Shown here: positions 1-64,000 of the stretch, one piece after another
Numbering within the stretch: position 1 is the first letter of the stretch
Layout: each line of letters opens with the position of its first letter
Source: Planctomycetes bacterium GWF2_41_51
Lineage (GTDB): Bacteria > Planctomycetota > Phycisphaerae > Sedimentisphaerales > UBA12454
Direction of reading: 5' to 3'
NCBI GenBank assembly: GCA_001825665.1
Contig: MHXZ01000087.1
Span: forward strand, 62,001 to 126,000
DNA length: 64,000 nt
Translations under genes and position numbers: made by a program
The notes under the pieces: model-generated
What the model was told of the DNA's origin: nothing
What the model saw: only the letters and a program-made list of their open reading frames with translations
The model's database searches: none

Positions 1-1
1 T

Positions 2-784
2 AAAAAGCCAAAAAGCCTGACTGAATGGCAGGATAGTCACCGCTGGCTGCTGACTGAAGCTGATCGTGTCATTGTTCCGTCCCAAGATACGGCACACCGA
101 CTGAAGCTTAATATTCCAACATTAAAACCTATAGTTGCAGCCCATATTGAGAAAAGTGTGCCACATCATCCGATTCATCTCGAGAAAATTGATGCTGATA
201 CCAACCTTCGAATTGCGGTACTTGGCCAAATATCTCCACCCAAAGGTTATGATGTTTTCTACAAGTGTGCCATGCTTGCCAGGAAAAACAAATACCCCCT
301 GTCATTTGATTTAATTGGGCATCCATTTATCAGTGCAGCATCGATTGTGCGAGCCGGGGTTCGAATCAGCGGTGCATATAACGACCGCGACCTTCAGAAG
401 ATAATCCGGGAATACCGGCCCCACATAATTTGGTATCCGGCTCTCTGGCCGGAAGTTTACTCCTACACGCTCTCGGCCGGATTTGATGCCTGTCTGCCGG
501 TTGCCGTCCCCAATCTTGGCGCTTTTCCAGAGAGGATTGCAGGCAGACGCTGGTCGTGGCTGTGCCAATGGAATCTCAACCCTGCTGATTGGGCGAAGTT
601 TTTTGTGCATATCCGCAAGGCGCATTTCTTGGCAGGAATTGAACCCGAATGCCCCATCGGGACACCGCCGAGTGTAGATAACTTTTACGAACATGAATAT
701 CTATCATGGCTTGTTGGCCCACCAAAAGAATCCGTCATTACGGGGGGAAAAACTGACGTTGTTCAGCAAAGGGTGTCGAAATGA
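2..784 (+). CDS. Glycosyltransferase family 4 (group 1), 5' end cut by window edge
   Basis: The frame is open from the first bases of the window to a TGA at 782-784, so only the C-terminal ~260 residues are visible. The visible start has 'LTEADRVIVPSQ' followed by 'IPTLKPIVAAHIE', typical of the linker before the C-terminal Rossmann domain of GT4 glycosyltransferases. 'LRIAVLGQISPPKGYDVF' then opens the nucleotide-sugar-binding half. The region around 'WPEVYSYTLSAGFDACLPV' corresponds to the acidic/EX7E-type donor site, and 'NLGAFPERIAGR' follows. The likely role is cytoplasmic sugar transfer during surface glycan assembly. The stop overlaps the next ATG by 4 bases (ATGA), which implies translational coupling. 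The donor and acceptor sugars cannot be read from the sequence. Confidence 0.85.
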   Translation, partial: KKPKSLTEWQDSHRWLLTEADRVIVPSQDTAHRLKLNIPTLKPIVAAHIEKSVPHHPIHLEKIDADTNLRIAVLGQISPPKGYDVFYKCAMLARKNKYPLSFDLIGHPFISAASIVRAGVRISGAYNDRDLQKIIREYRPHIIWYPALWPEVYSYTLSAGFDACLPVAVPNLGAFPERIAGRRWSWLCQWNLNPADWAKFFVHIRKAHFLAGIEPECPIGTPPSVDNFYEHEYLSWLVGPPKESVITGGKTDVVQQRVSK

Positions 785-2265
785 AAATAATGTTGATATC
801 TTGTCCGACATGGGCTACATGGGCACCGAGTTATGCGATGGGACTGTTAACCGCTGCGGTTAAACGGGCAGGACATCAAGTGGAGACTGTTGACCTCAAT
901 ATCGAAATCTACCATTCCGTACGAGAAGATGAACACAAATTATGGCTCGACCAATTTGGGGGCTATTGGGATGACACGGCAAAATCGCAGGAATTTTTTG
1001 ACCGGCACAGAAATCTGCTGGAGTCTATTGCCAAGCGGATTGCCAACGCGGGGATACCAGTAGTGGGGTTTAGCGTAAACTCCGCCTCAAGACTTATGTC
1101 GCAGCATATTAATCGCCTGATGAAAACATATAACCCGAATATCATTACGATATTCGGCGGACCGGATTGTTTTAGAGCTTACAACGGCCTTGCATTTATG
1201 GATGACCCGAATATCGATGCTGTTTGTACTTTGGAGGGAGATAATGTTCTGCCGGTGATGACTGATATGATAGAAACAGGTGGCTTTGGAAAAGAACCTG
1301 TAAAGGGATTTGTCATCAGGGACAGAAAAACAGGAAACCTTATGGATGGTGGAGACCCTGACCCTCTAATGGAACTGGACAAACTTCCATTTCCTGATTA
1401 TTCTTGGGTTAATTTTCCGAAATATACTATTCGTAATCGTTTAACCATGATGCTTTCACGCGGATGTATCAACAGGTGTTCGTTTTGCAGCGAAGGGGCG
1501 AACTTTAAGAAGTATCGTTCCAGAAGCGCTGTTAATATTATTTCCGAAATAAAACAACATTTGCGGATGTTAGGCAATCCGTCCGGAGTCTTTATTAACT
1601 TCAATGACTCTCTCATAAATGGCAATATGAAAGAGTTTGTCAGTTTATGCGAGCTTATTAAACAGGAAGGTCTAAGGTTTTCATGGGGTGGCATGGCACT
1701 ATTTCGTCCGGAAATGACACGGGAAGTTATAGCTAAAATGAAGCAGGCAGGATGTGTTGAATTAATGTGGGGGTTAGAGGCGGGCAATGACCATGTGCTT
1801 CAACTTATGAGAAAAAGGTTCGACATCAGTCTTGCAGAACGCATAATTAAAGAGTGTGCTCAAGAAGGCATTCGGCAATGTACTAATATAATAGTAGGAT
1901 TCCCGGGAGAGACGGATGTTGATTTTCAGGAAACCGCAGCATTTGTTACCAGGAATAACCGCTATTTTACAGCGATTGGACTGCCATACATGACATTGCT
2001 CAAAAACTCCTATGTCTATGAAAATGCGTCGTCATATAATATAAAAGACAGGGAAGATGCTCTGAAATGGGAGTTAATGGATGGTACCAACACGTATCCT
2101 ATAAGACAGGCACGCAGACAGCAGCTTATAAACATCGTGGAAAACAAGCTTTTCGATCAGGGCAAATACGAATCGACGCCGCACACGATGTCGGGGCGCG
2201 ATAAAAAGAACATATTTATTAAATCCGCGAAGTTTATATACCATCTAATCAGGGACAGAGTTTGA
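781..2265 (+). CDS. B12-binding-type radical SAM protein (copy 1)
   Basis: This 494-aa protein has an N-terminal B12-binding-like Rossmann domain (about 1-170), with 'AGHQVETVDLN' and 'IFGGPDC'. A radical SAM barrel follows, with the [4Fe-4S] motif C229-x3-C233-x2-C236 ('SRGCINRCSFCSEG') and a later 'GFPGET' strand (near 380). I do not see the DxHxxG cobalamin-ligand motif, so any cobalamin binding would be of the His-off type. Family members carry out methylations, ring rearrangements or other radical reactions on lipids, sugars and peptides. The substrate is not evident. It is coupled by overlap to the glycosyltransferase before it and is a clear paralogue of the next gene, which argues for a role in modifying the glycan or its lipid carrier. 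Confidence 0.85.
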   Translation: MKIMLISCPTWATWAPSYAMGLLTAAVKRAGHQVETVDLNIEIYHSVREDEHKLWLDQFGGYWDDTAKSQEFFDRHRNLLESIAKRIANAGIPVVGFSVNSASRLMSQHINRLMKTYNPNIITIFGGPDCFRAYNGLAFMDDPNIDAVCTLEGDNVLPVMTDMIETGGFGKEPVKGFVIRDRKTGNLMDGGDPDPLMELDKLPFPDYSWVNFPKYTIRNRLTMMLSRGCINRCSFCSEGANFKKYRSRSAVNIISEIKQHLRMLGNPSGVFINFNDSLINGNMKEFVSLCELIKQEGLRFSWGGMALFRPEMTREVIAKMKQAGCVELMWGLEAGNDHVLQLMRKRFDISLAERIIKECAQEGIRQCTNIIVGFPGETDVDFQETAAFVTRNNRYFTAIGLPYMTLLKNSYVYENASSYNIKDREDALKWELMDGTNTYPIRQARRQQLINIVENKLFDQGKYESTPHTMSGRDKKNIFIKSAKFIYHLIRDRV

Positions 2266-2354
2266 TAAATTCCGATTGTTTTATTATTTCGCAAGGTTGA
2301 TAAGTTTAATGGTGAAAAAAAGAATATGCAATATTGTTCGTACAAGAAGCCATA

Positions 2355-4184
2355 ATGGATAAGATGATGTTAATCGGTGCGCCTTGTTGGACACAGAAGT
2401 ATCCATTCTATGCATTGGGAATTATTGCCGGCATTGCTCGGGATAGCGGGGTTTCATGCATCATCTATGATATGAACATTGAGTTTTATAGTTATCTTAT
2501 CGAGGATGACAAAAAAAAGTGGGATGATAATATAGTTACACAGTGGGCGGGTGATGTTCTACCTGCTGCTCTTATAAAAGAACATAGAAATTGGATAAAC
2601 GAATATTTAAGTTCTACTATAGAAGACCCCAATATAAAACTTGTTTGCTTTTCAGTTAATACATATACGAGATACTTCTCCAACTATGCGGCTGCGTTCA
2701 TAAAATCTATTCAGCCGGAACTGCCAATAATGTTTGGAGGGGTTGATTGTTTTATTGGTGAACATAACAAAAAGTTTCTTACAGAAAAGAATTGTGATAT
2801 AATATGTCAGGGGGAAGGTGAAATCTGTTTTCGTGATTACCTTGAAGAATTCAGGAAAACCGGCGATTATCGAAACAACGTCAAAGGTTTTGCATATCTT
2901 AACAGAGATGGTTCTTTGACAGATAATGGCGAACCGGAACTTCCGAAGCTGCGAGACAGAGATGTTCCTCTGCCGGATTATTCACAATTTGATTTTTCAA
3001 AGTATACTGAAAAAGGTTCTGTTCCTCTTTTTTCAAGCAGGGGTTGTATAAATAGATGTAATTTCTGCAGCGAAAGTCCAAACTTTAAATATTTTCGTTT
3101 TAGGAAGGCGGAAAATATTTTCAATGAGTTAAAACACACCTATTCTTATGCGATAAAAGTACACACAGTACCAACTTTCCATTTTGCTGACTCATTAGTA
3201 AATGGCAACATAAAAGAACTTGAAAAATTTTGTGATATGATTATTGAAAGCGGTCTTGTGATAAAATGGGGCGGACAAGCGGCTATTCGGCCGCAGATGA
3301 CGAGCTCATTACTCGAGAAAATGGCACGTTCCGGGTTTTCATCTTTCTTCTGGGGTATGGAGTCTGCAAGCGCTAATGTGCTTAAACTAATGAATAAACC
3401 AAACGACATAGCACTTTTTGAAAGGATATTAAAAGATTGCAATAAGTTTGGTATTACTAACAATACGCCCACGATAGTTGGCTATCCAGGCGAAACGCCA
3501 CAAGATGTAGCTGTTACGTTGAATTTTATTCTTAAGAACAGAAAAAGAACTTGTTTTACGCTTCCTGGTTTGGCGCTTGCACGAAAGAAATCGCCTCTTT
3601 ATGATCGCTATTCTGAATTCGGGCTTAAAGAAGCCAGAGAATATGCCTGGGAGACTGTTGACGGTAAAAATACCATACAGGTAAGAGTATTCCGGAGATT
3701 TCTTTTCTTTCAGGCATGCTTCAATGAATCATTTAGCCTGGACAACCTTGTGGACTACGAAGAGATAGCTCCTCTTGATATGAATGCACAAGTTGTAGCC
3801 AAGGACTATATAAATATACTTTATGAATTAGCACGTATGACAGGTACAACCGGAATGTTCAAAATTTTTCTTAGGACTCTATCAAATATGCCTGATGGGA
3901 TAACAGAAATCACTATTAAGCCCTCTCTGGTGGGCAGCAATTACCAAAAGATTAAAAGGCAGGCAAAAATACTCTTGCAGCTGGTCAAGCGACGTGAAGA
4001 AGAATCAGAAAAAGTATCTAAAACAAGCATCCCTGTTGAATCGGATGATCTGGCGGATGATTTTAAAAAATATTTCAATCTTAATAAAAACACAAGGCAA
4101 GGCAGGTTGATAGTATATAAACTGACCTTGGATATTTTCAAGGCTGTTTATGAGAGCACATGTGACATAGGCAATGGTTCATAA
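2355..4184 (+). CDS. B12-binding-type radical SAM protein (copy 2, long)
   Basis: I chose the ATG at 2355 ('MDKMMLIGAPCW') because it matches the start of the upstream paralogue; a TTG 21 bases earlier is also in frame. The protein is 609 aa. The B12-binding-like domain has 'IMFGGVDCF', and the radical SAM cluster is C231-x3-C235-x2-C238 ('SRGCINRCNFCSES'). 'GYPGETPQDV' falls near residue 375. It is about 110 residues longer than its neighbour at the C-terminus, with a Lys/Glu-rich segment (about 530-570) that looks helical. No DxHxxG motif is seen. The shared 'SRGCINRC.FCSE..NFK' block and co-location suggest that duplication produced enzymes acting on related substrates. The substrate is unknown. 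Confidence 0.84.
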   Translation: MDKMMLIGAPCWTQKYPFYALGIIAGIARDSGVSCIIYDMNIEFYSYLIEDDKKKWDDNIVTQWAGDVLPAALIKEHRNWINEYLSSTIEDPNIKLVCFSVNTYTRYFSNYAAAFIKSIQPELPIMFGGVDCFIGEHNKKFLTEKNCDIICQGEGEICFRDYLEEFRKTGDYRNNVKGFAYLNRDGSLTDNGEPELPKLRDRDVPLPDYSQFDFSKYTEKGSVPLFSSRGCINRCNFCSESPNFKYFRFRKAENIFNELKHTYSYAIKVHTVPTFHFADSLVNGNIKELEKFCDMIIESGLVIKWGGQAAIRPQMTSSLLEKMARSGFSSFFWGMESASANVLKLMNKPNDIALFERILKDCNKFGITNNTPTIVGYPGETPQDVAVTLNFILKNRKRTCFTLPGLALARKKSPLYDRYSEFGLKEAREYAWETVDGKNTIQVRVFRRFLFFQACFNESFSLDNLVDYEEIAPLDMNAQVVAKDYINILYELARMTGTTGMFKIFLRTLSNMPDGITEITIKPSLVGSNYQKIKRQAKILLQLVKRREEESEKVSKTSIPVESDDLADDFKKYFNLNKNTRQGRLIVYKLTLDIFKAVYESTCDIGNGS

Positions 4185-4202
4185 GAACACGAAAAGGTAC
4201 AC

Positions 4203-5131
4203 ATGTCTTTACGAAGCATTATAGAATTTGTAGCTAAGCGTTCTCTCACCAGAAGTTGTGTACAGCAGATGAAGACTACTATGACTGCCATCGCTGAAAA
4301 GTGGAGTTCTGAAGAGCACTCACATAAGAATACTATAGCACGCGGGTGGTGCAGTTCACCAATTGTTACAGATTCTGATAACGGTGACCCTCTGTTACCA
4401 ATTATAAACTATCTTGTCCCTGAATGCAGAAATGGTAAGATGTTGGTTCTTGGTTGTGGCCAGGCATATTATGAACATTGGTTAGTCGTGTCAGGAACAG
4501 CTCAATTTGCTCATGGAATTGATATTGCTCCTGGTGCCATAGAGAAAGCTCGAGCGGAAGTTGTGTCACAGGGCCTAGTCGGCCGAGTGACTCACGAGGT
4601 TATGGATATAAATAATCTCCGTCTTGATAAAAATAGCTACGATGGCCTCCTTATTGTACAAGCTATGCATCACTTCGTGAGTCTGGAACATATTTGTGCT
4701 GAAATTACAAAAGGTCTCAAATATGATGCTGCAATAGTAATTGATGACTTTGTTGGACCGACACGTTTTCAATACAATGATGACAGATTGGCATTAATGA
4801 ACCGTTTGCTTTCTTGTCTTCCACCACACATGCAAAAACCTTCAATAGAACGTATCCCAATTGAAGCTTTTCTTAAGGATGACCCCTCCGAAGGCGTACG
4901 CTGTGGGGAAATACCTGCCATAATTCGAAAATATTTTCTGGTTGAAAAAGAGTTCCTTATGGTGGGAGCATTATTTATCAATTACTTCAGGACATTGTCC
5001 AAAAAATCAGACATGATGATCCTTGTGATCGTGCCATAGTAAGTTTGCTTGTAGCTTTTGAAGAATATCTTATCAAAAATCGCGTAATGGATTCTGATTT
5101 TGTAACGTTTTTTGCCAGAAATAAAAAATAA
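4203..5131 (+). CDS. SAM-dependent methyltransferase, interrupted by a frameshift near 4975-4985
   Basis: The first frame (4203-5039) encodes a class I methyltransferase with 'MLVLGCGQAYYE' (motif I) and 'GIDIAPGAIEKA', then 'YDGLLIVQAMHHFV' (motif IV region). In this frame the end turns into a non-family tail ('SKKSDMMILVIVP'). From about 4982 a second frame continues the expected C-terminus ('LQDIVQKIRHDD', 'LLVAFEEYLIKNRV', 'DFVTFFARNKK') to a TAA at 5129-5131. An indel of one or two bases in the stretch coding around 'GALFINYF' therefore seems to split one gene. It could be a true mutation or a sequencing/assembly error. In context this is a sugar or lipid methyltransferase of the glycan locus. 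Confidence 0.75.
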
Positions 5132-5168
5132 TAATATTTTAGGCAGAATTAAACGAAAGAACATTTTT

Positions 5169-6698
5169 ATGATATTAATTAATCCATGTCCTAAAAATTC
5201 ATTGGGGATTGTTCAAATATTTTTACCTGTTTGGGTGCCTGTAGGTATCGGCTGTCTGCTTGCGGTCACTGAACGGGATGGTATCGAGGCTCATTTTATT
5301 GATGAACAAATAGAAGAGGATACATTAAAAGCGGTTGCGAATTATGTGAAAAAAATGCAGAAACCATATATTTTTGGTTTCAGTGTTCTTACACAGGCTG
5401 TGAAAAGGTCTGTGGAGTTATCAGCCAAACTTAAAGAATTATATCCTGATTCTATAATAATATTCGGCGGGATTCATCCTACGGCCGCACCGGAGGATAT
5501 TCTGTGTCATAACCATATAGATGTAGTTTTTAGAGGCGAGGCAGATAAATTTATAACCGATTTCTACAGACGCGTAAAAGAGGGAAAAGATTTTAGGGAT
5601 ATGAATAGTATTTCTTACAAAAAAGCGGTGGAGATAATCCATAATAAAAGGGATCCAATTGTAACAGACATCAACACGCTTCCGCCTTTTCCATATCACA
5701 AGTTTACCTCAAAGCGATATGATATGGCGTTTGTAGTCAGTTCCAGAGGATGTCCGTATCAGTGCATATTCTGCAGTAACAGGGTAACAACTGACAAAAA
5801 ATACCGCTTTAGAAGTGCACAAAATGTGGTTCAGGAATTGGAACTTCTGCATAATAAATATAATCTTAAGTATGTTATATTTCTTGATGATAACTTTTGC
5901 GTAAACAAAGACAGAGTCTATAGTCTCATAGAAGCTATAAAGCAAAAGGATCTCCATAAAAAGATGGCATTTAGTTTTCAATCAAGGGGCGACAATGTCG
6001 ATTCCAAGCTCTTGAAGGACTTATTCGATGCGGGCTTTAAAAGCATATTCTTTGGCCTCGAAACTTCTTCCGAGAGGATCATGAAAATCATCAAAAAAGG
6101 CGAGACTCTGGCGCAGTGTGTAGATGCTGTGAAAATGGCTAAACAGATAGGATATTATATCAGTGCGACTTTTATATATGGTTTACCTTTAGAAACTCAC
6201 AGAGATAGATTAAATTGTGTACGGCTGACCAGAGATCTCGATTTGGATATGGTCAGGTATAATAACGCAACACCATATCCTGGTACGGAACTTTATGAGA
6301 TCGCCAAGAGTCAGCACCGACTGAATGTTCAGGGGATGTATGAAAATTTCTGTTCCGCATCGACATTTATTGAAAATCCTTTTAAGAAAATACCATTTTC
6401 CTATGTGCCGGAAGGAAACACAGAAGAGCAAATACGAATGGATATTCTGTTTAGCTATTTTAGTTTATTCCTGAACATCAAAAAATTAAAACGTGTTTTT
6501 GTCAAGCCTGACCAAGGCGCCGGTTTCTTCTATGCAGGGGATAGTATAACTGCTTTTTTACTGAAAAGGCTCCCTGCGCTTGCATTTCTTGGTTTTATGC
6601 TCATGGTAAAGTTTTTTAGTCTTTTTTACTATATGGTGATCAAAAAACAGACTCGTACTTCTTTCAGTGAGTTCTGCAAAGTTTTTGGCAGGGTATGA
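5169..6698 (+). CDS. B12-binding-type radical SAM protein (copy 3)
   Basis: The start is set at the ATG at 5169 ('MILINPCPKNSLG'); a TTG 57 bases upstream overlaps the preceding gene and adds an unlikely extension. This gives 509 aa. The B12-binding-like domain has 'GVPVGIGCLLAV' type turns and 'IIIFGGIHPTAAPEDIL', the classic family signature. The [4Fe-4S] site is C195-x3-C199-x2-C202 ('SRGCPYQCIFCSNR'). The C-terminal ~60 residues hold a hydrophobic stretch ('LPALAFLGFMLMVKFF') that may sit in the membrane. It is more distant from copies 1 and 2 and closer to BchE/HpnJ-like proteins in general style. The reaction is unknown; neighbours point to glycan or lipid modification. Confidence 0.84.
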   Translation: MILINPCPKNSLGIVQIFLPVWVPVGIGCLLAVTERDGIEAHFIDEQIEEDTLKAVANYVKKMQKPYIFGFSVLTQAVKRSVELSAKLKELYPDSIIIFGGIHPTAAPEDILCHNHIDVVFRGEADKFITDFYRRVKEGKDFRDMNSISYKKAVEIIHNKRDPIVTDINTLPPFPYHKFTSKRYDMAFVVSSRGCPYQCIFCSNRVTTDKKYRFRSAQNVVQELELLHNKYNLKYVIFLDDNFCVNKDRVYSLIEAIKQKDLHKKMAFSFQSRGDNVDSKLLKDLFDAGFKSIFFGLETSSERIMKIIKKGETLAQCVDAVKMAKQIGYYISATFIYGLPLETHRDRLNCVRLTRDLDLDMVRYNNATPYPGTELYEIAKSQHRLNVQGMYENFCSASTFIENPFKKIPFSYVPEGNTEEQIRMDILFSYFSLFLNIKKLKRVFVKPDQGAGFFYAGDSITAFLLKRLPALAFLGFMLMVKFFSLFYYMVIKKQTRTSFSEFCKVFGRV

Positions 6699-6755
6699 CG
6701 CAGAAATACGGTATTGTGGAAAAATTTACAGTGTCCATGTGACAGAGTTCTATTT

Positions 6756-9071
6756 ATGCAATTGATGTCGTTTCAAAAATTTGATGGTATTACAAAAAAC
6801 ATATTTTTCGTAATGATTTTGTGTATTGGAATGTTTGCCTTGGAATACTTCCTTTTGGCAACGGGATATTTTCTTGTAAAATTTCTGTTCGCGATGTTTT
6901 TCGCAATTTTTTGCGTTTCCTTTTCAAAATATGTACTGTTTAATCCGCGACAAATATCGGGAGAATCTCTAATAGGCATTGCCGGCCAAAAATATCACGG
7001 TTTCATTATCACGCTGGCAATTATATTTGTATATGGCCCTCTTTTGACGGAAGGGTATTACTGGTATGACGATTTATGGTTTTATGACGGCGTCAAGAGC
7101 AATTACGGCATTACAATAAGCCTTAGTATGATGAGGCCATTTCATGGTCTTCTTGGCGCAATGTTTTGGTTTGTATCGCCTTCAAACGCATACTGCATTA
7201 AATGGTTCTCGATAGCCTGTTTACTTGGCTACGCATTAATGATGTACACTTGGCTTGCCCGAAAGAGCGGTCAACGGTTTTTTTGCTTAATAATAACATT
7301 GGCGCTGTCATTGTTCAGTCCGTTGTCTGATCATCTTGGGTATTCAGCAACAATAACAATTTTGCCTTCGATGTTAGCGGCCGGGCTTTCAGTAATCATA
7401 TTTGATGATTTATTCGGGAAGACATACAAAAAACGGTGGTTCGATGCGATATTGCCACTCATTGCGAGCGGCTGTTTCATTGTATTTGCGTTTATGATGC
7501 ACCAGATTGCGGTGCCGATTGTTTTCTTATTTCTGATAATCCACATTTATTTTAATCGGGAACAAGTATCGTCGTTCTTCTTTTGCGTTTCGTATCTGTT
7601 CTTCTTCGGATTATGTACAATTGTGTATTTAATAATTTGTAAATTATTAATTGCTTATTATGGTGTCGCCTTTTGGGAACGAACGGGTTTTGTAGGCGTA
7701 TCCGATGTTATCCCAAAGATACGGTGGTTTTTGCACATAGTGCTGCCGGCTGCTTTTGGCAGAACAGGCTTGTCTTTTTTGGGGCGTTTGGCAACTCCTG
7801 TAAAATGTTATTGGCATTTTGTACAGTATGATTCCGATTTATTGCGTGATATTGTATCTTTCGTGTTCATCGGCAGTATAATTATTGTGTGTTTATTGTT
7901 CCAGCATTGCCGAAAAAAACTCATAGAATCCTTGCTGATGATGTTGTTTATACCAATGTCATTTTTTGTATTTCTGATGTTTAAAGAAAATGGATATCTT
8001 ACTTATTATGCGATACCGTTGCTATCAGTTATTTTGTTCTTTTTTATTGCTGCTGTTAAAGAAACAATACTTCTGCTCAATAAGATCAAAATATATAAAA
8101 TTTACATGAATCCAGACAGGATGGCAACGGGGATTTTAGTTTTTTTGATTTGCGTATTGGCATTTCAGAATAACGTCTATATTCGGCAATTTTGGGTCGA
8201 AACGAATAAAGAAGGATACAATTGTTTAAAAAATACTCTTTCCCTTCAAACAGGAGCTAAAAGAAAGATACATATTTTTGGGGTATTGACTCCCGGACAG
8301 GGAAATATATATTCAGTATTTGCTGCCAAGCTGGCACTTAAAGAACTTGGATTCAATCCGGATGATTTTTCCATAACTACTTCTGATGATGAACAGAAAA
8401 TAAACGTCATACAGGCCGATACTCTTGAAACTATAAAGAAATATATCACGCCTGAAGACCTGCAATTCATGTTGGCGAACTATCTTTATGATTCAGTTTA
8501 TTTGCGGTATGTATGCAACACTAATGATTTTACACGATTGAAAAGAATATTGACCCAGGCAAAATTGTTGCCTGAAGATTATAATGAGACTGTCATTGTT
8601 GATCTTCGATGGATAACACCGGCTTGGTCTGATCGCAGCGCGGATGAAGTTAAACAGGCAACTACCTTAGAAGAGATAGTAGATGCAAATAAAATAATTT
8701 CTTGCCACAATAATATTGTTGGAAATATAGAGACTATGGATTATTCTTCTAATATGGCAGTTTTACATATTTCCGGATGGGCTGCTATGAAGAAGGTAAG
8801 TTCTAAAGATAGTCAGATATCGATTATTTTACGCGGTCCGGAAAAGATACTTCAGTTAACCGGCGGCAATCTTGATAGTCCTGATGTTGTAACATATACT
8901 AAGAAGCACAGATACGGGAAATGTCGTTTTGATTATTCGATACATCTGTCTCCGTCGGAAGTACAGCCTGGAGTATATGAAGTATGGATTTATATTGTTA
9001 ATAAGAAATCGAATTCAAAGGCTGCCCTGCAATGGGCGCATCCCTTGGAGATAAAACTTTCCGGCAAGTAA
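6756..9071 (+). CDS. Large polytopic membrane protein, glycosyltransferase-like
   Basis: From the ATG at 6756 the product is about 771 aa; an in-frame TTG at 6714 is less likely. Residues ~15-470 contain roughly ten or more hydrophobic helices. In the first external loop is 'GYYWYDDLWFYDGV', an acidic loop reminiscent of the catalytic Asp loop of GT-C fold (GT39/GtrII-like) transferases. The C-terminal ~300 residues are soluble, probably on the outer face, and end in a beta-rich domain ('YEVWIYIVNK'). This is consistent with a polyprenyl-phosphate-sugar-dependent transferase, but I do not recognise a named family. Its place between the radical SAM genes and the CDP-sugar genes supports a role in glycan assembly. 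Confidence 0.55.
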   Translation: MQLMSFQKFDGITKNIFFVMILCIGMFALEYFLLATGYFLVKFLFAMFFAIFCVSFSKYVLFNPRQISGESLIGIAGQKYHGFIITLAIIFVYGPLLTEGYYWYDDLWFYDGVKSNYGITISLSMMRPFHGLLGAMFWFVSPSNAYCIKWFSIACLLGYALMMYTWLARKSGQRFFCLIITLALSLFSPLSDHLGYSATITILPSMLAAGLSVIIFDDLFGKTYKKRWFDAILPLIASGCFIVFAFMMHQIAVPIVFLFLIIHIYFNREQVSSFFFCVSYLFFFGLCTIVYLIICKLLIAYYGVAFWERTGFVGVSDVIPKIRWFLHIVLPAAFGRTGLSFLGRLATPVKCYWHFVQYDSDLLRDIVSFVFIGSIIIVCLLFQHCRKKLIESLLMMLFIPMSFFVFLMFKENGYLTYYAIPLLSVILFFFIAAVKETILLLNKIKIYKIYMNPDRMATGILVFLICVLAFQNNVYIRQFWVETNKEGYNCLKNTLSLQTGAKRKIHIFGVLTPGQGNIYSVFAAKLALKELGFNPDDFSITTSDDEQKINVIQADTLETIKKYITPEDLQFMLANYLYDSVYLRYVCNTNDFTRLKRILTQAKLLPEDYNETVIVDLRWITPAWSDRSADEVKQATTLEEIVDANKIISCHNNIVGNIETMDYSSNMAVLHISGWAAMKKVSSKDSQISIILRGPEKILQLTGGNLDSPDVVTYTKKHRYGKCRFDYSIHLSPSEVQPGVYEVWIYIVNKKSNSKAALQWAHPLEIKLSGK

Positions 9072-9095
9072 CAGGCGGCAAATGGAGAATAGAAA

Positions 9096-9860
9096 ATGAA
9101 AGCAGTGATTCTTGCAGGCGGATTTGGTACTCGGATTAGTGAGGAAACAGAATTTCGCCCCAAGCCTATGATCGAGATAGGCAACAAGCCTGTCCTATGG
9201 CATATTATGAAGATTTATTCTCACTATGGTGTTAATGAGTTTATTATATGCTGTGGATATAAAGGTTATATGGTGAAAGAGTACTTCGCTAATTATTTCC
9301 TGCATACATCAGATATTACTTTTGATATGCAGTCCAATGATATGCAGGTGCACCAAAAATATGCTGAACCATGGAAAGTTACTCTGATTGATACTGGTAT
9401 TGATACGAATACTGGCGGCAGATTAAAACGTGTTGCCAAATATGTCGGCAATGAAACTTTTTGTTTTACATACGGAGATGGGGTGGCAGATATTGATATA
9501 GCCAAGCTTATCGACTTCCACAGACAGCAAAAAACTATCGCGACCTTAACAGGCATTCAAACGCTTGGGAGATTTGGGACATTGGATATAAAAAATAATA
9601 AAGTTGTAAAATTCAAAGAAAAACCGGAAGGTGTATGGGTTAACAGTGGTTTTTTTGTTCTTGAACCGCCGGTATTTGACCTTATTAAGGACGACCAGAC
9701 AATATGGGAAAAAGAGCCGTTGGAGTATCTTTCTAAAGCAAAACAACTATCTGTGTATATGCACAACGGTTTTTGGGCATGTATGGATACGCTAAGAGAT
9801 AAATATCATCTTGAATCGCTTTGGCAGAATAGGAAAGCTCCCTGGAAAACATGGCAATAA
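9096..9860 (+). CDS. rfbF: Glucose-1-phosphate cytidylyltransferase
   Basis: This 254-aa protein has the full-length family architecture. It starts with the nucleotidyltransferase signature 'MKAVILAGGFGTRISEET' and 'RPKPMIEIGNKPVLWHIM'. Other conserved blocks are 'FCFTYGDGVADIDI' (metal/nucleotide-binding Asp) and 'FKEKPEGVWVNSGFFV'. It converts glucose-1-phosphate and CTP to CDP-glucose, the first step of CDP-3,6-dideoxyhexose synthesis. It overlaps the next gene, rfbG, by 10 bases, so the two are very likely co-translated. The identification rests on near-complete match to the known family consensus and on the order F-G-H. Confidence 0.95.
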   Translation: MKAVILAGGFGTRISEETEFRPKPMIEIGNKPVLWHIMKIYSHYGVNEFIICCGYKGYMVKEYFANYFLHTSDITFDMQSNDMQVHQKYAEPWKVTLIDTGIDTNTGGRLKRVAKYVGNETFCFTYGDGVADIDIAKLIDFHRQQKTIATLTGIQTLGRFGTLDIKNNKVVKFKEKPEGVWVNSGFFVLEPPVFDLIKDDQTIWEKEPLEYLSKAKQLSVYMHNGFWACMDTLRDKYHLESLWQNRKAPWKTWQ

Positions 9861-10918
9861 GTAAAATATTTTGGAAAAATAAAACAGTCCTAATTGCCGG
9901 CCATACAGGTTTTAAAGGTTCATGGCTGTCGATATGGCTTAAATTGTTGGGGGCAAATCTGCATGGTTATGCGCTGGAACCGGATACGCATCCGAATATG
10001 TTTGAAGTTTCCGGTGTCGGAAAGATAATAAAATCAAATATAGGTGATATACGGAATTATAATAAACTTGCGAGCGTAGTGAAAAAATGTCAGCCGCAGA
10101 TTATCTTTCACTTGGCGGCACAACCGCTTGTTCGCCGCTCATACAAGGATCCGCTTGGGACGTATCAGACAAATATCATCGGCACGGCAAACCTGCTTGA
10201 AGCGGCAAGATATACCAAATCTGTGCAGGCGGTAATTGTTGTAACAAGTGACAAGTGCTATGACAACAGAGAAACGCATTATGCGTATAGGGAGTCTGAC
10301 CCTTTAGGCGGTTATGACCCTTACAGTTCAAGCAAGGCTTGTGCGGAAATAATCACGGCATCTTATCGAAAATCATTTTTTACTGACTGTCATACCGCAA
10401 TCGCCTCGGCCAGAGCAGGGAATGTTTTTGGCGGCGGTGACTGGGCAACTGACAGACTTGTTCCCGATTGCATGAGGGTATTGACTCAAAATAAAACTAT
10501 ATTGGTAAGATATCCAAACGCTGTTCGCCCATGGCAGCATGTTCTAGATCCTTTGTCCGGGTACATTATTCTTGCGGAAAAACTTTATAAGAGCGGTAAA
10601 AAATTTGCACGTGCATGGAATTTTGGACCTGGTGGGAAAAACACGAAAAATGTGGCTTTTATAGTTGATAAAATTATTAAGCTGTGGGGTAAGAACGCCA
10701 AATGGAGAACAACAGATATAAAACAGCCGCACGAAGCAATGTTGTTGAAACTGAACTGTTCGATGGCCCAAAAACATTTACTTTGGAGGCCGTGTTGGGA
10801 CATCGAAAAGGCACTTGAAGAAACTGTTTATTGGTATAAAACATACATGGAAAGACCGCGACAGATCATGAATACTACAATTGAACAAATTGAACAATAT
10901 ATGGAAGATTCAGAATGA
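9851..10918 (+). CDS. rfbG: CDP-glucose 4,6-dehydratase
   Basis: This is a 355-aa extended short-chain dehydrogenase/reductase. The NAD-binding loop is 'IAGHTGFKGSWLSIWLK', and the catalytic pair is in 'YDPYSSSKACAE' (Tyr-x3-Lys type). 'HLAAQPLVRRSY' and 'RAGNVFGGGDW' are characteristic of the CDP-glucose dehydratase subfamily. It turns CDP-glucose into CDP-4-dehydro-6-deoxyglucose in the cytoplasm. It overlaps rfbF upstream by 10 bases and rfbH downstream by 4 bases (ATGA), forming a compact pathway operon. Confidence 0.95.
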   Translation: MAISKIFWKNKTVLIAGHTGFKGSWLSIWLKLLGANLHGYALEPDTHPNMFEVSGVGKIIKSNIGDIRNYNKLASVVKKCQPQIIFHLAAQPLVRRSYKDPLGTYQTNIIGTANLLEAARYTKSVQAVIVVTSDKCYDNRETHYAYRESDPLGGYDPYSSSKACAEIITASYRKSFFTDCHTAIASARAGNVFGGGDWATDRLVPDCMRVLTQNKTILVRYPNAVRPWQHVLDPLSGYIILAEKLYKSGKKFARAWNFGPGGKNTKNVAFIVDKIIKLWGKNAKWRTTDIKQPHEAMLLKLNCSMAQKHLLWRPCWDIEKALEETVYWYKTYMERPRQIMNTTIEQIEQYMEDSE

Positions 10919-12270
10919 GTTTGTCAAAAGGATTAAGGCAAGCCGAAAAAAAAATAAAAGCACAGATATTTTCGCTTACCAAAAAGTATTATAGGCTCTG
11001 CCACCGGTCGCAGAAGGTAAAAGAATTTATTCCCGGTCAATCACGCATTAACTATGGCGGAAGATTCTATGATGAAAAGGAATTAATCAATCTTGTTGAC
11101 AGCAGTCTTGATTTTTGGCTTACCGCAGGGCCTTATACAAAAAAGTTTGAAAGATTATTGGCAGAAAAGATAGGTGTGAAATACTGCTGTTTTGTAAACT
11201 CTGGTTCCAGCGCAAACCTGCTGGCCGTTATGGCTTTAACTTCACCTCTGCTGAAAAATAGACGGCTTTGCTCCGGAGATGAAGTGATAACAGTTGCCGC
11301 CGGATTTCCAACCACAGTAACCCCTATTATTCAGGCAGGTGCCAAGCCAGTATTCGTTGATATTACTATCCCACAATATAATATTGATATTAAGATGCTT
11401 CAAAAGGCTTTCTCAAATAAAAGTAAAGCCATGATAGTGGCACATACTCTTGGCAATCCTTTTGACGTTGATAAAGTAGTTGCTTTTTGCAAAAACCATA
11501 ATCTTTGGCTAATCGAAGACAACTGTGACTCGCTTGGTTCAATCTACAAAACGAAGTCTACTGGGGCATTTGGTGACATTGCCACAAGCAGTTTTTATCC
11601 CCCCCACCATATAACCACCGGCGAAGGGGGTGCAATTTATACAAACAATCAGGTATTGAACAGAATAGTTTTATCTATGCGGGACTGGGGTCGCGACTGT
11701 TTCTGTTCGAGCGGCAGAGACGACACATGTAGAAAGAGATTTTCGCAACAGTTTGCCATACTGCCTTTTGGATATGACCACAAATATGTCTATAGTCATT
11801 TTGGTTACAATCTTAAGGCAACCGATTTACAAGCTGCTATTGGTTGCGCACAAATTAGGAAACTTGAAAGCTTTATTAAGAAGCGAAGGAATAATTGGCA
11901 GATTCTTTATGACGGTTTAAAAAGTTTTGAAGAGTTTTTTATATTACCTCAGCCGCAGGAAAATTCCATGCCGAGTTGGTTCGGATTTATGCTAACAGTG
12001 AAAGAAAATACTCATTTCAGTCGTGATGATATGGTTTGGTATCTTGAGCAGAATAATATCCAGACACGTATGCTGTTTGCTGGAAATTTCATTCGTCAGC
12101 CGGCTTTTGATATAATGCGCAAGCAAAAAAAAACTTATAAAATCATTGGAAAGCTTGCGAACACAGATTTTGTGATGAATAATAGTTTTTGGCTTGGTGT
12201 TTATCCTGGCATGAGCAGGCAAATGCTTAAATATGTTATTGGATGTATACATAAATTTATTTACAGATAA
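10915..12270 (+). CDS. rfbH: CDP-4-dehydro-6-deoxyglucose 3-dehydrase (E1, PMP/iron-sulfur type)
   Basis: This 451-aa member of the DegT/DnrJ/EryC1 fold has two diagnostic changes. The Schiff-base lysine is replaced by histidine ('FYPPHHITTGEGG', His231/232). Cysteines for a [2Fe-2S] cluster are also present ('GRDCFCSSGRDDTC': C262, C264, C272). Both are hallmarks of the PMP-dependent C3 dehydrase RfbH/DdhC/AscC. It removes the C3 hydroxyl of CDP-4-dehydro-6-deoxyglucose together with an NADH-dependent iron-sulfur reductase (E3, DdhD/AscD). No such reductase gene is visible in this window, so it must lie elsewhere. The start overlaps the rfbG stop by 4 bases. Confidence 0.95.
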   Translation: MSLSKGLRQAEKKIKAQIFSLTKKYYRLCHRSQKVKEFIPGQSRINYGGRFYDEKELINLVDSSLDFWLTAGPYTKKFERLLAEKIGVKYCCFVNSGSSANLLAVMALTSPLLKNRRLCSGDEVITVAAGFPTTVTPIIQAGAKPVFVDITIPQYNIDIKMLQKAFSNKSKAMIVAHTLGNPFDVDKVVAFCKNHNLWLIEDNCDSLGSIYKTKSTGAFGDIATSSFYPPHHITTGEGGAIYTNNQVLNRIVLSMRDWGRDCFCSSGRDDTCRKRFSQQFAILPFGYDHKYVYSHFGYNLKATDLQAAIGCAQIRKLESFIKKRRNNWQILYDGLKSFEEFFILPQPQENSMPSWFGFMLTVKENTHFSRDDMVWYLEQNNIQTRMLFAGNFIRQPAFDIMRKQKKTYKIIGKLANTDFVMNNSFWLGVYPGMSRQMLKYVIGCIHKFIYR

Positions 12271-12340
12271 TTTATTTGTAAATATATACGGTGTTTCTAT
12301 AAATTATGGAACAATGTTCGATAAATGGGAGTTAGTTTAA

Positions 12341-14080
12341 ATGAAAGCTTGTGATTTTATAATTAAGTATCTTTCCGAAAAGGCTGGTATAGACCACATA
12401 TTTACATATGCAGGTGGTACGAATTCTATGCTTTTGGATTCTGCACATCGCCTTGGCCGTCCCCGTCTCATTCCTTGTCGTCATGAACAGAATGCTGCCC
12501 TTGCTGCAGACGGTTATGCTAAAGCTAAGTCTGGACTGGGCTGTGCTTTGGCCATGTCCGGCCCCGGTGCGACAAATATGATTACGGGAATAGCGCAATC
12601 ATTCTTTGACTCAACCCCTGTTTTCTATCTTACAGGAAATGTAACTACGTCAACTTATAAATATGACCGCCCGTTACGGCAATTTGGGTACCAGGAAACT
12701 GATATTGTTTCACTTGTAAAGCCGATTACCAAGCAAGCATATTTTGTTGACAAAATACAGCGAGTGTCTGCGGCATTGCGTTCCGCCTTGCAGCAGTGTA
12801 CAATTAATCGGCCAGGACCGGTTCTTTATGACATTCCTTTTGATATACAAAAACTTGATGTGGATGAATCTCAACTTGATGTGGATTTCTCACTTAGTGT
12901 CAGAACAAGGCTTTCCAAACAGCAATATGTCATGTTTTGTGAGCTGTTGAGTGCGGCACGCAAGCCTCTTATTCTTGTCGGCGGGGGTATCCAGTTATCT
13001 CATGCAAAGAAAATGCTCCATGATTTTTCTCATAGATATAATCTTCCCGTAGTATCTTCGCTTTTGGGCCGTGACGCTTTCGATAATACGGAATCTCTTT
13101 ATGTCGGTTATATTGGTTCTTACGGCATTCGTGCGGCGAACAAAATATTGGCCGCTTCAGATATGGTAATAGTTCTGGGTTCTCGTCTGGATTCACGTCA
13201 GACGGCCAACATACAGGAATTTGCATGCAACAAGAAAATTATTCATATTGATATTGATCCTGATGTCATAGGCAGTACGGTCGAACCGGCTCTTGGCATA
13301 AATATGCATCTGGCGGATTTTTTTGAAGATTTTCAGAGTTTTGCTAAAGAAAAGCCTTTAAACTATAAAACGTCGGGAGTCTGGCTTACTTCAATTAATA
13401 ATGTGCGTAAATTGCTTAATGAAGATGCAATGCAGGACTTTGGTGCTTTGAATCCTAAAAAGTTCCTACGAGAGTTATCACTTGCAATGCCGGATGGTAC
13501 TACTTATACCGCTGATGTCGGTAACAATCAAATGTGGACGGCACAGAGTTTTGTTCTTAAAGCCAATGATCGAATTTTGTATTCTGGTGGACTTGGCACT
13601 ATGGGGTATGCCATACCGGCTGCTATAGGAGCATATTTTGCATGCCCTGACAGACCTCTGGTAGCCGTTGCCGGAGACGGCGGTTTTCAAATGTCTATTG
13701 CGGAATTACAAACCATTCGTGAGTTCAATATCCCTGTTAAAATAGTGGTGCTTAATAACAATATGCTTGGCCTGATGAAAAATTTTCAGGATGAAAATTT
13801 TAATGGTCAATATCCCGCTACTGTTATTGGATATAGTGTTCCCGATATTGAAAAGATCGCAGACGCGTATGGTATTCAGAATTATACACTTTCTGTCGAT
13901 CAGAGTGGTTCGGAAGCTATAAACTGGCTTAAATCACAAACGTGTCCGACATTGCTGCAAGTTAAAGTGCCAAATAACTGGGGGCCATATCCTAAGGTTT
14001 TGCCGGGTTCAGGCCTTGGTAAACAATATCCGCCGCTTGCGGACGACGTGGAATCAGCAATCATCAAGGAGTTACTATGA
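12341..14080 (+). CDS. ThDP-dependent enzyme of the acetolactate synthase family, YerE-like by context
   Basis: This 579-aa protein has the three domains of ThDP enzymes. The N-terminal Pyr domain holds the activating Glu ('PCRHEQNAALAADGYAK'). A central Rossmann-like domain carries 'KPLILVGGGIQLSHA'. The C-terminal PP domain has the Mg/ThDP motif 'VAGDGGFQMSIAELQT' closing at 'VVLNNNMLG'. Acetolactate synthase and YerE share this layout. It lies directly after rfbF-G-H and before a sugar C-methyltransferase. I therefore infer a YerE-type role: transfer of a two-carbon acyl unit from pyruvate to the C4 ketone of a CDP-3,6-dideoxy-4-keto sugar, as in yersiniose synthesis. A housekeeping acetolactate synthase is less likely here. 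The stop overlaps the next start by 4 bases. Confidence 0.8.
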   Translation: MKACDFIIKYLSEKAGIDHIFTYAGGTNSMLLDSAHRLGRPRLIPCRHEQNAALAADGYAKAKSGLGCALAMSGPGATNMITGIAQSFFDSTPVFYLTGNVTTSTYKYDRPLRQFGYQETDIVSLVKPITKQAYFVDKIQRVSAALRSALQQCTINRPGPVLYDIPFDIQKLDVDESQLDVDFSLSVRTRLSKQQYVMFCELLSAARKPLILVGGGIQLSHAKKMLHDFSHRYNLPVVSSLLGRDAFDNTESLYVGYIGSYGIRAANKILAASDMVIVLGSRLDSRQTANIQEFACNKKIIHIDIDPDVIGSTVEPALGINMHLADFFEDFQSFAKEKPLNYKTSGVWLTSINNVRKLLNEDAMQDFGALNPKKFLRELSLAMPDGTTYTADVGNNQMWTAQSFVLKANDRILYSGGLGTMGYAIPAAIGAYFACPDRPLVAVAGDGGFQMSIAELQTIREFNIPVKIVVLNNNMLGLMKNFQDENFNGQYPATVIGYSVPDIEKIADAYGIQNYTLSVDQSGSEAINWLKSQTCPTLLQVKVPNNWGPYPKVLPGSGLGKQYPPLADDVESAIIKELL

Positions 14081-15216
14081 AAAGTTCCTTTTGTAGAATA
14101 TGCAAGTCCTCTGATTTGGAAGAAGTGATGTGTTTCGAGAAAGCTCCCCGAAACATAGAACGATTGTTGGAGTCTGGTCAGCTGTCTAGAGACAAAGCTG
14201 TGGAACTGCATGTTTATCAATGCAGGATGTGCGATCATGTACAATTGCTTGACCAATTGGAGGATGAATATTACGAAGAGTATTTGATGAGCCATAGCCA
14301 TGCAAAGAAAATGAAGGAATTCCAGCTGCAGCAAGCCTCTGCTTTTTTGCAGCATTTTGGTTTGAAAGATGCCGCTGTCTTTGAGGCGGGGTGCGGAGAT
14401 GGTCAATTTTCTCTTACACTCAAAGGCCAGGGTTGTCACGTGCTTGCCAATGAGCCATCGGCAAAAGCACGAGCGGCCTGCAAGGAAAAAGGACTCAATA
14501 CCGTGGGAGGCTATCTTGGTACGGGCGTATTTCCCTCTTTGAATGAATCGTTTGATGCTGTCGTTGCCAGACAGGTACTTGAACATGTTCCTGATCCCAA
14601 TGATTTTGTTGTGGGAATAAAAGAAATACTTAAGCCGGCAGGAGTGGGTCTGATTGAAGTTCCTTCTCTGGAACAGGCAATTGAAAATGACAGATTTTTT
14701 GATTTTTTCCCTGATCATTTATCGTATTTTTCGAGCGCAGTACTGACCAGACTTTTCTCGTGTAATGGTTTTGATGTTGTTCAGGTCAAGCGAGTGATGG
14801 ATGGTGAATATAATGAGGTATGGGTCAAAAAAAAATCGCAGCCGAATCTACTGAATATTCAGCAGGCAGCAAATAATATTGCCGGTGCCTTTCGGGATTT
14901 CTTGGGTAAAGAAAGTAAGGTTGGGCGTAAAGTTGCGATTTGGGGAGCTGGTGCAAAAGGTGTTCTGACGCTGTCTATGGTAGATACCCGCTCAGTGTCT
15001 TATTTGATAGATTTGGACCCTGTAAAGAAAGACCGCTATACACCTGTTTCCCATTTGCAGGTTTCTGCTCCAGATAGACTTTTAACAGAACCGGTTGACT
15101 CGGTAATCATTACTGCGCTTGCGTATAAAGATGAAATAATGCGTGATTTGAAAGCTAAATATTCATTTAAAGGGAAGATTTTTTATTTAGCCGGTGGCCA
15201 GATAAAAGAGTGTTAG
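14077..15216 (+). CDS. NDP-sugar C-methyltransferase family protein with zinc-binding N-terminus
   Basis: The 379-aa product has three parts. A Cys-rich zinc-binding N-terminus comes first ('FCRICKSSD' and 'YQCRMCDHVQLLDQ'). A class I methyltransferase core follows ('VFEAGCGDGQFSLTL' motif I, 'FDAVVARQVLEHVPDP'). A Rossmann-like C-terminal domain ends the protein ('KVAIWGAGAKGVLTL'). This order is that of the TylCIII/TcaB9 family, which methylates keto-deoxysugar nucleotides at carbon. A close alternative is O-methylation or a non-canonical reductive role. Overlap with the ThDP gene and the shared pathway make action on the same CDP-sugar plausible, so the sugar may be both acylated and methylated, or the two genes may belong to alternative branches. 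Confidence 0.85.
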   Translation: MKSSFCRICKSSDLEEVMCFEKAPRNIERLLESGQLSRDKAVELHVYQCRMCDHVQLLDQLEDEYYEEYLMSHSHAKKMKEFQLQQASAFLQHFGLKDAAVFEAGCGDGQFSLTLKGQGCHVLANEPSAKARAACKEKGLNTVGGYLGTGVFPSLNESFDAVVARQVLEHVPDPNDFVVGIKEILKPAGVGLIEVPSLEQAIENDRFFDFFPDHLSYFSSAVLTRLFSCNGFDVVQVKRVMDGEYNEVWVKKKSQPNLLNIQQAANNIAGAFRDFLGKESKVGRKVAIWGAGAKGVLTLSMVDTRSVSYLIDLDPVKKDRYTPVSHLQVSAPDRLLTEPVDSVIITALAYKDEIMRDLKAKYSFKGKIFYLAGGQIKEC

Positions 15217-15217
15217 T

Positions 15218-15327
15218 GTGAAGATGATTAACGTGGTCACGCCTTGTTGTAACAAAGAAAAGAATGTGGAAGGATTGTTTCAAAGTTAAAAAATATTCAA
15301 AAAACTTGATTATAAGTCGGTATACCT
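15218..15327 (+). pseudogene. Relic of the 5' end of a GT2 (DPM1/GtrB-like) glycosyltransferase gene
   Basis: A GTG two bases after the previous stop opens a frame reading 'VKMINVVTPCCNKEKNVEGL' and then hits TAA after about 24 codons. The peptide continues beyond the stop as 'KIFKKLDYKSVY'. This mirrors the first ~35 residues of the intact GT2 at 17383 ('MKLISVVTPCYNEEKNIEEL', then '..LGYSYEH'). No catalytic remainder follows, because a strong ribosome-binding site for the next gene begins right after it. I read this as a decayed and deleted duplicate, not as a functional gene. Confidence 0.65.
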
Positions 15328-15342
15328 ACAAGGAGGCACGCA

Positions 15343-16125
15343 ATGGCAAATCACGAAAAAGATGAAACTTTGATGCATGATTGGAAAAATCAGACGGCTA
15401 TAGAAAAGCAGTCTTTTGATGAGTTGCAGGATTATTTCGAGCACGGCATAGGGACAACCATATCAAAACTGGAAAACTTTCCCAAATACGTTCGCCGTCA
15501 ATCGCTGTCAAAATATTTGGCAAGAGCCGATATTTTTCGTAAAATTATCAATGTTCATGGGTCAATCATCGATGGAGGCGTAAATGCGGGCTGTTCGCTT
15601 ATGACCTTTGCCAGCCTGAGTGCTATCTTTGAGCCGGTCAATTACACGCGTAAAATTATAGGATTTGACACTTTTTCCGGCATCCCAGATATTCATGAAA
15701 AAGATTTTAATCTCGGAAAAAGCTCACCTCACGTCTGCAAAGGAGGTTTTCGAGCGGACGGTTTCGATCAGGATATCTTGAGAGCAGTAAAAATATTTGA
15801 TTCTAACCGGAATCTTGGCCATATTCCCAAAGTTGAGATCGTTAAAGGCGATGTTCGCGAAACAATGCCGCTATATCTTAAGGAGAATCCGCACCTGATC
15901 GTGAGCCTTCTTCATCTTGATATGGATGTTTATGAGGCAACCAAAGTAGCTGTAGAGACTTTTTTCCCACGAATGCCTAAAGGAGCAATTCTCATTTTTG
16001 ATGAAATTAATCAGCCGGGGTATCCTGGAGAAACGCTGGCGGTCATGGATACGCTCGGACTACGTAACTTGAGACTTGAACGATGCGCCTATGAAACGGG
16101 CCTGTCGTATGCAATTTTAGAATAG
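15343..16125 (+). CDS. TylF/MycF-family class I methyltransferase
   Basis: This 260-aa protein starts at an ATG with an excellent ribosome-binding site (AAGGAGG, 8 bases upstream). The blocks 'IIDGGVNAGCSLMTFA', 'IIGFDTFSGIPDIHEKDF' and 'LHLDMDVYEATKVAVE' are the SAM and metal-binding landmarks of the TylF (macrocin O-methyltransferase) family. The acidic residues that bind Mg2+ are visible in 'LDMDVYE' and 'IFDEINQPGYPGE'. Family members O-methylate sugars and polyketides. Here the likely substrate is a sugar of the surface glycan, although the exact acceptor and position cannot be told. Confidence 0.85.
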   Translation: MANHEKDETLMHDWKNQTAIEKQSFDELQDYFEHGIGTTISKLENFPKYVRRQSLSKYLARADIFRKIINVHGSIIDGGVNAGCSLMTFASLSAIFEPVNYTRKIIGFDTFSGIPDIHEKDFNLGKSSPHVCKGGFRADGFDQDILRAVKIFDSNRNLGHIPKVEIVKGDVRETMPLYLKENPHLIVSLLHLDMDVYEATKVAVETFFPRMPKGAILIFDEINQPGYPGETLAVMDTLGLRNLRLERCAYETGLSYAILE

Positions 16126-16155
16126 GTTAATTATCAGTATGAAAGGAAAGGGGTT

Positions 16156-17343
16156 ATGGAGCCTAGTAAGTCACGTGTTTATATGTGGCAGAATAACTTA
16201 TGCATCACATACACGATAACATTTAAAATGTTCGAGGATTATTTTTTAGCAAATGGATGGATTGTTGTGCAAGACGCTCGTCAAGCCGATTGGATACTGA
16301 TCGGCGCATGCGGAGGATTCCTTCCCCAGATCAAGGACTATGTCGAAAAGATCAAGACATTAGCCACTTTAGGAAAAAAAATAGCAGTCTACGGCTGCCT
16401 GCCGAAAATCGCACCGGAAGAATTTAAAAAATCCGGTGCCTCAGTTAATTTGTACATTCCACCGTCTCGCCCGCAGGATATAGAGAAAATCGTATCGGAT
16501 CCCAGTATCCCATGGAAAGAATTACGGGAGTCATGCGGTTTTCGAAAGGAAGATTATCGTAAATACGATCCGAAGAAGAAATACGTGGTCATTCAGTACG
16601 GTTGTGATGCGACATGTGTCTATTGTCCCCATAAAATCGGCATGGGACCGCGAATCAGCCGACCAAAGGAAGAGGTGTTGAGCCTTGTGCGAGCATCACT
16701 TGCCAATGGTGCCAATACCATTTTTTTAGAGGGCCAGGACAGCGGCTCATGGGGCACGGATCTAGTGCCAGCGCAGAACTATTTAGATGTCCTTGAGCCT
16801 ATTTTAGAAATGCCTGGTGATTTTGAAGTGCATATAGGGCAATTTAGTTCCGGTTGGATTTTGCATTATGGGGAAAAGTTATTAAAGGCATTTGGACACC
16901 CACGGGTAACCGATATAAAAACACCTATTCAGTCCGCCAACCCCAGGATATTGACTCTTATGGGGAGGGATCCTCGTGTTAAGGAGATTGGACCGTTTTT
17001 AAAAAATTTACGGCATAGCAAGAAAAAAATGAATATCAGGACAGATATAATGATAGGTTTCCCAACAGAGACAAAACAAGAATTGGACATGACTCTGGAA
17101 TTTGCGCGAAATCATTTTTACGAAATCGCTTGTTTCGGATTTGAGATACATCCGAATACGCCGATAGCCAAAATGGACACGAAATTTCATACGAAAGAGG
17201 TTATCGAAGAAAGAGTGCAATATGCCATCAAATTTCTGGAAGAAGACCCGCAGATTATAACGCACCGCGGGGGACAAGTTTATGACACGCTTATCACAAG
17301 AGAAAAACGAAAAGAAGAGCTTGTCGTTAGACTCATTCGATGA
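16156..17343 (+). CDS. MiaB/RimO-like radical SAM protein lacking the TRAM domain
   Basis: This 395-aa protein has a UPF0004-like N-terminal domain with three Cys in the places that bind the auxiliary cluster of methylthiotransferases ('WQNNLCITY', 'LIGACGGF', 'VYGCLPK'). It also has a radical SAM site C150-x3-C154-x2-C157 ('QYGCDATCVYCPHK'). 'TPIQSANPRILTLMGRD' and 'IRTDIMIGFPTET' match the MiaB/CDKAL1 pattern very well. After the barrel only ~40 residues remain, so the RNA-binding TRAM domain is absent. That and the location inside a polysaccharide operon suggest a substrate other than tRNA or ribosomal protein S12. Possible roles are sulfur insertion or other radical chemistry on a sugar, lipid or peptide. 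Confidence 0.8.
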   Translation: MEPSKSRVYMWQNNLCITYTITFKMFEDYFLANGWIVVQDARQADWILIGACGGFLPQIKDYVEKIKTLATLGKKIAVYGCLPKIAPEEFKKSGASVNLYIPPSRPQDIEKIVSDPSIPWKELRESCGFRKEDYRKYDPKKKYVVIQYGCDATCVYCPHKIGMGPRISRPKEEVLSLVRASLANGANTIFLEGQDSGSWGTDLVPAQNYLDVLEPILEMPGDFEVHIGQFSSGWILHYGEKLLKAFGHPRVTDIKTPIQSANPRILTLMGRDPRVKEIGPFLKNLRHSKKKMNIRTDIMIGFPTETKQELDMTLEFARNHFYEIACFGFEIHPNTPIAKMDTKFHTKEVIEERVQYAIKFLEEDPQIITHRGGQVYDTLITREKRKEELVVRLIR

Positions 17344-17382
17344 CTTTATGGAAAAATTTATTCGATATAAGGAGGTGTTTCA

Positions 17383-18309
17383 GTGAAATTAATTAGTGTT
17401 GTAACCCCCTGTTATAATGAAGAAAAAAATATCGAGGAACTGTATCTGAGGGTAAAAGAGACAATGCAGCCTCTTGGTTATTCGTATGAACATATTTTCA
17501 TAGATAATTCGTCGGCCGATAATACAGTTGGGATATTGAAAAGGATAGCCCAGGAAAATAAGAATGTAAAAATCATAGTAAATGCAAAAAATTTTGGGCC
17601 GATACGGTCGCCTTATTATGGAATGTTGCAGGCCAAAGGCGATGCCGTGGTAATGATTTTTGCCGACCTCCAGGACACTCCGAGGACTATAATCGAATTT
17701 GTAAAGAAATGGGAGGAGGGCTACAAGTTGGTGCTTGGTGTTAAAATTCGGAGTATGGAATCTTTCTTTATGTATAAGATGCGAAGCCTCTATTACTGGT
17801 TGTATAAGTTTTTATCTGAAAATGATGTCATAGAGCATTGCACCGGTTTCGGATTGTACGATAGGAAGATCGTAGAGATATTCAGGAACTTAGATGAGCC
17901 ATATCCTTATTTAAAAAGTTTAATTTCAGAAGTGGGATTCGATAAGGCAATCGTGGAATATACCCAACAAAAAAGGGCGAGCGGAACTTCCTCCATCAGT
18001 CTGTACAAACTTTATGACGCCGCAATCAGCGGGATCACCAGTGATTCTCGCGTGATGATCCGAATCGCGACGATATTCGGGTTTGCCGCGTCCGCTGTCA
18101 GTCTTTTGATTGCTATTACCTATGTCATTCTGAAAATTGCTATGTGGGATAAATATCCACTGGGAATTGCCTCGGTTGCCATAGGAATCTTCTTTTTTGC
18201 ATCGATTCAGCTATTCTTTATAGGATTGATTGGTGAGTATATTGGTGCTGTTTTGACGCAGGTGAAGAAAAGGCCGCTGGTGATTGAAAAAGAGAGAATC
18301 AATTTTTGA
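17383..18309 (+). CDS. Polyprenyl-phosphate glycosyltransferase, GT2 (DPM1/GtrB/ArnC type)
   Basis: The start is a GTG with a strong ribosome-binding site (AAGGAGGTG) just upstream. The 308-aa protein begins with the GT2 nucleotide-binding strand 'ISVVTPCYNEEKNIEEL' and has 'IFIDNSSADNT', 'VVMIFADLQDTPR' (the DXD-type acidic site) and the acceptor region 'YTQQKRASGTSSIS'. Two C-terminal transmembrane helices (about 225-250 and 262-290) anchor it. Such enzymes transfer a sugar from a nucleotide donor to undecaprenyl or dolichyl phosphate on the cytoplasmic face, supplying lipid-linked donors for GT-C transferases such as those at 6756 and 20262. Confidence 0.88.
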   Translation: MKLISVVTPCYNEEKNIEELYLRVKETMQPLGYSYEHIFIDNSSADNTVGILKRIAQENKNVKIIVNAKNFGPIRSPYYGMLQAKGDAVVMIFADLQDTPRTIIEFVKKWEEGYKLVLGVKIRSMESFFMYKMRSLYYWLYKFLSENDVIEHCTGFGLYDRKIVEIFRNLDEPYPYLKSLISEVGFDKAIVEYTQQKRASGTSSISLYKLYDAAISGITSDSRVMIRIATIFGFAASAVSLLIAITYVILKIAMWDKYPLGIASVAIGIFFFASIQLFFIGLIGEYIGAVLTQVKKRPLVIEKERINF

Positions 18310-18352
18310 GTTAATCAAAAACTTTATTAAATCAATAATTTAATAACATCAC

Positions 18353-19303
18353 ATGGTAGGTAATATGTCTCCTGCAATTTCAATTATCTTGGCCACATAC
18401 AATGGGGAGCGATATTTATCGGACCAAATCGAATCTCTTCTTGCGCAAAATTATAAAGACTGGCAGTTAATCATAAGTGATGACGGTTCGTCTGACAAAA
18501 CTATCGATGTGATAAGAAAATATGTGCGAAAGTATCCGGTTGCAATAAAAGTTTTAAAGAATGAGGCTGGCAATGTCGGTCCGTCACAGAATTTTTTGCG
18601 TCTTCTTGGATGTATTGATACAAATTATGCAATGTTTTGCGATCAGGATGATGTGTGGTTTCCTGAAAAGATTAAAATTACTATGGATAAGATGAAAGAA
18701 ATTGAGGCCAAAGTAAGTATCGTAACTCCGGTGTTAATTCACACAGATCTTGGAGTCGCGGATAGAAATTTAAATGTTATTGCAGACTCTTTCTGGAAAT
18801 ATCAAAACCTCCATCCCGAAAAAGGAAAAACTTTGAATAGACTGCTTGTTCAAAATGTTTTAACCGGATGTACGATGATGATAAATAAGGCGTTGAGAGA
18901 TAAAATAAAATTATTTCCAGAGCAAACGATTATGTACGATTGGTGGATTGCTCTTCTGGCCGCTGCATTTGGGAAAATTGATTATGTGCCGTCAGCAACA
19001 ATATTATACAGACAACATGACAGTAATAACATCGGTGCCAAAGGGTGGAGCTGGTCTTATATAGCAAATATGACAAGATTAAATAAGAGGGAATTTGAAA
19101 ATATTTTGCGAAAAACTCGTGAGCAGGCAAAAGCTTTTTTGGATATTTTTAGAGATGAATTGACAAAGACGCATATAGATCTATTGGAAGCATATTCGTC
19201 TCTCGACCGGCAAAGTTTTTTTGGCAAAAGATTAAATCTGATAAAATACAAATTTTTTAAAATAGGACTTATCAGAAATATTGGGTTGTTTTGGTTTGTA
19301 TGA
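18353..19303 (+). CDS. GT2 glycosyltransferase, rhamnosyltransferase-like
   Basis: This 316-aa soluble GT2 enzyme may instead start at an ATG four codons in (18365). The A-type fold is shown by 'AISIILATYNGERYLSDQI', 'LIISDDGSSDKTIDV' and the donor/metal site 'YAMFCDQDDVWFPEKI', where DQDD is typical of WbbL/RfbG-like transferases. 'YDWWIALLAAAFG' and 'YRQHDSNNIGA' follow in the positions seen in rhamnosyl and related transferases. It probably adds one sugar to the growing repeat unit. The donor is not certain. Confidence 0.85.
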   Translation: MVGNMSPAISIILATYNGERYLSDQIESLLAQNYKDWQLIISDDGSSDKTIDVIRKYVRKYPVAIKVLKNEAGNVGPSQNFLRLLGCIDTNYAMFCDQDDVWFPEKIKITMDKMKEIEAKVSIVTPVLIHTDLGVADRNLNVIADSFWKYQNLHPEKGKTLNRLLVQNVLTGCTMMINKALRDKIKLFPEQTIMYDWWIALLAAAFGKIDYVPSATILYRQHDSNNIGAKGWSWSYIANMTRLNKREFENILRKTREQAKAFLDIFRDELTKTHIDLLEAYSSLDRQSFFGKRLNLIKYKFFKIGLIRNIGLFWFV

Positions 19304-19327
19304 TGGTTTTTACACGAGTTAGACATT

Positions 19328-20236
19328 ATGCCTGAAGCAAAGACTGCTGTTCTTATTTTAACTTTTAACGCGGGACGAAATTTTGAGAATCTGCTTGATG
19401 GTCTGCAGAAACAGACTGTCAAGCCGTCTGAAATTATTGTAGTGGATTCAGATTCCGTTGATGGAACGCCGCAGCTTGCTGCGAGTCGAAATTGCAGGGT
19501 GATTAAAATAAATCGTGTTGACTTTGATCATGGAACCACGAGAAATATGGCTGTAGAATTGGCGGATGGAAGTGAGTTTGTGATATTTCTCACTCAGGAT
19601 GCAATTCCTGCCAATGAGTATATGATTGCCGAGCTAATAAAGCCTATGCAGACAGACACAAATATAGCTATATGTTATGGTCGACAATTGCCTAATCGGG
19701 ATGCTGCCCCATTGGAATGTTTTGCGAGAGAATTTAATTATCCTGATAATTCCATTTTGAAAACTAAGAATGATATAAAGATTATGGGATTGAAAACTTT
19801 TTTTTGTTCTAATACATGTTCAGCAATTAGTTGTTCTATCTTTAACAAACTAAATGGATTTAAAAATAATGTTATAGTAAATGAAGATATGCTTTTTGCT
19901 GCAAAGACCATTATCAATGATTATTCGGTTTATTACTCAGCAGCAGCACAAGTTTATCATAGTCACATATATTCTTTACCATTAATATTTAGACGCTATT
20001 TCAAAATTGGACAGTTCTTTGCTGACAATACAGAAATTCTTAAATATGCAAATCTTGGTGGTTACAGTGGTGATATGTTAAAAGCAGGCATAAAAAGATT
20101 TTGGAAAAAAAGAATGCCATATTGTATTTTTGCGTTGTTTGCCGAATTTGTAATAAAGGTATTTGCTTTCAAACTTGGGTGGTATTTCCAAATGTTATTT
20201 TGTAAGAGACATAATATTATATACTTACAATCCTGA
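19328..20236 (+). CDS. GT2 glycosyltransferase (rhamnosyltransferase-like)
   Basis: This 302-aa GT2 protein has 'TAVLILTFNAGRNFENLL', 'IIVVDSDSVDGT', 'DFDHGTTRNMAVELADG' and 'VIFLTQDAIPANEYM'. The HGxTRN block and the TQDA donor site are characteristic of the dTDP-rhamnosyltransferase RfbF-like subgroup. The C-terminus has a weakly hydrophobic amphipathic segment that could touch the membrane. It is the last gene of the + strand glycan cluster and ends only 25 bases before the convergent - strand gene. No obvious terminator hairpin lies between them. Confidence 0.85.
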   Translation: MPEAKTAVLILTFNAGRNFENLLDGLQKQTVKPSEIIVVDSDSVDGTPQLAASRNCRVIKINRVDFDHGTTRNMAVELADGSEFVIFLTQDAIPANEYMIAELIKPMQTDTNIAICYGRQLPNRDAAPLECFAREFNYPDNSILKTKNDIKIMGLKTFFCSNTCSAISCSIFNKLNGFKNNVIVNEDMLFAAKTIINDYSVYYSAAAQVYHSHIYSLPLIFRRYFKIGQFFADNTEILKYANLGGYSGDMLKAGIKRFWKKRMPYCIFALFAEFVIKVFAFKLGWYFQMLFCKRHNIIYLQS

Positions 20237-20261
20237 TAACCTTTTTTTCAACGTACATCTA

Positions 20262-21731
20262 TCATTTTCTATATATAACTATATCATTAGTTTTTTTCTT
20301 TTCATTGATGTATTTGTATACAATTTTTCCTGACAGTTCTACCATTTCTGCGTTATCTTTTGGATTTTTTAAAAATTTTACGACGTAAGCAACATCTGAT
20401 GGTATACTATTATCTTCATATATTATTTCTTTTCTTTGTGCATAAAAAGTAATTCGCTTATCCGGAACGGCGATGATATCTAGCGGAGAAGTATTATTGT
20501 ACAACCATCTTGCTGCATCTCTATAGCCGTGTTTTTTTTCACCAGTTACTCCCACTAACTTTATAAGACAAATTAGTACCCCCGCGCTTAATAAAATAAA
20601 GAACCATTTTTGTGTATCATTCTGTTTATTTTTATTTCTTTTTATATTAATTGCGCTTAGCCAATCTGAAATTATAACAAGGCCTACGGGTATATAAAAA
20701 GCGGTAAATGCAATCATAGGTAAAAAGTGTCTTCTGCTTATGTAACCATAATTAATATGCAGCATCATCATCATTATTGTATATAAAACTATCAAAGCCA
20801 ATATAAATAATCTCTCATCAGTAAAAAATTTAGTTTGTCTTTGAAAATGATAATAAAGACCGATCATTAACGGTAACATAAAAATATACATTAGATTCTG
20901 ACAAATTCTCTCACCAAATTCACCTAAAGCTTTTAATATGCCTTTAGGTATTACTGATGTTATATAAGTTGGATTTTCCATTTCCTTGAATTCATAATCG
21001 TTAAGGCTTATAATAGTTTTTAACTTTAAAGGTAGAACTTCACCTTTTATTTTCGAATAAAAAAGTGACGGTATCAAAAATCCGATAATTAATATTAACG
21101 TTAAATAAATAGATTTAAACTTGCCAATGGTCTTTGGAACAAATAAACCAATCAATGACCAAAGTATTGCGTATAATACGATTTGGGCGCATTCGGGTCT
21201 GATCATATATCCAAAACCAGCAAATAATCCAGCAGTTGCAAACATCCACCAATTCCCAAGATTGCTTCCATAAATTAGCAATAAAAGCGCAGTTGCAAGA
21301 AATGAAATATGTGGCCATTCCCGAAGAACATCACTGCCATATTCTGCCGGATAGGGCAGAAGAATTAGAATAAATATTCCCCAGAAGCTGTGTTTATTTC
21401 CAACCAGTAGTTTGCCAATAAAATACAGAGGGACAATAGCAAGTAATCTGAATAACAATGTCATACTTTGAGCTGAATATATCCAAATTTGAATAGAGTT
21501 GTTATTAGTAAACCATAGAATCAACTTATGTGCTAACAGAATAAGCAATGGATAAGCCGAATTAGATGTTTTTAATATGTTAATTGGATTTTTTTCAAAA
21601 TTTTGAGCACATCGAATAAAAGAGCAACCGTCATTAGTTATCAAAATTGTTGTAATGATTAAATATATGCCGATACTTAAAGTTATTGACAGCAGTATCA
21701 AAATGTTAATAAAATCTTTTTGTCTGGCCAT
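20262..21731 (-). CDS. GT39-like (ArnT/PMT-type) membrane glycosyltransferase
   Basis: This 489-aa protein has about ten to twelve hydrophobic helices. 'VLREWPHISFLATALLLL' and the short soluble C-terminus ('DIIAVPDKRITFYAQRKE') match the dolichyl/undecaprenyl-phosphate-sugar-dependent GT-C transferases (ArnT/PMT family). The first external loop after helix 1 carries 'NDGCSFIRCAQNFEKNP', with an Asp in the place of the catalytic acid. It would add a sugar from a polyprenyl donor on the outer side of the membrane. It is read towards the + strand cluster and follows the initiating transferase gene by 14 bases. Confidence 0.7.
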   Translation of the reverse strand: MARQKDFINILILLSITLSIGIYLIITTILITNDGCSFIRCAQNFEKNPINILKTSNSAYPLLILLAHKLILWFTNNNSIQIWIYSAQSMTLLFRLLAIVPLYFIGKLLVGNKHSFWGIFILILLPYPAEYGSDVLREWPHISFLATALLLLIYGSNLGNWWMFATAGLFAGFGYMIRPECAQIVLYAILWSLIGLFVPKTIGKFKSIYLTLILIIGFLIPSLFYSKIKGEVLPLKLKTIISLNDYEFKEMENPTYITSVIPKGILKALGEFGERICQNLMYIFMLPLMIGLYYHFQRQTKFFTDERLFILALIVLYTIMMMMLHINYGYISRRHFLPMIAFTAFYIPVGLVIISDWLSAINIKRNKNKQNDTQKWFFILLSAGVLICLIKLVGVTGEKKHGYRDAARWLYNNTSPLDIIAVPDKRITFYAQRKEIIYEDNSIPSDVAYVVKFLKNPKDNAEMVELSGKIVYKYINEKKKTNDIVIYRK

Positions 21732-21745
21732 AATTTAGAAACCAT

Positions 21746-23152
21746 TTAATATGCGTTTTTGCCCTTTAAAATATGCCACGGCGTACTTAGTAGAATCCAA
21801 ATATCAAACAACCATGACCAATTATTAACGTAATACATATCATATAACAATCTTTTTTTAAGAGAAGTGTCCCCCCGTAAGTCATGGATTTGTGCCCATC
21901 CGGTCATACCTGTCTTAATTTTATGTCTAAGCATGTAATTTTTGTATTCTTCCGAAAATTGTTTTGCATACATTGGTTGTTCTGGTCTGGGTCCAACAAG
22001 ACTCATTTCGCCTTTTAATACATTTATAAATTGTGGAAGCTCGTCAAGACTGAATCTTCGAAGTAATGCTCCAACTCTGGTACATCTGACATCATTGCGT
22101 TTTGTCCATTGAGCAACGTTTTTTGAATCATTATTAATTTGCATGGTTCGAAACTTAATTATCTCAAATTCCTGTCGTCCAATACCAATTCGTTTTTGTT
22201 TGTAGAAAACTGGCCCTTTATCACTTATTTTTATTAACAGAGCGATAAATGCCATCGGCACCATGCATACGATTAATAACAACAGAGCGATAATACGGTC
22301 AAAAACTTCTTTTGATATAATATTAATGCCGTTTAGCGGAGAATCGGCCGCCGAAAATAAGACAGTAGACCCTATATGAATTATTGTAATTTTGCCTATT
22401 GAAGCCAGGTCTCCCCAATCGGGAATAATGCGAATCGTTATTCCCGAATATTGTAAAGTTTTAAGAATATGGTAGGCTCTTCTGGATTCATCCCCCTTTA
22501 CCGCAAGATAAATCTCGTCGACATTGTGAGTTTCAACTATTTCACTTAGCTTTTCAATAGGGCCATATACAGGTATGTTCATGATTGTTGTGCCTATATA
22601 GGCCGGGTTATTATCTATAAAAAATGCACACTTAAATCCAAGCCATGGAGATTCCTCAATATTTTTCATCAATTGTATAGCGGTTGGTACGGTTCCGATG
22701 ATTGTATAATAACGCAGATTATAACCTTTAGAACGCAATTTTTGCATTATTAACATTATAGTAAAATGCGAAAAGATTAAACCAAATAGTTCAAAAACAA
22801 TAAATAGCCCCAGCAACTTTCGCGAATACGGAACATCCTGCAGATAGTAAAAAAATGCCAGTATTATCAAACTGCTTAAGACAACTGCATTAAAAATATT
22901 TTTCAGTTGTAAAAATAAATTTTGTGTGCGTTTAGGCTTGTAAAAACCGGTAAAATAACAACACAAGTAACAGATGAGAATTATTGGCAATGTTAGTACA
23001 AGGTGTCTTTTAAAATTGGGAATAGACTTTTCCGCAGAGAATATATGCGAATAAAACCGAATGTAATAAGCGAAAATCCAAACAAGGAATATAATGAAAA
23101 TATCGCTAACTGAACGTATTAGAGACACGAAAGTTGCATATCTTTTTAACAT
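21746..23152 (-). CDS. Polyprenyl-phosphate sugar-1-phosphate transferase (WcaJ/WbaP/PssY type)
   Basis: This 468-aa initiating enzyme has four N-terminal transmembrane helices and a Rossmann-like CoA-binding middle ('[16 protein letters not shown]'). The C-terminal catalytic domain has a membrane re-entrant helix ('[17 protein letters not shown]'). '[20 protein letters not shown]', 'FRTM' and '[20 protein letters not shown]' are the catalytic landmarks, including the DE pair. It loads the first sugar-1-phosphate onto undecaprenyl phosphate and so starts the glycan made by the cluster. It begins the - strand pair. Confidence 0.92.
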
Positions 23153-23172
23153 TAGGAGATTACCTTCTTTTT

Positions 23173-23214
23173 AAGCTAGATTATACATTAAAATTTTTAA
23201 TATTTCTCTAGCTT
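23173..23214. promoter_or_regulatory. Inverted repeat AAGCTAGA/TCTAGCTT in the upstream region of the WcaJ-type gene
   Basis: Eight-base arms (23173-23180 and 23207-23214) flank an AT-only spacer. On the - strand a TATAAT sits at 23180-23185, inside this structure and 28 bases before the start codon. No good -35 box is seen. The arrangement suits an operator over a promoter. The role is inferred from position only. Confidence 0.35.
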
Positions 23215-23314
23215 ATTTTTAAGTTTTTTCCAAAATAGCGATAAAATGGTGCATCTTAAGCAAAACAATATAATTGACCTCTGCTGAAACCTCGAAGTTT
23301 GAAAATCAAAAGGC

Positions 23315-23344
23315 TTGACAATAATTGCATCAAGTGTCTATAAT
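23315..23344 (+). promoter_or_regulatory. Sigma-70 promoter of the tRNA-Arg gene
   Basis: A perfect TTGACA (23315-23320) and a perfect TATAAT (23339-23344) are separated by 18 bases, and the tRNA starts 20 bases downstream. This is the cleanest promoter in the window. Confidence 0.8.
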
Positions 23345-23364
23345 ACAAAGACTTAGACCTTTAC

Positions 23365-23438
23365 GCGCCCGTAGCTCAATTGGATAGAGTCACGGACTTC
23401 GAATCCGAAGGTTGCAGGTTCGAGTCCTGCCGGGCGCA
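23365..23438 (+). tRNA. tRNA-Arg (anticodon TCG)
   Basis: A 74-base cloverleaf is visible. The 7-bp acceptor stem is GCGCCCG/CGGGCGC. The anticodon loop CTTCGAA has T33 and the anticodon TCG at 23399-23401. The T arm is GCAGG-TTCGAGT-CCTGC and the discriminator base is A. CCA is not encoded. A tyrosine recombinase gene lies 110 bases downstream and reads towards the tRNA, so its 3' half is a likely attachment site. Confidence 0.95.
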
Positions 23439-23548
23439 ATTCATAACATCATAATTAGTAAGCAGTTATGTTTATCAGCTTATTTGCTTATTACCCCAAA
23501 AAGGGACGCTGCAACAAAACTGCAACAGAATCTGACTTTGGCACCTTA

Positions 23549-24682
23549 TCAAAAAGTTGCTCTCGCACGGTCAACAAGGTTATTGTTGACAGCCAGATAA
23601 AACTTCCTCGTGGTTTCAAATGTTGAATGCCCCGCCAAATTCATAACCTCAAATTCGCTAAGCCCTCGTTCAAGCCATCTGCTCAAACAAGTTCTTCTAA
23701 GGTCATGAAATTCAAAATCTTTAAGACCAGCCATCTTTAATATGTTCTGGAACTGTCGGGTAAAATTATTTATTGGGCATTTACCGTGTTCTTCGAACCA
23801 TTTACCTGATTTACGAACATTTCGGATGTAGTCATATCGTTCAGAAGGGACAAATACATAAGGATAACCCTCGGATACAATACTTTGCAATTCAGCTAAC
23901 ATTGTTACTACTTGATCAGTCAAAGGCAGCTTCCGCCTGTCTGTGTCCTTGATTCGCCATAACCAGGTAAAATCTGAATCCGGCTTTGGTGAAACCTCAA
24001 TTGTCTTTTTATCAAAGTCGATATCACGCCAAGTGATGTTGAGAAGTTCACCTCTTCGCATTGCGGTGCATAGAGCTAATTTGATAAGTAATTCCCATTG
24101 AAGGTAATTCTTCGTTGCCTGATATTGTGTTGCTGCTTTTATCAGCGTTTCACAATCTTGCGGACTCAAAATACGCACCAGTTTTTTAGCTACTTTCGGC
24201 TGCTTGATAAAATGCAATGGGTTTTCTTCAAGTTGTCTACGTTCTAATGCTAACTGAAATATCCTTTTAAGATGTCGAAGTTTTTTACCTACAGTTGCGG
24301 GTGAATTTCCTTTTTCCAAAAAATGTTGCAAAAAGTATTCGCCATCCTGATGTTTGACATTCAAATAATCAATGTCGCCGATGCATTTAATAAAATCTCG
24401 CATAGCCATTTTTGCTTCTCGAAGAGTGCTTTCTCTGACTTGATGCTTTGTTCTTTTGGTGTAATCCCCAATAAGCTGGCTTAATCTCATTGATTCCGGA
24501 CCAACATAATTATTCGTAAGTTCATTTTCCAGTTCAGAACATTGTTTTAAAGCTTTTCGCTTATCAGCATGACCTAAAGATTTTTGCTTTCGTTTGCCGT
24601 TAGAGTCAAAATAAATCATATAATATGTGAAAGAGCGGCCATCAGAAGATGGTCTCTGCCAGAGCGTTACCAGCTTTTTCAT
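23549..24682 (-). CDS. Tyrosine recombinase / integrase of the tRNA-Arg-linked element
   Basis: This 377-aa phage-type integrase has three parts. An N-terminal arm-binding region comes first ('DGRSFTYYMIYFDSNGKRKQ'). A SAM-like core-binding domain occupies about 60-150. The catalytic domain keeps all the key residues: Arg in 'TAMRRGELLNITWRDID', Lys in 'WRIKDTDRRKLPLT', 'FHDLRRTCLS' (H-x-x-R), 'AGHSTFETT' (His) and the nucleophile Tyr in 'KFYLAV'. It ends 110 bases from tRNA-Arg, the usual position for an integrase that uses the tRNA 3' end as attB. It is the last gene of the - strand element operon, or is separately expressed behind the palindrome at 24734. Confidence 0.93.
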   Translation of the reverse strand: MKKLVTLWQRPSSDGRSFTYYMIYFDSNGKRKQKSLGHADKRKALKQCSELENELTNNYVGPESMRLSQLIGDYTKRTKHQVRESTLREAKMAMRDFIKCIGDIDYLNVKHQDGEYFLQHFLEKGNSPATVGKKLRHLKRIFQLALERRQLEENPLHFIKQPKVAKKLVRILSPQDCETLIKAATQYQATKNYLQWELLIKLALCTAMRRGELLNITWRDIDFDKKTIEVSPKPDSDFTWLWRIKDTDRRKLPLTDQVVTMLAELQSIVSEGYPYVFVPSERYDYIRNVRKSGKWFEEHGKCPINNFTRQFQNILKMAGLKDFEFHDLRRTCLSRWLERGLSEFEVMNLAGHSTFETTRKFYLAVNNNLVDRARATF

Positions 24683-24733
24683 ATTGTCATTCCTTTCTGA
24701 CTTATGAAACTGGTTAGGCTCGGATTAACCCAA

Positions 24734-24753
24734 ACCATATTATATAATATGGT
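24734..24753. promoter_or_regulatory. Perfect 20-bp palindrome between the integrase and Xis-like genes
   Basis: ACCATATTATATAATATGGT is identical to its reverse complement. It lies in the 88-base gap between the Xis-like gene and the integrase start. A nearby GGTTA...TAACC pair adds to the dyad symmetry. It is likely an operator or an integrase/Xis binding site controlling excision. Confidence 0.5.
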
Positions 24754-24770
24754 CGATATTAGCGCAAGTA

Positions 24771-25037
24771 TTATTTTGCAGCAATTGTTTTGGTTCTGAT
24801 CCATTCCACAATGGCCTCTCGCGGATAAAGAGCTTTTCCGCATATATGAATTCTTGGCAAACCGTGCATACGTTTAAGATTTTCAATAACATTATGATAA
24901 TCTTCCGAATTACTGATTTGAGGAATCCTTAGAAAAATTATCAATTCTTCCTCTGTCATTAAATCAGGAAAAATTTCTGGTCTTTGAGACCGAACTTTAA
25001 CATTGTCCATAACAGCATTGTTGATTTCATTCTGCAT
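24771..25037 (-). CDS. Excisionase-like helix-turn-helix protein
   Basis: This 88-aa protein has the winged HTH_17/Xis layout: 'LMTEEELIIFLRIPQ', a recognition helix around 'IENLKRMHGLPRI', then the wing 'CGKALYPREAIVEWIRTK'. In these proteins the wing strand and the EW-helix end are very well conserved. It overlaps the primase gene by 11 bases and precedes the integrase. It fits a recombination directionality factor that controls excision of the element, or a small transcriptional regulator. Confidence 0.75.
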   Translation of the reverse strand: MQNEINNAVMDNVKVRSQRPEIFPDLMTEEELIIFLRIPQISNSEDYHNVIENLKRMHGLPRIHICGKALYPREAIVEWIRTKTIAAK

Positions 25038-26061
25038 TGTTATTTTTCAGCTTTGCATAAAAACAATTTTGATTTTTACAATATTTTTTCAACACCTGAT
25101 TATCACAGCCGGCAAATCCAGGATGCTCAATGGCAAACTCAGTTATTCGTTCAATACTATCCAGATCTCTGATAGGATTGCGGTTGTCAATATTCCCCAA
25201 TCTCTCCACTATTTCATAATAGTGCATATTCAAGTAGCTATAGTATCTTGCCAACAGCAAATATGTGTCATGCCTGATGCCATCAGGAAGAATCGTTTTT
25301 TCAATTTCTTTTATACATGGCGGTATGCGCCAGCCGTGTTTAAATTTTATGTTCAATTTTTTTATAGATGAAAATTGGTTGTTTTTATTTTTCATACATT
25401 TTATTGCTTCGCGATACCAATGAATTGCAGTCGCAGATGGTTTAGAGTTACAAAATGATTCCTCCGGTCTTGGTGATTTTGAAATTTCTAAAATTCCGGA
25501 AACATCAATGTCCCTCAATTCTTCAAAAGTCAGAGGAATTTTATACAAATTACTTTTGCTGTTAATTGAATTGGATAACCTGAAAATTCTTTTATTTGTA
25601 TAAACAGCTTGATCGATGAATTTTGCTCCTGACTGTTCTGCTTTTTTAGCCATTTTTTTATACATAGGGAGTATATGTGGTGAATAAAATGCACTAAAAA
25701 CTTCACATGGTACAATTACATGAAAACCCTTATTTCCACTGAAAAAGATTTCGATTTGATTCTCCGTCAATTTAATCCTGTCCATTATCATTTCACATAA
25801 ACAGATAGCACTTTCTTTAGCTGCTGATAGGTTATCTTTGGAATCAATGTCAAAGAACATCGAGATAATAAATTCAGAATCAAATGAAGGTTCAAGATGC
25901 TGAGAAATTCCGTAAAAAATATCTGTGTTATTGAATTGTTTTCTGAAATTTTCAATTACCTGAATATTTTCAGAATGTATGAATTGCCCCCTTATCATTT
26001 TGCCATTTGGCAAAAGTGCTGCATATTCATTCCATTTATATGATTTATTGTCTTGTGTCAT
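25027..26061 (-). CDS. Archaeo-eukaryotic primase (AEP) small-subunit-like protein
   Basis: The 344-aa protein carries the AEP catalytic triad. D71-x-D73 lies in 'ISMFFDIDSKD', the nucleotide-binding motif is 'FFSGNKGFHVIVP' (H114), and a third acidic residue (D149) in 'FIDQAVYT' is followed by 'RIFRLSNSIN'. This is the PriS pattern FDxD...SGxxGxH...D...RlpxS. The C-terminal half ends in Cys/His residues ('HPGFAGCDNQ', 'CKNQNCFYAK') that could bind metal. No helicase is fused to it. It may prime replication of the element or have been co-opted for another nucleotidyl-transfer role. It shares one base with the lipoprotein gene (TAATG). Confidence 0.82.
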   Translation of the reverse strand: MTQDNKSYKWNEYAALLPNGKMIRGQFIHSENIQVIENFRKQFNNTDIFYGISQHLEPSFDSEFIISMFFDIDSKDNLSAAKESAICLCEMIMDRIKLTENQIEIFFSGNKGFHVIVPCEVFSAFYSPHILPMYKKMAKKAEQSGAKFIDQAVYTNKRIFRLSNSINSKSNLYKIPLTFEELRDIDVSGILEISKSPRPEESFCNSKPSATAIHWYREAIKCMKNKNNQFSSIKKLNIKFKHGWRIPPCIKEIEKTILPDGIRHDTYLLLARYYSYLNMHYYEIVERLGNIDNRNPIRDLDSIERITEFAIEHPGFAGCDNQVLKKYCKNQNCFYAKLKNNNAE

Positions 26062-26594
26062 TATTTTTTCACAGACATATAGAAGGATACCATTTTGGGC
26101 GGAAACAAAGCTGACGATGGAAAAGTTAAAAGGCTCATATTTTTAGCCTGCCTGAAATAATGTTCTGCTGAGTTGATATCGCCTCTCTGGTAGTAAATAG
26201 CCCCTAAATATATCAAAGATTCCACCTGAATATATTCAGATGTATTTTCATTAATAAGTTTTTGAAACATTGCTTCTGACTTTTCCCAGTTTAAATTTTG
26301 GTAATCATAAATAGCATCGTCTCTCATTGATTGATAATCAGGCTCTTTTGAAACAGGTTCTACTATGACAGGCTGTGGTTTAGGGGCAGGCTGATAAGTT
26401 TTAACTACCGGAGTATTATGGATAACAGGTTTTTGCTTTAGAGCCTCATCTGCAATTGCGGTACCCACGATAACAGCACCAACAGTCAATACTTCAACAC
26501 AACCTGCAATCATCAAAGAAGCAGGGATAATAACTATGAAGCATAGTATCTGTATTACTTTACAAGATATTTTTTTATCATTCATTACTGACAT
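26061..26594 (-). CDS. TPR-containing lipoprotein
   Basis: The start is set at the ATG at 26594, 7 bases after a GGAGG. The 177-aa product has a signal peptide ending in a lipobox ('ASLMIAGC', Cys at about 32), then a Pro-rich linker ('HTPVVKTYQPAPKPQP'). The tetratricopeptide-like region has the pattern 'LIYLGAIYYQRGDINSAE'. It is probably a membrane-anchored scaffold of the operon's complex. Its start lies inside the end of the J-like gene, so the two are coupled. Confidence 0.72.
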   Translation of the reverse strand: MSVMNDKKISCKVIQILCFIVIIPASLMIAGCVEVLTVGAVIVGTAIADEALKQKPVIHNTPVVKTYQPAPKPQPVIVEPVSKEPDYQSMRDDAIYDYQNLNWEKSEAMFQKLINENTSEYIQVESLIYLGAIYYQRGDINSAEHYFRQAKNMSLLTFPSSALFPPKMVSFYMSVKK

Positions 26595-27174
26595 ATACAG
26601 TCCTCCTGTCAAAATTAACTTTTATCAAGAGACGTCCTCTCCGTTTGATTTTAAAATATTTATCTATTAGTTTTTCATTGGACCTGAGAACCAGGTAATG
26701 TTTGCCTTCCATAACTTTAAAAGCTTCTATTTGGCCGCTTTGGCCGATTTTCCTGCCATCGAGTTCAACATCACACCATGGAACTGATAGAACACGAAAC
26801 TGAGCCATTCTTTTTTGCTTGTAATTGCTGTAAGCACTCATACAAACAATTAAAATTATAAGCATAAAAAAGCCTGCAATCCAAATCCCTGCTATTTCAA
26901 TCTGTTTTTGATTGATTGAAGTGTAAGCCGGTGCAGAAGCATATTGTGGCATTGATTGCTGATGGCTGGCGCCCGCATACGTTCTCTTTAAACTTTCCCA
27001 AGCTGTAATAAGCTGGGTTATTTTTCTTTCTGCCTCATGTCTTACTGACATGTCATTACCGGGTACTATTTTGTTTCTGAGTTTCTGGAGCGTCTTCTCA
27101 TATACCTGTTTTGTTTCATCAAAACCGGCATTGTCATTGATACCCATAATTTGCCTGGCTTCCAATTCAGTCAT
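26578..27174 (-). CDS. J-domain-like membrane protein with C-terminal PEGA-like domain
   Basis: The ATG at 27174 follows AAGGGAA; a longer in-frame start adds an unlikely tail. The 198-aa protein begins with a helical region ('EARQIMGINDNAGFDETKQV', 'ITQLITAWESLKRTYAG') that has the layout of a DnaJ domain, although the HPD motif is absent. One transmembrane helix (about 95-115, 'IWIAGFFMLIILIVCM') follows. The C-terminus, with 'WCDVELDGRKIGQSGQ', looks like a PEGA beta-domain. Presence beside an Hsp70 and a GrpE-like gene supports a co-chaperone role. The missing HPD is a reservation, since HPD normally triggers the Hsp70 ATPase. The start overlaps the vWA gene by 8 bases. Confidence 0.6.
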   Translation of the reverse strand: MTELEARQIMGINDNAGFDETKQVYEKTLQKLRNKIVPGNDMSVRHEAERKITQLITAWESLKRTYAGASHQQSMPQYASAPAYTSINQKQIEIAGIWIAGFFMLIILIVCMSAYSNYKQKRMAQFRVLSVPWCDVELDGRKIGQSGQIEAFKVMEGKHYLVLRSNEKLIDKYFKIKRRGRLLIKVNFDRRTVYVSNE

Positions 27175-27907
27175 TGGAATTTCCCTTAAAAACAATACCT
27201 GTGGCCAGTTTTTCATAATGACTTACGAGAGATTGTGTATCCCTGAAAAACCAATAATGTGTAAAACCGTTTAAATCGGTAGTCGCGACTTTTCTTAAAA
27301 GCTCTTCATTTACTGCTGATGGATCACCGCCAATGCCTATTACCTCAATCAAAACGGTCTGATTCTTTAATCTTTTAGCAATAGTTACAGGATTTCCGCC
27401 ATGGCCATCTGTTAAAAGCAGAATGCGTTTTAATCTTTGAATTTCGCCACAATAGCTGCCGGCAAAAATCTTTTCAGCATCCTTCAATCCTTCGGCAATA
27501 TCTGTTCCGCCAGTAGCTTTCAGTTGTTTTAAATGTTTTTTTACCAATTCGATTTGTTTTATCGGTGTCAGTTCAAGGACAATTTCTGCCGTATCATTGA
27601 ATGAAATCAGTCCTATCCTGTCATCAGGTGAACAAGAATATCTTTTATATGCAAACGCTTCTGCGGCCTTTACACTTGCACCTAAACGGCTTGGCTGGCA
27701 GTCAGTCCAACTCATGCTTCCTGAAATATCGTGAATACATAATGTGTCACAGACATGGTTCGTTAAATCCGGAAGACAATACTCAAATCGCTTTTGCGGT
27801 GTTCCTATTTTGATACTTTCAGGCAAATAGGGACACGTTGTACATGCCCCTATAAACCGCTGTATAGCGTTATCAATTTTTTTAAGTGAATTTAAAATTT
27901 TTAACAT
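27167..27907 (-). CDS. von Willebrand factor A domain protein
   Basis: This 246-aa protein has a complete MIDAS metal site: D60-x-S62-x-S64 ('HDISGSMSW'), T135 ('KATGGTDIAEGL') and D167 ('LLLTDGHGG'). It is preceded by a Cys-rich N-terminus ('ACTTCPYLP', then two further Cys). No signal peptide is seen, so it is probably cytosolic. In bacteria such free vWA proteins often work with ATPases as adaptors. Here it sits between Hsp70 and the J-like gene, spaced by 19 and -8 bases. Confidence 0.88.
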   Translation of the reverse strand: MLKILNSLKKIDNAIQRFIGACTTCPYLPESIKIGTPQKRFEYCLPDLTNHVCDTLCIHDISGSMSWTDCQPSRLGASVKAAEAFAYKRYSCSPDDRIGLISFNDTAEIVLELTPIKQIELVKKHLKQLKATGGTDIAEGLKDAEKIFAGSYCGEIQRLKRILLLTDGHGGNPVTIAKRLKNQTVLIEVIGIGGDPSAVNEELLRKVATTDLNGFTHYWFFRDTQSLVSHYEKLATGIVFKGNSND

Positions 27908-27926
27908 TTTCAGCCTTTCTTTCGTA

Positions 27927-29456
27927 TTAAATCTGGTTATTTTCAGCTGAACCAGGGTTGTAATTAAAAGTCACATTCACAGGTTTATTCAACAGAGCAT
28001 CACATACAGTGATTTCAAGAAGGCCTTCTTCTGTGTAACGCCCCTTTACATTGATTCTGTCAGAATCTGTGTCAGATGGCCGGATAGGTACTGAGAATTC
28101 TCGCAAAAGCGTGGACTCTTCGCTTAACTGACCATCTTTGCCCTGGACGATTTTAACACTCACAGAATTTTGGCCGAAATACAGTGGAGCAAATTTTCGC
28201 TCAAATTCGTGCGGTAACTGAGTATTTTCAGGTACGATTACATAGTTATATTCCTTGTCATCATTTTTATGAGTTTTTCTGGCCGCAACACATATTGCGT
28301 GAGCCGCAACTGATTGTATCTTGATGTCAGAGGCAAGATAAATGTGCTCTCCAATCTTTATAGCTGTGTCGCTATCACCGAAACAAACCTGTGCCCATAT
28401 CGCAGCGCCTTTGGCAATTGCAAAATCGGGGTCTGTGTCTTTGGAAGGCTCAATACCGAAAACATCCTTGACCATTTCAGGAACATGAAATAATCGACTA
28501 CTGCCTCCGACCAAAATTACTTTAGAAATTTGAACATTTTTCTCCTGTAATTTTTCAAATACTCTTTTACAGCAACCAATAAATCTTTCATCAACAGATC
28601 TGCATATGTCTAAAAACATTTTACGTGTTAGTTTAATAGCTACTCTTTTGCCTTCGGCTTCAGCAACAAGCATGACTTCTTCACGTCTTGCGAGCATTTC
28701 TTTTGCCAGTCTTGCCTTATCGAGATTCGAATAAAATGTCGCCAAATCTTTTTCGGCAGAGATTTCAAAACCTGATGCTTTTGCCTGCCCGCACTTAAAT
28801 TGAAGTATTGACTCATCATAATTACCACCTCCAAGTTCTGCATCACCATCAGTGATAGTTGCCTTTGTAATGCTGGCATCAATATTAAGAACAGTTATGT
28901 CGAGTGTTCCGCCGCCAAAATCGATGACGACGATTATTTCCTTATTTCCTTTTTCCAGGCCATAATAAAGTGCAGCTGATACAGGCTCATCCAGAAGTTT
29001 TATTTTTGTAAAACCTGCTTTTTTTGCAGCCGCGATTGTATGGCTTCTGGCAATCTCATCAAAATAAGCAGGATTTGTAATAACCACATACTTAATTTCA
29101 CAACCAAGATACTGCTCTGCTGATTTTTTAAGATAACTTATAATCTCAGCTGAAAAGTATATTGCGGTAATATCTTCTCCGGCGGGTGATTTTAATAATG
29201 GTATAGGTATGCCATTCTCACCCACCTTACCCATCTGCCTTTTGCCAAATTGCATAACGATATCTGGTCTCAATGATAAATCAGGTAGAGCAGCCTTGCC
29301 AACAACTGGTTTTCCGTTTGCCCACGAAACAACGCTGGGTGTTTTAAGGTCTCCATCTAAATTTGGAATTACTTCTACAATACCGGCATCATTTATATGG
29401 GTAACTTCACTGAACGTTGTACCTAAATCAATTCCTATAAATTTTTCCTTTTTCAT
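27927..29456 (-). CDS. Short Hsp70 (DnaK-like) chaperone
   Basis: The ATPase domain is intact over about residues 1-360: 'IGIDLGTTFSEV' (phosphate 1), 'VIDFGGGTLDITVL' (phosphate 2), 'VILVGGSSRL' (adenosine) and the connect region 'LLDEPVSAALYYG'. At 509 aa it is about 100-130 residues shorter than housekeeping DnaK. It keeps a beta substrate-binding part ('RINVKGRYTEEGLLEITVCD') but lacks the helical lid and an EEVD-like tail. Lid-less Hsp70s bind and release clients quickly. It lies 11 bases after the GrpE-like gene, forming a dedicated chaperone pair. Confidence 0.92.
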   Translation of the reverse strand: MKKEKFIGIDLGTTFSEVTHINDAGIVEVIPNLDGDLKTPSVVSWANGKPVVGKAALPDLSLRPDIVMQFGKRQMGKVGENGIPIPLLKSPAGEDITAIYFSAEIISYLKKSAEQYLGCEIKYVVITNPAYFDEIARSHTIAAAKKAGFTKIKLLDEPVSAALYYGLEKGNKEIIVVIDFGGGTLDITVLNIDASITKATITDGDAELGGGNYDESILQFKCGQAKASGFEISAEKDLATFYSNLDKARLAKEMLARREEVMLVAEAEGKRVAIKLTRKMFLDICRSVDERFIGCCKRVFEKLQEKNVQISKVILVGGSSRLFHVPEMVKDVFGIEPSKDTDPDFAIAKGAAIWAQVCFGDSDTAIKIGEHIYLASDIKIQSVAAHAICVAARKTHKNDDKEYNYVIVPENTQLPHEFERKFAPLYFGQNSVSVKIVQGKDGQLSEESTLLREFSVPIRPSDTDSDRINVKGRYTEEGLLEITVCDALLNKPVNVTFNYNPGSAENNQI

Positions 29457-29467
29457 TTTTACTTTCC

Positions 29468-30076
29468 TTAATTAATGGTTTCTGAATTTTTAGAATAACG
29501 GTATATTTTCACACGTGCAGGGGTGATTACTTTGCCGCGGTAGAGAATGCCTGGTGTTATAGTTTTATTTATTTTCGTATGCAGGTCTGGATATTCAGTT
29601 TCCTCATAGCCACAAACAGTATGTTTAGCAGTGTCAAAACAATCTCCTTCCAATGGCATGATTTTCTCAATGCCAAGATATGCCAATTTATCATGTGCTA
29701 ACTGCAATGATATATCGATCTCGCTTGAAAGCTTTACAGCGTTTTTTTCTGAAACTGATTTTAATTGCCGAATTTCATCATATAAAAAGACAACTGTTTC
29801 AATCGCCGGATTTAAGGCGTGACGTTCTATATTATTATTCAGTAATTCTGCTGTTTGTTTCTGGCATGCACAGGTAATTTCAAGACACTGTGTAAAACTT
29901 TTTTCAAGTTGAGAAATAGTTTCATTAAGTTTTGTTATTGTCAGGCAATTTGCATACGCTGTATCCTCAAAAGATTTAAGCCGGTTCAATAAATAAATAT
30001 AAAATAAAACCTCACAAAAAGAGAAAGTATTCAATGGTGTTGGGAGATTGTTTTCATTATTAAAATTCATACTCAA
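29468..30076 (-). CDS. GrpE-like nucleotide exchange factor
   Basis: This 202-aa protein has a central coiled coil (about 35-110, with 'LEKSFTQCLEITCA' and 'NPAIETVVFLYDEIRQL'). The C-terminal beta-wing is recognisable by 'GIEKIMPLEGDCFDTAKHT', 'ITPGILYRGKVITPARVKI' and the preceding 'TEYPDLH'. This matches GrpE closely at the Hsp70-contacting end. It is probably the specific exchange factor for the adjacent short Hsp70. Its start overlaps the ATPase stop by 4 bases. Confidence 0.82.
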   Translation of the reverse strand: MSMNFNNENNLPTPLNTFSFCEVLFYIYLLNRLKSFEDTAYANCLTITKLNETISQLEKSFTQCLEITCACQKQTAELLNNNIERHALNPAIETVVFLYDEIRQLKSVSEKNAVKLSSEIDISLQLAHDKLAYLGIEKIMPLEGDCFDTAKHTVCGYEETEYPDLHTKINKTITPGILYRGKVITPARVKIYRYSKNSETIN

Positions 30077-32166
30077 TCCTTTACAAAATCAGCTAAAAGT
30101 TTTATATCGATAACCTGATTAATATTTCTCTGGGAAAGTATTTCTTTGACTTTTTTAGCAAACGCACCGTCTCTGCATATAAGAGTGAATGGTGTGTTTT
30201 CAGAAATTAGCATCGCAAGATACTTTTCAATGCTGTCAACTTCGTGAGCTTCTTTTGAAATACCAACATTGTAAAAATGCCTTTCACCGGTTTTTCTGTC
30301 AATTGACGCTGCATCAGGCCTTAAACCATTGATATCGACTTCAAATTTAATATCAAGGCCAAGATTTTTGACATAGTCCTCAAGAAGCATTGCTGCCAGT
30401 TCATGCTCAAAATCACCATTGGTTAAAGATTTGGGTTTATAGACACCCTTTGCATTGAGAATATTCCAGCCATTGACAGTAATTTCATAAAAGCATAACT
30501 GACCGCCAACTCTGCCTGTTGAAAATCTATGGCCGCATATTAAACCTAATGACTCAAGCCTGCTTACAATTCGTCTTGCCTGGGTTCTGTTCCAGCCCAT
30601 TTGCTGGAATAATTTTGTTGCTTGTTTAGGCCTGCCTGTAGCAATTGCGACAAGTATCGCTATATGACTTGATGATAATACTAAATTTTCAGTCTCTGGC
30701 TGTTTATCAGTTGGATTTCCAGCAGTTGAATCAATATTTATAGTAGATGGGATATATTTTCGGCCTGTAACTCTGCTGAGAAATATATCTGCAACCGCTT
30801 TACGCATATCATCAGAGCAGGTAAGTGGTATATTGGGTACTGCAAAAGTACCGTACACTGGTTTGTGCCATATTGAAGAATTAAATATTATGGCTTCACC
30901 GCGCTTAAGAACTTTTGATTTTTCAGCCTGTGTTAAATTTGTGTTAATCATATCGCAGATAAAATTAGAATTTTCCTGGGGCAGACCGAGGACTACAAAG
31001 CAACTAATATTCTGTCGTGCTATTTCACCGAGCCCTGAAAGCGTATGAGTAATAAGAATCACTCCCATGCCAAGAGCATGTCCCATAAACATATTTTCTG
31101 TGATGGCATTTATTCCGCCCGGTGTTTCATAATCACGCTGTTTATGGACACCAGAAGTAATATCATCTAATACAAAAATACATATTATTGTGTTATTCCC
31201 CTGATTATGAAGCCGCTTGCAATATTCCCATCGCATCATAAAGGTTATAAGGAAGTTTAAATGCTCTGAAGCAAGCGTCTCAGCTTCTATGACCGCCAAG
31301 CCGGGTGTGGAAAACAAAACTTCTAGGAAATTGCTATTGGTATAATCAAAAATTCCTTCTGTGTTTTCATGCAGGTCCTGCAATGAGAAAAGAATGGATT
31401 CGCGGTAAAGATTCTCACGTGTAGAAGGATGGCATTTTTGATTTTCCAGATATTCCACAAACTGCCGAAGTTTTGCATAATTACCCGCCGGGCAAGTATC
31501 CTGCAGTTCATTCGATTTGATGTTCATATATCGTTGAGAGGACATTTTGCCATAGCACGATGCGGTTATTTTGGATAATTCATTATTCCATATCTTTGTA
31601 GAAACACTGTCAGGAGGCTGGCAAAATGGCAGTTGAAGCTCATTAAGTCTTAAAATATTTACAAGACCATAAAGTTGAGGAACACATAAAAATCCGCGAA
31701 ATTCTCTTTTTTTACAGAAGGCAATTATTCTCGCATTTTGCAGAAATTTCGGATTTGACAATGGATTTTTAACAAAGGTGGTTTTTCCCTGACCTGTAGG
31801 CGCTATTACAAGTGCGTTGCGGCAGAGTTGGCTTATTGTCCATCCGAATAAATCTCCTGTCGGCATTTGTATTAACTGTATAAAATCATCAGGAGGAATT
31901 AAATGGTTTTTCGCGGGGTAGTTAGGCCAGAAACAATCACCTGAGGTTGCGAAAAGTTTTGTTTGCCGGTTTACTACAATGTCAATAATTTCCTGACAGT
32001 CTTTATCAGCAGGATCATCCATAGCCATTTTTATTAACTCAATATTTGCAGGATTATCATTCAGACGCAGATCAGACCTGTCCGTAAGAAGACTGGCCAA
32101 TTCAGAGGTATTCGATTTCCTGAATTTATTCGGAATCTTCGAATTTTTAGGGTCTCTGATCAGCAT
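30073..32166 (-). CDS. HerA/FtsK-type P-loop ATPase with winged helix and degenerate nuclease-like C-terminus
   Basis: The 697-aa protein has a P-loop at about 122-130 ('IAPTGQGKTTF') and a Walker B strand ending in two Asp ('CIFVLDDITSG', near 345-350). Between them is 'VIEAETLASEHLNFLITFMM', as in the HerA/VirB4/TraG-like pumping ATPases. Residues ~510-570 look like a winged helix ('IATGRPKQATKLFQQMGW', 'ARRIVSRLESLGLI'). The last ~100 residues hold 'GLRPDAASIDRKTGER' and a restriction-nuclease-like fold in which catalytic Glu/Lys are not clear. The same architecture recurs at 56135. It may pump DNA or unfolded protein. The start overlaps the Zn-protein stop by one base. Confidence 0.78.
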   Translation of the reverse strand: MLIRDPKNSKIPNKFRKSNTSELASLLTDRSDLRLNDNPANIELIKMAMDDPADKDCQEIIDIVVNRQTKLFATSGDCFWPNYPAKNHLIPPDDFIQLIQMPTGDLFGWTISQLCRNALVIAPTGQGKTTFVKNPLSNPKFLQNARIIAFCKKREFRGFLCVPQLYGLVNILRLNELQLPFCQPPDSVSTKIWNNELSKITASCYGKMSSQRYMNIKSNELQDTCPAGNYAKLRQFVEYLENQKCHPSTRENLYRESILFSLQDLHENTEGIFDYTNSNFLEVLFSTPGLAVIEAETLASEHLNFLITFMMRWEYCKRLHNQGNNTIICIFVLDDITSGVHKQRDYETPGGINAITENMFMGHALGMGVILITHTLSGLGEIARQNISCFVVLGLPQENSNFICDMINTNLTQAEKSKVLKRGEAIIFNSSIWHKPVYGTFAVPNIPLTCSDDMRKAVADIFLSRVTGRKYIPSTINIDSTAGNPTDKQPETENLVLSSSHIAILVAIATGRPKQATKLFQQMGWNRTQARRIVSRLESLGLICGHRFSTGRVGGQLCFYEITVNGWNILNAKGVYKPKSLTNGDFEHELAAMLLEDYVKNLGLDIKFEVDINGLRPDAASIDRKTGERHFYNVGISKEAHEVDSIEKYLAMLISENTPFTLICRDGAFAKKVKEILSQRNINQVIDIKLLADFVKD

Positions 32167-32585
32167 TAATCCAACTCCCAGATTTTTTTGAAAATTCTTT
32201 TAAAAGAAAATTTGCTTTCATCTTCACACGATTTACAAACCGCTATCTCTTTGGTTTCTTCATCATCAGATTTTGTTATTTTACCTTTGCAATTACGGCA
32301 GTAATACCTTCCGCAATTTTCACAGGTTAAAACATTTTCGAAATGGTAAAGCCCCAGACAGCCGGAGCATTCTCTTATATCCTCAATCTTTTCAGGAATC
32401 CGACCATCTGCTAACGGCGGAAGAATTTCTTTTTCGTATTTTTTCCTTAAAATGTTGTTTTCCATGACACAGACAACATATTTTCTAAACTCAACTGTCT
32501 GGCCTGACAGAGTTTGAAAATATTCTATTGATTCTGAGATTTTGCCAGGCATTTGATCTGATATATTGTGCAGAATATTAATCAT
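32166..32585 (-). CDS. Zinc-binding protein with RING/FYVE-like Cys pairs
   Basis: The 139-aa product has four CxxC pairs in its C-terminal half: 'CSGCLGLYHF', 'LTCENCGRYYCRNCKGK' and 'AVCKSCEDES'. This spacing resembles cross-braced zinc fingers such as FYVE/RING or double zinc ribbons. The N-terminal half is helical with no known motif. It shares one base with the ATPase start (TAATG), which is the tightest coupling possible and suggests a partner protein or adaptor for the ATPase. I do not recognise a family. Confidence 0.7.
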   Translation of the reverse strand: MINILHNISDQMPGKISESIEYFQTLSGQTVEFRKYVVCVMENNILRKKYEKEILPPLADGRIPEKIEDIRECSGCLGLYHFENVLTCENCGRYYCRNCKGKITKSDDEETKEIAVCKSCEDESKFSFKRIFKKIWELD

Positions 32586-32594
32586 ATAATTCTC

Positions 32595-32783
32595 CTACCA
32601 GGGATTTGCCAAAAATCGTGAAAAAACCCATCCTGTGACACGAATACACAGCACGATCCCAGTAAATCCAATACAACATGCTGCGATAATAATCATTATG
32701 ATTATTGGTATTCTGACTATACCGGCACACATCTTTATGATAATTTGCAGTAAGTCTGAATTTTGCGTTTGGTTTATTGCCAT
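32595..32783 (-). CDS. Small hydrophobic membrane protein
   Basis: This is a 62-aa protein from the ATG at 32783; a start six codons earlier is possible. Nearly all of residues 12-50 are hydrophobic ('IVRIPIIIMIIIAACCIG'), enough for one long or two short transmembrane helices. It lies between the Trp-Pro repeat microprotein and the Zn protein, 9 bases from the latter. A role as membrane anchor for the complex is plausible. Confidence 0.6.
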   Translation of the reverse strand: MAINQTQNSDLLQIIIKMCAGIVRIPIIIMIIIAACCIGFTGIVLCIRVTGWVFSRFLANPW

Positions 32784-32845
32784 AATAATATTCCTTTGCA
32801 TATTTATTTCATTTTTATGACTTTGTTGAAATCGAAATTCATGTT

Positions 32846-33013
32846 TTATCCCATTGGAGGAATTTTTAATCCGATATCCTTGCCTACGTCTCCCATATCA
32901 GGCCAATCGTCCATCGCATTTGGCCAGTCGTCACCTGTTGGCCAATTATCCATCGCAGTGGGCCATCTATCTGACATATTTGGGTAATCTGATAACTCTT
33001 CATTTTTTGACAT
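32846..33013 (-). CDS. 55-aa microprotein with Trp-Pro tandem repeats
   Basis: An ATG immediately follows the TAA of the 169-aa gene (TAAATG), behind a strong AGGAGG. The frame runs to TAA at 32846. The core is a degenerate tandem repeat of about 6-7 residues: 'DRWPTAM', 'DNWPTG', 'DDWPNAM', 'DDWPDMG'. The protein is strongly acidic. The repeat is also visible in the DNA. I know no family of this kind. The tight coupling and ribosome-binding site make it a convincing gene despite its small size. It could be a linear binding motif array recognised by another member of the operon. Confidence 0.7.
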   Translation of the reverse strand: MSKNEELSDYPNMSDRWPTAMDNWPTGDDWPNAMDDWPDMGDVGKDIGLKIPPMG

Positions 33014-33523
33014 TTATTTCCTCCTGCGTTTATCTTTCTTAAGTTTTGCCTTTTGCTTTTCCGGCAGGTAAATGTTTATTTGGGGCGTTTGGACATCTAT
33101 GCATCTGCTGCTATACGGATGATAAATTTTCTCTTCCCCATTTATCATTCCAGCCAACATTGCATTTTCATAGCCTGAGATAACAGCAACCACATCTAAA
33201 AAGAAAATTCCATCTTTATTCCACCAACCGCCAATTAGTCCACCTTTGCTATATATTGCAGACAGATTTATACACAACCATTCAATCAAGTCTGAAAGCT
33301 TTGGATCAGTTTTAAAATTTTTCCCATGTTCGCGCTGACCTACAAGATAAATTTCTGGAGAAAAGGCAGTTTTAAGCTGCAAATTAATGATATTGAATGT
33401 AAAACCGGATGGATGCTTCTGTATTGCGGTTTTGAAACCTTTTGCAATATTCTGAAGAAATAAATCCGCAGTTAATGTTACAAGCATTTCTCTGTAATCT
33501 GGTCTTTTAATTTTCATATTCAT
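33014..33523 (-). CDS. Unknown 169-aa protein
   Basis: I do not recognise this protein. The body is mixed alpha/beta ('LVTLTADLFLQNIAKGF', 'DGIFFLDVVAVISGYENAM') and could be a small globular enzyme or binding protein. 'GGLIGGWWNKDG' is a Gly/Trp-rich turn. The tail is very basic ('KQKAKLKKDKRRRK') and may bind nucleic acid. A second ATG two codons in is equally possible. It is followed at once by the microprotein, with no spacer. Confidence 0.6.
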   Translation of the reverse strand: MNMKIKRPDYREMLVTLTADLFLQNIAKGFKTAIQKHPSGFTFNIINLQLKTAFSPEIYLVGQREHGKNFKTDPKLSDLIEWLCINLSAIYSKGGLIGGWWNKDGIFFLDVVAVISGYENAMLAGMINGEEKIYHPYSSRCIDVQTPQINIYLPEKQKAKLKKDKRRRK

Positions 33524-33603
33524 GGTTAAATACCCGTAAAATTTCTGTATTTATGGCTAAAACTGTTTTTCGCCTTTCACTATTAAACGCGATTTACGTA
33601 TTT

Positions 33604-34149
33604 TTACGCTTTTTTACGTGCCTTATTTTTTTGATATTGCTCCATTTTCTTTTTAGCTCTATAGAATGTTTCGCTTGCTGAACTTGGGGCAATACCGATT
33701 ATTTGGCTGATTTTTTTGAAAGTAAGTCCGTCCCTGATTTTTAGAGTAGCGATTCTCCACTCGCATTCTGAAAAGATGATTGAGCAATTTTTGTAAAGCG
33801 TGAAAATGTCATCAGAGCGAATTCTGTCTATCTCTTTCAAATCTGCATAATCGAATTTAATTTGGCGTTTTCCATTCACATCAACAATATTATGCAATAA
33901 ATCGCCGTAATATTTAATCTGAGAATGAGCGCCTGTATTCTCACTTGGAAGCTGAGATTCTAATAAATCGCATCCATTGCAATGCCCTCGATTTTCACAA
34001 TTATTACATGGGCTTTGATTTGCTGTATCCTTCTCATTTAAGACTCTGAAACATGCTTGTAAAAGTATAGGAAGTGTCTGACGAATAAGAACTTTCAGTT
34101 CTGAATCTGAACATTTTGTGATGTCAAAGTTTTTGAACTCGTCAAGCAT
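33604..34149 (-). CDS. Sigma-factor-like (region 4) regulator with a four-Cys cluster
   Basis: From the ATG at 34149 the product is 181 aa. The C-terminus is a sigma-70 region 4-like helix-turn-helix ('GLTFKKISQIIGIAPSSASE', about 129-172), close to ECF/LuxR-type DNA-binding domains. A clear sigma region 2 is not seen. Residues 48-60 form C-x2-C-x5-C-x2-C ('CNNCENRGHCNGC'), a likely metal site that may sense redox or metal state. It is the first gene of the long - strand operon and therefore the best candidate for its regulator. Confidence 0.65.
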   Translation of the reverse strand: MLDEFKNFDITKCSDSELKVLIRQTLPILLQACFRVLNEKDTANQSPCNNCENRGHCNGCDLLESQLPSENTGAHSQIKYYGDLLHNIVDVNGKRQIKFDYADLKEIDRIRSDDIFTLYKNCSIIFSECEWRIATLKIRDGLTFKKISQIIGIAPSSASETFYRAKKKMEQYQKNKARKKA

Positions 34150-34312
34150 AACATATTTGCCATGTTTAATTTGGTAATTAATTTTCTTTAGTTTTAAAAT
34201 TAGCAAAACATATAATGCTTTGTCAAAACAAGAGTTAACGGAATGTGTTGTAATTTTGCTGTGAGCATACTAATGAGGCAAATCTATAAAATTAAAGGAT
34301 TTACAGAATTAC

Positions 34313-34336
34313 TCACAACAGAATTCACAACAGAAA
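34313..34336. repeat. Tandem 12-bp direct repeat
   Basis: TCACAACAGAAT is followed directly by TCACAACAGAAA. It lies 164 bases upstream of the sigma-like gene and downstream of the 126-aa gene, so it could be a binding site for the operon's regulator. The function is not known. Confidence 0.4.
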
Positions 34337-34384
34337 ATGAAAAAAAATATAGAGGGTTATTGAAACTAAAAAATAACTTAGCTT

Positions 34385-34765
34385 TTATGCGACAGAATAG
34401 TTCTTTTGCATTTCTTTTAGAAAATCCACTTGTTCTCTGTCAGATAGCCTTTCTGTGAACCAGACTCTTTGATCCCACATAGCAATTTGATATGGAGGGT
34501 CAAAAGAAAATCCAAAATAGGGTGAATGAATTCCTTTCAGATGATTTTTTTGTAACTCGAAAACCTGAAGAGCTAAACCCTTTAGTCCTCCCAAATCTCT
34601 ATGAATTTTTATAGGGTGATTATGTTGCAATCCTGTTTTCTCTCCCCATAACAATTGTCTTCCATTTGCGGCACTGTCTGCAACATAGTATAATTCACAT
34701 TGCAAGTCATTTTCATTTTGTTTATACTTCATTCGAAATATGTGATAGTGATTATCTGTTTCCAT
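34385..34765 (-). CDS. Unknown 126-aa protein
   Basis: I do not recognise this protein. It starts 'METDNHYHIFRMKYKQNEN' and is rich in aromatic residues. The middle has 'HRDLGGLKGLALQVFELQ' and a hydrophobic turn 'FGFSFDPPYQIAMWDQ'. No signal peptide or membrane segment is present. It lies between the element operon and the divergent giant TPR gene and is read away from the latter. It could be an accessory gene of either module. Confidence 0.5.
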   Translation of the reverse strand: METDNHYHIFRMKYKQNENDLQCELYYVADSAANGRQLLWGEKTGLQHNHPIKIHRDLGGLKGLALQVFELQKNHLKGIHSPYFGFSFDPPYQIAMWDQRVWFTERLSDREQVDFLKEMQKNYSVA

Positions 34766-34892
34766 GTATTATTATAAGGATTGATGGTTTATAAATCTTT
34801 TGTTTGTTGTAACTTACGAGTAATAAAATATAGTGATGTAATAATGTGCGTTATTAAAATATTTTAGTGGCGAATGATTTGAAGGCCTAAAG

Positions 34893-37800
34893 ATGGACAA
34901 ATTTTCTAATATCGAGGAATATAGAGAGCCAACAAAAGAGGAACATGAAAAGATTGTTCACTTCTTATGCAAAGAACATTTTCCCGAATCTATGAAGAAA
35001 CAAACAAGATTTTTTCATGAAGATGAACAAAAATATATTGAGCTTGAGCAATATGAAAGAAAAATTCTTCCTAATTATCTCAAGGCTGTATTGGAAAGCT
35101 TTAGCGTTGAATTCAGGATAATTTGTAAAAATATTGGCCATAAGGAATCTACAACTAATGTGTCAAGATTAACCAAAGCCATCAATTATTATCTAAAAGA
35201 ACTATGTAAAGAAAAAGGAGTCAGGCCGCCGATTCAATTATTTTTCTATCACAAAAATTATTCCGGCAGGGTTGTTAGCAATTTTAGATGTCATTTAGCT
35301 TGTGCGGAAGTTGGTACGCAGGATAACAACCGGCGCTATTCTTATAAGATTTGTCTCTTTGAAAAAGCTCAAAATGTCCTTGATTCCGGCAAAAAGCAAA
35401 CTGAAACAAAAGATAAAGTAATTAAACATCGGAGTGAAAATATTTTATGTTTACATAGTTCGGATCGCATTGGTTTGCGTAAGGCGATTTTGAAAGATCC
35501 TTTAGCTGACGCAGTTTCTTTAGAGGGCATTCATCATCCTGCTCATAATGAGATTTATAATCCAAATCAGCGCCTACGCATCGTTGGAAATCCTGGTTGT
35601 GGAAAGTCATTTTTTCTTTATCAACACCTTGCAACATTTAAAGATGCGGATATAGTAATTTTGACATCACTGGTTCTTACAGAGGTTGCCGAAGACCTTA
35701 GGCAATTGCGTCAGTCTGCCTGTCGCCCTTTGGTCATAATTATTGATAATTTGCATTATCATGTAGGAAAATTGCAATATTTCCCTGAAGTTTTGAGTAT
35801 TTTGCTGGGGCAATGCAAACACAACGAACAACCCGTAACGGTTTTGGTTACACATTGGAGTTCGGAACGATTGAAAATTGAACAAAGTATATCACAGTAC
35901 CATTGGGATTGCTGGGAATTTAAGGAAATCAATCTTGATAATCCACCACAAGAATTTATTTCAAAAATTGTTAAGTCGGTATGTGAGCATTTACTGATTG
36001 AAACTGATGAGGAGATGCAGAATGCTTTCGTACGGGAAATAATCAGATGGGAAAACACCCCAGCCTGCGCTGTTGCATCATTATGGTCGTATCGTAAAAA
36101 AAGTTTGAAAGGCAATGAGTTTTACTCAGTGGAACTTAAAGTACGGGAACGGTCTTGGCAGTATTTATTTAAAGAGCTTCAAAAGGAGAACGCTTCTGAA
36201 TGTATTACACTAATTAGGTCGCTTTCAGTTTCGCGGCGGTGTGCATCTAAATATGATTTAGCAACTATTCGAGAAATCGCTATTAAAGTCGGGAAAGAAT
36301 CTGACTCGGCTGTTGATTATGCGATAGAAAGACTCGAAGCTATGGGGTGGGTTAAACGAGATGGAGCTACACTTTATAGTCACGATCTACAGATATTTCC
36401 CTCAACAATCGGACTGCACAATGATAGTAAACCTTCACTCTTTTTAGAACGATTTAGCGAAATGATTATCAAAAATGAATTATTATCGTTGGAAACAGAT
36501 CGTATTACTGTATTGCATAATTTAAGTGAGATGTTTGAAGACATAGGGCAAATTCAAAAGTCGATTGAATTTAATAATATCATTCTTAATTGTGATTCTG
36601 AAAATGTAAGGGCACTATGTAATCGCGGGGCATTGCTTGTTAAGCATGGAAACATTGAAGAAGGTCTTTCGGATCTGCACAGGGCTACAGAAATTTCACC
36701 TGCTGATGTTAGAACAGCCCGAATTCGATATTTTACTTGTCACCATCTTGGACGCAGAGAAGATGCTGTTGAAACACTTCAGATACTTATGCAGAACTTG
36801 CACCCCGACTCACCAGATTTAGCTTTTGTTGCTCAAGCATTTGCAAATTTAAGGGAAACAAAACCTGCATTGAAATGTGTAAAGCAGTTTGTTCATACTA
36901 GACAAGATGATCCCGATGCATATGCTGTTTTTGCTCAAGTCCTCTGGTTGGCAGGTAAAAAGAAACAAGCAGAAACAATAATTGATCAGGCACTGAAGCG
37001 TTGGCCTAATGAGGGTAGATTACTATTTGTAAAGGCTGACTTCAAGAGGCGAACTCATATTGCAGAGAACATCCAAACCGCACTGCTATTAGCGGAAAAG
37101 GCTTTGCAAATAAAACCGAATGATCCCAATATATACACACTTGTAGCAATACTTAATCTGGAGGCAGGCAATATTAATAGAGGATCAGAAGTAGCGGAAA
37201 CAGGTACAGAACTATTTAAGTTTTGGCCCGACCTGCTTGCTGCTAGAGGGTTTGCTCTTGAACAACAAGGGAGATTTAAAGAAGCTTTATCGTTTTTGCT
37301 ACAGGCGAACGAAGAAAATGAAACTTTGTCAGAAACATATAGACCGTATTTTCTCCTTTGTCTAGGCAGAGTGTATTTGCGGCTCGGTGATAAGGTAAAT
37401 GCAGAGAACTACTTTGAACAGGCGGTGTCAGAAGGCGTGGACAAAACTGTTGCTACTATAGCTAAAGCAAAAACACTTCGTCTTACAGATAAAACCGAGG
37501 ATGCTATTCATGTTCTGGAAGAAGCGGTAAAAAATGTCAGCGATTCGCCTGACTTATGGACCACATTAGGCAATTATTATTTTTTATCAGGCCGTTATTA
37601 TCACTCAACTGAGGCTTTTAGAGCGGCAGGTAAGCTCAAGCCTAAAGACCCACAAATAATTTCTTTTTTAGGGGAATGTCTTATAATCGTTGGACGCCCC
37701 AAAGAAGCTCTGAAGGTTTGGAAGCAGGTTATAAAAATAAATCCAGAAGATGAGTATGCGTGGGGACGACTTGGAAGTTGTTTTTACGAATTATCCAAAT

Positions 37801-40031
37801 ATACTGCTGCTGCACGGACTTTTGAAACAGCTATTGCTAATGGTGATAATAGCTTTGAAACAAGCAGGGATTATGTTTTTACGCTTGTGCCACTTAAAAG
37901 ATTAGAAGATGCTTTAGCATATTGTGATAAGATGCTACTGCAGAATCAGAATAATGCTCTTGCTTACCTGTTGAAAGCACATTGTTATCTTGAACAAGGA
38001 AAGCATGAGGATGCAAAAAGTGCTGCATCAGAAGCATTGCGGTTAGGGGACGACAATGAAAATATCTGTCGTGAGCTTTGCGATATTTTTGGACGTATGG
38101 GCTTAATTGAAAAAGTAATATGTCTTTGGCGCAAATCACAACAACTTGGTTGGCACAGGGTTGTTATGACAGCCCAAGAAATTAATCGGTGCTTAGAGTT
38201 TCTATTCAAGCAATCTGACGATGTTTTGCTGATGGAATTTCTTGAGTATATCCATAAAACGTATAAACCTGATGAATTCATTATGACAAACATGGCACGC
38301 TGTGCTACACGGCTTGGACGTCAAGAGAGGGCTGTTGAAATATATGGGAATATTTTATGTTTAAACCCACTGAGTTTATCAGCTGTCGAGGAACGTGCTG
38401 AAATTTTACTCACTTTAAAACGCAGTGAAGAATTATTTTCACCTGTGAGTACGATGTACAAAGATTTACATCCTTGGCTTGCTGCGATTTATCTTGCCCA
38501 AGCGTTTGCTGTAGTTAAAGAAAAGGAGAAAACAATTGAAGCATTTCTGACCGCGGTAAAAGAACTACCTGATCCATCACCTGTAAATACGCCGTGTTTT
38601 GCAATGCAGCAATTCAAAGAAGTTGCAGAACATTTTGACATACGAAAGGAGCTTGAGAAAAAGTTCGAATCATCTGAATATACCCCTATGTCTGGGGCAG
38701 AGGCTCATTTAGCTGCGATTTTGACATCCAAAAGAGAATTTGAATTAAAATATCTTCGTACAGGCCATGAATTAGCCCCAAATCGTATTCTATTAAGTGT
38801 TGATTTGGCAATGGGAGAATTTTTTGCTGGAAATAAAGATAAAGCCATTGAATTGGCGCATTGTATTGCAGAATCTGAATCGCCAACTGCGATAGCCCTT
38901 GCTACTGCAGCAAATGTGCTTATAAAAAGCGGTGCATCGGCAGAGGATGGTTTATCATTAGCAGAGCGTGCTATCGAACTGGTAAAAGATCCTGATAGCG
39001 AATTATGGTATGCACAATTACAAAAAGCTGAGAGTTTGAACTGTCTCGGACGTTTCGAAGAAGCTTTAAAGGTGGGAAAAGTTGTACTATCATCAGTTAT
39101 GAATCCATCAACAGTCCTGGCTGTTTTGAGAAGTCTTAAATCTCTCAAGCGTTGGAAGGAAGCAGTAAAATTGGCAGAATTTGCAATGAAAAAGTTTCCC
39201 GATAACATCGAGATTAAAACAATTCTTGTATTTCTTTTAAATGTGGAAGGTAGGGATAAGGAATGTATGGAACTTGTCAAAAATATGGGTGTAAGAGGTG
39301 AAATTATGATTTCACCTCTGTTGTTAGATATGGGCGATTGCCTCGTTCGTGCTAAAGAATATGAGCAGGCAATAGAATGTTACCGAACTGCACGTGAAAA
39401 ATCAGAAAAAGTAAAAGATATAGAACTCTCGAATGATCTTATACTTAGGGCGATAAAGGGGGAAATAAAAACGGTTTTTAAGCAAGGAAAAAAGCAACAG
39501 GCTTTGGATATTCTTAATGCTTTTGATTCATCTCTTTGGTTACTAAAGGTTGAGATTTTAGCAGATATAGGGCACTTTGAAGAAGGAATGAATTTACTGG
39601 TTCAAAATATGGAACTTCAAGCAGAAGCAGGCCAGCCAGTCGATATAAAACCAATGGGGATTGCAATAAAGTGGCTTCCCAAATGCAAATCAGTACCACT
39701 TGTAGGGCTTCATATTGGAGCACTTTGGTTAGGATTAATGTGTTTACATACAGGTTGCTCGACCCAAACAAAAAAGTTTTTGAAGGTACTTTCAGTTTTG
39801 GATTGGAATTTGGCGCAGCGGGCAGCCAAAACAGGTAATCGTGAATCTAAGTTAGCTCTATCTATAATACAAAAAGCAAAAAACCTGTTAGAACAGCAAA
39901 AGTATAACTCACCAAAACAGTTGTCTTTAAAGAAAACACAACATACACCCACTATACTTGAAAGTTTAATGCGACATGTTTTGTATACAGAGTGGTCACA
40001 CTCCTCAAAAAAAGAAGCCAACCTCACTTAG
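34893..40031 (+). CDS. Giant P-loop NTPase with extended TPR array (STAND-like)
   Basis: This 1712-aa protein has three parts. The N-terminal ~200 residues are of unknown fold ('PPIQLFFYHKNYSG') and could be an effector. A P-loop at 232-239 ('GNPGCGKS') and a Walker B ending in D285 ('PLVIIIDNLHYH') form an NTPase region, followed by a winged-helix-like stretch (about 455-510). From about 540 to 1650 run tetratricopeptide repeats ('NVRALCNRGALLVKHGNIEE', 'AWGRLGSCFYELSKYTAAA'). Effector plus NTPase plus superstructure repeats is the STAND/Avs-type plan found in antiphage sensors. A bacterial signalling role is the alternative. Confidence 0.8.
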   Translation: MDKFSNIEEYREPTKEEHEKIVHFLCKEHFPESMKKQTRFFHEDEQKYIELEQYERKILPNYLKAVLESFSVEFRIICKNIGHKESTTNVSRLTKAINYYLKELCKEKGVRPPIQLFFYHKNYSGRVVSNFRCHLACAEVGTQDNNRRYSYKICLFEKAQNVLDSGKKQTETKDKVIKHRSENILCLHSSDRIGLRKAILKDPLADAVSLEGIHHPAHNEIYNPNQRLRIVGNPGCGKSFFLYQHLATFKDADIVILTSLVLTEVAEDLRQLRQSACRPLVIIIDNLHYHVGKLQYFPEVLSILLGQCKHNEQPVTVLVTHWSSERLKIEQSISQYHWDCWEFKEINLDNPPQEFISKIVKSVCEHLLIETDEEMQNAFVREIIRWENTPACAVASLWSYRKKSLKGNEFYSVELKVRERSWQYLFKELQKENASECITLIRSLSVSRRCASKYDLATIREIAIKVGKESDSAVDYAIERLEAMGWVKRDGATLYSHDLQIFPSTIGLHNDSKPSLFLERFSEMIIKNELLSLETDRITVLHNLSEMFEDIGQIQKSIEFNNIILNCDSENVRALCNRGALLVKHGNIEEGLSDLHRATEISPADVRTARIRYFTCHHLGRREDAVETLQILMQNLHPDSPDLAFVAQAFANLRETKPALKCVKQFVHTRQDDPDAYAVFAQVLWLAGKKKQAETIIDQALKRWPNEGRLLFVKADFKRRTHIAENIQTALLLAEKALQIKPNDPNIYTLVAILNLEAGNINRGSEVAETGTELFKFWPDLLAARGFALEQQGRFKEALSFLLQANEENETLSETYRPYFLLCLGRVYLRLGDKVNAENYFEQAVSEGVDKTVATIAKAKTLRLTDKTEDAIHVLEEAVKNVSDSPDLWTTLGNYYFLSGRYYHSTEAFRAAGKLKPKDPQIISFLGECLIIVGRPKEALKVWKQVIKINPEDEYAWGRLGSCFYELSKYTAAARTFETAIANGDNSFETSRDYVFTLVPLKRLEDALAYCDKMLLQNQNNALAYLLKAHCYLEQGKHEDAKSAASEALRLGDDNENICRELCDIFGRMGLIEKVICLWRKSQQLGWHRVVMTAQEINRCLEFLFKQSDDVLLMEFLEYIHKTYKPDEFIMTNMARCATRLGRQERAVEIYGNILCLNPLSLSAVEERAEILLTLKRSEELFSPVSTMYKDLHPWLAAIYLAQAFAVVKEKEKTIEAFLTAVKELPDPSPVNTPCFAMQQFKEVAEHFDIRKELEKKFESSEYTPMSGAEAHLAAILTSKREFELKYLRTGHELAPNRILLSVDLAMGEFFAGNKDKAIELAHCIAESESPTAIALATAANVLIKSGASAEDGLSLAERAIELVKDPDSELWYAQLQKAESLNCLGRFEEALKVGKVVLSSVMNPSTVLAVLRSLKSLKRWKEAVKLAEFAMKKFPDNIEIKTILVFLLNVEGRDKECMELVKNMGVRGEIMISPLLLDMGDCLVRAKEYEQAIECYRTAREKSEKVKDIELSNDLILRAIKGEIKTVFKQGKKQQALDILNAFDSSLWLLKVEILADIGHFEEGMNLLVQNMELQAEAGQPVDIKPMGIAIKWLPKCKSVPLVGLHIGALWLGLMCLHTGCSTQTKKFLKVLSVLDWNLAQRAAKTGNRESKLALSIIQKAKNLLEQQKYNSPKQLSLKKTQHTPTILESLMRHVLYTEWSHSSKKEANLT

Positions 40032-40065
40032 TAGTACTGGTGACAACGTTAATGTATGGAATTCA

Positions 40066-40094
40066 AAAAAATAAGGGAGCAATTGTTGCTCCCT
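40066..40094 (-). terminator. Intrinsic terminator of the 89-aa gene (possibly bidirectional)
   Basis: A 9-bp stem AGGGAGCAA/TTGCTCCCT (40074-40082 and 40086-40094) encloses a 3-base loop. On the - strand it is followed by TTATTTTTT, a good U-tract, just after the small gene at 40109. It could also stop the giant gene from the + side. Confidence 0.7.
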
Positions 40095-40108
40095 ATTCTT
40101 CAATAAAA

Positions 40109-40378
40109 TTAATTTCTTGCTTTTTCAGCATCCTCAATCAGTTTTGATGCCTGCTTTTTGGTAAGGCCTTCTGATATTTCTATCCCAAGACCTTTCAAAT
40201 AGCTAAGCTGCTTTGGTGTTGCCGGCATATCAGTTTTATAGCCTTTCTGTATTGCAGCAGCACGAGCATCTTTTCGCATTTCCTGTAAAATTACTATTGC
40301 ATCACTGCCAGTAAATTTTGCTTTTATCAGCTCGAGCATAAATGCATATTCATTAATGTTTGCTTGTATGTTATCCAT
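40109..40378 (-). CDS. Small protein with ATPKQ-type C-terminal motif
   Basis: This 89-aa protein ends in 'ATPKQLSYLKGLGIEISEGL' followed by 'TKKQASKLIEDAEKA'. This SAP-like helical motif is common in phage and plasmid proteins. A degenerate form is present in the 102-aa product at 41446 ('PTAEQLELMNLLYIPY'), so the two genes are related. Its function is probably DNA binding. A Shine-Dalgarno-like AGGAGG lies just upstream, and the terminator at 40066 closes the gene. Confidence 0.6.
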   Translation of the reverse strand: MDNIQANINEYAFMLELIKAKFTGSDAIVILQEMRKDARAAAIQKGYKTDMPATPKQLSYLKGLGIEISEGLTKKQASKLIEDAEKARN

Positions 40379-40403
40379 TTTTTTGATTACCTCCTTTCAA
40401 TTA

Positions 40404-40467
40404 CTTTGAGGCTTAACAGCCCCATATGATTTCACTCATAGGGGCGTCAATAAAAAACGCCTCAAAG
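40404..40467. other. Nested inverted repeat / hairpin in a 330-base gap
   Basis: Outer arms CTTTGAGGC (40404-40412) and GCCTCAAAG (40459-40467) are perfect, and inner arms GCCCC (40419-40423) and GGGGC (40441-40445) nest inside. It lies 26 bases upstream of the 89-aa gene (- strand) and could be a leader attenuator or protein-binding site. The remaining gap to 40710 has only the repeat C1 and an AT-rich stretch. Confidence 0.5.
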
Positions 40468-40570
40468 AACAACTGTGAACTTCTGTCTCGAAGAGAAAAA
40501 ATCTAAAAGGTTAGCTGACTATGGAAGCGCCTTTTACATTTTTTAAGAAGTGAACATCTATATTTTCACC

Positions 40571-40601
40571 TGCTGTCTGCAAGACCAAAACCTTAAAATG
40601 G
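40571..40601. repeat. Repeat C, copy 1
   Basis: 'TGCTGTCTGCAAGACCAAAACCTTAAAATGG' is nearly repeated at 42564-42594, with the same order of weaker similarities after it ('CTTTTTATGGTTTTGAA' against 'CTTTTATGGCTTTGAA', and 'AAAGTCGGTAG' against 'AAAGTCGGTTAG'). Confidence 0.6.
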
Positions 40602-40710
40602 ATTTGAGTGTGCAAATATAATCACGAATAGACTTTTTATGGTTTTGAAGACATGGAAAAGTCGGTAGAAATAAAGGTCGAAAAAAAAATAAAGATAAAA
40701 ACATAAAAAA

Positions 40711-40938
40711 TTAAATTATCGACATCAAATATTCCAGAGAATTAACAGCAGGGATATTTTGACGCTTTTTATGGTGCTTAATCTGGATTTTAATCTCTTT
40801 GACGAGTTTATTCTGCAAAGTTCGAGCATCAAATAAATCTAAATCGCAACTTTCACATATCAATATCTGTTTACCAGCTTTTTCATCTGTGACAGGGATT
40901 TCACCTTTTCTCTTTTTGCATAAATCACATTTTATCAT
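40711..40938 (-). CDS. Small zinc-ribbon protein
   Basis: The ATG at 40938 gives a 75-aa protein; longer starts upstream add unlikely residues. Two pairs, 'KCDLCKKRKGE' (CxxC) and 'LICESCDLDLF' (CxxC), make a zinc ribbon. The C-terminus is basic ('KEIKIQIKHHKKRQN'). It is probably DNA binding or an adaptor. It lies directly downstream of the 144-aa gene. Confidence 0.5.
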   Translation of the reverse strand: MIKCDLCKKRKGEIPVTDEKAGKQILICESCDLDLFDARTLQNKLVKEIKIQIKHHKKRQNIPAVNSLEYLMSII

Positions 40939-40997
40939 TTTACCAACTGATATAAGGATATGGTTCAAGTCCATTGTCCTGCAATTCAATGCCGAAT

Positions 40998-41432
40998 TCA
41001 AAAAAACTTAAACACGCTTTCCAGCCACATAACAGCAAACCTGAAATCTTCTACTGCATCCATTTTTATTTCACTATAAATATTTGATTTTTGAAGTATT
41101 TGCATAACCAATTTATTTTGGCTCATTTGTTTTTCAAGATGCTCTTGTTCGGTTGTTTGGAAATCTGAACCTGTATAAGCACATATCAAATATCTAAACC
41201 CAAGTTCTTTTAAAATCTCAAAATTGCTTTTAAAATCATATGGTATTTTTTCCTGCTTATCCCAGTATTTGTCAACACTAAACAGCATTCTAAGAAAAGC
41301 ATTCTCACTTCGCATACCAATAGATGCTCTTAAATAACCTACATCACCAGCATCAATAGAAAAACCTGTCATTTGCTTTTCAGCATCCTCTTTGGTTTTA
41401 CCTTTCCACTCCATATAAATATCTGTTCCCAT
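40998..41432 (-). CDS. Unknown 144-aa protein
   Basis: I choose the ATG at 41432 ('MGTDIYMEWKGKTKED'); a TTG 15 codons upstream is in frame and an AGGAGG lies between them, so the start is not settled. 'GFSIDAGDVGYLRASIGM' looks like the repeated N-terminus of phage/plasmid proteins that act on structured RNA or DNA, but I do not recognise a family. It follows the 102-aa gene with a short gap. Confidence 0.5.
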   Translation of the reverse strand: MGTDIYMEWKGKTKEDAEKQMTGFSIDAGDVGYLRASIGMRSENAFLRMLFSVDKYWDKQEKIPYDFKSNFEILKELGFRYLICAYTGSDFQTTEQEHLEKQMSQNKLVMQILQKSNIYSEIKMDAVEDFRFAVMWLESVFKFF

Positions 41433-41445
41433 TTTTAAAATATAT

Positions 41446-41754
41446 CTAACTCCTACACCTCCTTTCAGTAATTTCAATATGAAGGTTCTGCGAATTTTTG
41501 GCAGTTATATCTGCTAAAATTGAGGCAAAAATTCGCTGGCATCTGGTATCTATAAGCTGTTGAGCTTGCTTTCTGGAAATAGCTGATGTATATGGGATAT
41601 ACAAAAGATTCATAAGCTCTAATTGCTCTGCTGTTGGCTCATTAATCAATTTTGAATATAGCATTGATACCAGCTTTACTTTTGCTGAATCAATAACAGC
41701 TATTAGCTCCTCAATTAACTCAATTTCTTGTTTGTATGAATTTGTTTTTTTCAT
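41446..41754 (-). CDS. Small helical protein with degenerate ATPKQ motif
   Basis: From the ATG at 41754 the protein is 102 aa and begins 'MKKTNSYKQEIELIEELIAV'. The middle 'PTAEQLELMNLLYIPYTSAI' followed by 'SRKQAQQLIDT' matches the motif of the 89-aa protein at 40109. The ATG sits inside repeat A, and the first eight residues resemble those of the next gene ('MEKINSHKQK'). The two genes therefore share a duplicated leader and N-terminus but have different bodies. Confidence 0.5.
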   Translation of the reverse strand: MKKTNSYKQEIELIEELIAVIDSAKVKLVSMLYSKLINEPTAEQLELMNLLYIPYTSAISRKQAQQLIDTRCQRIFASILADITAKNSQNLHIEITERRCRS

Positions 41755-41791
41755 AGCGTCTCTGATTTTTCCGCCTTTTACATTTTTAGCG
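41752..41791. repeat. Repeat A, copy 1 (leader of the 102-aa gene)
   Basis: 'CATAGCGTCTCTGATTTTTC' and the bases after it are nearly identical over about 40 bases to 42223-42263. In both copies CAT is the complement of the start codon. Confidence 0.7.
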
Positions 41792-41806
41792 AATGCGACC
41801 CTCAAA

Positions 41807-41853
41807 GGGGAAAAATCTAAAAGGTTAGGAAAAATAGCGTTAAGTGGAAAAAA
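41807..41853. repeat. Repeat B, copy 1
   Basis: A 47-base stretch with 'GGGGAAAAATCTAAAAGGTT' and 'AGGAAAAATAGCGTTAAGTG' recurs at 42432-42480 with a few changes. A shorter related block ('GAGAAAAAATCTAAAAGGTT') is at 40493-40514. Confidence 0.65.
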
Positions 41854-42024
41854 CAAATAACAAACAGAAATTTCTTTATAATGAGCTAATAGCAAATATT
41901 CAGCTTGTTGAATTAAGATTGCAAATTTCTATTCTAAAGTATGAAGACAGCAAGTGCAGCACACTCTCCCATTTGCAGGCCGTGCTACAATCGCATAAAT
42001 TTCCACACTTGCAGGAAACGATTT

Positions 42025-42225
42025 TCACGTATTTGCACAATATTTTTCCATCTTCCTGTCAAAATCAATATAGTTGAATGAACTGTCAACTTCTCTAAAT
42101 TGCTTCAATGCCAAATCAATGAAATAAGATTTATCAGGTATTCTCAAGATTGGCAGTGCTGCTACTGCTGGCAAATCTTTCAATTCAATTTTAGATTTTT
42201 GTTTATGTGAATTTATTTTTTCCAT
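42025..42225 (-). CDS. Small protein sharing a duplicated leader with the 102-aa gene
   Basis: This 66-aa protein reads 'MEKINSHKQKSKIELKDL', then 'RIPDKSYFIDLALKQFREVD'. I recognise no family. Its start lies inside repeat A copy 2, and its first residues resemble the start of the 102-aa protein at 41446. This supports translation even though no strong ribosome-binding site is seen. Confidence 0.4.
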   Translation of the reverse strand: MEKINSHKQKSKIELKDLPAVAALPILRIPDKSYFIDLALKQFREVDSSFNYIDFDRKMEKYCANT

Positions 42226-42263
42226 AGCGTCTCTGATTTTTCCGCCTTTTACGTTTTTAGCGA
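42223..42263. repeat. Repeat A, copy 2 (leader of the 66-aa gene)
   Basis: Near-identical to 41752-41791, differing at about one position in the first 40 bases. Confidence 0.7.
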
Positions 42264-42301
42264 GAATTGCGAGCGAAACCTCTGCATTCGGAGCGACCCT
42301 G

Positions 42302-42319
42302 TGCTTTATTCATAAAGCA
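42302..42319. promoter_or_regulatory. Short perfect hairpin TGCTTTAT-TC-ATAAAGCA
   Basis: Eight-base arms with a 2-base centre make a compact dyad, more like an operator than a terminator, because no U-tract follows on either strand. The target gene may be the 66-aa gene, whose start is about 80 bases away. Confidence 0.4.
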
Positions 42320-42431
42320 AAACATACAAGCCCGAAACCCTCTGAAAATGATTAAGCACCGAAGGCTTGATTTCGCCAGAAATTGATTAATGAATTTTGC
42401 GAGCTGGCAAGGAAAAGCTTGTTTGTTTTAA

Positions 42432-42480
42432 GGGGAAAAACCTAAAAGCTTAGGAAAAATAGCGTAAAATGGAAAAAATA
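42432..42480. repeat. Repeat B, copy 2
   Basis: Near-copy of 41807-41853; differences include CCTAAAAGCT for TCTAAAAGGT and AGCGTAAAATGG for AGCGTTAAGTGG. Confidence 0.65.
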
Positions 42481-42563
42481 AATTACAACATAATAATATC
42501 TTAATTGATAATATACCAGTACGACTGAAGTGAATAAAATTTCACGCTTTAAGAGCTTACTTC

Positions 42564-42594
42564 TTGCCGTCTGCAAGACCAAAGCCTTAAATGG
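42564..42594. repeat. Repeat C, copy 2
   Basis: Near-copy of 40571-40601 about 2 kb away, in the same orientation. Together the two copies bracket the small genes at 40.7-42.2 kb. Confidence 0.6.
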
Positions 42595-42859
42595 TTAATC
42601 GAGCACCCTCGCATTCTTTGCGAGATGCCTTTTATGGCTTTGAATTTGCATAATCGTTAGAAAGCTACTAAAGTCGGTTAGCCTGTATGGTAAGATGGAA
42701 ACAGAAATTGAAAGATAAATTGTTGAAGAAATAATATTTTTATTTAGATTCTGATATTTCATGCCAAATTAAGAATAGAAAACATTTTGTAATTATATTT
42801 GTTTCTATAAATTACTTACAAATTACAAAATATAGGAGCTTGATTCAATCAATCTTGGT

Positions 42860-44221
42860 TTAAGCATTTTGATCAGTGGAATGGGTTAATTCTATGAAGG
42901 CGGCACATGCTTTGATTAGATGTCTACCAGAATTAAACGCTTCTTTGCACTGATGTTTGTGAAACCAGTCACAACGAGGGCATATCGCCTCCGATGGATT
43001 ATGTGTCATGCAGAGTTCTTCCTCAATTTTGAGATCGTTGCGGGCCAATTCAGCTGAATGGAAAAAAATAGCCAATTCCTGATCACGCATCCTTTCGGGA
43101 AAAACCTGGGGTAACTCATGAAAGAATGCTGTAATGATATTTTCTAAATTGCTTGCCCGTGCTGCCTTGATTTTCTCACATAGATTTTCATTTTTCAGAA
43201 AACCTGTTTTCTTAAGAGCTTCCTTTACGGCCTTATGACACCACTGCCCCATTTCGGGTCTTGCCTTGGCCACAAAATTTAAATATCGCTCGACACCACC
43301 ATTGATCAATGATTCAATAGGTTGTAGACAAAATATTTCACTAAACAAACCTCGCCACTGAATGTCGCCATAAGTACGAAAGAAGCAACAGATTTGAACG
43401 CGATTCTCTTCAGCAGCATAAGCTTCCAGCTTCATATCATGGGCCAAGTTCTCATCTGCTGTGCCTATCGACAAATTCTTAGTATCTTGAGCCAAACGTA
43501 CAGATCGGTAAAACCATGGCAGAGCTTGATAAAGAAGTTCGAATTGGCTTTCGATAGAAGGTGCAATTTTAGCATCCCTTACAAACGTTTCACCACGCTC
43601 AATATAACTAACTGCCAAATTTCGGATGTTTTCTGGCTGAAGTATTTCTTCTGCGATTTTGTCATAGTGAAAGTCCTCATCAGTCTCAATCTCATCTATT
43701 ATTCCTCGCAATTTTTCGTAGCAACGGATCGGCATGAGAAGAACTCGCTGATAAAGAAACTCAATCGACTTCTTAAGTTCTTCTTTCGGGTTTATGGTTA
43801 ACAAACGTAACGAATTCAAAGCCTCGCGAGATGCGTCGATTTCGGAAGTGTGAAAGTGTGCACATGTTGTAATCAAATCTCCGGATACCGATCTCAGAAA
43901 TTGTACATCATTGCGGAGATGACTGTCTTCGGCTTCGTATAAATTTGCCCAAAAAGTGAATATTCCTTGGGCGACAAACAACTCTTCTCTCGCTTGTGAC
44001 AATAGGTGCGGTAGTATTATCTCCATAGGAGGAATGTGCGAAAGCATTGCATTATGGTTTCGAGATCCTATACGTATCTGATGTAACAGGTGCGACTTAA
44101 TTTCGTCTTTGGTGGTGGCCATATTAAGACATCGCAACGTATTTGCCTTCATGAGACGCCAACGAGCGCCATAATAGAGGCACAATGCCCGAAGAAAATC
44201 CTGTTGAGGGTTGAAATCCAT
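42860..44221 (-). CDS. Unknown 453-aa helical protein with C-terminal Cys/His cluster
   Basis: I do not recognise this protein. It is almost wholly alpha-helical and rich in Leu and Arg ('HLLSQAREELFVAQGIFTFW', 'ELLYQALPWFYRSVRLAQD'), like TPR/HEAT-type scaffolds. The end carries a probable metal site ('CPRCDWFHKHQC', with an upstream 'CMTHNP'). It begins 12 bases after the 189-aa membrane protein gene, so both are one operon. The pair lies among defence-type genes, which makes an immunity or toxin role possible but unproven. Confidence 0.5.
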   Translation of the reverse strand: MDFNPQQDFLRALCLYYGARWRLMKANTLRCLNMATTKDEIKSHLLHQIRIGSRNHNAMLSHIPPMEIILPHLLSQAREELFVAQGIFTFWANLYEAEDSHLRNDVQFLRSVSGDLITTCAHFHTSEIDASREALNSLRLLTINPKEELKKSIEFLYQRVLLMPIRCYEKLRGIIDEIETDEDFHYDKIAEEILQPENIRNLAVSYIERGETFVRDAKIAPSIESQFELLYQALPWFYRSVRLAQDTKNLSIGTADENLAHDMKLEAYAAEENRVQICCFFRTYGDIQWRGLFSEIFCLQPIESLINGGVERYLNFVAKARPEMGQWCHKAVKEALKKTGFLKNENLCEKIKAARASNLENIITAFFHELPQVFPERMRDQELAIFFHSAELARNDLKIEEELCMTHNPSEAICPRCDWFHKHQCKEAFNSGRHLIKACAAFIELTHSTDQNA

Positions 44222-44233
44222 ACAATGGTTCTT

Positions 44234-44803
44234 TTACTCTTCTTTATCGGAATCTATTAAACGATGTTCTATGATTTTAACCATTTTCGTAGATACTATT
44301 TCTGCACGGTTTGTAGGCAATCCCAAATCACACATTTTAGCAGTCATAGACTTCTGCACTTCAATCACAAATTGCTCATATCGGTTTTGCTCAACTGTTA
44401 CGGCAATGTTGTTAATTGTATCCAAAATTTCCTTAGTTTCCAACTGAGATATTTCTTCAATTTGTTTGACCATTGATTCGGGGTTGTCTTTAGATGAGAG
44501 CCAATTACAAATTGCTTTACCTGCATTCTTACCACACTCCTTACCAAATGCCTTAAAAAAAGCCTGTAGGAAAATCCCCATTACAACACCCGTGATAGCC
44601 CAAATGCCTGGCTCAACTGGAAAACCCTGAGTATCGCTATCTGGCAATGTACCACGCTGCAAAAATAACCCATAAGGTGCAAGTGTTTTGCCAACCGCTT
44701 CTCTGCACTCCTGTATTTTTACCATATCACATATCTCCATATTAAGATTTAGCCGTACCCATTGTTTCAATGGTTCACAAACATAATTTCCTTCTCGAAA
44801 CAT
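44234..44803 (-). CDS. Unknown 189-aa protein with a membrane helix
   Basis: I do not recognise this protein. A hydrophobic stretch 'GIWAITGVVMGIFLQAFF' (about 67-84) looks like one transmembrane or membrane-inserting helix. Helical segments follow ('MVKQIEEISQLETKEILDTI', then 'EQFVIEVQKSMTAKMCDL'), which may form a coiled coil. Membrane helix plus coiled coil, coupled to a larger helical partner, is a layout seen in membrane-acting effectors. ATGs at codons 22 and 27 are alternative starts. Confidence 0.5.
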   Translation of the reverse strand: MFREGNYVCEPLKQWVRLNLNMEICDMVKIQECREAVGKTLAPYGLFLQRGTLPDSDTQGFPVEPGIWAITGVVMGIFLQAFFKAFGKECGKNAGKAICNWLSSKDNPESMVKQIEEISQLETKEILDTINNIAVTVEQNRYEQFVIEVQKSMTAKMCDLGLPTNRAEIVSTKMVKIIEHRLIDSDKEE

Positions 44804-44903
44804 TTATAATGTAACAAAAGTTAATTACACTAACAATAAAATTTATTCTATTATCATTTCATAATTACAAGTAGAATTCAAACATAATTGCTAAACTATA
44901 GCT

Positions 44904-45308
44904 TTACTCATCGAACGGCCAAACCTTATTATTCCTGCTATAAAACCTATCAAGTCTGCCCTTAAGAATACTGCCAATCTGACCTGCAATATAAGCCGGC
45001 CAATCGCCTTTCAAAGAATCCTCCGTAAGAAATATGCCTTCAATACCTGAACTTTTATAAACATCCATTTTATGCTTAGTCTGCCTATCATATTCAGCAC
45101 TACCAGTGACACCAAAGTACTCCATTATAAGTCCATACTCCGGTAATTGGAAATCAGGGTACCAAATCTTGGTCTTGCCATCATCCACAACAGCCAATGG
45201 CGATTCATAATTGTAAAGAATATTCTCTTTTTCAAGAAACCTTGCTATCTGTCTTTCACCTTTACTTTTGAAATTCTGCCTTCCTTTTATGTAAAAATCA
45301 CCTTTCAT
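44904..45308 (-). CDS. Single-domain PD-(D/E)XK endonuclease-like protein
   Basis: The 134-aa protein has 'SKGERQIARFLEKENI', then 'NYESPLAV', and 'KIWYPDFQLPEYGLIMEYFG'. This is the pattern GE...(Y)E..L...PDF.L....IE(Y/F) of the nuclease domain found alone or fused to helicases. The Asp of PDF and the Glu of 'IMEYFG' are the metal ligands. The usual Lys after the last Glu is replaced by Phe, as in some active members. The gene is isolated on the - strand and has the TGTAACAT repeats upstream. It could act in defence or repair. Confidence 0.65.
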   Translation of the reverse strand: MKGDFYIKGRQNFKSKGERQIARFLEKENILYNYESPLAVVDDGKTKIWYPDFQLPEYGLIMEYFGVTGSAEYDRQTKHKMDVYKSSGIEGIFLTEDSLKGDWPAYIAGQIGSILKGRLDRFYSRNNKVWPFDE

Positions 45309-45541
45309 TCACTGTTAAAATAGATAAAGTATTTATAACTTTCGAATCCTTAAAAACGAAATAAGACGACGCTGACGATATCAAATCATGATGATAAACT
45401 CAGACCTTATAATAAGCGCTTACCGATGAAAACAAACCATAACTTACTATTCCAAACACCCAAATCCCAAAGATGTACCCCTTCCCTTGTCCCATTAGAG
45501 GCCATGTACAGTTGCCACAACGCCGAACCTCTAACATAACT

Positions 45542-45712
45542 ACGTTACATAATTACTTCCCTCCCCCCTTGGACCGTAACATGATTATTCATCAAAACGG
45601 TAACTCACAAGAACTAAAGGGGTTATGATTATTTTAGCTGTGTAACATGATTATTACAGAATTATGTTACAATCCAATACCTTTTTGTAACCTGAGTACA
45701 ATCATGTTACAT
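45542..45712. repeat. Clustered TGTAACATGATTATT-type repeats (direct and inverted)
   Basis: Copies are at 45576-45589 (GTAACATGATTATT), 45622-45635 (partial, GTTATGATTATTTT), 45641-45655 (TGTAACATGATTATT), 45658-45671 and 45700-45712 (both inverted, ending in ATGTTACA), with a further half site (ACGTTACATAATTA) at 45542. The other 200 bases of this 416-base gap (45309-45541) show nothing. The cluster precedes the nuclease gene at 45308. It may be an operator array for the tandem winged-helix protein, or iterons. Confidence 0.65.
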
Positions 45713-45724
45713 CATATTTTCTGC

Positions 45725-46306
45725 CTAATCCGCATTTTTGAATTTTAGTAAATTTAAACTTATACCCTGTAACTGCTTTCCTAACAATGTAAGCTCGTAT
45801 CTCAAATGAGCCTGCTTTCCTATTTTAACAGGCTTAATTATTTTCTTTTTGAGAAAAAGCCGAAGTATATCAGTGACGTTGTTGGCACTTATTCTCATGA
45901 CGGGATTTTGTTTTATAATTTTTCGTCTGATAGAACTTGGCTGCATTGGTTCAGTAAGGGCTTTAATAATCTCTGCCCGATGCGAGTAGCATATCCATCC
46001 ATAAAATTTCCAGTTCACTATGGGAAAATCAAATTTCAAAGCGGGTAAACCTTGCATTTTTAGAATTCTATTTTGGTATTGTCTGCCGTCTTCTGTGAAC
46101 CAATATAATCTGCTCCTTGTGGCATGTGGATTCAGACAAACGATTATCCGAGCTCGCAGAAGCTCTTGCAGGACATAGCTACAGCAATATTCTCGAAAAC
46201 CGGTGATAATAGATAATTGTTTTGCAGTCATGGGCTGTTTTAAAGAAATCATAATGGTTTTTCGTCGCTTTCCCTTGGTAAGCCAACTAAGTACACATTT
46301 TCGCAT
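45725..46306 (-). CDS. Tandem winged-helix DNA-binding regulator (paralogue A)
   Basis: This 193-aa protein has two wHTH domains (about 1-85 and 100-185) joined by 'YGWICYSHRAEIIKALTEPM'. The first helix region has 'LKQPMTAKQLSIITGF', with 'NPHATRSRLYWFTEDGR' as the wing. The second domain repeats the plan with 'SANNVTDILRLFLKKKII'. It is a clear paralogue of the protein at 52453: 'YGW.CYSHRA.II..LTEPMQ' and the 'SANNV' block are shared. Each domain could bind a half-site of the repeats at 45542, which lie directly downstream of this gene. Both paralogues probably regulate related modules. Confidence 0.72.
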   Translation of the reverse strand: MRKCVLSWLTKGKRRKTIMISLKQPMTAKQLSIITGFREYCCSYVLQELLRARIIVCLNPHATRSRLYWFTEDGRQYQNRILKMQGLPALKFDFPIVNWKFYGWICYSHRAEIIKALTEPMQPSSIRRKIIKQNPVMRISANNVTDILRLFLKKKIIKPVKIGKQAHLRYELTLLGKQLQGISLNLLKFKNAD

Positions 46307-46713
46307 TTCTCCCTGACAACCCCTTTCACTCTTTTTAAATACAAAAAATGCTTTGCCTTAATAATGTTTGAACTGATTTGCTCGGCAAAACTTTGGTTTC
46401 TAAGAACCTTAAAACACAATTGCGAAGAATTACCCAATGTCAAGATGGGCAAAATACGACAGTTTGAATATGCCAGAAGTGCCATATAGTTGCTACTTAT
46501 ATCACATTAATGTGTTCATTTTTTTCAACAAAAATTAAGTAAACTTTTTTATACATGCATCTTTAGAAATTTATCTTAGTTATAGCAAAAACCTTTTTTG
46601 AACTTTAAGTTGTACAATGAATGAGAAATTGGGTATAAGTTAAATCTTGTGTTTTTATCTTGCTCCGGAGGGTTTTGGGATGACTTTTAAAATTTTCATT
46701 AGGATGTGCTATA
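46307..46713. other. 407-base intergenic stretch between divergent genes
   Basis: This stretch holds the 5' sides of the winged-helix gene (-) and the membrane cassette (+). A frame at 46249-46485 (- strand) overlaps the winged-helix gene start and has no clear ribosome-binding site. 'CACATTAATGTG' (near 46503-46514) is a short palindrome that may be an operator. Otherwise nothing stands out. Confidence 0.5.
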
Positions 46714-47613
46714 ATGACAGAGCGAAATGCAGCAGAAATTTCTACAACAAAAAAATATGCTTTGAAAATTGGTTCTGTGGCAACACTTATTTTCTTGGCA
46801 ACAATTCTCATCCCTTATTGTTACGACCAAAGCAATCTTCGTGATTTTATTCAGGCAGAGAAAAAAGGGGGTCTTATTGTTAGAGAATTTTCTAGTCAAA
46901 TTTTTTCTCTTCACTTAGAAGAAACCAACGGTAAACTTGTAGATTCCAATTCACCAAGGGACTTTCTTAGGACATCAGAAGAGTTCTTAAAAGATAAATT
47001 ATTGGTTAGTAATGATTATATATCTCAGATGAATAAAGTTCGTGAATTAGTAACATTAAAATTGGTTATGTTTATTGCCGTATTATCTATTCTATTGTTT
47101 TTAGGTATAACACTAGTCGTAAACTTTATTAAAAAATTTTATATCCGTACTCCGTTAATCGGCTTCATATTTGTAGGTACACTTTTGAGTCTAAAATTAT
47201 TTGGTCTTCCACATACAAATTATAAATTTCATCTAATATTTGGAATTATATATGGCTCCTTGCTTTCGCTAAGTGATTTTCTTCTAACATTAGATCTGCA
47301 TTTATCAAATGATAGAGCCGAACCAGACGATAAAAATTGGGGAGGATACTTATCCTCACTACAATATAAACATAGATTTTGGACATCGGTCTTTAATATG
47401 TCTGTTGCCTCAGTGTTAACAGCACTATGTACATTAAGCTTTATTACTTTTGACGTATTCCAAAGAGTTTTTGGGGAAGGTTTTTCTACCAATCCATTAG
47501 TAGGTCTGTTGATTGCTGTCATCATCTCATTAGCAATGATTTTCGTAGGAGTATTTTATCCGATTCAAAAACATATAGCAAATATTGAAAAATCGATGAT
47601 AGGAAAACCTTAA
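46714..47613 (+). CDS. Unknown membrane protein, about six transmembrane helices
   Basis: This 299-aa protein has hydrophobic helices near 22-38, 115-135, 145-162, 170-188, 228-248 and 262-285. Between the first and second, a soluble loop ('NLRDFIQAEKKGG', 'FLRTSEEFLKDKLL') of about 75 residues is exposed. I do not recognise the family. It is the first of three + strand membrane-protein genes spaced closely to the DedA gene, so a shared envelope function is likely. Confidence 0.55.
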   Translation: MTERNAAEISTTKKYALKIGSVATLIFLATILIPYCYDQSNLRDFIQAEKKGGLIVREFSSQIFSLHLEETNGKLVDSNSPRDFLRTSEEFLKDKLLVSNDYISQMNKVRELVTLKLVMFIAVLSILLFLGITLVVNFIKKFYIRTPLIGFIFVGTLLSLKLFGLPHTNYKFHLIFGIIYGSLLSLSDFLLTLDLHLSNDRAEPDDKNWGGYLSSLQYKHRFWTSVFNMSVASVLTALCTLSFITFDVFQRVFGEGFSTNPLVGLLIAVIISLAMIFVGVFYPIQKHIANIEKSMIGKP

Positions 47614-47646
47614 TAGCTCACTAATATTGAATTAAGACAGGTACTT

Positions 47647-48258
47647 ATGCTTATGAAATCAATTAGCCAAAATAAAAAAATACTAAAACAAAAACGTCCA
47701 TTGGTATCACTAGGTATCTTTTCTCCTAGACATTGGTCGTCATTTAAGCCAAACGACAAAAATCAAATCAGTATTTATAAGGCATTACGACAAGCAGGGT
47801 TTAAAGAGACCATTTGGCAGTTTATATATCGTGGACAAATTGGTGGGCTTGTTTTACCCTTAAATGATGGAAGAGCTGAGTTACACGTGAGATTTTATAC
47901 AAATACAATTGAAGCTGAACTTGAAGTTGGTCGTAAATTTATCGGTCACTTCCTCCAGCCTCGTTTTCAAGCTGAATCAATTGTTTTGAGTAAAATAAAA
48001 AAATACCTTTCACAAGAGGATTTTGAAACAGCAACGACAATGTTTCGTGAAGATCGCTCTCAACCAGTTTTTCATGATTTTAGTAGCAACTTTGATTGTT
48101 CATTTATCTTTATTGCTGTATCAATTTCTTTGCTTTCATTAATACTCGTAATATTCAATATAATATCTATTTTTATTTCTGCTATTGCTAGTTTGTTTGT
48201 AATCTTACTCTATAAAACATTACCTGGCAAAAACACTATCAATCAACCGATCCAATAA
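47647..48258 (+). CDS. Unknown protein with C-terminal membrane helices
   Basis: The 203-aa product starts with a soluble beta-rich region of about 140 residues ('LVLPLNDGRAELHVRFYTN'). It ends with two hydrophobic helices (about 150-190, 'FIFIAVSISLLSLILVIF'). I do not recognise a family. It begins 33 bases after the previous gene and ends 6 bases before the DedA gene, so all three probably form one operon. Confidence 0.55.
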   Translation: MLMKSISQNKKILKQKRPLVSLGIFSPRHWSSFKPNDKNQISIYKALRQAGFKETIWQFIYRGQIGGLVLPLNDGRAELHVRFYTNTIEAELEVGRKFIGHFLQPRFQAESIVLSKIKKYLSQEDFETATTMFREDRSQPVFHDFSSNFDCSFIFIAVSISLLSLILVIFNIISIFISAIASLFVILLYKTLPGKNTINQPIQ

Positions 48259-48263
48259 ATCCA

Positions 48264-48896
48264 ATGCATGATTTTTTTCAAAAACTTATCATTTTGGGGC
48301 AATCATTGGGGTATCCTGGATTGGCAATCCTAATGTTTATAAATACTGCGTTAGGATTTCCACCGAGTGAACTTATATGTGTTGGATTCGGGGCTTTAGC
48401 TGCAAAACATCAAATCAATATTTATCTTGTTATAATTATTGCAACAATTTCAAATCTTTTGGGGACGTGTTGTTGGTACTATATAGCAAAACATAGTGGA
48501 AAAAATAAGATTGATATGCTATTTAGAAAAATTCATAGGAGTAGGTACAATAAATTAGCTTCACTTTTTGGATTTGGAAAAGATGCAATAGAAATTGTAT
48601 ATCGGGCATATAAAAATTCTGGAAAAAGTATTATATTATTTGGTAGGAATATTCCATTAATAAGGTCTGTTATTTCAATACCTGCTGGAGTAACTCAAAT
48701 GCCCCCGATGCAGTTTATTTTTTTATCCTTAATTGGCATAAAAATTTGGGTAATAATATGGTGTTTATTGGGTTATTATCTTGTTTGTGATCCGATTTCA
48801 ATAAGATTCTACTCTGTCCTTATAGGAGCCATAGTTATTATCATATTCATTAGCTTTAAATTAAGCACAAACAATAAATCATCTCGGTCTCCATAA
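48264..48896 (+). CDS. DedA/VTT-family membrane protein
   Basis: The 210-aa protein matches the DedA (VTT domain) plan. It has a re-entrant 'FINTALGFPPSELICVGFGA' with the conserved small residues and acidic Glu, then 'IATISNLLGTCCWYYIAKHS' and the signature 'FGRNIPLIRSVISIPAGV'. The length is typical. These proteins transport polyprenyl or glycerophospholipids, such as undecaprenyl-phosphate flipping by UptA/DedA. Here it may serve the neighbouring membrane cassette. Confidence 0.85.
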   Translation: MHDFFQKLIILGQSLGYPGLAILMFINTALGFPPSELICVGFGALAAKHQINIYLVIIIATISNLLGTCCWYYIAKHSGKNKIDMLFRKIHRSRYNKLASLFGFGKDAIEIVYRAYKNSGKSIILFGRNIPLIRSVISIPAGVTQMPPMQFIFLSLIGIKIWVIIWCLLGYYLVCDPISIRFYSVLIGAIVIIIFISFKLSTNNKSSRSP

Positions 48897-48962
48897 ATAT
48901 TCGTAATTGATAACAAGTATGGTACAAAAAGTTATTCTTTTCATTCCTGTCGAATGTGATAC

Positions 48963-49097
48963 TCATTTATCCGTAGTGATTTCCAATTTAGAAATCCTAT
49001 CCAACTCTCGTTGTTTAAAAATTTCCAATTCTTTAATCAATCGCTGGGTTTCAGGACTGAACTTACTGACATGGGTGTTTTTTGAATTGGTTTCCAT
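48963..49097 (-). CDS. Possible 44-aa coiled-coil protein
   Basis: On the - strand, METNSKNTHV starts a 44-residue frame rich in heptad-like hydrophobics ('QRLIKELEIFKQRELDRISK'). No strong ribosome-binding site is visible. It is more plausible than the overlapping + strand frame at 48907-49116, whose composition is not protein-like. Support is weak. Confidence 0.3.
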   Translation of the reverse strand: METNSKNTHVSKFSPETQRLIKELEIFKQRELDRISKLEITTDK

Positions 49098-49313
49098 TTT
49101 TTACAAAAATTTATGAAGTATGAGAATACAAACAGTAAAATTTATAAATGATAAACTGATTTATATTTGTAGATTAGATAAATGTTTTATGAGCAATAAG
49201 ACCAAAAACCTTACGCCCTAAAAACATGAACAGAACCGGTCATATCCTGCACAGGGCGTCGACCACTTTTGTTCGTGTAATTGGGTGGAAAACTTATAAA
49301 GGGTCTTATTCTC

Positions 49314-50459
49314 ATGATTTGCCTGATGGAATTTAAAGAACAATATGAAAAAGCAAAAAAGCATCTTCTTGCTGATGAGTTAATTTGTAAAGCTAATAGA
49401 GATCTTTTGAAAGAATTCTTTGTATTTGAAGAATGGAAATTGAAACGGCAGAATGGCTTAGCAACGCTGGATAATTCCTGTTATAAAACACTTTCAGGTT
49501 ATGTCTACAAATTGAAAAAAGTAAATGATTGGTTCAAGAATAAGCCATGGAAAGATTTGACAAAAGAGGACATACAGAAAGTTTATGATGACCTGGAAGA
49601 TGGGATCATAAAGAACCAAAGGGGACAAAAATATGGGGACACTGCTGGTTATTATAGTAAGATTTTTCGGGGTAAGCCTTTCAAACTTGCAGGAAAGTCA
49701 GAGATAGCTGAAAATGTTCTGGAATACCATACTTCAATGAGCAACAAAGAAGTACGATTTGTTACTGAAGAAGAATTCAGAAAATTGGTTAGTGTCGTAT
49801 CAAATCCTGCACATCTTGCCCTGTTATGGTTGCAGTGGGATATTGGAGAAAATATTAACACTTTATTAGCTTTGACAAAAAATAATATTATAAAGCAGAA
49901 GAACCCACATACAAACGAGAATGAATATATAGTTAATCTGCCAAAAGCAAAAATCAAAAGGAGCCGAATAACACGAAGTGAGCCAACATTATATCCCGAA
50001 ACAGTAAGGTATTTAGATATGGTTCTTAATGGCCTCAAAGATAATGATAAAATATTCACATTTGAACATCGGCAGGCATTAAAAGTTATTCAAAATGCTT
50101 GCAGAAAATCAGGAGCTAAATGCATGCCAATCGGTGATGCAATTCGATGGAAGGACCTACGATCAGGTATGGCCTGTCATTTGTTAAAATCCGGATGGAC
50201 AAGGGATGAAGTAAATGCTCGATTGGGTCATACACCCTCATCAAAATCACTTAATGCCTATATCAACTATCTTGCAATCGATAGACATGCCCCAAAGAAA
50301 AGGCTCTTAACAAGCAATTTGCAAGAAGTTCAGAATGAGCTTGAAGAAGCCAGAAGGCGAGAAAAATTACAGGCAGAGCGTATTGAAAGACAACAAGAAG
50401 AACTTAGAGCATTGCAAATGAAAGTGGATGAGGTTCTCAGGCTAAAAGGAATAGCTTGA
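49314..50459 (+). CDS. Tyrosine recombinase-like protein with degenerate catalytic residues
   Basis: From the ATG at 49314 (or 49326) the product is about 381 aa. The SAM-like core-binding half is present (about 1-130). In the catalytic half, the first Arg is not in its expected place ('WDIGENINTLLALT' where family members have G-L/M-R). The HxxR box is 'RWKDLRSGMA' (Lys where His is usual), while GH ('ARLGHTPSS') and the nucleophile region 'NAYINYLA' are kept. A Gln/Glu/Arg-rich coiled coil follows at the C-terminus. It may be an inactive relic or a regulator of recombination, possibly marking an internal junction of the island. Confidence 0.7.
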   Translation: MICLMEFKEQYEKAKKHLLADELICKANRDLLKEFFVFEEWKLKRQNGLATLDNSCYKTLSGYVYKLKKVNDWFKNKPWKDLTKEDIQKVYDDLEDGIIKNQRGQKYGDTAGYYSKIFRGKPFKLAGKSEIAENVLEYHTSMSNKEVRFVTEEEFRKLVSVVSNPAHLALLWLQWDIGENINTLLALTKNNIIKQKNPHTNENEYIVNLPKAKIKRSRITRSEPTLYPETVRYLDMVLNGLKDNDKIFTFEHRQALKVIQNACRKSGAKCMPIGDAIRWKDLRSGMACHLLKSGWTRDEVNARLGHTPSSKSLNAYINYLAIDRHAPKKRLLTSNLQEVQNELEEARRREKLQAERIERQQEELRALQMKVDEVLRLKGIA

Positions 50460-50499
50460 TCAGATTTGAAGTCTGAACAAATGAAAAAAGAAAAATAAT

Positions 50500-50685
50500 T
50501 TATGGAATCCTTCGGTCGATATGCGGGATATCTACATTGCTGTAGAAATCTGCTATACATGCTTCACAACAGAAATATTCTATCTCACCCAGAGGTACGA
50601 TTCCCCTTGGGCCTAAGACGGATTTTTCCACTGTGATTACATCGACGCCAAGTTCAAGTTTTTTTCTGCATTGACTGCACTCCAT
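50500..50685 (-). CDS. Small zinc-finger protein
   Basis: A 61-aa protein: 'MECSQCRKKLELG' and 'EYFCCEACIADF' make two Cys pairs, a likely zinc finger of the MYM/LIM-like small type. It is transcribed opposite to and directly beside the recombinase. The function is unknown. An AGGAGG lies about 13 bases upstream. Confidence 0.5.
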   Translation of the reverse strand: MECSQCRKKLELGVDVITVEKSVLGPRGIVPLGEIEYFCCEACIADFYSNVDIPHIDRRIP

Positions 50686-50909
50686 TTTTGAAAAACCTCC
50701 TGTTTATTTTGTTATTTCAGAATATCTGCTTTAAAATACATTGAACTTGTTTGTCATTATTTTGAAAACAGGTGAACACTGGTCAAATCCCTTACCTTAA
50801 AATACTGAATTTTCCCGATACGAATTTTTTTTCAAAAAAGCTATAATATAATTACAATGAAGTAGGGAATTTTCAGTAAATTTTCAATCAAACGCCAAGG
50901 AGATTCGAT

Positions 50910-51218
50910 ATGAATTTTTCTAAAGAAACTATGAATGCCTTATACGCATGGCTCGCACCAGAAACCGCCTATAAATGGCATCCCATCGATAATATTCAGT
51001 ACCATCTATTCATAGGACATGTCTGGCATGACTGTCGCGGCCTTTGGGATGAGCGTTTTGCAAGAGATATAATAAAAAATAAAGCAAAAGAGTTACATCC
51101 GGAATGGGCAGAAGATTTACTTGAAAAATTTGCAGAAGACCACAAAGCACTTGGAACTAAAATACTCGATTTTTTATGCAGCTTGAAAGAAAAGGGAATG
51201 CTAAACGAACTTATTTAG
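50910..51218 (+). CDS. Unknown 102-aa protein
   Basis: I do not recognise this protein. It is helical with a Trp/His-rich centre ('HPIDNIQYHLFIGHVWHDCR'). It has a good AAGGAG site upstream. The gene ends shortly before the next start and overlaps the longest reading frame of the DUF2569-like gene, so the two are probably one operon. Confidence 0.5.
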   Translation: MNFSKETMNALYAWLAPETAYKWHPIDNIQYHLFIGHVWHDCRGLWDERFARDIIKNKAKELHPEWAEDLLEKFAEDHKALGTKILDFLCSLKEKGMLNELI

Positions 51219-51244
51219 GTTTGATTATAAAAAGGAAAAGATTC

Positions 51245-51718
51245 ATGGCTGAACAACAAATAACAATTGCAGAATTAAATAATTTTCGCAGACCTGCACT
51301 TAAAATTAGAGGAATTGGCGGATGGCTCACTATTCCAGCAATCGGACTGGTCTGTGCTCCCATTATATCCACATTGCAATTCTTCGTAGGTATTAGCAAT
51401 ATACAAACGTTTATGCCTGAACTTACAAGTGATTTGCGTCTATGGTTTTCCGGAGTCATTGATATAGTCATGATAATCGCCGCTATCATTATAGCAGTTT
51501 TATTTTTTAAGCATCGCCGTAGCGCAATATCAGCATTCATTGGACTTATAATTGCTTCAATTTTTGCTAACCTTATTCAAGCTCTTATCAACGCATCTAT
51601 ATTTAAAGAAGTCACAATCGATTCCATTAATCCTGTGATTGCTGTATGCGTTTATGCAACGATTTGGATTCCATATTTTATGAAATCGAAACGAGTCAAA
51701 AATACGTTTACAGAATAA
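51245..51718 (+). CDS. DUF2569-like membrane protein
   Basis: The ATG at 51245 gives a 157-aa protein; upstream codons in frame belong to the previous gene. The signature 'GIGGWLTIPAIGLVCAPII' opens a four-helix membrane protein, as in DUF2569 (YdgK-type) proteins. Helices are near 18-40, 62-84, 90-112 and 125-143. The function of that family is unknown. Confidence 0.65.
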   Translation: MAEQQITIAELNNFRRPALKIRGIGGWLTIPAIGLVCAPIISTLQFFVGISNIQTFMPELTSDLRLWFSGVIDIVMIIAAIIIAVLFFKHRRSAISAFIGLIIASIFANLIQALINASIFKEVTIDSINPVIAVCVYATIWIPYFMKSKRVKNTFTE

Positions 51719-51783
51719 AAAGATTTTATCAGGTGCAATAAAATTATTGGTTTGTCACATCAAAATTAGATTGGTTTGAAATT

Positions 51784-52284
51784 ATGAATAATGAAACAAT
51801 TTACCATTTATTGGGTAAAATTTCTATTGCCTTTGCTTCACTTGAGCATGGAATGGTTTATCTTCTTGAGTATTTACTTACCAAAGAAGAATGCTCATTA
51901 GTTGCAGTTTATATATTGCACGGTATGTCAATCTCAAAGTTGATTGAGAAAGTTCGATTGATAGCAAAAATTCGATTACTGGAACACAAGGCGGTCTTTG
52001 CGAAACTTGAGGAAATCCTCGATAACATTGATGAATTTCGTGAACAGCGAAATTTGTTTATACACGGTAATTGGCATTTCAATGAAGAACCAGCCGATAA
52101 TGCCGATTCTGTTACGGTTGTTAACTACAAGCCTAAATTGGACAAGAAATCGGGGAAATGGGAATGCCTAAAATATGAACACTTAACTAAAACAGAGCTA
52201 AATCAATTATTTCAAGATGTTGCTACCGTTCTCAGTGATTTTAGGAAAATAGATACAAAAATTCGCCATGTAAAGTTTACCTGA
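51784..52284 (+). CDS. HEPN-like domain protein
   Basis: This 166-aa helical protein has 'EQRNLFIHGNWHF', that is R89-x4-H94, the Rx4-6H motif of HEPN ribonuclease and nucleotide-binding domains. Amphipathic helices before it ('IYHLLGKISIAFASLEHGMV') suit the HEPN four-helix bundle. HEPN proteins are common toxins or RNases in defence modules. No antitoxin-like MNT partner is seen beside it, so a stand-alone role or a partner elsewhere is possible. Confidence 0.6.
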   Translation: MNNETIYHLLGKISIAFASLEHGMVYLLEYLLTKEECSLVAVYILHGMSISKLIEKVRLIAKIRLLEHKAVFAKLEEILDNIDEFREQRNLFIHGNWHFNEEPADNADSVTVVNYKPKLDKKSGKWECLKYEHLTKTELNQLFQDVATVLSDFRKIDTKIRHVKFT

Positions 52285-52452
52285 AATATAATTCGCGAAT
52301 AATTTTGAGCTAATAACCTAAACAGAAGATATGTGTTGTCTGTGGTGAAAGTTCAGCATAAATTCGTATCTTAACCCAAATCCTAATCTGTTGTCACTTT
52401 TGCATAGTAAATCAGTTCATTTCTTAAAAAGCCTTATAACAGCGTTTTGCGT

Positions 52453-53022
52453 ATGAAGCAAAAACAAGTTGTTGAATGGTTAGAGAAAAGTGAAAACCGA
52501 AAATCCATAATCACGCATTTGAAACAACCAATGACAGCCTTGCAACTGACAAAGTACACAGGGCTTAGTTTAGATCAATGTTCAATGCTTTTAGGACAGT
52601 TGACTCTATGCAGACTGGTTAAATGCTTAAATCCAACTGCCAAACGCAGCCGTTTATACTGGCTTACACCTATTGGTATATTGTGCCAAAGAAAATTACG
52701 AAACGATAAAAATCTTCCATCCATCGCTAAAAATTTACCTGATACTGATTGGGAATTATATGGCTGGTTATGTTATAGCCATCGTGCCGCAATTATTAGA
52801 ACCTTAACCGAACCTATGCAGCCGGCGACAATTAAACGCAAGGCGGTTCAGCAAAATCCTCAAATGAAAATGAGTGCAAATAATGTTCGAGATGTTATCA
52901 AATTATTTTTGCAAAAAGGGCTGGTCAGGAAAGTTATTGCCAAAAGGAAAGTTCATCCAAAATATGAACTTACCCAACAAGGAATTCAATTAAAAAATAT
53001 TCTCACCGAGGCAGGTGTATGA
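52453..53022 (+). CDS. Tandem winged-helix DNA-binding regulator (paralogue B)
   Basis: The 189-aa product is a clear paralogue of the regulator at 45725. It shares 'LKQPMTALQLTKYTGL', 'NPTAKRSRLYWLTPIG' (wing), 'YGWLCYSHRAAIIRTLTEPM' and 'MSANNVRDVIKLFLQKGL'. Two winged-helix domains lie at about 1-85 and 95-185. It is followed 9 bases later by the 701-aa gene and probably governs that operon. No TGTAACAT-type repeats are seen upstream of this copy, so its operator may differ. Confidence 0.72.
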   Translation: MKQKQVVEWLEKSENRKSIITHLKQPMTALQLTKYTGLSLDQCSMLLGQLTLCRLVKCLNPTAKRSRLYWLTPIGILCQRKLRNDKNLPSIAKNLPDTDWELYGWLCYSHRAAIIRTLTEPMQPATIKRKAVQQNPQMKMSANNVRDVIKLFLQKGLVRKVIAKRKVHPKYELTQQGIQLKNILTEAGV

Positions 53023-53031
53023 TTTTTCAAA

Positions 53032-55137
53032 ATGGCAGGTTCATATCAGGTTAGCGATTACAGCGGAATTGAATCAAAGGGAGATAAGCATGATTCAATT
53101 TATGGCGGAGAAGCTTTTTATTCAGTCGGTGCGGAAAGAACCCTTAAGGAAAAGATAGCTGATGTTCATGGATACGATTCCAGGCAAGTGAGTTTTATTG
53201 ATGATCTTGAAAACTTTTTCAACGATAAAGAAAAGTATCAACATGCGGCACAAAAATTCAAAACTTATGTAAAGTGCCATATAAATCCTCCTCAAAATGC
53301 AGAATCTGTAATAGATGAATTAATGAATTCAGGTTATATAATGGCTCTTGAAAGATTGTCTGCTCCTAATTCATCAAACGATTTGAAGTTTTATAAGCGA
53401 TATGCTGCTAATCGTGGTGTAACAAGGCCGCAGGCAATGCTGTTTGGCCCAAATGGGACTGTCAGGCAAGCATTTAGTATATGGAAAATACAAGAAGCAT
53501 TGAGAGGCCAACACCGTGCCAAAGAGAAACCTCATAATCATCAGACAATGAAGGTTTATAATGAAGCTGCTTTTAATACATACAGTATTCCTGAAATTAA
53601 AAATAAGCATGGTGATTATGAGCAGGTAGATATTTCTGCTGATAATAATAAACTTCCTGATGGTCTTGAAGGCCAGATAGCCAAATCCTTTAACAGAAAT
53701 CCTAACCTTCGTGGTTATTACGTGGGTACAAAGAGGCTTTCCGGTGATCTATCTTATAAAATTGTTGAAGCAATGGCTATTGAATTTCTTGCAAAACAGA
53801 ATGATTATAAACCAATCCGTCTTAGGACATCCCAATTAGAAGATGTTATTGTAAAAGCAAATGAAGCTGGCAAGGATGCTTTTGTGGAATTATATAATAT
53901 TTCCGGAAAAGATGATAAATTCTTTGAATATTATTGGGATAAAGCACGAAAAACATTGAATGATTATGCAATAACTCTTTGGCAAAAAAGAGACTGCTTT
54001 CGTCAGGCAATTGCAAAAAGGAAGGCAAAACCCTTCCCAGGAACAATTTACATTAACAACGGCAGATATTATTGGCTGCCTAAAAAAGATGAAAAGCCTT
54101 TGGCGCTTATTCCTGAAAGCCGGAAGAACAAATTGCCTGGTTCTCTTTTGAAAAATGAACCTGGAGGCTATTTTTGGTGGATGCCGTATTTGAAATTTCG
54201 AAGGCGTTTAATACCCGAAGGACAAAAGACAGCCACTAAAGATTATAAAATCGCGAAGAAACTGCAGCAAAAGGAATGGGAAAAAATACAGAAATATGAA
54301 CCTAAGATTGCTGAAAAATTAATGAATGTAAGGATATGTGGTCGTGCTACAAAGCATAAACCAACTGCTTGTAAAATAGCAAAAAAACTATGGCACCAAA
54401 TACAGGAAAACGACCCCGAGAAAGCTGCAAGAATCATGTATGATGGACGGCCTGAAAAAACTAAACCTGATATTGATAAGGTTTGGCCTTGTTGGGCAGA
54501 AGAAAAGGAAAGACTTCTTTCAATGAAAAATGAGCCTCAAATGCCAATAGTTTATCCAGAGCAAGCCATACATGATGAATGCAAATATGGGCTGCGTGTT
54601 CCGAAAAAACTCGAAAAAATTGTTGAAAAAATCAAAAATGTCGACTGGCTGAAAAGAGATGCAATGCTCGTATTTGAAGATAAAGCCTTGCCAGTCCCAA
54701 GAGAAATAGCAATTAAATCAAATGGAAAGGAATGGACAAATGAACAAGAAAAATATGGTAAAAGATTCGTCATGCAAGGTTGTACATGTATCGATAGGGA
54801 TACTGGGAGAATCAGAATCGATATCTATAGTCCGGGATTTGGCAAACCTCGGATACTTACCGAAAAAGTATATCAGGTTGTCTATGAAATTATCCGAGAA
54901 ACAAGCCCAAAAACTCTTAGAGCAATACAAAAATGGTATGATAAAGGGACCAAGACTGGAGCGGATTCAACAATCCCGATAAGTGAGGCCTTTGCAAAGA
55001 CAATGGCAATTAAAGAAACAGGCTTGCCTACCGATATACCATCTAATGTCGTCAAATATGCTCAGAAAATTTTTTCAGATAAATGTAAAGTTGAGCCATC
55101 TGTAATTGAAAAAATTAAAAGCAAGTTAACAGGCTAA
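53032..55137 (+). CDS. Unknown 701-aa protein, possibly with an inactive zincin-like C-terminus
   Basis: I do not recognise this protein. It has a mixed alpha/beta N-terminal half, a basic helical centre with near-repeats ('TKDYKIAKKLQQKEWEKIQK' and 'TACKIAKKLWHQIQENDP'), and a conserved-looking C-terminus. There 'LTEKVYQVVYEIIRETSPKT' is followed ~35 residues later by 'PISEAFAKTMA'. The spacing recalls the HExxH...EAFA layout of zinc metalloproteases, but the HExxH histidines are missing. It may be an inactive or non-peptidase relative. Coupling to the winged-helix gene suggests a mobile-element or defence role. Confidence 0.5.
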   Translation: MAGSYQVSDYSGIESKGDKHDSIYGGEAFYSVGAERTLKEKIADVHGYDSRQVSFIDDLENFFNDKEKYQHAAQKFKTYVKCHINPPQNAESVIDELMNSGYIMALERLSAPNSSNDLKFYKRYAANRGVTRPQAMLFGPNGTVRQAFSIWKIQEALRGQHRAKEKPHNHQTMKVYNEAAFNTYSIPEIKNKHGDYEQVDISADNNKLPDGLEGQIAKSFNRNPNLRGYYVGTKRLSGDLSYKIVEAMAIEFLAKQNDYKPIRLRTSQLEDVIVKANEAGKDAFVELYNISGKDDKFFEYYWDKARKTLNDYAITLWQKRDCFRQAIAKRKAKPFPGTIYINNGRYYWLPKKDEKPLALIPESRKNKLPGSLLKNEPGGYFWWMPYLKFRRRLIPEGQKTATKDYKIAKKLQQKEWEKIQKYEPKIAEKLMNVRICGRATKHKPTACKIAKKLWHQIQENDPEKAARIMYDGRPEKTKPDIDKVWPCWAEEKERLLSMKNEPQMPIVYPEQAIHDECKYGLRVPKKLEKIVEKIKNVDWLKRDAMLVFEDKALPVPREIAIKSNGKEWTNEQEKYGKRFVMQGCTCIDRDTGRIRIDIYSPGFGKPRILTEKVYQVVYEIIRETSPKTLRAIQKWYDKGTKTGADSTIPISEAFAKTMAIKETGLPTDIPSNVVKYAQKIFSDKCKVEPSVIEKIKSKLTG

Positions 55138-55147
55138 CAAAATGAGG

Positions 55148-55597
55148 CTATATATCATTAATAGAAAAATCAAATTCCCATCCTTCATGCCCTGCTAAAA
55201 TAGTTTCTAACTCATCCATTGAAAGGAATCTTCCGTCAACTAACAGTCCATGCGAGTCGCTTTCACGATCATAGGTTATACTGCCACGCATTTTACCATG
55301 GGTTAATGTTACTGAATTCATTGAGGCATCCAGGTACTTTATAGAAATTGCTTCCTTGATTTTCTTACGTAACTGTCCAAGAGCAGAATATGGACTCGTC
55401 TCTGAGAAAGCTTCTATCTGATATCCACATCCATCAGGCTGTTGTTCGGTAGCGATTAAATGCCACCCCATAGGCAACTGATGACTGCTTATTTGAAATA
55501 CTCTCTTTTTGCCTGCGCAGTCATGATATTCATCAATTATGGGAAAAACCTGATTATCATTTGGTAAATCATTTGAGTTATTATTTTTTCTAATCAT
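55148..55597 (-). CDS. Unknown 149-aa protein, DUF7713-like C-terminus
   Basis: The C-terminal half, 'MRGSITYDRESDSHGLLVDG' followed by 'RFLSMDELETILAGHEGWEF', resembles a domain of unknown function (DUF7713 type) found in small bacterial proteins, but I cannot verify this without a search. The N-terminus is beta-rich ('KKRVFQISSHQLPMGWHLIA'). It is convergent with the 701-aa gene, ten bases away, and may be independent of that operon. Confidence 0.5.
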   Translation of the reverse strand: MIRKNNNSNDLPNDNQVFPIIDEYHDCAGKKRVFQISSHQLPMGWHLIATEQQPDGCGYQIEAFSETSPYSALGQLRKKIKEAISIKYLDASMNSVTLTHGKMRGSITYDRESDSHGLLVDGRFLSMDELETILAGHEGWEFDFSINDI

Positions 55598-55740
55598 GTT
55601 ACGCTAACTCCTATATATTTAACGTTAATTTTGATTATTAAATAATGACATTTTGCTTGTATATCAAGTGAATTTTATATGACAATTTCAAAAAGTAAAA
55701 TCAGTGCAACCCTTATAAAGTAGCCAATAAAAAACTACAT

Positions 55741-56148
55741 ATGGCAGAATTTTCAAAATCTTTAGAAGAAAAAGCACAACAGATTATCCAGGATTTTGAT
55801 AATAGGGACTGGGACAATTCAATTCCCGCGATATTGAAACGCGAAATTGCCTTTACTGTCGACCAAATCAAGCGATTTAAAGAATTTCATAATGACCAGA
55901 TTGAAGAATTTTATAAAACAGAGTGTGACATTGAAACAGAATTATTGCAGGTAGAAAGCAGAACTCCCAGATACTCTCCATATAAATATCCTGAAAGAGA
56001 AAAACTGCAACGACAACTGGTCGGAGTAAAAAGTGAAAAAAGAAGGCAGGAAGTCTTCTATGAAGACAGAATGCAGAATTTCGAAAAGAATTTGCTGGCG
56101 TTAATACATAAACACGAGCAGGTCAGAAATATCGATGATAAACCTTGA
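55741..56148 (+). CDS. Coiled-coil protein coupled to the ATPase
   Basis: This 135-aa, highly charged protein is predicted to be mostly coiled coil ('IAFTVDQIKRFKEFHND', 'LLQVESRTPRY', 'KLQRQLVGVKSEKRRQE'). It overlaps the ATPase start by 14 bases, so the two proteins are likely partners. I do not recognise a family. Confidence 0.65.
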   Translation: MAEFSKSLEEKAQQIIQDFDNRDWDNSIPAILKREIAFTVDQIKRFKEFHNDQIEEFYKTECDIETELLQVESRTPRYSPYKYPEREKLQRQLVGVKSEKRRQEVFYEDRMQNFEKNLLALIHKHEQVRNIDDKP

Positions 56149-58075
56149 TAAAATTCTGCAAAAACTCGAACCATTAATGTCCAACCAAGTTGAACATTGG
56201 TGTAAGGTAATGGAAATTGGCTCACCTGAATTAAAAGAACTGATTGAAAAACAGATTATTTCAATAGCCTATAAAAAATTAGGAAATTTCCACAAGGAAA
56301 TTCTTTTATCCTTACCTTCTAAAAACAAATCCAGGGGTATGTTTAATCTTGGAACAGTTATTTATAAGGATGAAAAATGGCCTGTCGGTCTATCCAAATC
56401 TGAAATTATGCAGAACATGGCTATTTTCGGAAGGTCTGGTGCTGGCAAAACCAATGTTGCATTTCATATAATGAAACAGCTTGAAGAACAGAATATCCCT
56501 TTTTTATTTTTAGATTGGAAGCGAACAGCACGCCACTTACTACCAGGATTAAAACGTAAAGTTAATATCAATACTCCTGGCAGAAAATTAGCAGAATTTA
56601 AGTTTAATCCTTTTATTCCTCCTGTCGGTCTTGAGCATAATGTATATATTAATCAAATAGTGGATATTTTGGCAGAAGCATATACATTAGGTGATGGCTC
56701 AAAAAGTGTTTTACAAAAAGCAATCTCTGTTTGTTATCAGCAAGGAAAGTCAACTGTAAAAGATATCATTCAGCAAATAGAAAAAATGCCTGATAAAGGC
56801 AGAGTCGGCAATTGGAAAATCTCTGCCTTAAGAGCCATGGAAAGCCTGGATTTTGCAGATATTACTTCCACAAATCAATTAACCCAGCAGGAAATGACAT
56901 ATTCACTATTGCGGGAAAATACAATTATTGAATTGGATGCTTTAAGTCAGAACGCCAAAAAATTCATTATTCCTGTTTTATGTCTGTGGCTTTATTATGT
57001 AAGGCTCGCAAGCCCCGTGCGTGAAGAGTTAAGTTTTGTTATTTTTTTGGAAGAAGCTCATCATGTTTTATATAAACAGGAAAAAAGAAGCAGTGAAATG
57101 CCTCTGGAGATGCTATTGCGTCAATGCAGAGAGATTGGCATAGGAATAATTGTAATAGACCAGCACCCGCATTTAATATCCAGTGCTGTTTTAGGTAATA
57201 GTTTTACAAGCATCTGTTTAAATTTAAAGGACCCAAGCGATATTAATAAAGCTGCTGCCATGTCTTTGGTTGACTCGGATGAAAAAAATTGTTTCAGTAT
57301 GCTGCCTGTTGGACATGGTATAGTCAAATTGCAAGATCGGTGGCGCAGGCCATTTTTAGTCAAATTTCCTGCTGTAAATGTTCAGAAAGGTTCTGTAAGT
57401 GATGGGGATATTTCAAATTATTTGCGACTCAACAAAACAGGTTCAGGCCGGAAAACATCTAAAGTCCTTGAATTTGGACAGAGTCCACAGGTTCCACTGT
57501 TTGATAATAGTTTAAATAACACATCATTTGAATTTCTGCAAGACATAATTACACATCCTGATGATGGAGTTAAATTAAGATATAAAAGGCTCAATTTAAG
57601 CACTGGCAGTGGAAATAGAATTAAAGAACAATTGTTAGAGCATGGTTGGATTGAATCTCAAGCAATAGCTATGGGTAAAACCAGGAAGACTGCTTTGCGA
57701 CTTACAAAAAAGGCAGCAGAATATTTTGAGGGTGAAATTTCCAATACAGGATATGGCTCAATAGCTCACGAATACTGGAAAAGGTATTATGGTTATAAAT
57801 TTCATATGCAGGGATACCAGATTAATTTTGAGGTTCCCAGAAAATACGGGAGAGTTGACGTTGTAGCTTCTAAAGGTAATGGAAAAATTGCAATTGAAAT
57901 TGAAACTGGCAAATCCGATTTTATTAAGAATGTGAAACATGATTTATCGTCAAGATTCAATAAAGTGCTAATCGTGGCCACTGACAAAAAAGCTTTTAAG
58001 AAAATTGAATATCAAATTGCAAAGGAAGGTTTGTTTATCCCTGAAAGGGTTGAGATAATTGCGGCAGGTAGTTGA
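56135..58075 (+). CDS. HerA-type ATPase with winged helix and PD-(D/E)XK-like C-terminus
   Basis: The 646-aa protein has a P-loop at 99-106 ('GRSGAGKT'), a following 'LFLDWKRTARHLLPG', and a Walker B near 306 ('FVIFLEEAHHVL') with the EEAH of HerA/DUF87 ATPases. 'GIGIIVIDQHPHLIS' is sensor-like. A winged helix spans about 465-520. Residues 570-620 have 'RVDVVASKGNGKIAIEIETG' and 'VLIVATDKKAFKKI', in which the Asp, Glu and following residues look like an intact nuclease-type core. The overall plan matches the element ATPase at 30073. A zinc ribbon gene begins inside its stop codon. It may process or translocate DNA in defence, conjugation or transposition. Confidence 0.8.
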   Translation: MINLDKILQKLEPLMSNQVEHWCKVMEIGSPELKELIEKQIISIAYKKLGNFHKEILLSLPSKNKSRGMFNLGTVIYKDEKWPVGLSKSEIMQNMAIFGRSGAGKTNVAFHIMKQLEEQNIPFLFLDWKRTARHLLPGLKRKVNINTPGRKLAEFKFNPFIPPVGLEHNVYINQIVDILAEAYTLGDGSKSVLQKAISVCYQQGKSTVKDIIQQIEKMPDKGRVGNWKISALRAMESLDFADITSTNQLTQQEMTYSLLRENTIIELDALSQNAKKFIIPVLCLWLYYVRLASPVREELSFVIFLEEAHHVLYKQEKRSSEMPLEMLLRQCREIGIGIIVIDQHPHLISSAVLGNSFTSICLNLKDPSDINKAAAMSLVDSDEKNCFSMLPVGHGIVKLQDRWRRPFLVKFPAVNVQKGSVSDGDISNYLRLNKTGSGRKTSKVLEFGQSPQVPLFDNSLNNTSFEFLQDIITHPDDGVKLRYKRLNLSTGSGNRIKEQLLEHGWIESQAIAMGKTRKTALRLTKKAAEYFEGEISNTGYGSIAHEYWKRYYGYKFHMQGYQINFEVPRKYGRVDVVASKGNGKIAIEIETGKSDFIKNVKHDLSSRFNKVLIVATDKKAFKKIEYQIAKEGLFIPERVEIIAAGS

Positions 58076-58221
58076 ATATTTCAATCAAAGAGATACCCAT
58101 TTGCCCAACTCACCGCATAAAAATGATTCTGAGAAATGGGAGATATGGTAAATTCTATGGTTGTCCGAATTTCCCTTATTGTAGAAAAACAGTCGATTAT
58201 AAATATACAAAACAATGTTAA
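58072..58221 (+). CDS. Orphan topoisomerase-type zinc ribbon (49 aa), coupled to the ATPase
   Basis: A TTG at 58072 overlaps the ATPase stop (58073-58075) and opens a 49-codon frame. It reads 'CPTHRIKMILRNGRYGKFYG' and then 'CPNFPYCRKTV'. 'RNGRYGKFYGCPNFPYC' is the hallmark of the C4 zinc finger at the C-terminus of type IA topoisomerases. Ligands would be C11, H14, C31 and C37. An ATG at codon 18 (58123) would lose half the site. Such ribbons are commonly fused to restriction-type nucleases, so this may be a domain of the ATPase split off by a frameshift, or a separate small protein. It was easily missed because of its size. Confidence 0.65.
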   Translation: MNISIKEIPICPTHRIKMILRNGRYGKFYGCPNFPYCRKTVDYKYTKQC

Positions 58222-58241
58222 AATTATTACAAAATATTAAA

Positions 58242-59924
58242 TTAATTGTTACGATTGATCATTGTGAAAAGTTTATCAGCCAATTCACGGTCGAGTGTTT
58301 TCAATATCTCATATTGTTTTAATGCTGATTCCTGGCCGCCATGTCTGATATAAGCAACCCCAAGATTCATATGAAATTGCGCAAAATCCGGTAATAACTC
58401 AATAGCTTTTTTATAATTCTTTATCGATTCTTGAAATTGTCCAAGCATATAATATGTCGCACCTATATCGTTGTACGCATGTGCAAAATTCGGCTCAATG
58501 CTCAAAGTCTGCTCGAAAACATCAATCGCTTTTTCATAATTTCCAAGCTGATTATAGTAAGTCCCCAGATTATAATATTCCTGTGCAGATATATCGGGAT
58601 TCAATTTTATAATATACTTGTATGTTTCTATCGCTTTGTCATATCGGCCCAATTTACCATATAAGTTTGCAAGATGCTTGTGAGCAGAAATAAGATTTGG
58701 CTCAATAACTATTGCTTGTTTATGATATTGAATAGCATCTTCCACTTTATCTAATCTATAATGTGCCACGCCAAGGTTGTCATAGACAGATGCAGAATTT
58801 GGTTCAATTTCTATTGCTTTATTGAAAATTGCTATTGCGTCCTCATATTTATTGAATTTATCACAGTAAATCGCACCCAGCGTATCATATGCCTCAATGC
58901 AATTTGGTTCCATTTTTATAGCCTGTTTGCAGGCCTCTGCTGCTGATTCATAATGGCCGAATTGAAAATAAATTAATCCCATTGTGCTGTAGGCTAAAGC
59001 ATTATTCGGGTTTTTCTCTAATACTCTTTTACAAATACTTATCGAATGGTCATAAAGTGAATTATACTTTGTCATATCTTCATTTTTAGGCAAATTTATC
59101 ACTAATAGTTGAATAGCTGCCAGGGCATTGTCATATTGTTCAAGTTTGGCATAAATTTCTGCAAGATTTGAACATGAACTTAAATTATATCCGATGCTGA
59201 TGCTTTTTTTCAAAACCTCTAATGCTTCTGTGTAGCGTCCAAGACAGTTATAGGCTCCCGCCAAATTACTTAAAGCATCTGCGTTATTCGGGTCAATGCT
59301 AACACTTTTTTTCAGAGATTCCAATGCTTCTTCATTTCGACCAATATATAAATATACTGTTCCCAGGCAATAATTAGCCAATGAAGAGGCGGGGTCAAGT
59401 TTAATAGCTAATTCGGATTCTTTTATTGCTTCGTCGGCGTTTCCTAACTGGCCATATACCATTCCAAGATGACTATGCGCTTTAGCTAAATTTGGGTCAA
59501 TTTCGATTGCCTTTTTAAAGTATTCCACTGATTCTTTGAAACGGCCACATTTGGTTTGCGCGGTGCCGAGTCCGTCAAATGCTTCCGCATAATCGCCTTT
59601 AATACTTATTGCTTTATTCAACGATTCGATAGCTTCTTCAATTTTACCGTAATTGCCGAAAGCCCTGCCAAGATTATAATAAGCCTCTGCATTATTGGGA
59701 TTTATTATGATAGATTCCTTGAGAGCCTCTATTGCCTTTTCATATGCACCTGATTTAATATCTTCAATGCCACTATTCAAATACTTTTCAGCAGCATTAG
59801 GCTCATTGACTGTATTAGTTTTATTGCCCTCATCTGTTTTCTTGTGGCATCCCGATAAAGTCGCAAGCAAAATTACACATATACAAATTATAGATAATAG
59901 TTTTCGATTCTTTTTTGTGTTCAT
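58242..59924 (-). CDS. TPR lipoprotein
   Basis: The ATG at 59924 follows AAGGAG. The 560-aa product has a signal peptide ending with a lipobox ('LLATLSGC') and then about 15 tetratricopeptide repeats in near-perfect tandem ('NPNNAEAYYNLGRAFGNYGK', 'ASVYDNLGVAHYRLDKVEDA'). It probably anchors in the membrane and serves as a protein-interaction scaffold. No enzymatic domain is present. It is the second gene after the beta-helix protein in the - direction. Confidence 0.85.
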   Translation of the reverse strand: MNTKKNRKLLSIICICVILLATLSGCHKKTDEGNKTNTVNEPNAAEKYLNSGIEDIKSGAYEKAIEALKESIIINPNNAEAYYNLGRAFGNYGKIEEAIESLNKAISIKGDYAEAFDGLGTAQTKCGRFKESVEYFKKAIEIDPNLAKAHSHLGMVYGQLGNADEAIKESELAIKLDPASSLANYCLGTVYLYIGRNEEALESLKKSVSIDPNNADALSNLAGAYNCLGRYTEALEVLKKSISIGYNLSSCSNLAEIYAKLEQYDNALAAIQLLVINLPKNEDMTKYNSLYDHSISICKRVLEKNPNNALAYSTMGLIYFQFGHYESAAEACKQAIKMEPNCIEAYDTLGAIYCDKFNKYEDAIAIFNKAIEIEPNSASVYDNLGVAHYRLDKVEDAIQYHKQAIVIEPNLISAHKHLANLYGKLGRYDKAIETYKYIIKLNPDISAQEYYNLGTYYNQLGNYEKAIDVFEQTLSIEPNFAHAYNDIGATYYMLGQFQESIKNYKKAIELLPDFAQFHMNLGVAYIRHGGQESALKQYEILKTLDRELADKLFTMINRNN

Positions 59925-59941
59925 CACATTCTCCTTAACGA

Positions 59942-61153
59942 TTATTCTTTCATCCAATTTTCAGCTAATAAAGAAAAGTCGAGAAAATTTACAATTCCAT
60001 CTGCTGGAATAGGAGCGACATCAGCCAAAGGATTATCAGGCGGCTGTAGCCACTGTTCCGCAAGTAGGTATATATCTTCAAAATCCACTTCACCATCTTC
60101 GGTGATATCTCCTACCAGACTGATACTTCGAGTCGCTTCTGGGGTGTTACCATACGCTCCCATATCAATCCTTCCGCCATTAGGCAATGGTTCATTTTCG
60201 AAAGAAGAAGGATCACCGGCATCAATACAAGGCGAATTATAGCGCAAATGATAATCCGTATTTTGTGCCCATACGATCCTTGTGCCTATTCCTCCGCCAC
60301 GTGTAATCATACACACAGTAACCTTGATCCATTCATTACCATTAAATAAAGGATTTGAATGTATATTTCCAATGCCGGCATCATCTTCTTCTATACAGGA
60401 ATAGGTCGCTGAGCAGCCGTATAAATCGTCACCGTTATTCCATATTATAGAATTATTAATGGTTGCATTGCTATTCTCAGAACAATACACCCCATTATTG
60501 TTGTCTGCGATGGTACATTTACTTATATAGGGTGAACTTCCAGAATCGCAATAAACACCACTGCCGTAAAGTCCTAAATCATTTTGGGCAATTATAGTGT
60601 TTGCGATGACAGGTGAAGATTCATTTACACAATAAATTCCGCCGCCATACTGTGCTGAATTATTTATAATTTTGCATTTTGCTATTGTCGGTGAACTATC
60701 GTAACAGGCAATTCCGCCACCAGTTCCTAACCCGACATTATTACTTAAAATGATGCAATTTTTAATTATTGGTGAAGAATTCTGGCAGAATATTCCACCG
60801 CCTGAATTTACATCTGAAATTGATGTTCCAGTGCCACCTAAAATTGTAAAACCATCAATAACAGATTTAGATGTTTCACCATTAACAAAAGAAACCACAC
60901 TTCCTGAACTAATATTTCCACTAATAAATGTTTTATGGGGTTCGCCGCTGCTCTTAACCGTGATAGTTTTACCAAGAAAATTAATAGTTTCACAGTAAGT
61001 GCTTGGGGCGACGATTATGATATCGCCATTAACGGCGGCGTCTATTGCTGATTGAATCGTTGGAAAATCTGTTGGCACATAAAGATTTTGCGATTGACCT
61101 AAACCTGCAAAAATAATCAACCAGATAAAAACAAGTTGAAATATTCTTCTCAT
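59942..61153 (-). CDS. Secreted right-handed beta-helix protein with dockerin-like tail
   Basis: The 403-aa protein has a signal peptide (about 1-21), then 'PTDFPTIQSAIDAAVNGD' and 'IIVAPSTYCETINFLGKT', the start of polymorphic-outer-membrane-type beta-helix proteins. Repeats such as 'SSPIIKNCIILSNN' follow. The C-terminus has 'VGDITEDGEVDFEDIYLLAE' and 'DGIVNFLDFSLLAENW', two Ca2+-loop-like dockerin-type repeats seen in Phycisphaerae. Its likely role is in extracellular polysaccharide binding or degradation, or display on the surface. It points to the planctomycete origin of the window. Confidence 0.85.
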   Translation of the reverse strand: MRRIFQLVFIWLIIFAGLGQSQNLYVPTDFPTIQSAIDAAVNGDIIIVAPSTYCETINFLGKTITVKSSGEPHKTFISGNISSGSVVSFVNGETSKSVIDGFTILGGTGTSISDVNSGGGIFCQNSSPIIKNCIILSNNVGLGTGGGIACYDSSPTIAKCKIINNSAQYGGGIYCVNESSPVIANTIIAQNDLGLYGSGVYCDSGSSPYISKCTIADNNNGVYCSENSNATINNSIIWNNGDDLYGCSATYSCIEEDDAGIGNIHSNPLFNGNEWIKVTVCMITRGGGIGTRIVWAQNTDYHLRYNSPCIDAGDPSSFENEPLPNGGRIDMGAYGNTPEATRSISLVGDITEDGEVDFEDIYLLAEQWLQPPDNPLADVAPIPADGIVNFLDFSLLAENWMKE

Positions 61154-61179
61154 ATCTTTCCTTTAGAAATTAACTCTTT

Positions 61180-61800
61180 TCATAAATACAATTTCTCCAG
61201 CGTGTTTTTGATATCAGGCATCATCACATTAGCGTACACCTCTGTCGTAGAAATTCGGGTATGGCCGAGTTGCTTTTGCACAAGCCTCATATTCCAATTA
61301 CCTGCTTTAAGCAGGAAACACGCATGCGTATGTCTCAAGCAATGAATGGAGTACCTCGCAGGCAATCCAGCAAGTTTTGCGCAACGCTTGAAAGCCTTTT
61401 GTATCGCTCTTGTTGTCATATGCTTTCCTGTGTTGCTGGATATAAGCAAAGGCTGTTCAGATTCAGTTGATTCGCCGGTTGCCATCTTCCATTCCAGATA
61501 CTCTTTGCAGTGCTTTTTGAAAATCGAATTAAAAAACACAATTCTTTTCTTGCCTCCTTTTCCTTTTCTCACGATTAATGAAGGAACAATATTTTCTAAA
61601 AATAAATCTCCGCAGTTCAAAGCAGCAATCTCCATGACTCTCAGGCCGGTAGCCAATGCAAGGTGAATAACGAAGTGGTCTCTAATAGCGGGTTTTCCGG
61701 ATTTCATTTGTGCCTTAGCTTTTGATGTCTCCATTAATTTTTTTGCTTCTTTTTCTGACAAACATTTGTCAGGCTCAGGCACCCAGTTACTGAATTTCAT
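61180..61800 (-). CDS. Tyrosine recombinase, catalytic domain only
   Basis: This 206-aa protein lacks the N-terminal core-binding domain but keeps the complete catalytic set: Arg in 'ATGLRVMEIAALN', Lys in 'GKGGKKRIVFF', 'HCLRHTHACFLL' (HxxR), 'QLGHTRISTT' and the nucleophile in 'TEVYANV'. Its N-terminus starts with 'CLSEKEAKKLMETSK', just at the catalytic domain. It may be a truncated integrase or a short form like those seen in some planctomycete islands. It lies about 20 bases downstream of the beta-helix gene start, at a probable island boundary. Confidence 0.85.
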   Translation of the reverse strand: MKFSNWVPEPDKCLSEKEAKKLMETSKAKAQMKSGKPAIRDHFVIHLALATGLRVMEIAALNCGDLFLENIVPSLIVRKGKGGKKRIVFFNSIFKKHCKEYLEWKMATGESTESEQPLLISSNTGKHMTTRAIQKAFKRCAKLAGLPARYSIHCLRHTHACFLLKAGNWNMRLVQKQLGHTRISTTEVYANVMMPDIKNTLEKLYL

Positions 61801-62043
61801 TCTTTTTTAGGCATTTTGTTTTCTTTCATATTTGGCGGGGAAATATGAATGTTTTAAAATAAGGATGTGATTATTTAAACTCTTTGTTTTAAAGAAGATA
61901 CGACGATTATGGCACCTTTGGTTATAGAAAAAAGTTTCTTTGAAAAATGAATTATTTGTGGCAATAATAAGAAGCGAAAATATTTGAAAAAAATTTATTT
62001 TTACGACGATTTCTCGGAAAATTGTTTTTGAAGTGGTAATAAA

Positions 62044-62080
62044 AAAAGGTTCACATTTCCCCGCCTAATGTGAACCTTTT
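62044..62080. terminator. Strong bidirectional terminator-like hairpin
   Basis: A 13-bp stem (AAAAGGTTCACAT / ATGTGAACCTTTT, at 62044-62056 and 62068-62080) with an 11-base loop has an A-run on one side and a T-run on the other, so it can act on either strand. No coding gene ends beside it, and its loop carries the CCCCGCC of the inverted repeat. Confidence 0.65.
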
Positions 62081-62391
62081 GCGATATTATAGCAATTCAG
62101 CCAATGATTTTCAAACGATTTCCGAAACAACTTTTCACTTGATTTTGGTTTAACCGAAGGTAAAAATAATGGCGTTGCGAAAAATAGGACATTCCCTTGA
62201 TATGTATTTTAAAGAAAAAAGTAAACGTCAAATGATTCTTTTGATAACCAGAGAGACTTCCTATAAAAAAACCTTTTCTCAAAATCGTAATTCTGTCCTC
62301 GCAACAAGTTGATTTTTTGAAACATAAGAGGGCACAGTGACAACCGTATGTCACCGGGAAATAAATTAAGCAGATATAACATGAAATTAAC

Positions 62392-62420
62392 TTGACTTTA
62401 AATATTTGATTAAAGATACT
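62392..62420 (+). promoter_or_regulatory. Probable sigma-70 promoter of the partial beta-helix gene
   Basis: TTGACT (62392-62397) and GATACT (62415-62420) are 17 bases apart, 30 bases before the ATG at 62451. An AGGAGA ribosome-binding site follows. The -10 has one mismatch to TATACT. Confidence 0.5.
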
Positions 62421-62450
62421 TTTATTTAATAATTTTTCAGGAGAAAGAAA

Positions 62451-64000
62451 ATGAAACCAATTCTGTTTGTATTGATTGTTGTGGGCCTTGCGTTATCCGT
62501 TTCGGAGGGAACAATTTCTTTAATTCCAGATAATAATAACCCTGACCCAAACGAAGAAGTTACTGTTTATGTGCAAACCGATACTCCTTTGTTTGCTATG
62601 GGAATTGGTATATATGTTCTTGGCGATGCAAACATTACAACAGCAATGTCAGAGGCAGACTGCAATCAATACGGTTGGGATAATGGATGGAATAGCGACC
62701 CCTATATCGATCCAAATGGGTATATTTATCTTGGCGGGGTGCGATGGGCATCAGACGCTAATGGCACTATCGGTTATTTTAAATTTCGTTTTAACAGATG
62801 GCAGACAAGAATTTATATAGACCAAGAAAACAGTATCGCTTTTGGCTGGGATGGCGAAAATCCATCATTTAATGTTCCATTCTCGAATGATGTTCTTTTA
62901 TTTGGAGAGCCCGATCCAAATGAACCTAATGAGCCAAACGAACCCAATGTACCGCCTCATTATTGGCAAAATAAACTTGAAGAAATAATGAGTCATTTAA
63001 TTCAATGTCCTGACTCAAATAGCGACATCGGTTTTGGAAAACCTGAAATTGAGGAGCGGCTTGACAAGGATAGAGGTGAAGAAGAGATGCTTTTGGATAG
63101 TGAGTCGACTGTTATTGAAATATATTCTGACATCACAACAAATCAAATTTGGACAGCTAATAATGTCTATTGGATTACCTCTCCTATCCAAGTGCAAGCC
63201 CTGTTGGTTATTGAACCGGGAACAACGGTGATGTTTGGTGACGATTATGGTTATTATGATTGTGCAATTTACGTAAATAATGGCGGTACGCTGATTTCTA
63301 AAGGTACACCTAATAACCCGATCATTTATACGTGTGATTTTATGTATCCTGATTGGGGATATTATTATGAATATTTAGAGTACTACGGAAATTATTATTT
63401 TTGTCCTATTTATATTGAACATACCGCTTGTCCTGCAACAACCGTAACATATAATTTCATTGAAGGCGCAGTTGTAGGAATTGTTACAGAAAATATTATG
63501 CTTGATAATCCAATCGAAAATAATCATTTATTCGGCAATCTCTATGGCATTGGTGAATTTGGTACCAGTTTAACCGATATAAGAAATAATTTATGCTATT
63601 ACAATTACTATTCTGGCATTGAGGTTTATTTTTCTGATGTAAATGATATCGGTGACGCAAATAGCATTATTTCAATTGAAAATAATACATGTGACTATAC
63701 TCTATATGATGGCATTACAGTGCATGGTGTTGCTGATGGAAATGATTCAGGAGTAGTTTTTCTTGAGAACAATATTGTTGCTGAATCACAGGAGTATGGT
63801 TTGAATCTTGTTGATGGTGCCATGTATGCGATGGTATCCAATACTGGTTATTATGATAATGGTGCAAATAAGAATTGGAGCTTTGATGAAGATAACCCTA
63901 TAGAGGCAACTTCTTATCCTTTTGATGAATATGGCTGGCATCTCGTCAATGGCTGCCAGTTTATAGACGCAGGTTCTAAATACATTGAGCAAACATCTCT
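62451..64000 (+). CDS. Secreted beta-helix protein, 3' end cut by window edge
   Basis: The frame starts at the ATG at 62451 and is open to the last base (about 516 codons). A signal peptide (about 1-21) is followed by a beta-sandwich-like domain (22-145, 'EEVTVYVQTDTPLFAMGIGI') that resembles a cohesin-type fold. A linker of repeated Asn-Glu-Pro ('DPNEPNEPNEPNVP') leads to a right-handed beta-helix ('VIEPGTTVMFGDDYGYYD', 'IENNTCDYTLYDGITVHG'). It is likely an extracellular or surface protein of the same kind as the gene at 59942. Its C-terminus may carry a dockerin-like tail outside the window. Confidence 0.85.
   Translation, partial: MKPILFVLIVVGLALSVSEGTISLIPDNNNPDPNEEVTVYVQTDTPLFAMGIGIYVLGDANITTAMSEADCNQYGWDNGWNSDPYIDPNGYIYLGGVRWASDANGTIGYFKFRFNRWQTRIYIDQENSIAFGWDGENPSFNVPFSNDVLLFGEPDPNEPNEPNEPNVPPHYWQNKLEEIMSHLIQCPDSNSDIGFGKPEIEERLDKDRGEEEMLLDSESTVIEIYSDITTNQIWTANNVYWITSPIQVQALLVIEPGTTVMFGDDYGYYDCAIYVNNGGTLISKGTPNNPIIYTCDFMYPDWGYYYEYLEYYGNYYFCPIYIEHTACPATTVTYNFIEGAVVGIVTENIMLDNPIENNHLFGNLYGIGEFGTSLTDIRNNLCYYNYYSGIEVYFSDVNDIGDANSIISIENNTCDYTLYDGITVHGVADGNDSGVVFLENNIVAESQEYGLNLVDGAMYAMVSNTGYYDNGANKNWSFDEDNPIEATSYPFDEYGWHLVNGCQFIDAGSKYIEQTS

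Follow-up and report, generated by a model that had tools for sequence, protein, structure and literature searches.

Why would an Hsp70 and a GrpE-like exchange factor travel in one operon with a predicted DNA-pumping ATPase, a primase and an integrase? This question is raised by a locus of Planctomycetes bacterium GWF2_41_51 (Planctomycetota, Phycisphaerae), which lies in 64,000 nucleotides of contig MHXZ01000087.1 (positions 62,001 to 126,000) that were analysed as a whole and are here called the window. The initial annotation saw in it a private chaperone and ATPase set on a mobile element, matching no named system. Both points have held, as the set is coherent and its order recurs beside excisionase (Xis) and integrase (Int) genes, and the literature yielded no named system that combines these genes. 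In dozens of genera, a mobile element couples a putative DNA-pumping ATPase to Hsp70, GrpE and vWA, a combination absent from every described system that could be found.

An operon beside a tRNA gene

All genes named in the initial annotation are open frames on the minus strand of the window, and their identities are backed by Pfam, PHROG, NCBIfam or profile matches (Table 1). They form a tight single operon running from 34206 to 23549, with the regulator first and the integrase last; the operon itself stood as described, and its bounds, first drawn at 24771-34149, were corrected to 23549-34206, integrase included. Genes are spaced by -50 to +19 bp from the zinc-finger gene through Xis, followed by 88 bp before Int. 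The integrase had been placed at a tRNA-Arg, and the tRNA-Arg(TCG) indeed lies 111 bp from it, with its 3' end toward the integrase.

Table 1. Features of the operon and its flanks, in coordinates of the window
Feature	Coordinates	Strand	Evidence
tRNA-Arg(TCG), integration target	23365..23438	+	ARAGORN; att core = 3' end, 23395-23442
Tyrosine integrase (Int)	23549..24682	-	Pfam PF00589 E 4.6e-23; arm and SAM-like domains
Excisionase-like HTH protein (Xis)	24771..25037	-	PHROG 668 HTH E 3.9e-7
AEP (archaeo-eukaryotic) primase	25027..26061	-	PHROG primase E 7.6e-30; NCBIfam PriS E 1.5e-8
TPR lipoprotein	26061..26612	-	Pfam TPR_2 E 1.6e-5; lipobox LMIAGC
J-like (no HPD) - TM helix - beta domain protein	26578..27216	-	Profile vs PDB J domains E 2.8e-5
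vWA protein, MIDAS intact (DxSxS...T...D)	27167..27907	-	Pfam VWA_2 (PF13519) E 1.6e-16
Short Hsp70: NBD and SBD-beta, without alpha lid	27927..29456	-	Pfam HSP70 (PF00012) E 6.6e-77
GrpE-like nucleotide exchange factor	29468..30076	-	Pfam GrpE (PF01025) E 4.2e-10
HerA-type ATPase (Walker A GQGKT) - winged helix - degenerate restriction-endonuclease-like C-terminus	30073..32166	-	Profile and Foldseek
Zinc-finger protein (FYVE/zinc-ribbon-like)	32166..32585	-	Pfam FYVE E 2e-5, below cut-off
Small single-TM protein (o68)	32595..32801	-	Hydrophobic segment; HMM
Unknown 169-aa protein	33014..33523	-	Open frame; without family match
Sigma-70-region-4-like regulator, first gene of the operon	33604..34206	-	Weak matches: NCBIfam E 2.4e-4, PHROG E 2.8e-4
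126-aa unknown, adjoining region	34385..34765	-	In the sister element of G439 (L081), phmmer 3e-48

The HerA-type ATPase is identified by profile comparison with PDB HerA chains (E 9e-20 to 5e-19), and its AF2 model (mean pLDDT 78.7) is matched by Foldseek to the SIR2-associated HerA (4e-13) and DndH (7e-12), which together with DUF4297/HerA are the closest solved structures, all from antiphage complexes. Residues G125, G127 and K128 are invariant among homologues. NCBIfam offers a single match, to CedB, an ATPase of DNA import, at E 3.8e-4 and well short of the family cut-off; among PADLOC models, mad8 matches best (E 2e-11). Searches of phage and plasmid records gave no match to this ATPase, and IMG/VR yielded no relatives when searched with the HerA and vWA profiles. 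Most relatives encode, between HerA and GrpE, an endonuclease-fold protein of 120-150 aa with VDL..ExE motifs; in the clade of the window, the endonuclease-like domain is degenerate and sits at the HerA C-terminus. No NurA-family nuclease was matched beside HerA.

Among the chaperones, the Hsp70 family profile aligns to DnaK 1-513 only, the alpha lid being absent, and K72, E157, D179 and T184 are invariant, with D10 nearly so, in 25 homologues. The GrpE family profile matches PDB GrpE over almost its full length (E 4.3e-10). The MIDAS reported for the vWA protein is borne out by D60, S62, S64, T135 and D167, all invariant in 25 homologues. The J-like protein of the window has no Pfam match by itself; its homologue at locus L036 matches DnaJ (E 3.6e-4), and the profile match in Table 1 comes from a seven-member alignment. 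On this sequence evidence it is a DnaJ homologue, recognisable only at the family level. Its lack of HPD, already remarked upon, extends to all seven members, in which the loop reads PG(N/Q/T). In a single-sequence AF2 model (mean pLDDT 64), helices 17-24, 32-48 and 56-81 are followed by a TM helix (103-135) and a beta domain (138-211), and Foldseek relates the model to J domains at probability 0.85-1.0 with all E >0.09, which serves as supporting evidence only. The protein is a probable inner-membrane anchor for Hsp70; it is limited to one Hsp70 subclade, and in 159 genomes of the order it occurs only beside this core. Compared with DnaK/DnaJ/GrpE, the operon thus has the GrpE homologue but neither a lidded Hsp70 nor a J domain with HPD, and the chaperone triad once called complete stands for Hsp70 and GrpE and falls for the J-like member, which most relatives do not have.

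Conservation of the gene order and of the integrating element

Loci were sought in two partly overlapping genome collections, with profile searches and a non-exhaustive genome-contig scan seeded with a 10-member vWA alignment and one short peptide pattern. The order HerA-GrpE-Hsp70-vWA is intact in 27 loci, and Hsp70 immediately precedes vWA in 41, nearly all from Phycisphaerae/Planctomycetota; where contigs allow, Hsp70 is accompanied always by vWA and nearly always by HerA. A same-strand integrase follows downstream in ~25 loci, and Xis orthologues immediately precede Int in five loci and others. Small membrane proteins go with the core, namely o68 (23 loci by HMM, nearly always upstream of HerA), TM79 (19), TM95 (18) and TM133 (14), and the genome of the window itself holds three copies. 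At the head of the operon, zinc-finger homologues found by HMM immediately precede HerA in seven loci, and frames resembling the sigma-like regulator lie upstream of HerA in two (L089 and L090). At its other end, the TPR lipoprotein adjoins the long J-like form and has orthologues in three loci, and the AEP primase, in which motifs FFDID and SGNKGFH are both found, is optional, being present in five surveyed loci, the window included.

The full order proposed at the outset, from the ATPase through J-like protein and lipoprotein to primase, is kept in its first four genes, the J-like protein and the primase being restricted as described. Homologues scattered in non-syntenic positions had been named as the finding that would undo the system; the order HerA-GrpE-Hsp70-vWA-(membrane proteins)-Xis-Int is kept instead, and its persistence across loci of two partly overlapping collections rules out chance adjacency. 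Displaced housekeeping chaperones, the other such finding, were rejected by a tree that puts DnaK in a clade separate from the element Hsp70s. Distances between Hsp70s are tracked by those of HerA (r 0.73), GrpE (r 0.92) and vWA (r 0.86), and weakly by those of Int (r 0.34): the four core proteins diverged together, and the integrases follow weakly. A phage origin was discarded: besides the lack of HerA and vWA relatives noted above, the Hsp70 matches in phages are generic (29-31%). Of two plasmid vWA matches inspected, one is an unrelated vWA in the neighbourhood of BREX, nuclease and helicase genes and the other belongs to a MoxR/BatA cluster.

In three loci, HerA and vWA are retained and PP2C and a Ser/Thr kinase replace GrpE-Hsp70. 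One of them, L099, encodes PP2C (E 1.3e-18), a kinase (E 7.5e-42) that also has FHA and weakly matches a zinc ribbon, and vWA next to it; L070 and L072 have this arrangement by homology. In two further loci (L076 and L098), ParA-like genes lie next to the Hsp70-vWA pair.

The tRNA abuts or overlaps the Int end in ~20 loci, the window included. The 48-bp att core of the window has an identical copy, without the tRNA 5' half, at G000:C11:2984-3031, on a contig that is separate from and not joined to that of the window (C87). In two complete genomes, a repeat of the tRNA end marks the far boundary of the island: 87 bp at 97% in G287 (112 kb), where a tandem element with a second att is also present, and 52 bp at 87% in G127 (113 kb). 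These ends were located by querying whole genomes with the tRNA, a search for short exact repeats with a reach of 50-60 kb having found none. The cargo of the two complete islands comprises CRISPR-Cas, polysaccharide-degradation or sulfatase genes, and content outside the core varies between elements. That these genes form a system is well supported; on the reading preferred here, they are the backbone operon shared by one family of large Phycisphaerae elements that integrate at tRNA genes.

Proposed DNA movement under chaperone control, and rival readings

To judge from its genes, the operon is plausibly an undescribed DNA-transfer or element-maintenance machine. The reading we prefer, at about even confidence, is that in this integrative-element backbone a HerA hexamer would move DNA at the membrane, gated by a chaperone/vWA switch. 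After excision by Xis/Int, in the window copy perhaps with the help of the AEP primase, HerA would come together at the inner membrane with a nuclease-fold partner and the small membrane proteins, assembling on element DNA; it would then move double-stranded DNA, most likely outward into another cell. Folding, loading or disassembly of the HerA complex may be driven by ATP through a switch made of Hsp70 and GrpE, for which vWA would be the partner that binds peptides and the J-like protein, devoid of HPD, the tether to the membrane; in sister elements, this gating would fall to the PP2C/kinase pair and vWA. More tentatively, the elements may constitute a new integrative class that passes dsDNA between Gram-negative cells without type IV secretion, by means of hexameric HerA and a handful of small membrane proteins. 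Assembly would be under the control of a dedicated lid-less Hsp70/GrpE/vWA machine, for which a kinase/phosphatase/vWA switch can be substituted.

The preferred reading is supported by the conserved order with Int downstream, the tRNA junctions and repeat-bounded islands, the three copies in one genome, the restriction of the J-like protein to this core, the HerA fold and the CedB match. The divergence of HerA, GrpE and vWA with Hsp70 and the coupled membrane genes fit, without proving it, the idea of the initial annotation that Hsp70 and vWA may remodel the ATPase complex, perhaps for DNA or protein transfer. In addition, type IV secretion was rejected on the absence of the VirB4-family ATPase (PF03135) from seven of seven core-carrying host genomes, and ComEC is present in eight of eight, the latter being weak support because ComEC is widespread in bacteria. 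The closest experimental analogue, TdtA, also argues for transfer. Against it stand the antiphage origin of the closest HerA structures, the mad8 match, and the linkage of PP2C/kinase/vWA triads to defence elsewhere; likewise, neither a recognised transfer gene nor, on non-systematic inspection, a relaxase was seen. Moreover, because integrases track the core weakly, the core may be a passenger that favours int-proximal positions.

If it is such cargo, the block could be a HerA-based antiphage module, a possibility that we hold to be somewhat unlikely. HerA and the endonuclease-fold protein would then attack invading DNA, or the small membrane proteins would kill the cell, and Hsp70/GrpE/vWA (or PP2C/kinase/vWA) would serve as sensor and threshold switch. 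This would suit the structural neighbours and mad8 match just mentioned, the matches of the kinase variant to defence kinase models, the placing of the VDL..ExE protein between HerA and GrpE, and the precedent of GTPase conflict systems, whose modules are alternatively HSP70+GrpE, accompanied by DnaJ or TPR, and kinase+PP2C+vWA (PMC7159879). However, the block adjoins Xis and Int in intact main-form loci while the rest of the island is variable, the gene before Xis often overlaps Xis, the order is conserved without SIR2, DUF4297, NurA or a methyltransferase, and the clade of the window has a degenerate endonuclease-like domain.

Considerably less probable is a role in element maintenance without cell-to-cell transfer, in which HerA, primase and nuclease-fold protein would replicate, segregate or resolve the excised circle, and the chaperones would act as DnaK/GrpE do on a plasmid or phage initiator complex. 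Phage lambda replication, which uses DnaK/DnaJ/GrpE, offers a precedent, and the primase of the window and four further loci and the ParA-like neighbours at L076 and L098 agree with such a role; most loci, however, have no primase, and it is not obvious what the lipoprotein and the conserved small membrane proteins would do in cytosolic replication. That the genes are ordinary proteostasis cargo, spare chaperones protecting a stressed host, is highly improbable, since the presence of true homologues of Hsp70 and GrpE, their ATPase residues conserved, is outweighed by the missing lid and HPD, the constant company of vWA and near-constant company of HerA where contigs allow, and Hsp70 clades that lie apart from DnaK and co-diverge with HerA.

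Should the HerA pump move DNA, as we favour, it would explain the spread of ~110 kb islands in bacteria without known conjugation genes. One HerA core wired to either a chaperone switch or a kinase/phosphatase switch is moreover a natural experiment, and the role of vWA, the part shared by both, is therefore testable.

Comparison with known systems

The ATPase fold is shared with SIR2/HerA, DUF4297/HerA, Dnd DptH and, judged by PADLOC models only, MADS mad8, which give the best structural matches. Unlike these defence complexes, HerA is here tied to Hsp70/GrpE/vWA, membrane proteins and Xis/Int, and Pfam and PADLOC scans found no SIR2, DUF4297 or DndFG-type partner in the operon. The crenarchaeal Ced system, which is chromosomal and imports DNA, likewise sets a HerA-type ATPase, CedB, alongside small membrane proteins in DNA exchange; the resemblance includes the CedB match, which is far under cut-off. 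In AICEs such as pSAM2, Int, Xis, a primase/replication protein, an FtsK-type TraB translocase and small membrane proteins are the whole transfer set. The window operon has counterparts of all these, with one FtsK/HerA-superfamily translocase, but its ATPase is HerA-type rather than FtsK-type TraB and it carries chaperones, which AICEs, elements of Gram-positive hosts, are not known to have.

Type III-A CoCoNuTs/TerY-P combine an Hsp70-like NBD/SBD, a TerY-like vWA, PP2C and a kinase, and some include an FtsK/HerA-superfamily ATPase with inactive restriction-endonuclease folds; they also have a McrBC-type GTPase and HEPN RNases, and very poor ATP hydrolysis is predicted for their Hsp70 site (PMC11090510). 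By contrast, there is no McrB/McrC here and the Hsp70 ATPase residues are conserved. The TerY-P triad of vWA, PP2C and Ser/Thr kinase with zinc ribbon is found in the kinase-variant loci only. In the GAP1-N2 GTPase-centred conflict systems described by Kaur et al. 2020, predicted to act near the membrane, the same two alternatives, HSP70+GrpE (DnaJ or TPR) or kinase+PP2C+vWA, occur (PMC7159879). Those systems are built around a GTPase together with GAP1 and FNIII proteins, whereas the core here is HerA with Xis/Int, and vWA accompanies Hsp70 as well; no DO-GTPase, GAP1 or FNIII is part of the conserved order or has a Pfam match in the window operon.

The nearest counterpart with a demonstrated function is TdtA of Thermus thermophilus ICEth1, a HerA-like hexamer needed for DNA donation. 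It is encoded by a 14.9 kb element that is integrated at a tRNA and has 47-bp repeats, and its operon also holds genes for a NurA-like nuclease, a restriction enzyme and a methylase (PMC5365140). The function of TdtA was shown by experiment, whereas that of the present HerA is read from sequence. Hsp70, GrpE, vWA and small membrane proteins are present here and a restriction enzyme and methylase there, and the nuclease partner here is an endonuclease-fold-like protein or a degenerate C-terminal domain, not NurA. The two nevertheless have in common integration at a tRNA 3' end, a site-specific recombinase and an element-encoded ATPase of the HerA superfamily (PMC5365140).

The operon and its conserved core

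The window operon comprises 13 co-directional minus-strand genes, which encode, in order, a sigma-like regulator, an unknown 169-aa protein, a 68-aa single-TM protein, a zinc-finger protein, a HerA-type ATPase, GrpE, Hsp70, a vWA protein, a J-like protein, a TPR lipoprotein, an archaeo-eukaryotic primase (AEP), an excisionase-like protein (Xis) and a tyrosine integrase. The integrase ends 111 bp from a tRNA-Arg(TCG) gene, whose 3' end faces it. The intergenic gaps from the zinc-finger gene through xis are -50 to +19 bp, which makes translational coupling and a single transcript likely over this stretch. Family scans uphold the identities of GrpE, Hsp70, vWA, TPR, integrase, primase and Xis, all of them named in the initial annotation.

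The Hsp70 profile covers DnaK residues 1-513, which take in the nucleotide-binding domain and, of the substrate domain, the beta half; the lid is missing. Among 25 homologues, four residues (K72, E157, D179, T184) never vary and D10 hardly does; they correspond to the catalytic residues of DnaK, and ATPase activity is therefore expected. A profile match to solved GrpE (E 4e-10) marks the GrpE protein as genuine, and the vWA protein keeps DxSxS, T and D in 25/25 homologues. Sequence profile and predicted fold (pLDDT 78.7) both place the ATPase in the HerA/DndH branch; it has a conserved Walker A and a winged helix, and its C-terminus in the window clade is a restriction-endonuclease-like domain in which, by inspection of the alignment, the usual catalytic pattern is lost. 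The J-like protein, which had been said to lack HPD and does so, is homologous to DnaJ at the level of the family; its predicted structure runs from a J-like part through a transmembrane helix to a beta domain that by eye resembles PEGA, a candidate assignment.

Profiles built from few sequences were searched in 161 genomes of the order (HerA) and 298 of the class (vWA), the latter giving matches in 31 genomes, 3 of them weak. A collection of 84,980 species was also scanned, its loci being partly the same contigs as before (L113, L115, L116, L123, L124, L125 and L129 are among the additional ones), and all loci were annotated with HMMs made from the protein clusters. Since vWA or HerA served as the bait for every locus, the independent result is the co-occurrence of the other genes. 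Hsp70 lies immediately upstream of vWA in 41 loci, and the order HerA-GrpE-Hsp70-vWA, for which a search had been proposed, is intact in 27; contig ends interrupt many of the remainder, and in L071 HerA is placed downstream. The hosts are Phycisphaerae or other Planctomycetota, except for one Hydrogenedentota MAG (L125) and one contig of 3 kb (L129) that carries the label Actinomycetota. This is a genuine system with a wide distribution, and its gene content, conservation, integration and co-divergence are matters of direct observation.

Further genes recur around this core. In most of 18 loci HerA and GrpE are separated by an endonuclease-fold-like protein of 120-150 aa with VDL..ExE motifs. 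A two-TM protein of ~75 aa occurs in 19 loci, a single-TM protein precedes HerA in ~23, and the membrane proteins TM95 (18 loci) and TM133 (14 loci) are found between vWA and Xis. J-like proteins, confined to these loci among 159 genomes of the order, occur in the window's Hsp70 subclade, and where the J-like protein has its long form, the TPR lipoprotein comes next in 4/4 cases (window, L016, L036, L082).

Origin, cohesion and variant forms

An origin of the chaperones as translocated housekeeping copies, raised against the system in the initial annotation, is opposed by a maximum-likelihood tree of 53 Hsp70 rows, in which housekeeping DnaK, sampled from 11 genomes, is a clade apart. The element Hsp70s fall into two groups, of 30 and of 6; the latter, window included, is nearer DnaK and a chromosomal short Hsp70 (L181, L182), which is its sister group and possibly its source. 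Distances of GrpE (r 0.92), vWA (r 0.86) and HerA (r 0.73) closely follow those of Hsp70, and integrase distances do so weakly (r 0.34): the core forms one unit, and the integrases are exchanged.

In three loci adjoining an integrase (L070, L072, L099), HerA and vWA are kept, and Ser/Thr kinases (with FHA) and a PP2C phosphatase take the place of GrpE-Hsp70; locus L019 combines chaperone and kinase wiring. In four others (L075, L076, L077, L098) a membrane protein of ~800 aa and replication-relaxation-like genes (PF13814, E 5e-4 in L076) come after Hsp70-vWA; these loci represent a different element type with the same chaperone pair. ParA-like genes lie near Hsp70-vWA in L076 and L098.

Integration sites and islands

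A tRNA gene (Arg, Asp, Thr, Met, Pro, Ser, Glu or Phe) abuts the integrase in ~20 loci. Two complete genomes have repeats of the tRNA end, at distances of 112 kb and 113 kb from the tRNA. Beyond the second repeat in one of these genomes, G287, there is another integrase, accompanied by TM133 and TM95; islands therefore grow in tandem, and whether the 112-113 kb make up a single element is for this reason uncertain. The window's tRNA end has a 48-bp identical copy on contig C11 of the same genome; the far end of the element therefore lies outside the window.

Features of the window, of its own genome (G000) and of related loci
Location	Strand	Feature	Observation
Window 34206-23549	-	13-gene operon	
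Window 34385-34765	-	126-aa gene	Homologue in G439 element (L081)
Window 34893-40031	+	1712-aa protein with a long TPR array; N-terminal part P-loop-like	Divergent from operon; homologues at same position in L081, adjoining the 126-aa homologue, and upstream of HerA in L095; likely shared cargo, perhaps STAND type
Window 49281-58075	+	Second integrase, then ~6 kb on another HerA-type ATPase	392-aa ORF at similar relative place on C8 of G000
Window 56135-58075	+	Second HerA, endonuclease-like C-terminus containing EIETGK	Close copy on C8 (phmmer 2.6e-239)
L007:9189-14176 (G000, C8)		Hsp70-vWA-J-TM module at tRNA-Asp	hsp70 5' part lost or broken, vWA and J frames open; a decaying relative of the window element
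L008:5626-9152 (G000, C79)		Hsp70-vWA-J-TM module	As for C8, tRNA apart
L019:3034-6094		GrpE-Hsp70-vWA-AEP, kinase with zinc ribbon and FHA-like region, second vWA	
L181:5676-9938; L182:5373-10015		Chromosomal GrpE-like membrane protein, short Hsp70 (~520 aa), another membrane protein	vWA absent; adjoins gcv genes in G287
G287:C1:2203480-2211717		CRISPR-Cas locus in 112-kb tRNA island, directly past HerA operon	Reads like type I-C (Cas3, Cas5, Cas8c, Cas7, Cas4, Cas1 by eye); ThiF-like and polysaccharide-degradation genes follow
G127:C1:1633189-1786000		Island past HerA operon	Full of sulfatase, transporter, pseudopilin and transposase genes
L017:14687-16949 (G127)		IS21-like pair	Has cut 5' part of HerA

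Possible function and known systems

HerA hexamers translocate DNA. The HerA-type ATPase may accordingly act in DNA export or transfer, with Hsp70, GrpE and vWA controlling assembly, a reading that we favour at about even odds and in which the complex, the transfer and the regulation are all inferred. It is favoured by the translocating activity of HerA, by the precedent of TdtA, by the membrane proteins and chaperone switch, and by the host genomes checked, in which VirB4 was not found and ComEC is present. A defence role for the HerA module is a serious alternative, though a less likely one, because defence systems are the setting both of the solved relatives of the window HerA and of the kinase/PP2C/vWA triad.

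Elements with a HerA pump are already known. TdtA, a HerA-like hexamer that is in part membrane-bound, belongs to a 14.9-kb tRNA-integrated Thermus element and is required for DNA donation (PMC5365140); compared with that element, the window operon has in addition the chaperone switch and several small membrane proteins. The initial annotation could match the set to no named system, and in the full-text literature searched, many subscription papers being outside its reach, HerA and an integrase were nowhere described together with Hsp70, GrpE and vWA. A parallel in wiring is that of Kaur et al. (PMC7159879), in which a GrpE-Hsp70 type and a PP2C/kinase type are alternative modules on a GTPase core; the same pair of alternatives is present here, whereas the core is HerA.
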